Assembly (NCBI GenBank): GCA_016209865.1 | Contig: JACQVL010000272.1 | Location: forward strand, 1 to 39,365 | Source: Candidatus Latescibacterota bacterium | GTDB taxonomy: Bacteria > JAAXHH01 > JACQVL01 | Direction: 5' to 3' | DNA length: 39,365 nucleotides | In this document: positions 1 to 39,365 of the stretch, one piece after another | Layout of the letters: every line of letters starts with the position of its first letter | Position numbering within the stretch: position 1 is the stretch's first letter | The notes under the pieces: generated by a model | The model's database searches: none | Seen by the model: only the letters and a program-made list of their open reading frames with translations | Told to the model about the DNA's origin: nothing | Made by a program: the position numbers and the translations under genes

Positions 1-2
1 AG

Positions 3-1202
3 TCGGGCATCGGCCCGGAATTGGAGATCACGGTGGAGTGGGTCAACCACGCCATCGACGCGGCGGCGGACATCGGGGCTGAAGTCTTCTTCATCGACGC
101 GAGCTGGTATGCCCCCCCGAAGAGCAACTGGTGGTCGACTGTCGGCGACTGGTCGGTCGACCGGCAGCGGTTTCCCGACGGCCTTCAACCGTTCCGCGAC
201 CGGGTGCATCAGAAGGGGATGCTGTGGGGACTGTGGATGGACGCGGAACGCATCGCGCCGAAGAGCCGGATCGTGCAGGAGCACCCGGAGTGGGTGTCGG
301 TGGCGTACGACGGCGAGCGACGGTTGGGGGATTTGCTCGACCTGACCAACCCGGACGCAGCGCGATGGATGGAAGAGCAGATCGTCAAGGTGATTGAATC
401 CAACGAACTGGAGTTTTTCCGGCTGGACTACAACGTCGGCGGCCTCGGCCCGGGCGCGAAGACGACGCGCCACGGCTACGTCGAGAACGGGTACTGGCGG
501 TATTACGAAGCTCTGTACGCGATCTACGACCGTCTGCGGACGCGCTTCCCCGATGTCGTCTTCGAGAACTGCGCGGGCGGCGGTGGACGCACGGACATCG
601 GTCTGGTGCGGCGGTTCAGCCATACCTGGGTGACCGACTGGCAGATCGCGCCACGGTCGTTCTCCATCACGAACGGGATGACGATGGCGCTCCCGCCCGA
701 GTACGTCGACCGATTAGTCGGCGGCCAGTCGGGCCACACGGCCGCGGAGCTGGATTTTCAGTTGCGCCTGTTGTTGTTCGTCCGGCCCACGATCGCCTTC
801 CTCCGCCCGTTCGAGGCGTCGTGGAACCCGCACGTGCTGGAACGGGTGAAGCATCTGGTCAGTCTGTACAAGAACGTTGTGCGTCCATTCATGAGCACGG
901 GACACATCTACCATCATACTCCGGCCTTTGAAGGCCCGGAGCCTCACGGGTGGGGGGTGCTCGAACTGGCGTCACGCGACCGCTCCCGTGCCATCTGCGG
1001 GCTGTTTCAGCTCGCCGCTCCGTCCGAGCCGGAGTACGTCCTGCGATTGCGCGGGCTGGACGTATCGAAACGGTATCGAGTGACGTTTGACAACGTCGGC
1101 CGGTCGTGTGAGATGGACGGGGTTGCGTTGATGACGCAGGGCCTCACCGTCCGGCTGGCCGGGCCGCTCACGTCCGAGTTGCTGCTGTGTGAGGCGGTGT
1201 GA
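3..1202 (+). CDS. GH36-like alpha-galactosidase, 5' truncated by the window edge
   Basis: Open frame runs in from the window start (SGIGPELEITVEW...). GH36-like motifs: FFIDASWY, GLWMDAERI, FFRLDYN, FENCAGGGGRTD, TDWQIAP. Confidence 0.8.
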   Translation, partial: SGIGPELEITVEWVNHAIDAAADIGAEVFFIDASWYAPPKSNWWSTVGDWSVDRQRFPDGLQPFRDRVHQKGMLWGLWMDAERIAPKSRIVQEHPEWVSVAYDGERRLGDLLDLTNPDAARWMEEQIVKVIESNELEFFRLDYNVGGLGPGAKTTRHGYVENGYWRYYEALYAIYDRLRTRFPDVVFENCAGGGGRTDIGLVRRFSHTWVTDWQIAPRSFSITNGMTMALPPEYVDRLVGGQSGHTAAELDFQLRLLLFVRPTIAFLRPFEASWNPHVLERVKHLVSLYKNVVRPFMSTGHIYHHTPAFEGPEPHGWGVLELASRDRSRAICGLFQLAAPSEPEYVLRLRGLDVSKRYRVTFDNVGRSCEMDGVALMTQGLTVRLAGPLTSELLLCEAV

Positions 1203-1217
1203 GAGACCAACTGTCTA

Positions 1218-1257
1218 CCCCTCACCCCCGGCCCCTCTCCCACGATGGGGAGAGGGG
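1218..1257. repeat. Dispersed-repeat-like palindrome (CCCTCACCCCCGGCCCCTCTCCC-acgatg-GGGAGAGGGG)
   Basis: Perfect 10-bp stem 1232-1241 / 1248-1257 with a 6-nt loop, in the gap between the GH36 and URO-D genes. No T-tract follows. Confidence 0.75.
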
Positions 1258-1286
1258 AGACAGCAGCGCTCGGAAGAGAAGCTCCC

Positions 1287-2330
1287 ATGCTGCCCCGTGA
1301 ACGGGTTTTTGAGGCACTCAACCATCGGGAACCGGATAGGGTTCCGCTCTACCTGTGGGTCTTCAAGCAACCAGGCGTGACTCAGGCGATCGAAGCGAAG
1401 TACGGCAGTATGGAAGCGTTCTACGACGCGCTGTCCCTCGACATGTGCCAGACATTCCCACGAAAAGGGTTGCTCAAGGAAGCGCCAGCGCGGTCAACCG
1501 TGACCGAGGAATCGGATGACGTGGGACGGAATGTCTACGGCGACCTCTTGGGAAAGACGCGCAAGAGCTGTTACGACAATGTCCTGACGCTCGACGAGGC
1601 GCTGGAGGCTGAATTCACCGACCCTGACGATGAGGGGATCTACACGGAAATCCGGTACGAGGTGGAGCATCACAAGGGGCGGAAAGGCCGGGCGATTTTC
1701 GTTCAGACTCCCGGGGTCTTCGAGGCGGCGAACGGGATCATCGGACTGGAGCAGAATTTGATGGAGATGGCGCTCCGGCCAGAGCTGGTCGCGCGCCTGT
1801 ACGAGCGGATCGCCCGATGGAATCACCGGTACATCGAGCATGTCGTCGAGATCGGGGTGGATGTGATCCATGTATCGGACGACTGGGGGATGAATGACGC
1901 CCTGCTCTTCAGCCCGGAGATGTGGTGGGAATTGGTCTACCCGGCGGAGCGCATCACGACCGAGTTCGTTCAGCGGCTCGGAGTGCCTCTCTCCCTCCAC
2001 AGTGATGGGAACATCAAAGCTGTCCTGGATGGCGTAGTGACGTTAGGGTTCCGATGTTTCCATCCTGTGCAGGAGTCGGCAGGGATGAGACAGGCGGATG
2101 TCAAACGACGGTACGGGCATGACCTGACGCTGTATTGCGGCCTGGATGTGCGCACGACGTTGGGACGAGGAGAACCAGCGAAGGTCAGGGATGAAGTCCG
2201 GCGGGTTATGCGAGAACTGAAACCCGGCGGCGGGTTTATTTTCTGCACGTCGCACATGGTTCAGCCTGGAACCCCTCTTGAGGAAGTGGAAATGGCCTAC
2301 CAGGTGGCGCTGGAGGAAAGCCGCTATTGA
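1287..2330 (+). CDS. URO-D-fold (uroporphyrinogen decarboxylase / MtaA-like superfamily) protein
   Basis: MLPRERVFEALNHREPDRVPLYLW N-terminus; C-terminal LSLHSDGNIK, LYCGLDVRTTL, GGGFIFCTSHMVQPGTPLEEV. Start placed at 1287 because the listed start at 1245 lies in the palindrome. Confidence 0.8.
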   Translation: MLPRERVFEALNHREPDRVPLYLWVFKQPGVTQAIEAKYGSMEAFYDALSLDMCQTFPRKGLLKEAPARSTVTEESDDVGRNVYGDLLGKTRKSCYDNVLTLDEALEAEFTDPDDEGIYTEIRYEVEHHKGRKGRAIFVQTPGVFEAANGIIGLEQNLMEMALRPELVARLYERIARWNHRYIEHVVEIGVDVIHVSDDWGMNDALLFSPEMWWELVYPAERITTEFVQRLGVPLSLHSDGNIKAVLDGVVTLGFRCFHPVQESAGMRQADVKRRYGHDLTLYCGLDVRTTLGRGEPAKVRDEVRRVMRELKPGGGFIFCTSHMVQPGTPLEEVEMAYQVALEESRY

Positions 2331-2398
2331 GGTGACAGAGGCCACATCATCCGTGGGAGACCTCAGGATGGAGCAGACTTCAGTGGAGTGGTGGTGAC

Positions 2399-3478
2399 AT
2401 GACGATTTCCACGATGAGAGAACGCATGCTGGCGGTCATCAACGGAGGCCAGCTCGACCGCGTCCCGTTCGTCCAGTACACGAACCTCGACGCCCCCAAT
2501 GAGGTGGTCTGGGATCGCATCGGACGCGAGCAGATGGGAATCCTCCAGTGGTGCACGGCGTACCGGTTCGAGTCTCCTCACTGCCGGTTTAAAGAAGAGG
2601 CGATCATCCGGGATGGACTGCCCGGCCGGCGCCGGACCCTGATCACCCCCGCAGGGAACCTGACGGAGGAACGGACGCTGGTCCCCAACATGGGCGGCGT
2701 GACCGCCATACGAAAGCGCTTCATCGCGGAACCGGATGATTATCCCATCCTGATGAGCTACCTCCGTGATATCACGGTGAACGAGAATCGGCTCACCCTT
2801 CAGAACATCGTCAAGGCGATCGGGGACGATGGCCTGCCCCTGGTGCACTTTCCCCGCACGCCGTTCCAGCAGCTCTGGGTGGAGTGGGTGCCGATCGAGG
2901 ACCTCTGTCTGCATCTGGTCGACGACCCGGAACTGGTTGAAGAATGTATCGACTGTCTTGACAGCATCCAGCGGCGCACGTGGGAGGTGACGTATCGGGT
3001 CGCCGACAGTGTGGACATCCCGTTCGTTGACTTTCCCGATAACATCACCGCCCCGGTCATCGGGAAAGCCTATTTCCGGCGATACTGCCTGCCGTACTAC
3101 AACGAAGCCGCTGAGATGATGGCAGAAAAAGGAATTCCGGTTTACGTCCACATGGACGGCGATCTCAAACCCCTCTGGGACGCCATCGGCGAATCCAGGG
3201 TCAAGGGGATCGATTCCCTGTCACCGGCGCCGGACAACGACACCCGGGTCGCGGACGCGGTGACAGTATGGCCGGAGAAGAGACTGCTCGTCAACTTCCC
3301 GTCCTCCGTCCATCTGGCCGACCAGGAGACGATCTACCGGCAGGCCGCCCAGATTCTCCAGGAGGGCGGCCACACCGGCCGGCTCTGGATCCAGATTTCG
3401 GAGAACATCCCGCCCGGTGCCTGGGAAAAGAGTTATCCGGCCATCGTTCAGGCGATCCAGGATTTTGGTGTGCCTTAG
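2399..3478 (+). CDS. URO-D-fold superfamily protein
   Basis: MRERMLAVINGGQLDRVPFVQYTN N-terminus; LPYYNEAAEMMAEKGIPVYVHMDGDLKPLWDAI barrel segment. Confidence 0.75.
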   Translation: MTISTMRERMLAVINGGQLDRVPFVQYTNLDAPNEVVWDRIGREQMGILQWCTAYRFESPHCRFKEEAIIRDGLPGRRRTLITPAGNLTEERTLVPNMGGVTAIRKRFIAEPDDYPILMSYLRDITVNENRLTLQNIVKAIGDDGLPLVHFPRTPFQQLWVEWVPIEDLCLHLVDDPELVEECIDCLDSIQRRTWEVTYRVADSVDIPFVDFPDNITAPVIGKAYFRRYCLPYYNEAAEMMAEKGIPVYVHMDGDLKPLWDAIGESRVKGIDSLSPAPDNDTRVADAVTVWPEKRLLVNFPSSVHLADQETIYRQAAQILQEGGHTGRLWIQISENIPPGAWEKSYPAIVQAIQDFGVP

Positions 3479-3531
3479 CCGAGACAGGTCCTCCGCGGGG
3501 ACAAGTTCCGTGGGAATAACAACTGGTTTTT

Positions 3532-3574
3532 CTCGTCACTCGTCACTGTTCTTGCCCGACTACCGACCACTGAC
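3532..3574. repeat. Short heptamer-type repeats (CTCGTCA x2; CCGACTA CCGACCA CTGAC)
   Basis: Direct reading of the gap between the URO-D gene ending at 3478 and the GH10-like gene at 3589. Confidence 0.55.
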
Positions 3575-3588
3575 GTCATGAGGAAACT

Positions 3589-4842
3589 GTGATGGATAGC
3601 GCTGACCTGATCGCATCCGCCCCTGAACGAATCCGGCAATGCCGGACCGCCGAGGTCGAACTCCGTCTCTCCGACGAAACCGGACGCATCATCCCCCATG
3701 CGACGGTCGATGTGCAACTGGTCCGTCACGAGTTCAAGTTCGGCTGCAACGCCTTTCTCGTCGGCCAGCTCGCCGATGAGACACTTCAACAAGGGTATGG
3801 GGAGCGATTGACGGCGCTCCTCAACTACGCGACGCTCCCGTTCTACTGGGGATCGTATGAGCAGTCAAAAGACGTGACTAGGGAACAAGCGCTCGACACG
3901 ATGGCAGAATGGTGTGGACACCACCAGATCGCTACAAAGGGACATCCGCTGATCTGGCATGAGACGTTCCCTGAATGGGGCCATCAGTGCCCGGATGATG
4001 AAATCCTCACGCGACTCGAACGCCGGGTCAAGCAGGTCGTCTCCCGGTTTAAGGACTGCGTACACCTGTGGGATGTCGTCAACGAAGCGACCGTCTCACA
4101 CACGTTCGACAACGCGATCGGACGATGGATCGCGCGGCACGGCGCCGCGGCCTGCGTCGAACAGGCGCTGCGCTGGGCACGCGAGGCGAACCCGTCAGCC
4201 ACGTTGCTCTATAACGATTTTAACGTCTCCCCGGATTTTGAAGCCCTGGTCGGTGCGCTGCGCGACCGGGACGCCCCCCTGGATGTGATCGGCATCCAGA
4301 GCCACATGCATAAAGGACGCTGGCCGTTAGAAAGAGTGTGGCAGGTCTGCGAGACGTATGCGCGGTATGGACTCCCGTTGCACTGGACAGAATTGACCAT
4401 CCTGTCTGGCAGGCTGAAGGCCGCCGATGACAACGACTGGCATACCCCGCGCACGGATTGGAAGAGCACCCACGACGGGGAGATGACCCAGGCTGAATAT
4501 GGAGAGCAGCTCTCTACCTTGCTCTTCAGCCATCCGTCGGTCGAGGCGATCACCTGGTGGGATTTCTCGGATTACGGAAGCTGGCAGGGCGCACCAGCCG
4601 GTCTTGTGCGAGAGGACATGACGCCCAAACCCCTGTATGAACGGCTGCTCAACCTCGTGAAGAAAGAATGGTGCACGGACGTCCACACGACCAGTGATGG
4701 CGAAGGACGGACGCGGCTGCGCTGCGTCTTTGGCACGCATCGCGTCAGGGCGATACTCGACACTGGACGCACCCTCAGTGGGGAATTCACTGTAAGTCGA
4801 AAGGGCCATCGAGCCATGACTGTGGCGCTGGCGGAGGGTTAG
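3589..4842 (+). CDS. GH10-like endo-beta-xylanase family protein
   Basis: KGHPLIWHETFPEW, WDVVNEATVSH (acid/base Glu), LLYNDFNV, DVIGIQSHMHKGRW, LHWTELTI (nucleophile Glu), ITWWDFSD. Confidence 0.85.
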   Translation: MMDSADLIASAPERIRQCRTAEVELRLSDETGRIIPHATVDVQLVRHEFKFGCNAFLVGQLADETLQQGYGERLTALLNYATLPFYWGSYEQSKDVTREQALDTMAEWCGHHQIATKGHPLIWHETFPEWGHQCPDDEILTRLERRVKQVVSRFKDCVHLWDVVNEATVSHTFDNAIGRWIARHGAAACVEQALRWAREANPSATLLYNDFNVSPDFEALVGALRDRDAPLDVIGIQSHMHKGRWPLERVWQVCETYARYGLPLHWTELTILSGRLKAADDNDWHTPRTDWKSTHDGEMTQAEYGEQLSTLLFSHPSVEAITWWDFSDYGSWQGAPAGLVREDMTPKPLYERLLNLVKKEWCTDVHTTSDGEGRTRLRCVFGTHRVRAILDTGRTLSGEFTVSRKGHRAMTVALAEG

Positions 4843-4878
4843 TTCCAGAGGCCCTTACTGGAAGGGAGGAGAACTACG

Positions 4879-6684
4879 ATGCTCGATCATCACCCGACCG
4901 CACGCTGTACGACGGGCGAACATTACGAAGCAGAAGCGCCGGACACTTTGGACCTGGCGGGCCGGATGGGCCTGGCCGTGAACGCCCTCACCGGCGTGTG
5001 GGATCCGGCTGAACGATGGGCGCTCGGCTTCGTCGTGGATTTCTCGCGCCGCCCGGCCGTCCTGTTCCCAAGCCATATCACGGATGCCTACCTGAACATC
5101 CCCCCCAAGTTTCTGGAAGCCCTCGTCGTCTGCCGCTTAGCCTCCGGGAACGCCGAGCACCTGGATGTGGATCGGGAAGTGCTCCGCACCCAGCTCAGTC
5201 TGCTGGGCGACGACGGTCTGACCTACTGTCCGACCGAGACCCTGTCCCAGTTCACCGAACCCCGCCCGTTCTCCGAGGTCTGGGGCGAGGGACGGTTGCT
5301 GCTGGCGCTGTCGATGCTGGCCCAGGTCGATGACGACCCGCGATGGGTCGAGGTCGGCAAACGAAAGATCGACCGGCTGCTGGCGCTGACGCGGGAGAAA
5401 GACGGGTTCCGGTTCCTGTGGAAAGGCAGGTTCCGGCCAGGAGAAACCGTCCCTCTCGACGCGGATGAGCCAGCGAAAGGCATTGAAGGAGGCTCCCTCG
5501 CCGATGGGAACCCGGTTTTCAGCATGATCTACTCGGTGGGCGCGCTGGGACACGGTTCCGGCCTGTTCGCCCGCGTGACGGGCTACGAGCCCGCCCTGGA
5601 ATTGTCGAGAGGTCTGGCGCGCTGGGCGCTGGCCCGGATGTTTATGAACGACGACGGTCGGTACACGTTTATGCACTTTCATCACGGCCTGTACGCGCTG
5701 ATGGCGGTGTGCGAATACGGCTGTGCCGCCAACGACCGGGCGGTCTTGGAACGCGTCGATGCCTGCTACCGCTGGGCGCGGGAGATGGGCGATCCCCTGA
5801 TCGGGTTCTATCCCGAAGCGATGCCGGGGTCGGACTGGTACCTGGGCCGGCCAGGGAATACCGTCGAGATTTGCGAAGTGGCTGATATGGTGTGGCTGGC
5901 TTTGTACCTGACGCGGGCCGGACTGGGCGATTACTGGGACGATGTCGACCGCTGGGTGCGCAATGTGTACGCGGAGGCGCAGGTCTGCGATACCCGCTTC
6001 CTTGACCATATCCCGGAGGGTTACTTTGCGACAGAACCGAGTCAGCGTTCCCATCAGGATACCCGCGATATTCCCCAACGGTCGGTCGGGTCGTTCTTAG
6101 GCTGGATGCGCGCAAACGACGGGCTCACGGTCACGAAAACCGAGCAGGGACCGAAGCTGTCCGACCATGCCATCATGCACTGCTGTACGGCCAACGGCGC
6201 GCGGACGCTGTACTGTGTCTGGGACAGTATCGTGACTCGTAACGGGGACGAAGTACGAGTGAATCTCCTGCTGAACCGGGCGTCGCCGTGGGTGGACGTG
6301 GACAGTTATCTGCCGGCAGAAGGCAGGGTCGTCTTGCGCATCAAAGATGCCTCAAAAGTCTCAGTGAGAATACCAGAGTGGGGCGACCCGTGGGAGGTTC
6401 GGGTGAGTGTGGGGGACCAGCGCCGGCGAGTGCGGGTTGAGGGACGGTGGGTGCGGGTCGCCCGGCTGAAGCCCGGCGATCAGGTGACGCTCACCTTCCC
6501 TCTGCCCGAACGCGTCGTCCATCGGGTGATCGGGGAAATCCCATACAAACTCGTCCTGCGCGGCTCGAACGTGGTTTCCATCGACCCGAAAGGGATCGCG
6601 CTCCCGCTGTACGAGCATCAGCCCACCGGAAAGTTGATGAGGACAACGCGGTTTATGCCCCAAGTGAGACAGGTGGTCTGGTAG
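4879..6684 (+). CDS. GH127/DUF1680-like glycoside hydrolase (alpha/alpha toroid)
   Basis: Toroid-like sequence; HCCTANGARTLYCVWDSIV, VNLLLNRASPWVDVDSYLP, VSVRIPEWGDP, LTFPLPER. Confidence 0.6.
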   Translation: MLDHHPTARCTTGEHYEAEAPDTLDLAGRMGLAVNALTGVWDPAERWALGFVVDFSRRPAVLFPSHITDAYLNIPPKFLEALVVCRLASGNAEHLDVDREVLRTQLSLLGDDGLTYCPTETLSQFTEPRPFSEVWGEGRLLLALSMLAQVDDDPRWVEVGKRKIDRLLALTREKDGFRFLWKGRFRPGETVPLDADEPAKGIEGGSLADGNPVFSMIYSVGALGHGSGLFARVTGYEPALELSRGLARWALARMFMNDDGRYTFMHFHHGLYALMAVCEYGCAANDRAVLERVDACYRWAREMGDPLIGFYPEAMPGSDWYLGRPGNTVEICEVADMVWLALYLTRAGLGDYWDDVDRWVRNVYAEAQVCDTRFLDHIPEGYFATEPSQRSHQDTRDIPQRSVGSFLGWMRANDGLTVTKTEQGPKLSDHAIMHCCTANGARTLYCVWDSIVTRNGDEVRVNLLLNRASPWVDVDSYLPAEGRVVLRIKDASKVSVRIPEWGDPWEVRVSVGDQRRRVRVEGRWVRVARLKPGDQVTLTFPLPERVVHRVIGEIPYKLVLRGSNVVSIDPKGIALPLYEHQPTGKLMRTTRFMPQVRQVVW

Positions 6685-6713
6685 CCCGTACACGCGCTGA
6701 AGGGAGGAAGGGT

Positions 6714-7970
6714 ATGACCCATGACGCGGACGTCCTGGTCATCGGCGGTGGGGTGATCGGCATCTGTACCGCCTATTATCTGACGGAGCGAGGACGCACG
6801 GTCACCGTGATCGAGAAAGGAGAGGTCTGTTCGGGCAGTTCGTACGGCAACGCCGGACTGATCGTCCCCAGTCACAGCGTCCCCTTAGCCGCGCCAGGGA
6901 TGGTCTCCCAGGGACTGCGCTGGATGTTCAACCCGGAAAGCCCGTTCTACATCAAGCCTCGTCTCGATCGCGAGCTGTTCTCCTGGCTCTGGAAATTTCG
7001 CGGCGCCTGCAACGCGGGCCACGTGCGCAGAGCCATGCCGGTCATCCGCGACCTCAGCCTGGCCAGTCTTCGGCTGTATGAGGAATTGACCACCCGTGAT
7101 GACCTGCAGTTCGGGTTCGAGCGCCGGGGCCTGCTCGTCGTCTTTCGCAGCGCGGAACACCTGAAGGAGGGCAGCGAGGAAGTCCGTCGTCTGCAGGACA
7201 TCGGGCTTGAGGTCAGCGTCCTGAACGGGGATGAGGTCCGGGCGCTGGAGCCCCATGTGCGGATGAACACGGCCGGCGGGGTGTTTTATCATCAAGACGC
7301 CCATCTGATCCCCGCGAAGTTCGTCCGGGAATTGGCCCGCTCTGTCGAGAAAAAGGGGGCTGCCATCCACCCCTCGACCGAGGTACTTGGCTTCGAGACA
7401 GCAGGGCGTCGAGTCGCCACGGTCAAGACGACGCGCGGAGATTTTTCAGCCCAGGAGATCGTCCTGGCCAGCGGTACCTGGTCGCCCGGCATCGCCAGAG
7501 ACCTCCGGATCAACCTCCCCATGCAGCCCGCCAAAGGGTATAGCGTGACGGTCAAACGACCGGAATCATCCCCAGTGATCCCGATGGTGCTGGCCGAGGC
7601 GCGAGTCGGGGTGACACCCATGGGCGAAACCCTCCGCTTCGCCGGCACGCTCGAACTGGCCGGCCTCGACTTCTCTATCAACCGGCGGCGCGTGCAGGCC
7701 ATCCTCAGGTCGGTGCCCGAGTACCTGCCCGACCTGAACCCGGCGAACCTCGAGCTGATCGAAATCTGGCGCGGCCTGCGGCCCTGCACGCCGGACGGCC
7801 TCCCGTACCTGGGACGGGCTCGCCGGTATGACAACCTCACGATCGCCGCCGGACATGCGATGATCGGAGTGTCGCTCGGCCCGGTCACGGGCAACCTGGT
7901 CTCCCAGGTGGTCGCGGGGGAGACCCCCTGGATCGATCTCACGATGTTCAGCGTGGAGCGATTCGATTGA
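6714..7970 (+). CDS. FAD-dependent oxidoreductase, DAO/DadA-like
   Basis: DVLVIGGGVIGICTAYYLTERGRTVTVIEKG dinucleotide-binding motif; LRPCTPDGLPYLGRA...AAGHAMIGVSLGPVTG C-terminus. Start at the ATG after AGGGAGGAAGGGT. Confidence 0.85.
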   Translation: MTHDADVLVIGGGVIGICTAYYLTERGRTVTVIEKGEVCSGSSYGNAGLIVPSHSVPLAAPGMVSQGLRWMFNPESPFYIKPRLDRELFSWLWKFRGACNAGHVRRAMPVIRDLSLASLRLYEELTTRDDLQFGFERRGLLVVFRSAEHLKEGSEEVRRLQDIGLEVSVLNGDEVRALEPHVRMNTAGGVFYHQDAHLIPAKFVRELARSVEKKGAAIHPSTEVLGFETAGRRVATVKTTRGDFSAQEIVLASGTWSPGIARDLRINLPMQPAKGYSVTVKRPESSPVIPMVLAEARVGVTPMGETLRFAGTLELAGLDFSINRRRVQAILRSVPEYLPDLNPANLELIEIWRGLRPCTPDGLPYLGRARRYDNLTIAAGHAMIGVSLGPVTGNLVSQVVAGETPWIDLTMFSVERFD

Positions 7971-8001
7971 CATAGAATTCATCCGTTGAAAGGAAACCAC
8001 T

Positions 8002-9084
8002 ATGGTATGGGAAGCTGAGAAGCCGATCCGGGTGGCGATCGCCGGGGTTGGGAACTGCTGCAGCGCATTCATCCAGGGGTTGGCGTATTACCGGACGTTC
8101 GGGGCTGACGGGCCAGGATTGATGAACGTCGAGATCGGTGGATATCAGGTCACCGATATCGTTCCGGTGGCCGCCTTTGACGTCGACGCCCGAAAGGTCG
8201 GTCTCGACCTGTCGCAGGCGATTTTCTCCGACCCGAACATCGCCTACCGCTATCCCGATGTCGAGGTCCCCTCCTGCGGCGTCACGGTCCAGATGGGGCC
8301 GGCGATGGATGGGGTCAGTCCAGACCTGACGGAGTTCGTGACGCTCGCAGACCGGCAGGCAGTGGATGTCACCCAGGTCCTGCGGGACAGCGGGGCGGAC
8401 ATGCTCCTGAACTTCCTGCCGACCGGGTCGGCCCGGGCCGCAAGGTGCTATGCAGACGCGGCCATTAAAGAGGCTCGCATCGGGTTCATCAACGGTATGC
8501 CGGAACTGATCGTCTGCGATCCTGTCTACCAGCAGACCGCTATCGAGCATGGCGTTCCGCTCATCGGGGATGACGTGAAGAGCCAGCTTGGGGGGACAGC
8601 CATCCACCGGGCGTTGCTCCAACTGCTGCGCGCGCGCGGCATCCATGTGACACGGACCTACCAGCTCAACTACGCCGGCAATACGGATTTTTACAACCTG
8701 ATCCATCGCGGCCAGTCGAAGCACAAGACCAAGCGGGAAGCCCTCGAGATGCTCATCCCGCCCGACGCGGACATCTCCACCGGGTTCTCCTACATCGACC
8801 TGATGGGAGACCGTAAGACCGCCATCTTCTACATCGACGGCAGTAACTACGGGAATGCCCCGCTCCATTTCGAGGCCAAGCTCGAGGTCGAGGACAGCTC
8901 AAACTTCGGGGGCGTCATGGTGGAGATGATCCGGTACATGAAGCTCGGCCTGGATCGCGGGGTGGCGGGCGTCCTCCAGTCCGCTTCAGCCGTGTTGACC
9001 AAGCATCCGCCGATGCCGGTGGACGACGACGCGGTGGCGATCCAGCACTTGAAAGAATTCACCGCCGGACAGCGAGAACGGTAA
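8002..9084 (+). CDS. ino1: Inositol-3-phosphate synthase (Ino1-like)
   Basis: VAIAGVGNCCSAFIQGLAYYR (cf. GVGNCASSL.QG..YY of bacterial Ino1), QLNYAGNTDFYNL, DDVKSQLGGTAIHRALLQLL, SKHKTKREAL. Confidence 0.85.
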   Translation: MVWEAEKPIRVAIAGVGNCCSAFIQGLAYYRTFGADGPGLMNVEIGGYQVTDIVPVAAFDVDARKVGLDLSQAIFSDPNIAYRYPDVEVPSCGVTVQMGPAMDGVSPDLTEFVTLADRQAVDVTQVLRDSGADMLLNFLPTGSARAARCYADAAIKEARIGFINGMPELIVCDPVYQQTAIEHGVPLIGDDVKSQLGGTAIHRALLQLLRARGIHVTRTYQLNYAGNTDFYNLIHRGQSKHKTKREALEMLIPPDADISTGFSYIDLMGDRKTAIFYIDGSNYGNAPLHFEAKLEVEDSSNFGGVMVEMIRYMKLGLDRGVAGVLQSASAVLTKHPPMPVDDDAVAIQHLKEFTAGQRER

Positions 9085-9104
9085 CATTACCGGATGGGCG
9101 TCAG

Positions 9105-10316
9105 ATGCGCACGTTCGTGCAATACGGAACGGGGAACATCGGCCGGTCGTTGATGGGGCAACTGTTCTCCCGCGCGGGCTATGAGGTGATCTTTATCGGC
9201 CGCAATCAGCGGATCATCGAAACCCTCAACCGCGAGGGACGGTACCTCGTCGAAGTCAAGGATGAACAGCCGGACGAAATCTGGGTCGAGCACGTCCGGG
9301 GCATCTTAGCGTCCGACCGGGACCGGGTGATCGAGACGATCGCGCGCGCGGACCTGATAGCCACCGCCGTCGGCCCGAACTCGCTGCCTCAGCTCTACGA
9401 CGTGATCGCGGCGGGGATCCTCAAACGGAGCCAGCCGCTCAACATCCTCATCTGCGAGAACCTCCGGTGGATGTCCCGCATCTTCAGAGCAGGATTACTG
9501 CCCTATCTGCCCGCAGATTATCCGTTCGATGAGCGAGTCGGACTGATCGAGACGAGCATCGGGAAGATGGTGCCCATCATGCCGGAGGAGATCCAGCGTG
9601 CCCATCCTACCCGCATCTGGGCGGAGGCCTATAACCTCCTGCTCGTGGACAAACGGGGGTTCGTGGGGGAGATTCCCCAGGTCGAGGGGATGATCGCCAA
9701 AGCCAATTTTGATGCCTGCGTCGATCAAAAACTGTTCGTCCACAACCTCGGCCACGCGACGATCGCCTACCTGGGCTACCTGATGGAGCCGTCGAACCCG
9801 TTCATCTGGAAAGCGATCTCTCACCCGGCCGTCGAACAGGTGGTGAGGGGCGCGATGTGGGAATCAGCCAACGCCCTGATCGACGAGTATCCGGGTGAAT
9901 TTACCACTCAGACCCAGCACACGCACATCGAAGACCTGATCCGGCGGTTCAAAAACCAGTTTCTGAACGATACCCTCTACCGCGTCGGTCGAGACCTCCC
10001 CCGCAAGTTAGGACCGGACGAACGGCTCGTCGGCGCGGCGAAGATGGCGCTCAAGCATCGCATCCCGCCTCGACACATCGCGCTCGCCATCGCCGCAGGG
10101 TTTCGGTTCCGGGCAACGGACGAACGGGGTGAACTGTTTGACGGGGACCGCTTGTTCCATGCGGAGCTTGTCAGACGAGGACTGCCGGCCCTCCTGCAGA
10201 CCGTCTGCAGCCTCGACTCGCAGCAGGACCGTGCCCTGATCGAATTGATCGAACGGAGTGATACGATGCTGAGGGAGCGGAAAACAAGCGTCGATCTCTC
10301 CCATCTTCTCGAGTGA
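9105..10316 (+). CDS. Mannitol-1-phosphate 5-dehydrogenase / long-chain mannitol dehydrogenase-like protein
   Basis: QYGTGNIGRSLMGQLFSRAGYEVIFIGRN; TAVGPNSLPQLYDVIAAGI; LFVHNLGHATIAYLGYL. Confidence 0.8.
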   Translation: MRTFVQYGTGNIGRSLMGQLFSRAGYEVIFIGRNQRIIETLNREGRYLVEVKDEQPDEIWVEHVRGILASDRDRVIETIARADLIATAVGPNSLPQLYDVIAAGILKRSQPLNILICENLRWMSRIFRAGLLPYLPADYPFDERVGLIETSIGKMVPIMPEEIQRAHPTRIWAEAYNLLLVDKRGFVGEIPQVEGMIAKANFDACVDQKLFVHNLGHATIAYLGYLMEPSNPFIWKAISHPAVEQVVRGAMWESANALIDEYPGEFTTQTQHTHIEDLIRRFKNQFLNDTLYRVGRDLPRKLGPDERLVGAAKMALKHRIPPRHIALAIAAGFRFRATDERGELFDGDRLFHAELVRRGLPALLQTVCSLDSQQDRALIELIERSDTMLRERKTSVDLSHLLE

Positions 10317-10334
10317 TAATCAGGAGAGTCAACG

Positions 10335-11336
10335 ATGATCACAACCCTTGATGTCAGTGAGCAGATACAGGTCGTCGAACTCGCGCCTTCTAGAAGCAGT
10401 TTACCTTTACCGACCACCGACCACCGATCACCGACCACCGACTTAGTCTGCGTCGGTCACATCATCTCGGAGATGATCCATTTCCCGTACGACGTCAAGG
10501 GCCCGTTCCTGGGCAGTCCGCCCGCTTATTGCGCCACGGCGGCGGCCCGGCAGGGCACGGCAACCGGACTGGTCACCAAGATTGGCCCCGATTTCCCGCC
10601 GGGTCTGCTTCAGCCGTTGCGTGACGCCGGGGTTGATCTGACTGGTCTCCTGACCGGCGACCGGACGACGACCACCGAGCTGATTTACGACGCGCAGGGA
10701 CATAAAGAGATCCGCTATCCCACCAAAGCGTCTCCCATCACCGCAGAGGATATCCCGTCCTCATACCACGGCTGCCGGATGGTCTACGTGTGCCCGATGG
10801 ATCTCGATGTGCTGCCCGAGAACTTAGCCGGGGTGGCGGCTTTAGGGCGGGTGAGTGCCGTCGATTTAGGGGGGTACGGCGGCGTCCACATGAGCAGAAC
10901 GACCCGTGCCGCCGTTCCCTCCCTGATCGACCTGGCCTGCGGGACGGCGGAACACTTCACCATCGTCAAAGCGTCCGATGAGGACGCGGCGGCCATCTTC
11001 GGATGGGATAACCCGGACGAGGCCGCGACACGATTCCTGGCCTGTGGCCCGGCGGTCGTCGTCATCACGATGGGCGCGAAGGGCGCGCTGGTATCTACCG
11101 TCGAACACCGCTGGCACGTGCCCCCCCTGCCGGGAACAGTGGTCGACACGACCGGAGGAGGGGACACGTTCATGGCCGGGTTCTTATCGCACTATCTCCG
11201 GTATGCCGATCCTTTTGAAGCCGCCCGATGGGGATGCGCGACCGCCATCTGGGTGATCGAGCAGAGCGGCGGGGTGCGGCCGGAGCGGATGCCCACCCAC
11301 CAGCAGGTTCAGGAGCGTGTCGCCTCATACCGGTAG
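10335..11336 (+). CDS. PfkB-family carbohydrate kinase
   Basis: LVCVGHII.EM; VVITMGAKGALV; DTTGGGDTFMAGFLSHYL signature. Confidence 0.85.
   Translation: MITTLDVSEQIQVVELAPSRSSLPLPTTDHRSPTTDLVCVGHIISEMIHFPYDVKGPFLGSPPAYCATAAARQGTATGLVTKIGPDFPPGLLQPLRDAGVDLTGLLTGDRTTTTELIYDAQGHKEIRYPTKASPITAEDIPSSYHGCRMVYVCPMDLDVLPENLAGVAALGRVSAVDLGGYGGVHMSRTTRAAVPSLIDLACGTAEHFTIVKASDEDAAAIFGWDNPDEAATRFLACGPAVVVITMGAKGALVSTVEHRWHVPPLPGTVVDTTGGGDTFMAGFLSHYLRYADPFEAARWGCATAIWVIEQSGGVRPERMPTHQQVQERVASYR
10410..10442. repeat. Heptanucleotide tandem repeat (CCGACCA) x ~4.7 inside the 5' end of the PfkB ORF
   Basis: ccgacca ccgacca ccgatca ccgacca ccgac, encoding PTTDHRSPTTD. Confidence 0.85.
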
Positions 11337-11363
11337 TAGGGGCGAATCATGATTCGCCCCTAC
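11336..11363. repeat. Perfect 28-nt palindrome GTAGGGGCGAATCATGATTCGCCCCTAC
   Basis: Self-complementary over its whole length; overlaps the last base of the PfkB stop codon. Confidence 0.9.
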
Positions 11364-11402
11364 AGGTTTGTTTGTCAAAAATCATTAGAAAGGAGTGATA
11401 CA

Positions 11403-12578
11403 ATGACAGAGGTCAGAATGGGAATCGTCGGTTGCGGGAGCATCGCGGAGATCGCGCATCTTCCGTCGCTCACCCAGCGCAAAGAGGCGAAGCTGATCGC
11501 CGTGTGTGACCTGGATGCGGATCGTGCGCAGGCGATCGCCGCTAAATGGGGGGCGGAACAGTGGTTCACCGACTACCGGACGATGTTCGAACGGGCCACA
11601 CTCGACGCGGTGGTGATCGCCACTCCGAATAACCTTCACCGCAACCAGGCGGTGGCGGCCGCGCAGGCGGGCGTGCACATGCTCGTCGAAAAACCGTTGG
11701 CCGTGACCAACGGGGAAGCCTGGGACATCGTCAACGCCTGCAAACGCGCCGGAGTCAAGCTCATGGTCGGGTGCGACCGCCGGTTCTGGACGCACAATCA
11801 ATGGGCTAAGCAATTGATCGACGACGGGGTGATCGGGACGCTCTTGATGAGCCGGGCGTGCCTGCATGAACACTGGTATAATTACCAGAATCACGTGGCC
11901 CGGACGACGTTCCGTCTGGATTGCAGGGTGGCAGGGGGCGCCGCGCTGAACGACACCGGCGCGCACGCGATCGACCTGCTGACCTGGCTTAACGGCAGTC
12001 CGATCACACGCGCGGTCGGCGTCGCCAAACGCTTAGCGATGCCCGAAAGCTATACCCTGTGCGACGATACCGCCCTGGTCATGGTCGAGTTCGAGAACGG
12101 CGCGGTCGGGACGATCAGTTGCAATCGCTTTTCGCCCGCCGTCAACCAGGCGACCGAGCTGTGCGGCACGGAAGGGACGATCTTCACGGCGACCGACGCG
12201 ACCAACCCGTTCCAGAGCTGGCCGATGGCGGTCTACACCGACAAAGACTATACGGTCGAGACCCTGCCGCAGATTTTGAAGGATTACCGCTGGCCGCAGT
12301 TGTTCTGGGTTGAGGATATCATCGACCAGCACGTCCAAAAACGCTGGACCGCCATCTGCCCGCCGCGCAGGCCGAACAACTACGAGCGCATGACCGAGCA
12401 TTTCTTAGGTTGCATCATCAACGACACACCGCCCCTGGTCAGCGGAGAGGACGGCGCCCGCGCGGTCGAAGTGATGTGTGCGACCTGGAAGAGCGTCGAG
12501 ACCGGGGCCTGGGCGGAACTGCCTCTGACGGAAGAGGTGGTCCCTCCCTACTACGAGCCTCTGCCGAAGGAAGGGTGA
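11403..12578 (+). CDS. Gfo/Idh/MocA family oxidoreductase
   Basis: VRMGIVGCGSIAEIAHLPSL, VVIATPNNLH, MLVEKPLAVT. SD-like AAAGGAG upstream of ATG 11403. Confidence 0.88.
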   Translation: MTEVRMGIVGCGSIAEIAHLPSLTQRKEAKLIAVCDLDADRAQAIAAKWGAEQWFTDYRTMFERATLDAVVIATPNNLHRNQAVAAAQAGVHMLVEKPLAVTNGEAWDIVNACKRAGVKLMVGCDRRFWTHNQWAKQLIDDGVIGTLLMSRACLHEHWYNYQNHVARTTFRLDCRVAGGAALNDTGAHAIDLLTWLNGSPITRAVGVAKRLAMPESYTLCDDTALVMVEFENGAVGTISCNRFSPAVNQATELCGTEGTIFTATDATNPFQSWPMAVYTDKDYTVETLPQILKDYRWPQLFWVEDIIDQHVQKRWTAICPPRRPNNYERMTEHFLGCIINDTPPLVSGEDGARAVEVMCATWKSVETGAWAELPLTEEVVPPYYEPLPKEG

Positions 12579-12583
12579 GAGCC

Positions 12584-13570
12584 ATGGACACAGTCCTTGT
12601 CACCGGAGCCACCGGGTTTGTCGGCCGGGAAGTGGTGCGCCACCTGATCGAGCTGGGGAAGACCGTTACCGCCCTGGGCCGGACTCAGCCTGAGGAGCCG
12701 ATTCCCTTCATCCAGGCCGACCTGACGGACGCTGCCGGCCTGCAGCGAGCCTTGAACGGGCGCTCCTTCGACGGCATCATCCACTTAGCCTCCCTGCCGG
12801 GGGACACGGGCAACCCCATCCAGATGGTGCAAGTCAACGTCAACGGGTGCCAGAATCTCCTGGAATACGCCCGCCAGGCGGCCGTCAGCCGCTTTGTCTT
12901 AGCCAGCAGCATCTCCGCGTATGAATGGTATCCCGCGACGAAGTTCAATCCTCCAGACTCCATGCCGGTGGACGAGGACCATCCTTGCCGGCCGAAGGAC
13001 ATCTACTCGACGACCAAGCGGGTGCAGGAGCTGTTAGCCCTCACCTACTATCATCAGTACCAGCTTCCCGCCACAGTCTTACGCCTGACCGCCGTGGTCG
13101 GCCCGCATGGACGCGGAGGAGGTCGAGGCTGGCGGGAGTTCGCTGGACAATTAGCCGAAGGCAAGCGCGTGCAGGTGCCCCATTTCTCGGCGGAAGAACT
13201 CTGTCATTACGTGGATTTCAGGGACGTGGCGCGGATGCACGTCGCCGCCGCAGAGCATCCTGGCGCGGTCGGCCAGGTCTTCAACTGCTGCGGCCCCGTC
13301 CCCACACGGGGAATGGAATTCGTCGAAATCGTCAAACGCTTCGTCCCGGATATCGAGGTAGACTACGGCTTCCCCTGGAGCATGGCCCAGGGCGGGGAGA
13401 TCGCGTTCGATATGTCGAAAGCCAAACGACTCATCGATTTTGAGCCGCGTTACAACCTCTCGGATAGCATCAAAAGCATCAAGGACTGGATCGACGCTGG
13501 TGGTCTGACCGAAGCAGAGTCCGCCAGCGACCGGACCTACGGCGCTGGCGCGAAAAAAGGGCTGTCGTGA
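12584..13570 (+). CDS. NAD-dependent epimerase/dehydratase (extended SDR)
   Basis: VLVTGATGFVGREVVRHL; FVLASSISAYEW; DIYSTTKRVQELL (Y-T-T-K). Confidence 0.85.
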   Translation: MDTVLVTGATGFVGREVVRHLIELGKTVTALGRTQPEEPIPFIQADLTDAAGLQRALNGRSFDGIIHLASLPGDTGNPIQMVQVNVNGCQNLLEYARQAAVSRFVLASSISAYEWYPATKFNPPDSMPVDEDHPCRPKDIYSTTKRVQELLALTYYHQYQLPATVLRLTAVVGPHGRGGGRGWREFAGQLAEGKRVQVPHFSAEELCHYVDFRDVARMHVAAAEHPGAVGQVFNCCGPVPTRGMEFVEIVKRFVPDIEVDYGFPWSMAQGGEIAFDMSKAKRLIDFEPRYNLSDSIKSIKDWIDAGGLTEAESASDRTYGAGAKKGLS

Positions 13571-13573
13571 TCC

Positions 13574-16477
13574 ATGCGTGAAGATGGGAAGAGCGAGATG
13601 GCAGACCGCAGTGCGGAACGCACGGCCGGTCCAAACGGGGACGACTACTCGCTGTGGACGGTCGATCACTTCATCCCCGGCCCGGCCGTGGCTGTTCCCC
13701 TCTACCCGAGTCCGACGAGGGAGTGCATCTCGTTGGACGGGATGTGGCAGGTGAGGATCGACCCCGACGATCGAGGGATCGCCGAACGGTGGTTTGAGCG
13801 AGAAGACGCGGCGTTCGACCATCACGTGAACGTGCCCGGTACCTGGAATGCCCAGGGACTCGGCGGCGCGGGTCTTCCACACGACGAAGGCGTCAGAAAC
13901 CCGGAATGGAGCCTGCGGTCAGCGACGTTCAAGGGGTCGTACGTCGGCCTTGCCTGGTATCGAAAGAGGGTCAGCATTCCGGCAGGTTGGCGAGACCGGC
14001 GCATCCGACTGATCTGCGGGGGAGTGTTGAGCAGTGTCCGGGTTTGGGTGAACGGGCAATTCGCGGGAGGCCGCTGGACGGACGGGAACTCGTTCTACGT
14101 TGACATCACCCGGCACGTCAGACCGGGTGAGGTGAACACGTGCGTGATGGCCATCGATAACCGGTGGAAACAGACCGCGACGCTCAGCCATCTCAACTGG
14201 TATGTCGTGGCCGGCGGACCGTTTCACCACATCGTGTTGACAGCGCTCCCTCAGCTCCATATCGAACAGGCGGTCGTGAGGCCACTCTTGCCGTCCGGGA
14301 GCCGGTCGGGGATCGCCGAAGTCCATCTCAGCGTGAGTCACAACGCTGACTCGCAGACGGTCGCACATCTTGAGATTGCCTCCCTACAAGCGACGAATCG
14401 GCGGTTTCGAGCGGCCGCCCAGATCAGCCTACGGGCTGGACAGACCGGGCACGTTGTGGTGCCCGTCACGATAGACCCTGTTGAGTTATGGTCGCCGGAG
14501 GAGCCCAACCTGTATACGCTGACCGTCGAGATGAGCGGCGGCGGTCTCACTGACCGCACGGTGGACCGGTTCGGTCTGCGGACGGTCGCCTCGGCGGGCA
14601 ACAGGTTTGCACTCAACGGTCGGCCAGTCTTCCTGCTCGGCCAGCACCTCAATTTCTTCTGGCCGCAGACACTGACCCCGCCCATCACGAAGGACGAGTA
14701 CATCAAACACCTGAAACTGATGAAGGAGTATGGGTTCAATTACCTGAGAACCCCCTGGCTAATGCCGGAAGAGTGCTATCAGGCCGCAGACGAGCTGGGC
14801 ATGATGCTGCAACTGGAGTTTCCATACGCCTTCGATGAATACACGAAGATCAAGGCGCCGCTCATCGAGCGGTTGATCGCCGAATGTCTCGCGGCCTACG
14901 GAAACCACCCTTCGCTGGTTGTGCTCTGCATGTCGAACGAAGGGTCGTGGGACGGCAGGGGTGATTTGAACCCCCGGTTCTGCGCGTTCTCGAAATCGAT
15001 CGACCCGACTCGCGTCGTCATCGATACCGACGGCATGCCGGAGGGTGGAGACGCGACGTACACTGATATCGTGAGCGTGCACAATATGAGTGCGGTGTGG
15101 TCGGACTACATGACCCAGGTTGCCCGGCAGACGAACTTAGCTCACCTGCGCCCGTGCATCGATCACGAGTTCTTAAACGTTCCTACCCTGTGCAACCCTG
15201 ACGATGACACAGGCTATCATGGCGCGATCGTCGCCCCGCCCGCAGAATGTGCCGCTCGCAGAGAACACATCCGCGATCAGGGCATGGAAGCGGAATACTC
15301 ACGGTATGTGAAGGCCAGTTACCACCACCAGGCCAACTTCATCAAAGAGGGGATGGAGCGGTCGCGAAAGAACCCCGCAAAGGCGGGCTACAGTATGTGC
15401 GCCTGGAACGACATCGGGCCAAGCATCCGTTGGGGGCTCCTCGATCAACGGATGAACCCGAAAGGGATCACGGCAGAGGAAATGCGCCGCTATAATACAC
15501 AGAGCGTGCTCCTGTTCGATTTCGTTCGATCCGGCTCCGATGAAATTGAACTCGTGCCGGACTATTGTCGCATCTGCGAGCAGCCGTTTACGGTTCAACC
15601 GTGCGTCTCTTACTTCAACCATCATCCCGTCACGAACGCGACGTTGACGTGGTGGGTTGAGACTCACTCAGGCGCGACACTGGCTCAAGGTGGAGTTGAG
15701 CACATCAACTTAGCGCTGTCTACCGTCACTCTCCTCCCACGAATCGTCATCGGGCCTCTCGCCCGGTCGAAGCCCCAGGGGGTGACCCTGAGAATGCGGT
15801 TGTCCGGTCCTGAGGTTCCCCTGGAAAACGCCTGGCCGCTGTGGCTATTCCCACGAGTTCGTCGAGAGGATGTGAAGCGAACGGTCTTCGCCAGCCAGAA
15901 CGTCATCGCGGCGCTGCGGAGAGTGTCGAACGCTGTGATGCCCCCTGGCGACAGAGAAGAAGGTGACACAGATACCGATTCACTCTGGGTCACAGACGAG
16001 GGCGGCCTGGTGCTCGACTGGTTGCGGGCAGGCAGGACGGTCCTGTTCCTGGCGACCGGCGGGACATCGTCTACTGCTTCCTCGCCGAACGTCAACCCAT
16101 TTGATCCCGGATGGTTCCAGGGAGATGGTCACATGGGGTCGATCATCCGGCCCAACCCCATCTTGGGGGATTTCCCGCACGACGGGCATGCGTCCTGGCA
16201 ATTCAGAAACCTGATCGAAAAAGGTGCGAACGTTCCCGAAGGACCGATTGCCGCCACCTGCGTCATCTCCTCCGTGTTTGGTGACAACCACCCCCGTGTG
16301 CAGCATCAATTATTCATGGTGAACACGCTGACAGGGGGACATCTGACGTACTGTCTCCTGAAGGTGACCTCCGGCCGGTGTGAAGCGGATTACCTGTTGC
16401 AGCAGTTCGTGCAGCAGATAAGACGCGTCGATGCTGACCCCGTGATGACGGACGAGGAGTTGAGACGGCACTTGTAA
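13574..16477 (+). CDS. GH2-family glycoside hydrolase (beta-galactosidase/glucuronidase superfamily)
   Basis: GH2 jelly-roll, Ig-like and TIM modules: SVRVWVNGQFAGG, FGLRTV...FALNGRPVFLLGQHLNFFWP, YGFNYLRTPWLMPEE, LVVLCMSNEGSWDGRGD. Confidence 0.8.
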   Translation: MREDGKSEMADRSAERTAGPNGDDYSLWTVDHFIPGPAVAVPLYPSPTRECISLDGMWQVRIDPDDRGIAERWFEREDAAFDHHVNVPGTWNAQGLGGAGLPHDEGVRNPEWSLRSATFKGSYVGLAWYRKRVSIPAGWRDRRIRLICGGVLSSVRVWVNGQFAGGRWTDGNSFYVDITRHVRPGEVNTCVMAIDNRWKQTATLSHLNWYVVAGGPFHHIVLTALPQLHIEQAVVRPLLPSGSRSGIAEVHLSVSHNADSQTVAHLEIASLQATNRRFRAAAQISLRAGQTGHVVVPVTIDPVELWSPEEPNLYTLTVEMSGGGLTDRTVDRFGLRTVASAGNRFALNGRPVFLLGQHLNFFWPQTLTPPITKDEYIKHLKLMKEYGFNYLRTPWLMPEECYQAADELGMMLQLEFPYAFDEYTKIKAPLIERLIAECLAAYGNHPSLVVLCMSNEGSWDGRGDLNPRFCAFSKSIDPTRVVIDTDGMPEGGDATYTDIVSVHNMSAVWSDYMTQVARQTNLAHLRPCIDHEFLNVPTLCNPDDDTGYHGAIVAPPAECAARREHIRDQGMEAEYSRYVKASYHHQANFIKEGMERSRKNPAKAGYSMCAWNDIGPSIRWGLLDQRMNPKGITAEEMRRYNTQSVLLFDFVRSGSDEIELVPDYCRICEQPFTVQPCVSYFNHHPVTNATLTWWVETHSGATLAQGGVEHINLALSTVTLLPRIVIGPLARSKPQGVTLRMRLSGPEVPLENAWPLWLFPRVRREDVKRTVFASQNVIAALRRVSNAVMPPGDREEGDTDTDSLWVTDEGGLVLDWLRAGRTVLFLATGGTSSTASSPNVNPFDPGWFQGDGHMGSIIRPNPILGDFPHDGHASWQFRNLIEKGANVPEGPIAATCVISSVFGDNHPRVQHQLFMVNTLTGGHLTYCLLKVTSGRCEADYLLQQFVQQIRRVDADPVMTDEELRRHL

Positions 16478-16501
16478 GGAGCAATAGATTGGAGTGACAT
16501 C

Positions 16502-17347
16502 ATGAATACACAGACAACACCGGTCCCGTTTCCCTGGCCTGACGAGAAGATTGCCCATTACACCGCCTACCGCGTGGACGCACCGCTCCGGATCGATGGG
16601 CGTTTGGATGAGCCGAGCTGGCAGGCGGCCCCTCGCTCTCCGCGGTTCGTCGATCTGATCAGCGGACAGCCGACGATTCACGACACGCACGCAGCCGTGC
16701 TCTGGGACGATGACTACCTCTACGTGGGCTTCTGGGTCGAAGAGCCGCTCGTCACAGCGACCCTCACCGAGCGTGACGCCCCCATCTATACCAACAACGA
16801 TGTCGAAGTCTTCATCGCCGGGAAGGATGCCTACTACGAGTTTGAGATCAACGCCCTGGGGACTATCTATGAGGTGCTGTTCATCTGGGAGAAGGCATAC
16901 GAACGAGGCGGGTACAGCGCGGTGCCTGAATTCCGGAGAACGAATCCCGGCGTGCGACCGTTTCACGGGGTGGGGTTCAGTCATCATCCGCGTGGACCGC
17001 GAATCGGGTTCTGGAACTGGGATTTCCCCGGCCTCAAGAGTGCCGTGTCCGTTGACGGCACGCTCAACCAGAACGAGGACCGGGACCGCGGATGGACCGT
17101 CGAACTGGCGTTTCCTTGGAACGGAATGACGTGGCTGGCTCACGCGGACCATCGATCCCTACCGCCGCAGGACGAGGATATCTGGCGCATAGATTTTTCG
17201 CGGTTCAATCAGTATAAGGAAGCCCCCCCAGCCAGCGATTCTGGCGGCTGGGCGTGGAGTGCGCACGGGGTCTGGGACTCGCACGTACCCGAGTGTTTTC
17301 CGTATATCCATTTCTCAACCCGGTCGGTGATGGCGGCAACCAGATGA
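16502..17347 (+). CDS. CBM9-like carbohydrate-binding domain protein
   Basis: LRIDGRLDEPSWQAAPRS, AVLWDDDYLYVGFWVEEP, NNDVEVFIAGKDAYYEFEINALGTIYE, WTVELAFPWNGM. Confidence 0.8.
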   Translation: MNTQTTPVPFPWPDEKIAHYTAYRVDAPLRIDGRLDEPSWQAAPRSPRFVDLISGQPTIHDTHAAVLWDDDYLYVGFWVEEPLVTATLTERDAPIYTNNDVEVFIAGKDAYYEFEINALGTIYEVLFIWEKAYERGGYSAVPEFRRTNPGVRPFHGVGFSHHPRGPRIGFWNWDFPGLKSAVSVDGTLNQNEDRDRGWTVELAFPWNGMTWLAHADHRSLPPQDEDIWRIDFSRFNQYKEAPPASDSGGWAWSAHGVWDSHVPECFPYIHFSTRSVMAATR

Positions 17348-17390
17348 GGAAGCGGGGAAGTGCAGACCCATGCCACAGGAGGAGCACCTC

Positions 17391-18413
17391 ATGACACCGC
17401 GCACACGATTCCTACGCGCTCTGAAGCGCGAACCCACGGACACCGTGGCCGTCGGGAATCCCACCTCGATCATCACCACCGATCTCATGGAGCAGACAGG
17501 CAGCTATTTCCCGGAAGCGCACACCGACGCCGACACGATGGCACAGTTAGCTGCGGCGGGGTATGAGATTTTAGGCTACGACACCATCGCGCCGTACTTC
17601 TCCGTCCAACAAGAGGCGGCGGCGTTCGGCTGTCGGGTGAACTGGGAAGATAAGGAACACATGCCAACCGTGCGAGGGCATCTGTTCGAGACGCCCGACG
17701 ACATCAGCATTCCGGAGGACTATCTCACCCGTCCCCCGACGCGCGCGGTGCTCGACGCGCTGCGTATCCTCAAACGACGGTACGATGATGAGGTCGCGTT
17801 GATCGGCAAAGCGATGGGACCGTGGACGCTGGCGTACCACCTCTTCGGGCTTGAGCCGTTCCTCATCCGGATCATCGACGCGCCTGATGAGGTTCATGCC
17901 ATCCTGGAACGGCTGATGAAAGCCACCGTGATGTTTGCCCAGGCCCAGATCGAAGCCGGGGCGGATTGTATCACCCTGCCAGACCATCTGACCGGCGACC
18001 TGTGCAGTGCCGCGACATATCGGGATTTTCTGTTGCCCATCCATCAGCAGATTCGCGCCCAACTCGACATCCCGATCATCCTGCACATCTGCGGTGCGAC
18101 ACTGGATCGCTTGGATTACATCGCCCAGACCGGGTTCGACGCGTTCCATTTCGACTCGAAAAACGACCCCTACAAAACGGTGGAGATCGCCGGCGATCGC
18201 ATCGCCCTGGTCGGCCATATCAATAACCCTGAGACGCTGTATAAAGGGAAGATGGAGCAGATCGACAGAGAGGTTGCCGACGCGATCCAGGCGGGAGTGG
18301 CCGTCATCGCGCCGGAGTGTGCAGTCCCGTTGAATATGGACTCGAAAGGGCTCAAGCGGATCGTGGACGCCGCCAGAGCGTATGCGAAAGGGGTGAAGGA
18401 TGATGGGGCATGA
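17391..18413 (+). CDS. MtaA/CmuA-like URO-D-family methyltransferase with H-x-C...C zinc signature
   Basis: ILHICGATLDRLDYIAQTGFDAFHFDSKNDPYKTVEIAGDRIALVGHINNPETLYKG...VIAPECAVPLNMDSKGLKRIV. His and Cys codons at 18084-18092, distal Cys codon 18318-18320. Confidence 0.8.
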   Translation: MTPRTRFLRALKREPTDTVAVGNPTSIITTDLMEQTGSYFPEAHTDADTMAQLAAAGYEILGYDTIAPYFSVQQEAAAFGCRVNWEDKEHMPTVRGHLFETPDDISIPEDYLTRPPTRAVLDALRILKRRYDDEVALIGKAMGPWTLAYHLFGLEPFLIRIIDAPDEVHAILERLMKATVMFAQAQIEAGADCITLPDHLTGDLCSAATYRDFLLPIHQQIRAQLDIPIILHICGATLDRLDYIAQTGFDAFHFDSKNDPYKTVEIAGDRIALVGHINNPETLYKGKMEQIDREVADAIQAGVAVIAPECAVPLNMDSKGLKRIVDAARAYAKGVKDDGA

Positions 18414-19434
18414 TGACAGCCTGGAACAGGTCCTGCGGCGGCATCGGGCGTTCTGGACGATGGAAGATGTGGATGGACCGCTGCTGAGCGTCGGACGGTA
18501 CGAACCCCTTCAACGCCGGCAACCCTTCCGCCTGGCCGATGGTTCGCTGACGCAGGAAGGGACCCGGCTCCTTCCGGAATTCATGGATGTCCACCACCTC
18601 GCTGAACAGCAAGATCCCCCATCCGTAGTGGTGAGCGGGGGCTTTATCCAGGCCTCCGCCCCCTACGACCTGTGCTGGAACGAGGCCATCGCCGGCTGCC
18701 CCATCCGCTGGAAGACGGGACACGTCTGGTCAGAGCCGTTCCTGAACGATGTGGACGACCTGGAGCGGCTAAGGGTTGTCTCCGATAATCCCTGGCTGAA
18801 CATACTCCTGGCAATGACACGTCTTCTGGCCAAGCAGGCAGAGGGACGGTATCCCGTCTGCCAGCCGCTGCTGCGCGGGCCGATCGACATCGCGTCGGCG
18901 CTGATAGGGGATGAGTCGCTCTGCTGGACGATCTTGGACGAACCAGTCCGGTTCAAACACCTGCTCGAAGTCTGCACCCAGGTTTTTATCACGGTCGCTA
19001 AGGCATGGGCCGCTGTCGCTCCCCTATTTCAGGGGGGCTCCTGCGAATACGGCATCTGGGCACCGGGGAGAATCGTCCGCCTGCAGGCAGACAACGCGGC
19101 GTTGCTCTCGCCACGGCTGTACCGGGATTTCCTGCTCGCTTGCGATGAGCGTATCTGCGCCGCGTTCGACTACCCACTGATCCACACACATTCCGGGGTG
19201 CTCCACATCATGGTGGACGCGCTGCTGGCCCTCAACCCCCTGCGCGCCATCCAGGTGAGCATGGATTATCCAGGAGGGCCGCCGCTGGCAGAGTTGTTGC
19301 CCCTCTTCAGGCAGATCAACGCACACAAACCGCTCATCATCACGGGACCGGTGAGTCAGTCAGAGCTTGATCTTCTCCTGCAATCGTTATCGCCACGAGG
19401 GGTTTGCCTTCAGGTCACGCTGCACAGTGATTGA
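18400..19434 (+). CDS. URO-D-fold superfamily protein (divergent)
   Basis: LLRGPIDIASALIGDESLCWTILDEP; LSPRLYRDFLLACDERICAAFDYPLIHTHSGVLHIMVDALLAL. Start overlaps the upstream stop by 14 nt. Confidence 0.65.
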   Translation: MMGHDDSLEQVLRRHRAFWTMEDVDGPLLSVGRYEPLQRRQPFRLADGSLTQEGTRLLPEFMDVHHLAEQQDPPSVVVSGGFIQASAPYDLCWNEAIAGCPIRWKTGHVWSEPFLNDVDDLERLRVVSDNPWLNILLAMTRLLAKQAEGRYPVCQPLLRGPIDIASALIGDESLCWTILDEPVRFKHLLEVCTQVFITVAKAWAAVAPLFQGGSCEYGIWAPGRIVRLQADNAALLSPRLYRDFLLACDERICAAFDYPLIHTHSGVLHIMVDALLALNPLRAIQVSMDYPGGPPLAELLPLFRQINAHKPLIITGPVSQSELDLLLQSLSPRGVCLQVTLHSD

Positions 19435-19450
19435 AGCAAGGAGCGCATGG

Positions 19451-21118
19451 ATGACAGTCCGTCCCAGAGAGACTCCGGAGACCAACCTGGTCTGGCGGCT
19501 GAACGGTAGAGGGTTTGACTCCCTCGGACTGTTCAGCCTCCCCAGACCCACCATCACAGACGACCAGCTCCTGGTGCGGCAGGAAGTCGCCACGATCTGC
19601 TTTTCCAGCGTCAAGGTGATCATGGCGGGAGAGACACATCCCCGCTTGCAGGGACGAGATTTAAGCACAGCGCCGGTCGTGTTGGGGGATGAAGCGTTCG
19701 TGGTCGTGGAAGAGGTGGGACGGAATCTCCGCCATCGGTTCAAGGTGGGAGAGGGATATGCGATCATGCCCGACCTGGGGACGAACGCGTTCGGTTACGA
19801 CATCGACGGCGGGTTGCAACGGTACAACGTGTTGGAAGGAAGGATTCTCGATGCCCTCTTGCCCGTCGAGCAAGCCACGATCGCGCGAGCCGGGATGTTT
19901 GCCGTGTCGCTGTCGGAGCCGCTCGGGTGTGTTGAAAAGTCCTACCATCTGGAATACCGGACCGGGCTGAAAGAACGAGGTGCCTTGCTCATCGCCAGGA
20001 CGGGTGTTTCCACTGTCGATCAGGAGATCGTTTTCCAGCAGACGCTCACCGTTGAGATCGCCGCGAAACGCCCCAGCAGGATCGTTGGGGCAAGCCTGAC
20101 GGACGATCTGACTGAGGCGATACGGAGGCAGGCGGAACGGGCCGGCATCGACTTGATCTCCCTCGACCGCCTTGAGTCGATCTCCACTGCGGTGAGACCG
20201 TATACAGCAGCCGGGTTCGATGACATCATCCTGCTCGGCGGCGGTCAGGCTGAGACGATCGGCCGGGTTGCACGTGAGACTATAGACCTGCTTGCTCCGG
20301 CCGGCATCCTGAACCTGGTGGGGAATATCCCTTCCGGCACTCCCCTTCCCATTGACATCGGCCGGACGCACTACGACAGGACGCTGGTCGTCGGCACAGC
20401 AGAGCCTGATTTTTTACACGCGTACCGTGCGAACACGGATCACGAACTCAGGGAAGGGAGCGTAGCGGTCTTTATCGGGGCGGGCGGCCCGATGGGGCAA
20501 CTCCACCTGCTGCGCGCGATGGGCATGGACGCCCCGCCCGCGAAGATCATCGCGGTTGAAGTGGAACCAGCGCGGCTCGCCAAACTCGAACGATGGCGGC
20601 AAAAGCAGTATGCACCCGCCGGCACCGAACTGATGGTCATGAACCCGAACACCCAGCACATCGCGGACGTCCTGGCGGGCGATGCGATCAATTGCCTGGT
20701 GCTGTTGTCCCCAGTCGCGCAGATCATCGAGGAGTACACCCCCTATTTTGCTCCAAAGGCGGTGGTGAACGCATTTGCGGGACTGAAAGGACAGCAGATC
20801 ACGCTGGACGCAGCCGTTCTCTGTCAGAAACACCTCAGAGTGGTGGGACATAGCGGCGTCGATGTGGCCACACAACGGTTGGCGTTAGAGAAGATCGCCC
20901 AGGGCAAGATTTCTGTGGACCCCGTGGTGAGCGCGGTGGGAGGCATCCAGGCGGCGCGGGATGCTCTGTGGGCGACCGCTCAGAGCACGTATCCCGGCAA
21001 GATCGTCCTATATCTCAGCATCGACCTGCCCCTGACCCCGATCGAAACGATCACGGGGGAGGATGTCTGGTCGGCGGAGCATGAAAGGGCGCTGTTGAGG
21101 AAAAGCGGGGGTTGGTGA
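19451..21118 (+). CDS. Long MDR-type dehydrogenase (sorbose-phosphate-reductase-like, ~555 aa)
   Basis: TICFSSVKVIMAGETHPRLQGRDLSTAPVVLGDEAFVVVEEVG; two Rossmann-like segments (DDIILLGGGQAETIGRVARETIDLL and VAVFIGAGGPMGQLHLLRAMGM). Confidence 0.65.
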   Translation: MTVRPRETPETNLVWRLNGRGFDSLGLFSLPRPTITDDQLLVRQEVATICFSSVKVIMAGETHPRLQGRDLSTAPVVLGDEAFVVVEEVGRNLRHRFKVGEGYAIMPDLGTNAFGYDIDGGLQRYNVLEGRILDALLPVEQATIARAGMFAVSLSEPLGCVEKSYHLEYRTGLKERGALLIARTGVSTVDQEIVFQQTLTVEIAAKRPSRIVGASLTDDLTEAIRRQAERAGIDLISLDRLESISTAVRPYTAAGFDDIILLGGGQAETIGRVARETIDLLAPAGILNLVGNIPSGTPLPIDIGRTHYDRTLVVGTAEPDFLHAYRANTDHELREGSVAVFIGAGGPMGQLHLLRAMGMDAPPAKIIAVEVEPARLAKLERWRQKQYAPAGTELMVMNPNTQHIADVLAGDAINCLVLLSPVAQIIEEYTPYFAPKAVVNAFAGLKGQQITLDAAVLCQKHLRVVGHSGVDVATQRLALEKIAQGKISVDPVVSAVGGIQAARDALWATAQSTYPGKIVLYLSIDLPLTPIETITGEDVWSAEHERALLRKSGGW

Positions 21119-21152
21119 GAGGAACGAGGTGGATGCTCGAGGAGGAGTGGCT

Positions 21153-23444
21153 ATGGTCAGTACCCTCATTCACACATGTCTGGACACAGAACGGGTCGCA
21201 GACCTTCGTCGTCGCGTTCGTGCGGCGATGGAACGACCACCCGTGAAGTGGGAGTGTCCAGCGTGCATCGACGACCGGTTTCTGTCCGAACCGTTGCCCG
21301 TGCGGAAGTCCAGGGCGATCGCCCTGAAGCTCTCTCACATGCCCGCCGGTCTCTGGGATGGGCAAGTGTTCGCCGGTTCGATGACGCTTGAAACCCCGCG
21401 TCTGCACACCGAATGGCGTTTCCCCGACTACACCACAGACGCCGAGCGGGCAGAAGCCGCACAACGGGGTCTGAGCATCCAATCCGTGTTCGGTCACGTC
21501 GTTCCGGACTATCCCAAACTGTTGCAGAAGGGACTATCCGGCATCCTTGCCGACGTCGCCGCTCAGCGACCTCAGGCTCAGACGGCTGAAGAGCACGTGT
21601 TCCTCGATTCCGTCGTGGTCGCTGTTGAGGCGGTGATGGGGTACGCCTCACGACTGGCCGTACGCTGTGAGACAGAAGCCGCACGGCAGTCCGATCCGCA
21701 GCGCGGGGCGGAACTGCGGCAGATGGCCGCCAACCTCCACCAGGTGCCCGCTGGACCGGCTCAGACGTTCTGGCAGGCCCTTCAATCGATCTGGCTGTTG
21801 CATCTGATGTTCCATTCCACGATGGACGGCAACGCCATGGGGCGTGTGGATCAGTATGTCTGGCCCTACCTGCATGCCGATCTCCAGGCAGGACGCACTG
21901 ATCTCGAACGCGCGGCGGAACTGGTTGACTGCTTCTGTCTGAAATTCAACGAACGTGCCCAGACGACGGAGGAACAGCGTCCAGAGACGCGGGAGTCCGA
22001 ACCCATCGACCCCATCCGCCGGGGACATCATGACACGTCCTCGCAGCTTGGCCGGCAGCGAGACCGGCTGGACGCCACGAATCACTGGCTGCAGAACATC
22101 ATCATCGGCGGGCTTACCCCCGACGGCGCTGATGGGACGAATCCCCTCACCTTTTTGCTGTTGGAAAGCTACCGCCGCAACCAGATGACCAACCCGGTGA
22201 TGACCGTCCGCGTGCATCGCCGTTCGCCCGATGCGCTCGTTCGCTACACGTGCGAGGTGCTCAAGGACGGCGGCGGAATGCCCGCTCTCTTCAACGACGA
22301 AACCCTGGTGCCAGCCCTGGAACGGCTCGGTATCCCTCGACCGGATGCGCGTGATTACACGAACGACGGCTGCTGGGAGGTGATCATCCCCGGACGGACC
22401 GATTTTCGCTTTCAGCGCCTCAGCCTGATGCTCTGCCTGGAACGGGCGCTCACCCGAGGCCGCTCGCGCCTCGACGGGACGCAGCGAGGGCCGGATACCG
22501 GGGATGCGCGCGCGTTCTCCAGTTTCGAGGACATTTGGCAGGCGTTTCTGATCCAGTTGGACGCGATGATCGGGTGGACGGTCCGCCGGGTCGTGGAGAC
22601 GATCGACGACCGGTACACCATCGCGCCCGTGCCCCTGCTCAGCGCGTTGATCGACGGCGCGATCCATTCGCGTCGAGACATGACGGCGGGCGGCGCGAAG
22701 TTCCGGACGTACGGGATGCTCGCCGAGAGCGCGGCGCATACGATCGATTCGCTCACGGCCATCAAGACGGTGATCTTTGAACAGCAGAAGGCGAGCATGC
22801 CGGAATTGTGTGATGCGCTGGACGCTAATTTTGAAGGATACATCCCCTTACGGAACCAATTGCTCGCCGCCCCAAAGTATGGCAACGACGATGATCGGGC
22901 TGATGCCGTCGGTCAGGCGGTCATCGAGGCGTTCGTCACGACGGTCGGCCGGCACGCTGAAGCCCATCGCACGGTGATTCAATTTCCGTGCGGGGTGGGA
23001 ACCTTCTCATGGTACATCGGGATCGGAGAAGGGCTCGGTGCGTCCCCTGACGGACGGCCGTCCGGCGACCCCGTCTCATCAAACTTTTCTCCGGCGTTAG
23101 GACGCGACCTGGAGGGCATTCCCGGGGCGATCCTGTCGTACGCCAGGATGCCTCATCGCAGCCTGTCCGCTGGCGGCCCGCTCGACCTCCGCCTGGCACG
23201 CCGTCTGGTCGAGGGCGAAGAGGGCACCGCACGGATGGCCGCGCTCATCCGCAGTTTCGTGGAGACCGGAGGCGCGATGATGACGTTGACCGTCGCCGAC
23301 ACGGAGGAACTGCGGGCAGCCCAGCGCGAGCCCGACAAGTACCGGTCCCTCAGAGTCCGGATGGGCGGCTGGTGCGCCTACTTTACGATGCTGAGCCACG
23401 AACAGCAGGAACACCATATCCGTCGTCAAGAGGGCCGCTCATGA
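21153..23444 (+). CDS. Glycyl radical enzyme (pyruvate formate-lyase-like family), function unknown
   Basis: [50 protein letters not shown] (thiyl Cys, C-x-E; Cys codon 22371-22373); C-terminal [24 protein letters not shown] (glycyl codon 23367-23369). Confidence 0.88.
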
Positions 23445-24355
23445 TCGACGCCAGCACGCTCGAAACCCCTCAGGGGACCATCTTCGATATCGACACCTTC
23501 GCCGTCCATGACGGACCCGGGATTCGGATGGCGGTCTACCTGAAAGGCTGTCCCCTGTCTTGCCAGTGGTGTCACAGTCCGGAATCGCGCCGTCCTGTAC
23601 CGGAATTGATCTTCATGCGGGATCGTTGCGTCTTGTGCGGAACCTGTGTGGACGTCTGTCCCCGTGGCGTCCATGCGGTGAACGCATCAACCCATCAGAT
23701 CCAACGGGAACTGTGCCGCGCATGTGGCCGCTGTGTCAACTTCTGTCCTCACAGCTCGCTCGCCATCAAAGGGTATACGGTTTCTGCTCTTGCTCTCGTC
23801 GCCAAAGCGGCACGGTTCAAGCCGTTCTTTGACCATTCAGGCGGCGGTATCACGCTTACTGGCGGCGAAGTGACTTACCAGACAGAGTTTGCGGAAGCGG
23901 TGCTGGCAGGCTGTCGATCTCAGGGCATTCACACCGCGATCGAGACGTGCGGAGCGTGCGGATGGCCTCAGTTGGAGCGGCTTCTGGCCCACACGAACCT
24001 TGTGCTCTACGACCTCAAGCTCATCGATGACGAAGCGCATCGTCGATCGACCGGCGCATCCAATCGACAGATTCTGCACAACGCGATGAAGCTGGCGGGT
24101 TACAACGTCCAGGTGCGCGTCCCGTTGATTCCTGGCATTACCGATACGGACAGCAACCTCCGTGGAATCTTTACCTTCATGCGTCGCGCGGGATTGCCGT
24201 CTGTGGCGCTGCTGCCGTACAACGCCTCGGCGTCTGCCAAGTACGAGTGGCTCGGTCTGACCTATCCGATTCAGGGTGAACCCCAGAACCGTGAACGTCT
24301 GAATTGTCTTGTCGAGATGGCCTGGCAGGTGGGACTCGAAGCCAGTATTGGCTAA
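23441..24355 (+). CDS. Glycyl radical enzyme activating enzyme (radical SAM, with two extra 4Fe-4S motifs)
   Basis: [15 protein letters not shown] (CxxxCxxC); [12 protein letters not shown] and [34 protein letters not shown] overlap with the GRE stop. Confidence 0.93.
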
Positions 24356-24377
24356 AAGACAGAGAAGGAATGAAGAG

Positions 24378-24656
24378 ATGAATGCACGAGAGCGCTTTCA
24401 TGCTACGTTTGAGTACGGTCAACCCGACCGTGTTTTTTTGATGTCGCAATGGGCGTTCAACGACACCAGACAACGATGGCTGCGCGACGGGTGCACCAGG
24501 AAGGAGATCGAGCATGAGGTGCTATCCAAAGTCCCGCAACTGGTCAAGGACGGCGGCTTCTCCCCGATGGTAGACCACGCCGTCCCGCCCGATGTCCCGT
24601 TCGACAATTTCAAGTATTACATCGACCTTGTCCATGAGGTCTGCACGTATGGATGA
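24378..24656 (+). pseudogene. Mini URO-D ORF: N-terminal ~41 aa joined in frame to C-terminal ~51 aa of a URO-D-like protein
   Basis: MNARERFHATFEYGQPDRVFLMSQWAFNDTRQRWLRDGCTR | KEIEHEVLSKVPQLVKDGGFSPMVDHAVPPDVPFDNFKYYIDLVHEV. 92 aa against ~340-360 aa for full-length paralogs. SD-like GAAGGAATGAAGAG upstream. Confidence 0.65.
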
Positions 24657-25740
24657 ACGTTACATGGCTTTTATGGGTTTAGCTCCGAGACGGATTCCCC
24701 ACTGGGAGCATTGGTCGTGTCCGGATGCGGAAACGTATCTCGCCGGGATTGACTACTACGAGCACCCGAAGCTGTGCCGTGAACGCCTCAAAGAACTTTA
24801 CCCGATGCTGAACTTGCCAGTTCCGGCGGATGACACGCCGAAGCCACGCCCCAGCCTCGGCCTGGAAGACGAAACCACGAGCGTGGACGAGGATGGGTGT
24901 CACTTCGTTCGCTGGGGAGACGGGAAATCGTGGCATTGGGATTGGGGGAAGCGATTTGCCTCCGTAGAGGAAGCGTTCTCTTTTTCCCCTCTTGAACAGG
25001 GCGATTTTACTCACATCCCGGTGGTCGAGTCGCGTGACTACTCGGATGAGGAGCGTCTCTACCAGGAGTACCGTAGCCATTACCCGGCTGAATGGGAGGA
25101 CAAGGCCCCGGAAGGCTCCTCCGCTACTGTGGGGTTCTACAACACCATGTTTATGTGGCCACTCCTCATGTTTGGGTGGGAACTCTTCATGGAGATGTGT
25201 CTGGACGAGCGTTTTCAACGAATCATGGACGAGTTCGCGGAGATCAATCGGCGCGTATTCCGTGTTTTTGCATGCCTGCCGGTGCACTTTGTCGTCTGCC
25301 ATGACGATATCGTCACCGCACGCGGACCGGTCTGCTCGCCCAAGTGGATGCACAGGTATATCTTCCCACGGTACGAAGAGTTCTGGGGAATGCTGAAAGC
25401 CGCTGGCAAGGAAGTGCTCTTCATGGCGGATGGCTGCATGGACCGGTACGCCGACGATATCTTCGTGTGCGGCGCTCGTGGGATCATCACCGAACCGTAC
25501 ACCGATTTCAAGACGATTGCCCGCAACCACCAGGATTGCTTCCTCGCCGGGGAAGGGGACAACCGCATCCTCACGCGGAACGATCCCGACGAAATCAAGG
25601 CGATGGTGCTGAATATGCTTGAAACCGCAAACATGACGGGCGGCTACGTCATGAGTATCGGCAACCATATCCCCTGGAACGTCACACCGGAGGGTATCAA
25701 ACGGTATCTTGACCTCTCAGTAGAGCTCGCACACCGGTAG
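24649..25740 (+). CDS. URO-D-fold superfamily protein
   Basis: MDERYMAFMGLAPRRIPHWEHWSCPDAETYLAGIDYYEHP; HDDIVTARGPVCSPKWMHRYIFPRYEEFWGMLKAAGKEVLFMADGCMDRYADDI; TGGYVMSIGNHIPWNVTPEGIKRYL. Overlaps the upstream ORF by 8 nt. Confidence 0.78.
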   Translation: MDERYMAFMGLAPRRIPHWEHWSCPDAETYLAGIDYYEHPKLCRERLKELYPMLNLPVPADDTPKPRPSLGLEDETTSVDEDGCHFVRWGDGKSWHWDWGKRFASVEEAFSFSPLEQGDFTHIPVVESRDYSDEERLYQEYRSHYPAEWEDKAPEGSSATVGFYNTMFMWPLLMFGWELFMEMCLDERFQRIMDEFAEINRRVFRVFACLPVHFVVCHDDIVTARGPVCSPKWMHRYIFPRYEEFWGMLKAAGKEVLFMADGCMDRYADDIFVCGARGIITEPYTDFKTIARNHQDCFLAGEGDNRILTRNDPDEIKAMVLNMLETANMTGGYVMSIGNHIPWNVTPEGIKRYLDLSVELAHR

Positions 25741-25954
25741 AAGGGCAGTGTGGCTGGACATCGAAAGCCCCGATGAAAGAGGTTGAATACGACGTCGTCG
25801 ATAAGCCGATTCGGTGGTATTAGGAGGGGCGCCAATCCAGAAAGAGTCACACGAAAGCGCGAACACGCACCGCATGAGGGGTTTGTCCGGTTCGTCGTAC
25901 CGGAGTTACTGGTCTACACGCTCATCATCGTGGACCTGCAAGAGGAGTCGCATC

Positions 25955-26314
25955 ATGCTTAGCTCACGAGAACGTGTGAATCGTGCCTTACAGCACCAGG
26001 AGCCGGATCGGGTGCCGCTGGACTTGGGGGCCAGCGCGGTGACCGGCATGCAGGTGAACGTGGACGCTGCGGAACTCAAGCAACAGTATGGGGATCGCCT
26101 CGCCTTCTGGGGCGGCGGAGTGAACACCCAGCATACCCTCCCCTTCGGGACGCCGGATGAGGTGCGTCAAGAGGTCCGTGAACGGATCAAGATTTTCGGT
26201 CAAGGGGGCGGGTTTGTGTTCAACACGATCCACAATGTCCAGGCTCTGATTCCCATCGAGAACGTCCTCGCGCTCTACGAAACGGTACGCGAGTACGGGC
26301 GCTATCCCCTGTAG
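25955..26314 (+). pseudogene. Second mini URO-D ORF: N-terminal ~32 aa joined in frame to C-terminal ~87 aa
   Basis: MLSSRERVNRALQHQEPDRVPLDLGASAVTGM | QVNVDAAELKQQYGDRLAFWGGGVNTQHTLPFGTPDEVRQEVRERIKIFGQGGGFVFNTIHNVQALIPIENVLALYETVREYG; GAGGAG SD upstream. Confidence 0.7.
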
Positions 26315-26338
26315 AGAGGACGATAGGGAGAAACCACG

Positions 26339-27463
26339 ATGAAGATCACGAAGGTAGAGACGTTGCTCGTGAAACCTCGTTCATTATTCCTCAAGATCCA
26401 CACGGATGAGGGACTGATCGGACTGGGAGAACCCATCCTCGAGGGGCGGGCGCTGACCTGCGCGACCGCGGTCGCTGAACTCGAGCCCTACCTCCGCGGC
26501 CAGGACCCGTGCCGGGTCGTCCACCACTGGCAGGCGATGTACCGGCATGCCTTCTACCGCGGGGGGCCCATCCTGACCAGCGCGCTGTCTGGAGTGGAAC
26601 AGGCCCTCTGGGACCTGACGGGCAAAGCCGCCGGACTGCCGGTGTACCGGTTGTTGGGGGGACCGCTGCGGGAGCGGATCCGGGTCTACGGCGGCGCTGG
26701 GGGCGGCACGCCAGAAGAAGCAGCAAAGAGTGCGAAGGCTTGCGTGGAGAAGGGCTATAATGCCTTCAAGACCGGGGTGTTCGGCGGGCGCCCAGCCCGG
26801 ATCGTGGAGTCGCTGGCCTTTGTGGAGCGGGCGGTGAACATCTTCTCAGCCATGCGCGAGGCCGTGGGGCCGGAGATCGACATGGCCATCGACTTCCACG
26901 GGGCGATCGGTCCGCAGACCGCGGCCCTGCTCATCAAGGCCCTGGAGCCGTACCAGCCGATGTTCGTCGAGGAACCGGTGCAGTGCCAGAATGTCGAGGT
27001 GTTAGCAGACCTGGCGCGCAAGACCCACATCCCCATCGCCACCGGGGAGCGCATCTTCACCAAGTGGGGCTTCCGGGAGATCCTGGAGCAGCGGGCAGCC
27101 TCCATTCTCCAGCCAGACCTGTCGCACGCTGGCGGCATCTTCGAGTGCCGGCTGATCGCGGGGATGGCCGAGAGTTACTACGCCGGGATCGCGCCGCACT
27201 GCCCGCTGGGGCCGATTGCCATGGCTGCCTGCCTGCAGCTCGACGCCGCCATTCCCAACTTCCTGATTCAGGAGCAGGGCTCGCTGGGGGTCGGGTACTT
27301 GAAACAACCGTTTGTGGTCAAAGACGGGTTCATCGAGCTGCCCCAGGGGCCAGGCCTGGGGATAGAGCTGGACGAAGAGGCGATGCAGGGGCAGATCACC
27401 CAAGAGGACTGGAAGAATCCGCAGACCTACCTGCCGGATGACGGCTCGGTCGTGGACTGGTAA
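26339..27463 (+). CDS. dgoD: D-galactonate dehydratase-like (enolase superfamily)
   Basis: MKITKVETLLVKPRSLFLKIHTDEGLIGLGEPILEGRA; FYRGGPILTSALSGVEQALWDLTGKAAGLPVY; MFVEEPV; IATGERIFTKWGF; ILQPDLSHAGGIFECR; HCPLGPIAMAACLQLD. Confidence 0.82.
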   Translation: MKITKVETLLVKPRSLFLKIHTDEGLIGLGEPILEGRALTCATAVAELEPYLRGQDPCRVVHHWQAMYRHAFYRGGPILTSALSGVEQALWDLTGKAAGLPVYRLLGGPLRERIRVYGGAGGGTPEEAAKSAKACVEKGYNAFKTGVFGGRPARIVESLAFVERAVNIFSAMREAVGPEIDMAIDFHGAIGPQTAALLIKALEPYQPMFVEEPVQCQNVEVLADLARKTHIPIATGERIFTKWGFREILEQRAASILQPDLSHAGGIFECRLIAGMAESYYAGIAPHCPLGPIAMAACLQLDAAIPNFLIQEQGSLGVGYLKQPFVVKDGFIELPQGPGLGIELDEEAMQGQITQEDWKNPQTYLPDDGSVVDW

Positions 27464-27492
27464 CACGAACACGTGAGAAATGGAGGACAACC

Positions 27493-27564
27493 ATGTCCGC
27501 GGAACTCTCGCCAAAGGAGCGCGTGTGCCGCCAGGCCAGAGGACAGGAGGTGGACCGCCCGTGA
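27493..27564 (+). pseudogene. URO-D-like N-terminal fragment (23 codons then stop)
   Basis: GGAGG SD at -10, then MSAELSPKERVCRQARGQEVDRP*, matching the xPKERVxxALRGxExDRPP start of URO-D-like proteins. Confidence 0.55.
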
Positions 27565-27627
27565 TTGCGGATACCATGGATGGGCGACGCTCGTCGAACC
27601 AGATTTCTTGAGGAAAGGACACATCCG

Positions 27628-28845
27628 ATGAGGCAGAAGCAGAGCAGCAAGGTTCGTATCGGAATTGTCGGCACAGGCGGCATGGCCAGAGCCCATTTAC
27701 AAGGCTACCGCGCCCTGGTCGATGCCGGCTATGATCAGTTTGAGATCGCCGCGCTCAGCGACGTCAACGAAGAACGCCGGAAGGCCTTTGCGGCTGTTGT
27801 CGAGGAGCTGTTCGGCCTCTCCCCGCTCCAGTTCGCCAGCGCTGAGGAGATGGCACAACGAGGGGACCTCAACGCTGCGGACATCTGCACGCCCCACGCC
27901 TTCCACCACAGTGTTGCTGTTCCCTGTCTAGAGGCCGGGCTGGACGTGATGGTGGAAAAGCCCTGCGGGATCTCCATCAAGGCGACCGACCAGATCATCA
28001 AGGCCGCATCGAAGAAGGACCGTATTGTTGCGGTTGCCGAGCAGGTACGGCGGGGCCTGAAAGCACGCTGTATGGAGTGGGCCATCAATCACGCTCAGAT
28101 GGTGGGTGCCCTTCGTTTTCTCTCTGTGACGGGTTTTTCGGAGATGGATTTTGCCGCCCAGAAGGATGCGTACGCCTGGCAGTGGCGTTTTCTGAGGCTT
28201 CTCACAGGCGGCGGCATGGCGTTCGACGCCGGCGTGCATTTTGCCGATATGATGGATTTCCTGTTCGGGGACGTTGAGGAGGTCAGCGCCTGGACGAAAA
28301 CCTTCCAGTCGGTGATGGTCGATTCGCCCGAGCTGGGGCCACAGCCGATGGATGTCGAAGATACCTGGATGGCGATCATCACCTTCAAGAGCGGTCTGGT
28401 GTGCAACTGGTCCTGGTCATTCTCTGCGTTGGGAGAGAAAGTCGCCGCGCAGATCCTGTATGGCGCTCTGGGCAGCATCCGGGACCGAGGAGGGTGGATG
28501 CACACCTTCCAGAATGGCGGTGATATCACCTATGCCGATGGCGCCAGAAAACCGTACGAAGAGATCGAAGCAGAATACCGTGCGCAACTGGAGCCCGAAG
28601 TCCGTGAGAGGCTCTTCCCCTTCGGGATCGAACATGATATCGCTCTGGAATGCTGGGATTTCATCGATTCTGTGCAGAAGCGCAGGAAGCCGGAGATCGA
28701 TGCGGAGACGGCGAAACGGACCAAGTCGCTCTGCCTGGCAATCTATGAGTCGGCCCTGGCAGGCAGACCGGTGAAGGTGGCGGACGTCTTCACCGGGAAG
28801 ATCAGCGCGTATCAGGATCCGATCAACGACTACTGGAGGATCTGA
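27628..28845 (+). CDS. Gfo/Idh/MocA family oxidoreductase
   Basis: VRIGIVGTGGMARAHLQGYRAL; ADICTPHAFH; VMVEKPCGIS; TGGGMAFDAGVHFADMMDFLFG. Confidence 0.88.
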   Translation: MRQKQSSKVRIGIVGTGGMARAHLQGYRALVDAGYDQFEIAALSDVNEERRKAFAAVVEELFGLSPLQFASAEEMAQRGDLNAADICTPHAFHHSVAVPCLEAGLDVMVEKPCGISIKATDQIIKAASKKDRIVAVAEQVRRGLKARCMEWAINHAQMVGALRFLSVTGFSEMDFAAQKDAYAWQWRFLRLLTGGGMAFDAGVHFADMMDFLFGDVEEVSAWTKTFQSVMVDSPELGPQPMDVEDTWMAIITFKSGLVCNWSWSFSALGEKVAAQILYGALGSIRDRGGWMHTFQNGGDITYADGARKPYEEIEAEYRAQLEPEVRERLFPFGIEHDIALECWDFIDSVQKRRKPEIDAETAKRTKSLCLAIYESALAGRPVKVADVFTGKISAYQDPINDYWRI

Positions 28846-28981
28846 TGCAGTATAACGCGCGGGGGAAGCGGTACTGAATGTCCCTCTGACAGCGCACTGG
28901 CTGCAGTACCGGGCGAGGTTTGTCTCCCTGTATGGCTGCTCCTCACCCCAGTTGCGAGAGGTACGTGTGGACCTTCGATGA
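28845..28981 (+). pseudogene. Gene remnant: coupled start (MQYNARGKRY*) followed by an out-of-frame C-terminal beta-sandwich-like tail
   Basis: TGATG start overlap with the Gfo/Idh stop. A second frame (28856-28981) reads RAGEAVLNVPLTAHWLQYRARFVSLYGCSSPQLREVRVDLR*, and its stop overlaps the next start. Confidence 0.45.
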
Positions 28982-30270
28982 TGAGCTCCCACCCTTGCTA
29001 TACTGATGATTGGCAGCGTACCAACCCCGACCTGGTGCTCTACCTGCCACATCTGCCGGCCGGGCCGGACGGTGATAACGAGCATCTGATTATCAATGTC
29101 ATGCCCAGGTCCGGTGATCTGCTCGCGACGTGGACAACGGGCACGTATGAGTCGGCGCCAAATACCCACACGGTCGTCAGCCGTAGTCGGGACGGGGGAA
29201 TCACCTGGACGGCCCCGGAACCGATGCCCGGTACCAACGATGGGTTGATGCTGGGTGGACGATGGGGATTCCATATCGTCAGTCAATCCGGTCGGGTCTA
29301 TTTTTTCTTCAACAAGTGTACGGGTATCTGGGACACATCATACACGCTGAACGGGGTGATGCGCTGTGTCTATTCCGATGACGATGGCCATACGTGGCAG
29401 CCCGGTGGCGTTCTCCCATTCTACCGTCGCCAGCAGTACGATCACTCGGATCCACGTGTGCCGTGCGCGTGGATTGTGTGGCAGCCAGCCATCCGTGACG
29501 CCAAGGGACGATGGATTGCCGGGTTTACCCGATGGAGTAGCTTCTCTCGATTTCCTCAGCCTCAGACCGGCTGGCACTTAGATTCACGGTCCGAATTGAT
29601 ACGCTTCGACAACCTCGATGATGGACCGCATCCTCAGGACCTGCGCATGACCTGGTTACCCGAAGGTGACTCGATCAGTGTCCCCTGTCCGGTCGAGCCA
29701 GAGAAGTCCAAAGGCTACAGTTTAGCCGAGGAGCCTTCCATCGTGTTGTTGCCCGATGGAGGCCTGTTCATGGTGATGCGAACCCGCACAGGCCACATCT
29801 GGTATACGGTCAGCGACGATGATGGGACATCCTGGCGACCGGCCGACATCCTCCGCCGTTGCGACGGCGGAGCCGGGATGTTGCACCCCAAGTCGCCCTG
29901 CCCGATCTACCGTCTGACTGATGGGCGCTACCTGCTCTTCTTCCACAATCACGATGGGACAGGCTATGGGGCTGCCGGACCACACGATATGAACGCCCGT
30001 CGTCCGATCTTCGTGTCGGTCGGCGAATTCCGTTCCAACGCCCATCAGCCCATCTGGTTCAGTGAACCCCAACTCCTGTTCGATACCCACGGGGTCGCCC
30101 TGGGGCCGGGCAATGGCACCATTGAGGGGGGCCGGACGTGGCTGGCACTGTATGGTTGTCTGACCGAACACCACCATCAGCGGAGCCTGTGGTACCCTGA
30201 CCGCAAACACTTCCTGCTCGGTCGCTCCATCACCGATGAGTTACTGGCGGACATGGTGGTACCACCGTAG
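28978..30270 (+). CDS. Sialidase-like (BNR/Asp-box) protein
   Basis: Asp-box repeats SRDGGITWTAP, SDDDGHTWQPG, SDDDGTSWRPA; propeller-like spacing. Confidence 0.75.
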   Translation: MMSSHPCYTDDWQRTNPDLVLYLPHLPAGPDGDNEHLIINVMPRSGDLLATWTTGTYESAPNTHTVVSRSRDGGITWTAPEPMPGTNDGLMLGGRWGFHIVSQSGRVYFFFNKCTGIWDTSYTLNGVMRCVYSDDDGHTWQPGGVLPFYRRQQYDHSDPRVPCAWIVWQPAIRDAKGRWIAGFTRWSSFSRFPQPQTGWHLDSRSELIRFDNLDDGPHPQDLRMTWLPEGDSISVPCPVEPEKSKGYSLAEEPSIVLLPDGGLFMVMRTRTGHIWYTVSDDDGTSWRPADILRRCDGGAGMLHPKSPCPIYRLTDGRYLLFFHNHDGTGYGAAGPHDMNARRPIFVSVGEFRSNAHQPIWFSEPQLLFDTHGVALGPGNGTIEGGRTWLALYGCLTEHHHQRSLWYPDRKHFLLGRSITDELLADMVVPP

Positions 30271-30289
30271 TGTGTCAAAGGAGGGACGT

Positions 30290-32245
30290 ATGCCCACGAC
30301 CAGAATCGCTCACCATCACGGGGCACCGACCCTGTTCATCTTATTCGGCCAGCACATCACCCCTGTGCTGGACCATGACCTGAACCTGACTCTTTCCAGC
30401 TCCGACGGCCGGCGGCTCTGGGAAAGTTCGCGCTCCCATCCTCCGACTTTCGCGGTGGTCGCCGGGGATGGAGCGAGACAGACCCTCCCGCTGTCGAGCG
30501 CGAAGGAGATTTCCGTCACAGATTTTGCCGAGGGTGCATACCATGGTCATACCGTGCGGCTGAGCGGGTACCCCGGTGCCAACCTTGCGCTGGAGCTCAC
30601 CCTCGCCATCGACCCGCGCTCGGATGAACTCTTGATTCAGACGGCCCAGACGCATGGGCCGGATACCGTGGTCCGCATCGACCATTGCTACCGATTCGAA
30701 AAACCCATCCTGGATGGCGGGTACATGGTCCTCCCGCATGGGTCGGGGTACCTCATTCCAGCGGCCTGTCCCGACGAACTACCGGGCCAGGGACTCCAGG
30801 GCGGTCTCATCGGCGCACGCTGGACGCTCCCGCTGTTCGGGATGGTCCGCGGTCGCGATGCGCTGTGCATCATCGTGGAGACCTGGTGGGACTGTGACGT
30901 GGCCGCCCTGCACCGGCCGGGCGACGGGTCTGCGCTGGATTTCTCCTGGCTGGACAGCCTGGGTACGCTGGACTACCCGAGACGATTCCTGTTGCGGTGT
31001 GCGGAGGGTCTGGACTACGTCGGCATGGCGAAGCTCTACCGCGAGTACGCCGGACAGCGAGGCCTGCTGTGCCCCCTCGCAGAAAAGGCAGAGCAGACGC
31101 CCATCATCACCCGGTATATCCAGAATATCCTCGTCCGCTGGCCTGCCTGGAGTCCCAGCGATGCGGAGACGGTGCTCACCGATCTTCGTCGGCTCCGGAC
31201 GATGGGGTTTGGGATCAACTTCTTCTTCCCGAAATGGTCATCCTCCGGCTACGCGCCGGAACGGGCGACCGCCACCACCGCCAACGCCGGCTGGCAGGCG
31301 TTCCTGCACCCCAACCCTGTACCAGGCGGCTGGTCGGCGCTGGTCGAGTACGCCCGCGCCATCCACGAACTCGGCTGCACGGTTCAGGGGTTTATCAACC
31401 CGCGCACCCAGGTTCCGGATGGCCCCGCGTTCGATGAGACGCGGTGGCCGCATGATGCAGATGGCCATCCGATCCATGACCTGAGCGTGCATGACGCGGT
31501 CGACCGCATCCAGCGGGTGCTGGACCACGTTGAAGGACAGAGATTACAGCTTGATGTGCTGTACTACGACGGCTACTCTGCCCATCTCGGCCTGCCGCCG
31601 GACCATTCCCCTGCGCATCCGGTGACCCGGCGTCAGACCTTCGAAGGACAGAACGCCTGCTTTGCCGAAACTCGCCAGCGTGGCATCATGCCAGGAGGTG
31701 AACTTGCCCGGTTCTGGTGCATGGCTGACTGCGATTACTTCTTCTTCACCGACTGGTCGAATGATCGTCTCGTGAATACCCCAAACCAGGGTGCGCCCGC
31801 GCCCGTGGGGGAGCCCATTCCCCTGTTCCAGCTTGTGTTCCATGATTGCTGTATCGCAGGTTTCTCAGGAGGAGGGTACCGGCTGTACGCGCCGGGCTAC
31901 GACTGGTGGCCAGACCGGACCCCCCGACTCTACGAGTTGTTGTTTGCGTCTGCGCCCGCACACAACTGGTTACCGGATGGATACGTTCCGGTGAGAGACT
32001 GGGACAGCCCTGCTGCCCGGCAACGCTGGCGCTGGCTGAAGCGCTGGAGCGCGTACTACTCCACGATCGCGATGGCAGAGATGGTCTCACACCGATTCCT
32101 GTCCGCAGATTCTACGCAGCAGCGTGTCGAGTTCGCCAACGGAGTGATCGCAGAGTTCAACAGGGTCTCCAATCAGTTCCGGGTCATCGGAGTCCCCGGG
32201 TTCAGTGGAGATTGGGAGAGGCCGGATTTGGAAGGGAACGGGTGA
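30290..32245 (+). CDS. Large glycoside-hydrolase-like barrel protein (possibly DUF5696 / GH101-related)
   Basis: N-terminal beta-rich domain, then LDYVGMAKLYREYAGQRGLL, LRTMGFGINFFFPKW, VQGFINPRTQVPDG, LDVLYYDGYSAHLG, MPGGELARFWCMADCDYFFFTDW. Confidence 0.45.
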   Translation: MPTTRIAHHHGAPTLFILFGQHITPVLDHDLNLTLSSSDGRRLWESSRSHPPTFAVVAGDGARQTLPLSSAKEISVTDFAEGAYHGHTVRLSGYPGANLALELTLAIDPRSDELLIQTAQTHGPDTVVRIDHCYRFEKPILDGGYMVLPHGSGYLIPAACPDELPGQGLQGGLIGARWTLPLFGMVRGRDALCIIVETWWDCDVAALHRPGDGSALDFSWLDSLGTLDYPRRFLLRCAEGLDYVGMAKLYREYAGQRGLLCPLAEKAEQTPIITRYIQNILVRWPAWSPSDAETVLTDLRRLRTMGFGINFFFPKWSSSGYAPERATATTANAGWQAFLHPNPVPGGWSALVEYARAIHELGCTVQGFINPRTQVPDGPAFDETRWPHDADGHPIHDLSVHDAVDRIQRVLDHVEGQRLQLDVLYYDGYSAHLGLPPDHSPAHPVTRRQTFEGQNACFAETRQRGIMPGGELARFWCMADCDYFFFTDWSNDRLVNTPNQGAPAPVGEPIPLFQLVFHDCCIAGFSGGGYRLYAPGYDWWPDRTPRLYELLFASAPAHNWLPDGYVPVRDWDSPAARQRWRWLKRWSAYYSTIAMAEMVSHRFLSADSTQQRVEFANGVIAEFNRVSNQFRVIGVPGFSGDWERPDLEGNG

Positions 32246-32281
32246 ACGAAGGGACGAACAAGAGAGCAGGGAGGCACGATC

Positions 32282-33856
32282 ATGACGACACGCCTGAGGA
32301 TCGGCAATGGAACGGGCTGGACATTCCTCAACGGGCAGTGGACGGATGGAGACCGCGGGGAACTCATCCCGCCGGACGGCGGGGGGAAAGAGTACATCGC
32401 GGTTGCGCACGGGCAGGAGTACGCCGATCTGACCGCGACGTTCCGGTTCAAATTCCGGAGCGGGTTCGCCGGGGTGCGGTTGCTCTTCCGACTGCAGGAT
32501 ATGATGCGCTACTACGCGCTCGACATTCCGTGGGGCGGCCAGCAGAATCGCAACCGGCATTTCTGGGCGGGGATCGTCGTGGCGGACGGGTCCCCCCTGC
32601 AGCGGTACCTTCAGCTCGGACTCGTCCTCGGCGTCTGTCCTGAGCATGAGCGCTGGTACGAAGCACACGTCGAGTGCCGCGGCTCGCGTATCCGGACCTG
32701 GATTGAAGGCCGGCCGGTGGCGGACATTCAGGACACAACCTATACCACGGGTCGGGTGGGCCTGATGGCAGCGGTGACCGCAGTCCGGGAATCCCCTCAT
32801 TTCGTGGACCTGGAAGTCGAGGGGACGCCGTTCGGTCCCTCATCCTGGCGCGGACTGGACCCGCCACCGCAACACTGGATCACCCCATGCTGCGAAGTCG
32901 ATCCCGACGCGTATCAGAGTTATCCGAACGTGATCAAGAGTCGATCCGGCTCGCTGACGGTCCAGATCCCGTTCGGCAACCCGAATCAAGGCGAGGTCCG
33001 GCGTACGGTCACCGTCCAATCGACCGATGGCGGGCGGACCTTCTCAGCTCCCCAGCCCGCGACACTGCCGCAGGGGTTTGGCGCTCCGTTCGTCAGGCAG
33101 GACGGCACCTGGGTGTGCGTACATGGTCGGGAGAAGGTGCCGATTGATCAGGCCCTGTATACGGTCGAATCCCATGATGAAGGACACACATGGAGCGATG
33201 CGAAGCCATTGCACGTCATCGGGGAATGGCCGAAGGAGTTCTCGTTACCGGCGTACCCGTCGGGACGCCCGTTGCGCTTACGCGACGGGACGCTCCTCGT
33301 GACCGCCTACTGCACCGTGGATGGTGTCGCTACGAATTTCGTGTTCCGCAGTACGGATGATGGCATGACATGGGCCGCCCCCGTTCGCTGTGATCGCAAC
33401 AACACACGGCATGCCCAGTGGTTCTGTCCCGCCAATTTCTCCGAACTCGGCCTGGCTGAGGTCACGGACAACGTGATCCTGGGGTATGGTCGTCCCGGGC
33501 CGTGGCCGTATATGTGGCAGGTGCAGAGCCACGACGGAGGCCAGACCTGGCAGCCGGCCGCGTTCGGCTCGTTCCCGGGGTACTGTATCACGCTGACACG
33601 CACGACGAGCGGCGCGCTGGTCGCCATCCACCGGTTTCCGTACCTGACCGCCAACGTCAGTTACGATGGTGGGAGAACGTGGGCCGCGGGGACGATCATC
33701 GATTATCCCGCATGGGCCAACCATCATGCGCTCGAAGTCGAACCGGACGTCGTGCTGGTGGTGTATATGGGGCATATCGTGGAAAAAGGCCAGCCGGATA
33801 CCCGTGTGCTCCGGCTGCGTGTGACAGGACACGGGCTGGAAGTGGACCGCTCCTGA
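32282..33856 (+). CDS. Sialidase-like (BNR/Asp-box) protein with N-terminal concanavalin-like domain
   Basis: N-terminal beta-sandwich (TATFRFKFRSGFAGVRLLFRLQD, ...GRVGLMAAVTAVRFVDLEVEGTPF); Asp boxes STDGGRTFSAP, SHDEGHTWSDA, STDDGMTWAAP, SHDGGQTWQPA, SYDGGRTWAAG. Confidence 0.75.
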   Translation: MTTRLRIGNGTGWTFLNGQWTDGDRGELIPPDGGGKEYIAVAHGQEYADLTATFRFKFRSGFAGVRLLFRLQDMMRYYALDIPWGGQQNRNRHFWAGIVVADGSPLQRYLQLGLVLGVCPEHERWYEAHVECRGSRIRTWIEGRPVADIQDTTYTTGRVGLMAAVTAVRESPHFVDLEVEGTPFGPSSWRGLDPPPQHWITPCCEVDPDAYQSYPNVIKSRSGSLTVQIPFGNPNQGEVRRTVTVQSTDGGRTFSAPQPATLPQGFGAPFVRQDGTWVCVHGREKVPIDQALYTVESHDEGHTWSDAKPLHVIGEWPKEFSLPAYPSGRPLRLRDGTLLVTAYCTVDGVATNFVFRSTDDGMTWAAPVRCDRNNTRHAQWFCPANFSELGLAEVTDNVILGYGRPGPWPYMWQVQSHDGGQTWQPAAFGSFPGYCITLTRTTSGALVAIHRFPYLTANVSYDGGRTWAAGTIIDYPAWANHHALEVEPDVVLVVYMGHIVEKGQPDTRVLRLRVTGHGLEVDRS

Positions 33857-33864
33857 TTGTGGAT

Positions 33865-34251
33865 ATGACAGCTTCGGAGATCCCAGGACTGTATCAACTC
33901 GACCTCTGGCTGGCGCATCCGGTGACCATCCAGGTGGGCCGTCTCGGGCGGTTTCTGTTCCCCGCCGGCCGGTACATCTACACCGGGAGTGCCCTCAATG
34001 GCCTGGAGCGGCGGATCGCGCGACACCGCCGCCGACACAAACGCTTGTTCTGGCACATCGACTACCTGCTGGAGTACGCCCGGATTCAAGGCGCGGTGCT
34101 CTACCCGACCCGTGAACGAGGGGAATGCGCGCTCAACGCGCAAGTCCTGGCTCGTCCCGAGGCTCGGGTCGTGGTCCGGCGCTTCGGGGCCAGTGATTGC
34201 CGGTGCGCTGCCCACCTCGTCTACCTCGACAAGCCGATTCGGTGGTCTTAG
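33865..34251 (+). CDS. DUF123 / GIY-YIG-like small protein
   Basis: PGLYQLDLWLAHPVTIQVGRLGRFLFPAGRYIYTGSALNGLERRIARHRRRHKRLFWHIDYLLEYA...GASDCRCAAHLVYL. Confidence 0.85.
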   Translation: MTASEIPGLYQLDLWLAHPVTIQVGRLGRFLFPAGRYIYTGSALNGLERRIARHRRRHKRLFWHIDYLLEYARIQGAVLYPTRERGECALNAQVLARPEARVVVRRFGASDCRCAAHLVYLDKPIRWS

Positions 34252-34321
34252 GAGGGGCAACGGTACAGGAAGGTTGCTCGAAGGAGCAAACACGCGCCCC
34301 TGGATCGCTGGAAGGGAGACC

Positions 34322-35299
34322 ATGCTGACCGCTCAACAACGGTTCCTACAGACGATGGCCTATGCTCCCGGTACCCGTCCACCTTTCTGGGAGGAAGGAA
34401 TCCGGGACGAGGTGTGGGAGACCTGGCGCCAGCAAGACGGCAGCTCGTCTGAGGAATTCTTGAAACAACACCCTTTCGACCGGTACAGCCTCGTGGAGGT
34501 CAATTTGCATCCGATCCCGGACTTCCAGGCCGATGAGGGACAGGATCGGTTCCAGCGCTTGCGGAGGCACTATCGAACCGATGCCGTCGCACGACTGCCG
34601 CACGATTGGACGGACCAGGTGCAGCGGTGGTCGCACCGCGACGAGCCCCTCGGGATGACGGTCAGCCGCGGGGTGTTTCGGTCGCTGAGGGTCGATGACT
34701 GGGGCACGCTGACGATGCTGCTCTTGACGATGGCTGACGATCCCGTCGTGATTGAGTCCATTATGGAAGACGTGACCGACCTGTCGCTGTGGGCATTGGA
34801 TCGGGTGCTTGCTGAACTGACGCTGGACTTTGCCATCTTCAACGAACCCATCGCCAGCTTCCATGCCCCGGTGCTCTCTCCGGCGTATTACCGACGGTTT
34901 GCCCTCCCTCACTACGTTCGTGTGATCGAACGCCTCCGGATGGCAGGCATCCCCGTGGTGGTGGTGCAGACGTACGGCAACGTGGAGCCATTGATCCCGC
35001 TCTGGCTGGAGGTAGGCGTCAATACGTTGTGGGGCTTCCATGCGAATCAGGCGAGGATGGATTATGTCGCGCTGCGGCAGCGGTATGGCAAGGCGCTTCG
35101 GCTCATCGGGGGCATGAACGCCGCCATGCTCCTGAAGGGCCAGGCCGCGATCGATGAGGAACTCAGGCGTACGGTCCTGCCCCTGGTCGAGGAAGGGGGC
35201 TACCTGCCGATGCTGGATGACCGGGTGCGTCCAGGAGTGCCGTATGCGCACTATCGCTACTACCGCACCCGGCTTGAGAGTCTGGTCGCAGGACAGTGA
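34322..35299 (+). CDS. URO-D-fold superfamily protein
   Basis: MLTAQQRFLQTMAYAPGTRPPFWEEG; LDFAIFNEPIASFHAPVLSPAYYRRFALPHYVRVIERLRMAGIPVVVVQTYGNVEPLIPLWLEVGVNTLWG; GGMNAAMLLKG; EEGGYLPMLDDRVRPGVPYAHYRYYRTRLE. Confidence 0.8.
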   Translation: MLTAQQRFLQTMAYAPGTRPPFWEEGIRDEVWETWRQQDGSSSEEFLKQHPFDRYSLVEVNLHPIPDFQADEGQDRFQRLRRHYRTDAVARLPHDWTDQVQRWSHRDEPLGMTVSRGVFRSLRVDDWGTLTMLLLTMADDPVVIESIMEDVTDLSLWALDRVLAELTLDFAIFNEPIASFHAPVLSPAYYRRFALPHYVRVIERLRMAGIPVVVVQTYGNVEPLIPLWLEVGVNTLWGFHANQARMDYVALRQRYGKALRLIGGMNAAMLLKGQAAIDEELRRTVLPLVEEGGYLPMLDDRVRPGVPYAHYRYYRTRLESLVAGQ

Positions 35300-35419
35300 G
35301 TGAGAAAGGGAGAAGGAGAGAACAGTGCGCCGGCGATTTTGCTTTTGTTTCCCGGTCGTCTGAGAGAAAGCGTCTCCTACAACGAACGCAGAGAGCGAGC
35401 AATGCTGAGGAGAAATGAG

Positions 35420-37497
35420 ATGAACAGAGGTAGACCGATACAGATAAGGAGGAAGGGTAACGATTTGATCCTCAAAAACAGATGGCTGACCGTTGATTTG
35501 AAGGTCTCGGCCAATGGGTCACGATCACGTAGTCAGACGTGGAGACAGAAGACGTGATAAAAAAAGACTTGCTGGGCAGCGTCGTCGAGCTTGAGTTCAC
35601 CCTGGATCATCACCGGATTGAGGACTGGGCGGTGATGAGGGATGCTCACGATGAGACAATCTACAGGAGTGGCGAGTTTACTGCACAGCTCACCGTCACG
35701 CATCGTGCTCCGCGTGTTGATCTGCTGTCTGTGCATCTGGAGAAAGGTGGAAAAGGGTTTGATGTGAATCAGTTGCACGTGACGGTCAGGAGTCCCTTGC
35801 GCGATCTCCACCGGATCTGGGTACCGCATATGCTCTTAGAAGGCACCTTGGACAGAGTTACCTTAGGAGGTGGGCCAGGCATCCTGACCTGTGCCAATCG
35901 GGCGGTTGCCTTCGTGGCCGGTCTCAACCGGTACGGACGAAACCGGGTAAGTGTGGGGCTTTTGGATCAAACTATAGAAACAGAAGTCAGAGGAGGGGGG
36001 ATAACGGACAGCGGCCGGAATCGCATCGTGGAGTTTCTCCGCCCGTTTCCGGGACTGAGCCTGTATCGGACCGTCTACGAGGAGACGATCTACCTCAACT
36101 GCGAAGAGGGGTCGTGGTTCGAGGCGATGGCAGACTTCGCGAAGTATGAGGAGGAAGCCACCGGGGCAAGACCTGCCCCACGTCACCCGGACGCCGATCA
36201 ACCGCTTTACTGCACCTGGTACGCCCACGGGCCTCACGTGACGCAGGAGAAGATTGAGGCGGAGATCGACATGGTCAGAGATCTCGGTTTCAAGAACTAT
36301 ATCATCGATGAGGGGTGGTTCGGTCGGGAACCGGAGCCGTGGACCTACCGAGGGGATTACACCCCGGATCCAAACCGGTTCCCCGACTTTCACGGGATGA
36401 TCGAGAAACTGCACCGTGCCGGCTTGAACGTGATCCTCTGGGTCTCCCCGTTCCAGATCGGGAAGGCGAGCAGCCGGTATGAAGCGATGAAGCCCTACCT
36501 GAGCTGGTGGAACCAGTTCGGTGAGGTGCCCTACTTCATGGCCACGATGTGGCCGTGGGTGATGGGCGAGTTTCAGGGGGAAGTCCTTGCCGAGCGGCTG
36601 GAACTCTGTCCGCGCACAGGGATCACAGAAACATACGTGCCGGAACTGGTGGAGCGGTTGATGCGGGACTATGAGATGGATGGACTCAAGATCGATTTCC
36701 TGGATCAGATCATGGTGATGCCCTGTCGGGCGGATCATCCCCATCGCTACGAGAATCTGGGGGAGCCGGTCATGAAGACCGTCAGGGCGATGATTGAAGC
36801 GATCCGGGGGGTGAAGTCCGATGCGATCGTCGAGTTCCGCCCGCCGTACGCCAACCTGGTCCTGCGCCCATTTGCTACGCTCTACCGCGCTCAGGACTGT
36901 CCGTGGGATGTCGATATGAATCGACGACTGTGTGCGTGGATGAAGGCATTCACTCCGCAGCCGGGGCCGCTCGTTGTTGCAGATTACCTGACCTTTCCGC
37001 CGGAGGAGACCCCCATCAATATCGCCAAATCGCTGGCGGCGGTCATCCTCTACTCTGTTCCATCCGTCGCAGAGGATTTTCGGAAGTTATCGCCGGGGCG
37101 GATGGAGCTGCTGCGACAGTGGCTGGCCTTCTATAGCGCGCACCGGCAGGAATTAGTCACTGGCCGGTGGCGGCCGCTTGAATTCGACCCGCACTACTCG
37201 ACAGTGGTGATTGAGGGGGAACAGGAGACCTTCATCGGGTTTTTCAAGGAGACGCCGGGACAGGTCGCCCTGACAGCCGCCGCACCGGAGAGGATATATC
37301 TCATCAACGCGACGGGAAGTCCCTCAGTGCGCACCCGCCTGTCCGGGATTGCGGGGCACTATGACGCGACGGTCTGCGATCCCTTTCTCCGGGAGATCGG
37401 GCCTGGCTGTGTGACCGCGACGGAGCACGGAGTCGAGATCGATGAGAAGGTCCCGGAGGGGGGAATGCTCTGTCTCTCCCGAAAGAAGGGAAGATAG
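35420..37497 (+). pseudogene. GH36-like glycosidase with probable frame disruption near its 5' end (N-terminal frame 35420-35557, main frame from 35539)
   Basis: Upstream frame MNRGRPIQIRRKGNDLILKNRWLTVDLKVSANG... looks like a GH36 N-terminus. Main frame: IIDEGWFGREPEPWTYRGDYTPDPNRFPDFHGMIEKLHRAGLNVILWVSPFQIG, DGLKIDFLDQI. Confidence 0.6.
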
Positions 37498-37589
37498 GAG
37501 TAAAAAAGGGAGGACGAGCGGCGTGTGTGCTATTCAGCATTCGCAGTGGAGACTGCAAGGGCCCATGCAACGAGATTCGAGGGGGAGAG

Positions 37590-38651
37590 ATGGACTCGCT
37601 AAAACTGGGGTATGTGGGCTGTGGCTTCATGGCACAGAAAGTGCATATCCCGAACATCGTGACAATACCCGACTGCGAACTGCTCGCCTTGGCGGAACTC
37701 CGCCCAGCGCTCGGGCGGAAGGTCCAGGCGCGATACCGGATTCCACGGCTGTATGCCGATCATCGGGCACTGACTGACGATCCCGACGTGACCGCCGTCG
37801 TGGTGTCCGGCCATTTCAGCGGCCAGGGAGAGATCGCCCGGGACCTCTTGCTGGCAGGGAAACATGTGTTCGTAGAAAAGCCGATGGCGGTGACAGTGCC
37901 GCAGGCCGAGCGGATCCTCGCCGCCGGCCGGCAGGTCGGCGCTCGCCTGATGGTCGGCTACATGAAACGCTACGATGCGGGCAATGAGCTGGTGAAGGAG
38001 GCGATTGCCCGGTTCCGGGAAACGGAGGAACTGGGCGAGGTGACCTATGCCCGGCTTCATGGGTTCACCGGAGAGTGGATCTGCAACCTGGATACCCCGA
38101 TGGAGACGACCGAGGAGCCCGTCCCGCCCGCTGATACCATGAAGCCGGACTGGCTTCCGGACGAGTTCGTCGGCCGCTACATCGGTTATCTGCAGCAATA
38201 CACCCACAATATCAACCTCATCCGCTGGTTGCTGGATGCGGACGATCGGGTGCGGGTCAAGGCGGTCGATCTTGACGCGGACGGGCGGAACGGCGTGGTC
38301 ATCCTCGATGTGGATGGAATACGGGTCGTGCTCGAATCTGGGCGAGTCAGCTATTATGGCTGGGAAGAGCATACCCAGATCTACTTCCGGCACGGTTGGG
38401 TCCACACCTGGGCGCCGCCGCTGTTGTTGAGGAACGTGCCGGCGAAAGTGGAAATCTATCGCGGGGCGAAGGGGCATGAGTTGTCCTATCCGATTCCGTC
38501 AGAGGGATGGACGTGGTCGTACCGGCGCGAGATGGAGCACTTCATCGCCGCCCTGCGCAACGGAGAGCCGTTTCGCTCATCGGGCGAAGATACGCTGACG
38601 GATGTCCGCCTCTTTGAGGAGATCTACCAGATCTATGTGCGGCAGAGATGA
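37590..38651 (+). CDS. Gfo/Idh/MocA family oxidoreductase
   Basis: LKLGYVGCGFMAQKVHIPNI; VVVSGHFSGQGEIARDLLLAGKHVFVEKPMAVT; MVGYMKRYD. Confidence 0.88.
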   Translation: MDSLKLGYVGCGFMAQKVHIPNIVTIPDCELLALAELRPALGRKVQARYRIPRLYADHRALTDDPDVTAVVVSGHFSGQGEIARDLLLAGKHVFVEKPMAVTVPQAERILAAGRQVGARLMVGYMKRYDAGNELVKEAIARFRETEELGEVTYARLHGFTGEWICNLDTPMETTEEPVPPADTMKPDWLPDEFVGRYIGYLQQYTHNINLIRWLLDADDRVRVKAVDLDADGRNGVVILDVDGIRVVLESGRVSYYGWEEHTQIYFRHGWVHTWAPPLLLRNVPAKVEIYRGAKGHELSYPIPSEGWTWSYRREMEHFIAALRNGEPFRSSGEDTLTDVRLFEEIYQIYVRQR

Positions 38652-38723
38652 AACGCCGGCCGCATAGGAACGGGTCGTCCGAGAGCGTAGCGGAGACACA
38701 TCACTCCATGGAAAGGGAGGCCT

Positions 38724-39362
38724 GTGGTGGACGAAACAGACAGCAAGAGATTTCTGGCGGCAGCGCGGCGGGGTATCGAATGGATTGCGAGGCAGCAGCG
38801 GGAGGATGGTTCGTTTGGCGATCCCCAGGACGGCATCGGTGCCTACTACAAAACCCCTTATGCTCTGGCGGTGGCAGGATGTCATCGGGAGGCACAGCGG
38901 CTGGTAGACTGGGTGGCCAGGCACCACTTCACGCCGGAAGGCGATTTTCGCGCTCCTGAGCGGAAGGCGCGAGAGCCGTTTCACGAGGCGTGGCCGGTGT
39001 ACGCCAATGCGTGGCTGGTCCAGGGCGCCCACCGCCTGGGGCGCTGGGATCTCTCCCTGCGAGGAGGAGAATTTCTGCTCCGCTATCAGACCCCCAGCGG
39101 CGGGTTCTATGCCCTCGACGGTGAAACGCCTTTTCTGGAGCCGGTTTGCACCGCCTGGGGAGGATTGGCGATGCTGGCAACAGGATGTGTTGCGCCAGCC
39201 CGCCGTGCTGGCGACCTGCTGGTGAACCTGGTGGCGGCCCAGCCCGATCCGGGGCGGTTTTACTTTCGAATGGACGTGGAGGGCCATATCATCACCGACG
39301 TCCCGGCCGGCTCTGAGTTGTTCTACTACTCGGCGCGGTACCTCAGATCGAAGGGCACATAA
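38724..39362 (+). CDS. Alpha/alpha-toroid (terpenoid cyclase-like fold) hypothetical protein, possibly C-terminally shortened
   Basis: GIEWIARQQREDGSFGDPQDGIGAYYKTPYALAVAG; GGEFLLRYQTPSGGFYALDGETPFLEPVCTAWGGLAMLATG; FYFRMDVEGHIITDVPAGSE; GGGAGG-type SD and GTG start. Confidence 0.6.
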   Translation: MVDETDSKRFLAAARRGIEWIARQQREDGSFGDPQDGIGAYYKTPYALAVAGCHREAQRLVDWVARHHFTPEGDFRAPERKAREPFHEAWPVYANAWLVQGAHRLGRWDLSLRGGEFLLRYQTPSGGFYALDGETPFLEPVCTAWGGLAMLATGCVAPARRAGDLLVNLVAAQPDPGRFYFRMDVEGHIITDVPAGSELFYYSARYLRSKGT

Positions 39363-39365
39363 GAC

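Follow-up and report, generated by a model that had tools for sequence, protein, structure and literature searches.

The window analysed here, a stretch of 39,365 nucleotides from a Candidatus Latescibacterota bacterium, contains a gene for a predicted glycyl radical enzyme (GRE) with unusual radical loops, which raises the question of whether the gene product is a true member of this superfamily and which type of reaction it might catalyze. The ATG start codon of the gene (Table 1) is located just downstream of the ribosome-site-like stretch GAGGAGGAG, and a GTG codon at position 21129 is a possible alternative start. The deduced protein matched the Pfam models PFL-like (451 bits, cut-off 24.3, 7e-135) and Gly_radical (54 bits, cut-off 22.2, 2.6e-14). 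The loops were numbered against glycerol dehydratase (GD) by means of an L-INS-i alignment of 54 GREs. In the Cys loop, C433 and E435 of GD correspond to C407 and E409 and V434 is replaced by W408; in the glycyl loop, G763 corresponds to G739 and V761, A762 and Y764 are replaced by M737, G738 and W740. The translation thus contains both the VRMGGW and the C-W-E loop that the first-pass annotation had read from the DNA. Its remark that a Pro usually follows the CXE motif needs correction, as HypD reads CVET and YbiW CIET, and so does the label 'PduC-type GD' for a GRE, PduC being a B12-dependent enzyme. The features of the superfamily, namely both domains, the aligned radical Gly and thiyl Cys and a radical-SAM activase, were all detected, and the window gene is predicted to encode a genuine GRE in which G739 would carry the glycyl radical.

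Table 1. Features of the window and of the sister-clade loci (positions refer to the sequence named in the first column)
Sequence	Feature	Position	Strand	Basis or remark
Window	MtaA/CmuA-type URO-D-fold protein, upstream of GRE	17370..18413	+	TIGR01463 and NF004889 over cut-off
Window	Second URO-D-fold protein	18400..19434	+	Pfam
Window	Alcohol-dehydrogenase-like protein, directly upstream of GRE	19451..21118	+	Weak ADH_N, weak scyllo-inosose dehydrogenase model
Window	GRE gene, 763 aa	21153..23444	+	Stop-free translation; PFL-like and Gly_radical matches
Window	H115 codon, putative beta-1 catalytic site (GD H164/HypD H160 column)	21495..21497	+	Alignment
Window	Cys loop TNDGCWEV (C407, W408, E409)	22359..22382	+	Translation
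Window	R422 codon, proposed anion clamp (PFL R435 column)	22416..22418	+	Alignment
Window	Glycyl loop LRVRMGGW, predicted radical Gly G739	23349..23372	+	Translation
Window	Radical-SAM GRE activase, 304 aa	23441..24355	+	TIGR02494, 295 bits (cut-off 174); CPLSCQWC
Window	Galactonate-dehydratase-type MR/MLE enzyme	26339..27463	+	NF010624, 470 bits; homologues in 4 other loci
L051, Flavobacterium sp. IB48	GRE, then separate DyP gene	1129-5606
L052, Hymenobacter MAG	GRE, then separate DyP gene	9635-13557
L019, H. cellulosilyticus plasmid	GRE gene split, then separate DyP gene	5722-9061
L054, Azohydromonas australica DSM 1124	DyP-GRE fusion	8576-12157
L057, Saprospiraceae MAG	DyP-GRE fusion	8591-12196
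L143, Asticcacaulis plasmid	DyP-GRE fusion	3657-7637
L142	DyP-GRE fusion	1486-5127	-

Relatives were collected by running a profile, generated from a Hymenobacter relative together with the window protein, over one genome per species, which resulted in 59 loci. A family of 31 loci (L020-L047, L056, L069 and L075) includes proteins that are 57-78% identical to the window GRE in the best segment, with the exception of L046 from a termite-gut Oscillospiraceae MAG at 47%; across the aligned rows the identity to the window is about 48-78%. According to the record titles, the hosts belong to the Armatimonadota (including Hebobacteria), Chloroflexota, Planctomycetota, Poribacteria and Sumerlaeota. 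The family alignment comprises 28 rows, the window and 27 loci, four loci being omitted as truncated or broken, and both N-D-G-C-W-E and R-M-G-G-W are invariant in all of them. This invariance ruled out RMGGW as a sequencing error or one-off; the loops noted as atypical are real but represent a family signature and not an individual anomaly, and a distinct sister clade has this glycyl loop as well. The glycyl loop was readable in 64 of the 69 GRE-like ORFs in the fetched loci and reads VRMGGW in 32 of these 64 (28 of the family and four of the sister clade), a proportion that is not the frequency among all GREs because the scan was seeded from the RMGGW clade. A family member at L056:9839-11296 shows an apparently broken or internally deleted GRE frame, in which an N-terminal match is followed by the RMGGW end within 486 aa.

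The distribution of the family is patchy. With a threshold of E <= 1e-200, it was detected in at least 10 of 291 genomes of the Armatimonadota (phylum of L021), at least 5 of 84 of the Poribacteria (phylum of L044), at least 4 of 248 in the class of L024 (a Phycisphaerales record) and at least 6 of 249 in that of L023 (an Anaerolineae record), these counts being lower bounds because only part of the first-look candidates was scored. Among 16 genomes of the window's phylum, a family member is present only in the window's own genome; the other match, in G015, is at most 35% identical. A second GRE of the window's own genome (L005, L017), represented by its N-terminal part and cut by the contig end, is located on contig C146 at about 2805-3440. 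The environmental GREs L003, L014, L015 and L016 (G015, of the window's own order) also have odd thiyl loops (GCNW, NDGCSE, NDGCTE and ACNR), and their glycyl loops include RVWGF. Additionally, plasmid Mpl of Novosphingobium sp. PP1Y, presumably an aerobic host, encodes a GRE-like protein (L018:7407-9905) with AGCLG replacing CXE and an RIGGC glycyl loop, which is unannotated in the table of that locus.

None of the NCBIfam GRE models reached its cut-off with the window GRE. The scores were 412 bits for PFL2-3 (cut-off 678), 358 and 310 bits for (2S)-3-sulfopropanediol dehydratase (1000), 346 bits for both HypD (1100) and CutC (1050), 206 bits for IAD (1100) and 157 bits for HPAD (1150), the last five models thereby placing the protein outside the respective families. 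The PFL model yielded 75 bits, and the best PDB match by sequence was CutC with 343 bits. A quick tree with 54 rows gathered the 27 family rows without exception on one branch (SH-aLRT 97), which was joined to four RMGGW sister rows (SH-aLRT 98). A careful tree had 31 rows, among them 10 of these family rows as well as six from the sister clade and six references; it gave UFBoot/SH-aLRT values of 100/98 for the family, 100/100 for the sister clade and 100/96 for both together, and split the two clades from GD, the pdu GRE, CutC, HypD, YbiW and PFL at 100/99, the long rows PFL, L071 and L015 being unsurely placed. The placement is relative to these reference enzymes; a search for a true HPAD reference in eight genomes yielded none, and viral contigs scanned with P0001 and the NDGC-x-E pattern provided nothing useful. 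An enzyme of uncharacterized specificity had been proposed beforehand, and the NCBIfam cut-offs and the trees placed the protein in no characterized clade. As to whether RMGGW is common in a clade of known function, the loop was found in the uncharacterized family and in the distinct sister clade, and searches of the open-licence literature listed no paper that appeared to describe the RMGGW clade. The family is real, conserved and uncharacterized. Scattered over several little-cultivated phyla, a compact and well-conserved GRE family of this kind would perform an anaerobic reaction of the sugar type that has yet to be described, and the residues invariant in it define a testable substrate class.

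The AF2 model of the window GRE (pLDDT 91.7, pTM 0.92) shows the GRE barrel. A comparison by VIA-align, in which rows within 1 Z unit are regarded as ties, yielded Z 42.3 to the Archaeoglobus fulgidus PFL2 (2f3o; 703 residues, rmsd 2.5), 40.8 to propanediol dehydratase (PD), 40.3 to GD, 39.6 to CutC, 39.4 to HypD and 31.4 to PFL. The matches to PD, GD, HypD and CutC at Z 39-41 were counted in favour of an eliminase, with 2f3o ranking first and with structural Z not separating the GRE classes.

The activase that had been postulated beside the GRE gene was recovered by the TIGR02494 model; its start overlaps the GRE stop codon, and the protein carries two ferredoxin-type cluster motifs. An activase ORF adjoins the GRE gene or is located within 1.5 kb of it in 26 of the 31 family loci as well as in the window. 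With respect to the other five loci, the contigs of L045, L069 and L075 end inside the GRE gene and that of L020 about 1 kb downstream, and L023, with full flanks, contains no activase ORF beside the GRE gene. Both family genomes tested hold a TIGR02494 activase over the cut-off. A conserved operon naming the substrate was rejected, as no neighbour other than the activase is general across the family loci. The recurring neighbours comprise MR/MLE dehydratases (five loci, window included), a sulfatase-type cluster (five), an FAD-oxidoreductase cluster (four), an AKR-ferredoxin cluster (four) and URO-D genes (L022 and the window).

All genes called within the window are located on the + strand, and those with a family match are mostly carbohydrate genes, together with many URO-D-fold genes. 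The carbohydrate matches include GH36, GH10, GH2, CBM9, BNR and a 3-keto-disaccharide hydrolase domain; further genes encode a sugar-acid dehydratase and a PfkB kinase, and others Gfo/Idh enzymes, a homologue of inositol-phosphate synthase and a member of the mannitol-dehydrogenase family. The ADH_N match of the gene directly upstream of the GRE gene is under the Pfam cut-off, and a TTG start at 19367 is also possible. The abundant URO-D-fold genes occupy positions 1287-3475, 17370-19434, 24378-26314 and 34322-35296, with Pfam matches starting at 1287, 2399, 17370, 18400, 24592, 25955 and 34322. The ORF at 25955-26314 appears to consist of N- and C-terminal pieces with the middle absent, and a short ORF at 24378-24656, judged by eye, shows a similar pattern. 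The same locus encodes a weak melibiase-like protein (36028-37494) and a 651-aa protein without a Pfam match (30290-32242); Rfam gave no match. The first-pass annotation had suggested a sugar-derived substrate, and the richness of the window in glycosidase, sugar-dehydrogenase and sugar-acid genes agrees with this view. The genomic context nevertheless supports sugar metabolism loosely, because the gene content differs around other family members.

Two published accounts describe C-X-E as conserved among GRE eliminases, with the Glu hydrogen-bonded to a substrate hydroxyl, and a common beta-1 catalytic site that is occupied by H160 in HypD and D216 in CutC (PMC7077986, PMC8473560). The motif is present as C407-W408-E409 in 28 of 28 family rows, and H115 falls in the beta-1 column, with His in 27 of 27 family rows; CXE and H115 point to eliminase chemistry. 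All 27 family rows have Arg in the R422 column, as do none of the four sister rows and one of 23 other rows, the sole case being R435 of PFL, which contacts the pyruvate carboxyl (PMC10653868). The alignment places Y450 of HypD, which is reported to bind the Hyp carboxylate, in the same column. In BSS, Arg508 is reported to sit on the fumarate carboxylate at C493+15, and R422 has the same spacing (C407+15). The residues F418, F420, R422 and S424 are conserved in 27, 27, 27 and 26 of 27 family rows and alternate with variable residues on one predicted strand (416-424), as barrel-facing residues would do, the putative position of R422 being taken from the sequence alignment and this strand pattern. 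The Arg in the carboxylate-binding column of PFL may thus provide a hint to the substrate that goes beyond the earlier reading.

Since R422 aligns with the carboxylate-binding Arg of PFL and is combined with CXE and H115, we propose that the window GRE is a radical-SAM-activated CXE eliminase (dehydratase) whose substrate would be an anion with several hydroxyl groups, probably similar to a sugar acid; we give this assignment about even credence. The R422 column, the BSS spacing and the strand alternation lead us to infer that such an eliminase would possess an anion clamp. The activase would generate the radical on G739, from where it would pass to C407, and the C407 thiyl would abstract a hydrogen from a hydroxylated carbon of the substrate. 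E409, paired with H115, might accept the hydroxyl proton while R422 would grip the substrate carboxylate (or a phosphate or sulfonate), so that the neighbouring group, most likely OH, would depart and a deoxy oxo-acid product could enter the sugar pathway encoded around the GRE gene.

A group other than OH (phosphate, sulfonate, an amine, or the oxygen of an ether or anhydro-sugar) might also depart, in the manner of the CutC, IslA or YbiW/PflD-type enzymes, which share the CXE loop. This is unlikely in our view, even if sulfatase-cluster genes occur near five loci and the structures of YbiW and PflD, by their titles, contain anhydro-sugar phosphates: the sulfatase link is not general in the family, the CutC and sulfopropanediol dehydratase cut-offs were not reached, and the window GRE is devoid of the CutC-specific residues (the D216, T502 and Y506 columns contain H, F and R), while YbiW has F in the R422 column. 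The annotation 'eliminase or decarboxylase' made earlier stands in its first part by virtue of CXE and H115, and decarboxylation is possible but less favoured. CXE is also present in arylacetate decarboxylases, the Glu of which could act here in the same way on a carboxylate held by R422, and an Arg clamp suits an acid; the HPAD and IAD scores far under their cut-offs and a set of annotated window genes that includes no aromatic-acid genes make a decarboxylase quite improbable. A dehydratase of neutral polyols, of the glycerol or propanediol type, would agree with H115 and CXE as in GD and with the close structural match to PD and GD (Z 40.8 and 40.3). It is the least probable of these reactions, very unlikely in view of the Arg in a pocket-side column, the separation of the family from the GD clade and the residues H281, S282 and D447, which are substrate contacts in GD and in the family fall in a deletion (H281, S282) or a variable column (D447).

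On these three columns (gap, gap, variable), membership of the window GRE in GD/PD was rejected, and that in HypD, CutC and PFL was rejected on scores and substrate residues. HypD D278, D339 and Y450 are not conserved in the family, the S334 column being unsure, as residues near the GD F333/HypD S334 site are not reliably alignable because of an insertion. The Cys-Cys pair and R176 of PFL are absent, the window GRE having G406-C407 and H115.

The sister clade was found with seven members, and in all seven a DyP-type heme peroxidase is linked to the GRE (Table 1). The four fused proteins contain Dyp_perox_C followed by PFL-like in one chain, and in L019, L051 and L052 the DyP gene directly follows the GRE gene. 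The DyP portions match DyP enzymes of solved structure. In the fused domain of L054, the GXXDG-type motif has retained its Asp, and a His and an Arg stand at conserved places, residues with known roles in DyP enzymes. In the GRE portions, the Cys loop (as C-Y-E) and the His are retained, and so is the Gly loop, with RMGGW in six members and RQGGW in L142. No TIGR02494 activase over the cut-off was detected in the four sister genomes searched (L051, L052, L054 and L057; best score 42.5 bits), and we take the hosts of this clade to be aerobes. The clade is rare: at E <= 1e-100 and with the query genome included, it occurs in 1 of 395 genomes in the class of L052 and in 2 of 369 in that of L054. 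A model of a DyP-GRE fusion, computed from a multiple alignment without free DyP rows, is of low quality in its DyP portion (mean pLDDT 70.7, with residues 161-335 below 50), so it does not bear on domain contact. The R-x-G-G-W superclade might use two radical routes, a radical-SAM activase in anaerobes and, in the aerobic sister clade, a fused or adjacent DyP peroxidase that would generate or renew the glycyl/thiyl radical without SAM, with GRE chemistry in air; we consider this unlikely, and peroxidase-driven activation in the sister clade is speculative. On one reading the DyP protein removes peroxide for a GRE activated by an unrecognized route, and on another both act in sequence on one substrate. 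The open-licence literature gave no match for a DyP-type peroxidase together with a glycyl radical. If a heme peroxidase makes the glycyl radical in aerobes, this would break the rule tying GREs to radical SAM and anoxia; the sister clade is the more surprising of the two and poses the sharper question.

A comparison with known systems summarizes the position of the window GRE. With the CXE eliminases GD, PD, CutC and HypD it shares the barrel, C-X-E, the beta-1 His (Asp in CutC), the radical Gly and a dedicated activase; it differs from them by 25-30% identity, by W within CXE, by RMGGW replacing RV-A-GY and by the loss or replacement of the GD, HypD and CutC residues named above. PFL has in common with it the Arg at the R435 carboxylate position, the radical Gly and a Cys, whereas the window GRE shows CXE in place of the Cys-Cys pair, is devoid of R176 and is far less similar to PFL. 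The A. fulgidus PFL2 is the top structural match, but only 30% identical, and we know of no reaction assigned to 2f3o. The DyP-linked sister GREs resemble the window GRE in R-x-G-G-W, CXE, H115 and the insertion region and, in the four rows tested, in the signature N310/W312/Y621; in contrast, they are at most 34% identical, do not contain R422 and, in presumably aerobic hosts, combine the GRE with a fused or adjacent DyP peroxidase in place of a recognized activase (four genomes).

Follow-up and report, generated by a model that had tools for sequence, protein, structure and literature searches.

The segment between positions 24378 and 28981 of the analysed window (the entire contig C231, 39,365 bp) is probably what several real deletions, most of them of single genes, have left behind in a large, partly duplicated, operon-like carbohydrate cluster. 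Five remnants are located within these 4.6 kb of the window, next to neighbouring genes that are full length, and ordinary gene loss is the most likely origin of these remnants, assembly error being unlikely. To judge from their sequences, the remnants would qualify as pseudogenes, with homology to functional genes and essential parts missing.

The contig belongs to a draft genome of 3.75 Mb (356 contigs, 83% complete), and the genomes available for comparison included 16 of the same phylum and no other of the same family. The cluster around the segment is co-directional and operon-like, and comprises sugar-use genes, including a glycyl-radical enzyme and its activase, several URO-D-family genes, an enolase-superfamily gene, Gfo/Idh/MocA oxidoreductases, BNR proteins and GH36/GH2-type glycosidases. 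Coding density, at 0.97 for the window and 0.89-0.95 for seven further contigs of this genome, gives no indication of general decay; genome-wide decay is rejected for these sampled contigs. Hence the proposal of the first-pass annotation that the cluster is under reduction applies locally but not to the genome at large, where coding density is normal. The search among relatives for full-length versions of the truncated genes, which had also been proposed, succeeded in genomes G210 (360 aa) and G041 (425 aa) but produced no syntenic cluster, either in the 16 phylum genomes or among 80 named loci with URO-D orthologues. The viral contigs compared gave no match. The features of the segment, together with the intact DUF123 gene used for comparison, are as follows.

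24378-24656, + strand: remnant 1, a ~360-aa URO-D-like gene with the first ~39 and last ~53 codons fused in frame
24649-25740, + strand: intact URO-D-family gene (363 aa), with orthologues 60-77% identical in many MAGs
25797-25830, + strand: remnant 2, the last ~9 codons of a DUF123 gene and a ribosome-binding region
25873-25962, + strand: probable gene tail, HEGFVRFVVPELLVYTLIIVDLQEESHHA and a stop (29 codons), which looks coding and overlaps the start of remnant 3
25955-26314, + strand: remnant 3, a ~420-aa URO-D gene with the first ~34 and last ~85 codons fused in frame
26339-27463, + strand: intact mandelate racemase/enolase-superfamily gene
27493-27561, + strand: remnant 4, the first 23 codons of a URO-D-like gene, then TGA
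27628-28845, + strand: intact Gfo/Idh/MocA oxidoreductase gene
28853-28981, + strand: remnant 5, the last ~42 codons of an FG-GAP repeat gene, overlapping the BNR gene start
33865-34251, + strand: intact DUF123 gene, the comparison source for remnant 2

Remnant 1 is a 92-aa open frame, MNARERFHATFEYGQPDRV...RDG joined to CTRKEIEHEVLSKVP...CTYG and the stop, the TGA of which overlaps the ATG of the next gene at 24649 (ATGGATGA). Its N and C parts both match one full-length URO-D-like gene of the same genome (365 aa, contig C194; 44% and 58%), and in G210, the two parts reside in one frame, ~795 bp apart. Remnant 3 is a 119-aa frame, in which the first ~33 residues are a URO-D N-terminus and residues 29-114 match positions 263-346 only of the Pfam URO-D family; both parts are found within one frame on contig C143 of G041, ~912 bp apart. 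Both missing interiors are multiples of 3, and both fusions are in frame, as the first-pass annotation had recognized, against a chance expectation of 1 case in 9.

Such fusions could be construed as real small genes encoding functional mini URO-D proteins, given that both are open, in frame and tightly spaced within the operon, and that the C-part of remnant 3 scores 38.9 bits in Pfam. We regard this as extremely improbable because the TIM-barrel core is missing and, among the matches listed (285 genomes searched), none spans either fusion. The listed matches, in 19 other genomes for remnant 1 and 39 for remnant 3, are to the N or C end, almost always of 345-530-aa frames; the same short genes, which had been envisaged in relatives, did not materialize among them. 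From these comparisons, remnants 1 and 3 do not appear to be conserved small genes. In G041, two C-terminal URO-D fragments within frames of 88 and 91 aa (C86:457-705 and C83:5958-6206) are possibly similar stubs. Recurrent homologous recombination between URO-D paralogues was also considered as a source of remnants and rejected, the products here being short in-frame stubs and not full-length hybrids.

Remnant 2 is traced through the intact DUF123 gene: positions 25797-25823 encode VDKPIRWY and a stop, and 33 bp are 94% identical to the intact tail at 34226-34258. The ATG at 25773 has no support as a gene start, and a search for relatives of the tail at 25873-25962 found none. A gap at 33857-33988, tried as another scar, proved to be part of the intact DUF123 gene. 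The N-terminus of remnant 4, SPKERVCRQARGQEVDRP, resembles PKERVIRALNHQEPDRVP in contig C203, and no matching gene end was identified in the 66 bp after its TGA. Some short sequences that C194, C245 and C355 have in common ahead of URO-D genes also proved not to be scars: they belong to an intergenic repeat that is dispersed and occurs dozens of times. No near-identical intact counterpart of remnants 1, 3 and 4 was found, and because of this, each of the three taken singly could be something else.

Remnant 5 leads to a second, complementary copy on contig C203, which involves the following additional features of the window.

28978-30270, + strand: intact BNR (sialidase-like) gene, deleted in C203 exactly up to its own TAG stop
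30267-30317, + strand: BNR stop, spacer and first ~10 codons of gene 30290-32245, common to C203 7372-7422
39065-39329, + strand: segment Y, the counterpart of the start of C203 (96% identical), followed, with C203 as the reference, by a deletion of 852 bp (junction 39329/39330)

C203 carries the FG-GAP gene in full (4661-7372, 903 aa), and remnant 5 is 94% identical to it; the ATG at 28845 (ATGCAGTAT) is unrelated to the start of this gene and out of frame with remnant 5. A deletion-born fusion of two genes is thus not what is observed here, remnants 1 and 3 representing one gene each and remnant 5 being out of frame with the preceding ATG. The first-pass annotation had listed at least four sites at which a gene start is followed closely by a gene end, with starts and stops kept. 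Both ends of one gene are indeed retained at 24378-24656 and 25955-26314, but the description is overstated for the others: 25773-25962 and 28845-28981 hold ends only, and 27493-27631 has a URO-D-like start with no gene end identified.

C203 and the window have four short stretches in common that are 94-96% identical, namely, 123-131 bp of the FG-GAP tail (94%), 51 bp comprising the spacer and the head of a gene (94%), 265 bp at the right end of the window (96%) and 34 bp past the 852-bp gap. C203 has a complete FG-GAP gene, nothing of BNR but the TAG (the gene being lost from the start to the last codon) and just 10 codons of gene 30290-32245; the window presents the opposite, with BNR and gene 30290-32245 intact and only the tail of FG-GAP. 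Thus, the intact and lost states of these three genes are complementary between C231 and C203, and no further DNA-level copy of any of them was found in the genome. The order of the 3' flank of the C203 FG-GAP gene matches the window as well, the spacer and the start of the next gene being common to both. Reciprocal loss is expected when duplicates undergo fractionation, and the present case is similar in that three genes are each intact in one copy only; it differs in that it concerns a bacterial operon cluster, for which the arrangement in cis is inferred.

The first 75 bases of C203 are identical to window positions 39065-39139, up to the first mismatch, which is what a fork in the assembly graph would give and suggests that C203 continues the window. 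If so, tandem duplication followed by complementary loss would be the simplest history, the basis for placing C203 in cis after C231 being a single one, the contig-end overlap. Alternatively, C231 and C203 could be haplotypes of different strains, with real losses that are strain polymorphisms rather than the outcome of post-duplication fractionation. The 4-6% divergence, the exclusively synonymous differences in Y and the termination of the contigs at the overlap all fit this scenario, which is possible although, on balance, we doubt it: FG-GAP/BNR lies 10 kb before Y in C231 and 6 kb after it in C203, and therefore, the two are not colinear alleles. The strain scenario is, in any case, a variant of real gene deletion that is compatible with it, not an exclusive alternative. 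Contig C355 contributes a further case: a gene that C203 has in full is reduced there to its last 8 codons, and the 114 bases after these are identical. At C203 696-1164, a 56-codon frame, a tail ending in APLFIAARDLAPEEFFAMAERAQIVPEK and a stop, and a 16-codon frame from a GTG at 1114 are probable further gene pieces.

Among the remnants, the FG-GAP tail is the one that can be tested for the mode of decay. It shows 8 codon differences from C203, 6 nonsynonymous and 2 synonymous, against 10 of 10 synonymous in segment Y, which is still coding (Fisher P=0.0015, in a test that rests on 18 codon differences), and the neutral expectation is ~70-75% nonsynonymous. Purifying selection is lost in this tail, which has decayed like dead DNA.

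This result bears directly on the possibility that the gene interiors were skipped during assembly, by collapse or by chimeric joining of a metagenome with mixed strains. The genome is fragmented and incomplete, contig ends overlap at 96-98% identity (C231/C203, C194/C245, C203/C355 and C145/window start), so that strain variants were co-assembled, and the last 36 bp of the window are such a contig-overlap junction. Nevertheless, an assembly origin of the remnants is unlikely. Skipped interiors should leave functional-looking ends, and the predominance of nonsynonymous changes in the FG-GAP tail is therefore not explained by collapse. Moreover, the two junctions with donors identified on either side share 0-1 bp of sequence, so that a word-based assembler had no repeat, near its word length, on which to jump; and the retained pieces cluster at gene ends, which are invisible to an assembler. 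Of the two origins that the first-pass annotation had left side by side, real deletions are favoured by the reciprocal losses, the decay of the FG-GAP tail and the lack of long junction repeats, and collapse is disfavoured. As regards the contig ends themselves, window 1-65 overlaps C145:1-63 and the start of C194 overlaps that of C245, at 98% identity and, in the latter pair, with mostly third-position differences; C145 probably precedes the window.

The retained pieces amount to a median of 7.5% of their genes and fall short of the lengths expected from breakpoints placed at random (10 breakpoints in the window, C203 and C355; P~1e-3 to 6e-5 according to the null chosen), a preference for gene ends that is partly a recognition effect because only short gene ends get noticed as stubs. 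The junction of Y is an exception, lying inside a gene of which 60% is retained. A process in this lineage that itself favours gene ends, being coupled to the limits of translation or transcription, and excises whole ORFs nearly from boundary to boundary, in place of random deletion filtered by selection, appears very improbable. Were it to operate, its clearest example would be the loss of BNR in C203, which reaches precisely to the stop codon. Were the gene-end preference genome-wide, it would bear on how operons lose genes without polar damage. Ku-dependent end joining was set aside as a deletion route, with no match to PF02735 and thus no Ku gene found in this 83%-complete genome.

Under the preferred scenario of real deletions, the cluster would have been partly duplicated, providing redundant gene copies, and illegitimate deletions would have taken out gene interiors. 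The deletions that survive would be those that spare both neighbours, that is, the stop of the upstream gene, the ribosome-binding site of the downstream gene and translational coupling; deletions hitting a neighbour's stop or ribosome-binding site were likely purged by selection, and we infer that gene ends persist for this reason. What remains would be short stubs of gene beginnings and endings, with the frame kept wherever a stop overlaps the start that follows. Remnant 1 runs into the start codon of the gene after it, so that an in-frame deletion would preserve translational coupling; remnant 5 has a comparable overlap with the BNR start but no upstream start in its frame. At least three losses are reciprocal, that of FG-GAP in the window and those of BNR and gene 30290-32245 in C203, with each gene intact once, and DUF123 likewise has a tail in one place and an intact copy in another. 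Engineered non-polar in-frame deletions of the Keio type keep the start and the last codons of a gene, leaving the downstream gene translatable. The remnants resemble these in all three respects and differ in being natural and longer, and in that only two are in frame.

The remnants of the window belong with ordinary gene decay. In bacterial pseudogene erosion under deletional bias, described by Kuo and Ochman (2009; cited in PMC10292909), unneeded genes are deleted and fragments left, and the genes of the window, too, would have been lost by deletion with fragments left. They differ from this process in showing single large interior losses with heads and tails kept, few frameshifts or scattered stops, and a genome of normal coding density. 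Deletion-born fusions, in which a gene start is joined to a gene end to yield a short open frame, have been described in a preprint (Kaul et al. 2026, PMC12803068). These fuse two different genes, internal deletions having been filtered out, with internal deletions of mngB mentioned; the start-to-end join by deletion that leaves a short open frame is shared with the window, unlike the nature of remnants 1 and 3, which are internal deletions of one gene each. Less usual are the density of the remnants, five in 4.6 kb, and the reciprocal second copy, which make this a compact natural case where reciprocal loss after cluster duplication would be traceable while the flanks are still about 95% identical. 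For annotators, the implication is that 90-120-aa 'genes' in such clusters may be head-tail stubs.

Several minor observations concern other parts of the window and of the genome. A perfect 28-bp palindrome is located at 11336-11363, directly 3' of a gene, with a second occurrence in C104. Three families of short dispersed intergenic repeats are present in many copies genome-wide (L064:12592-12663, window 1217-1262 and window 10406-10444). Upstream of the GH36-like gene at 35539-37497, a good N-terminus (MNRGRPIQIRRKGNDLILKNRWLTVDLK...) is found in another frame at 35420-35554, near an A run, and a frameshift or small deletion at the start of this gene is likely.
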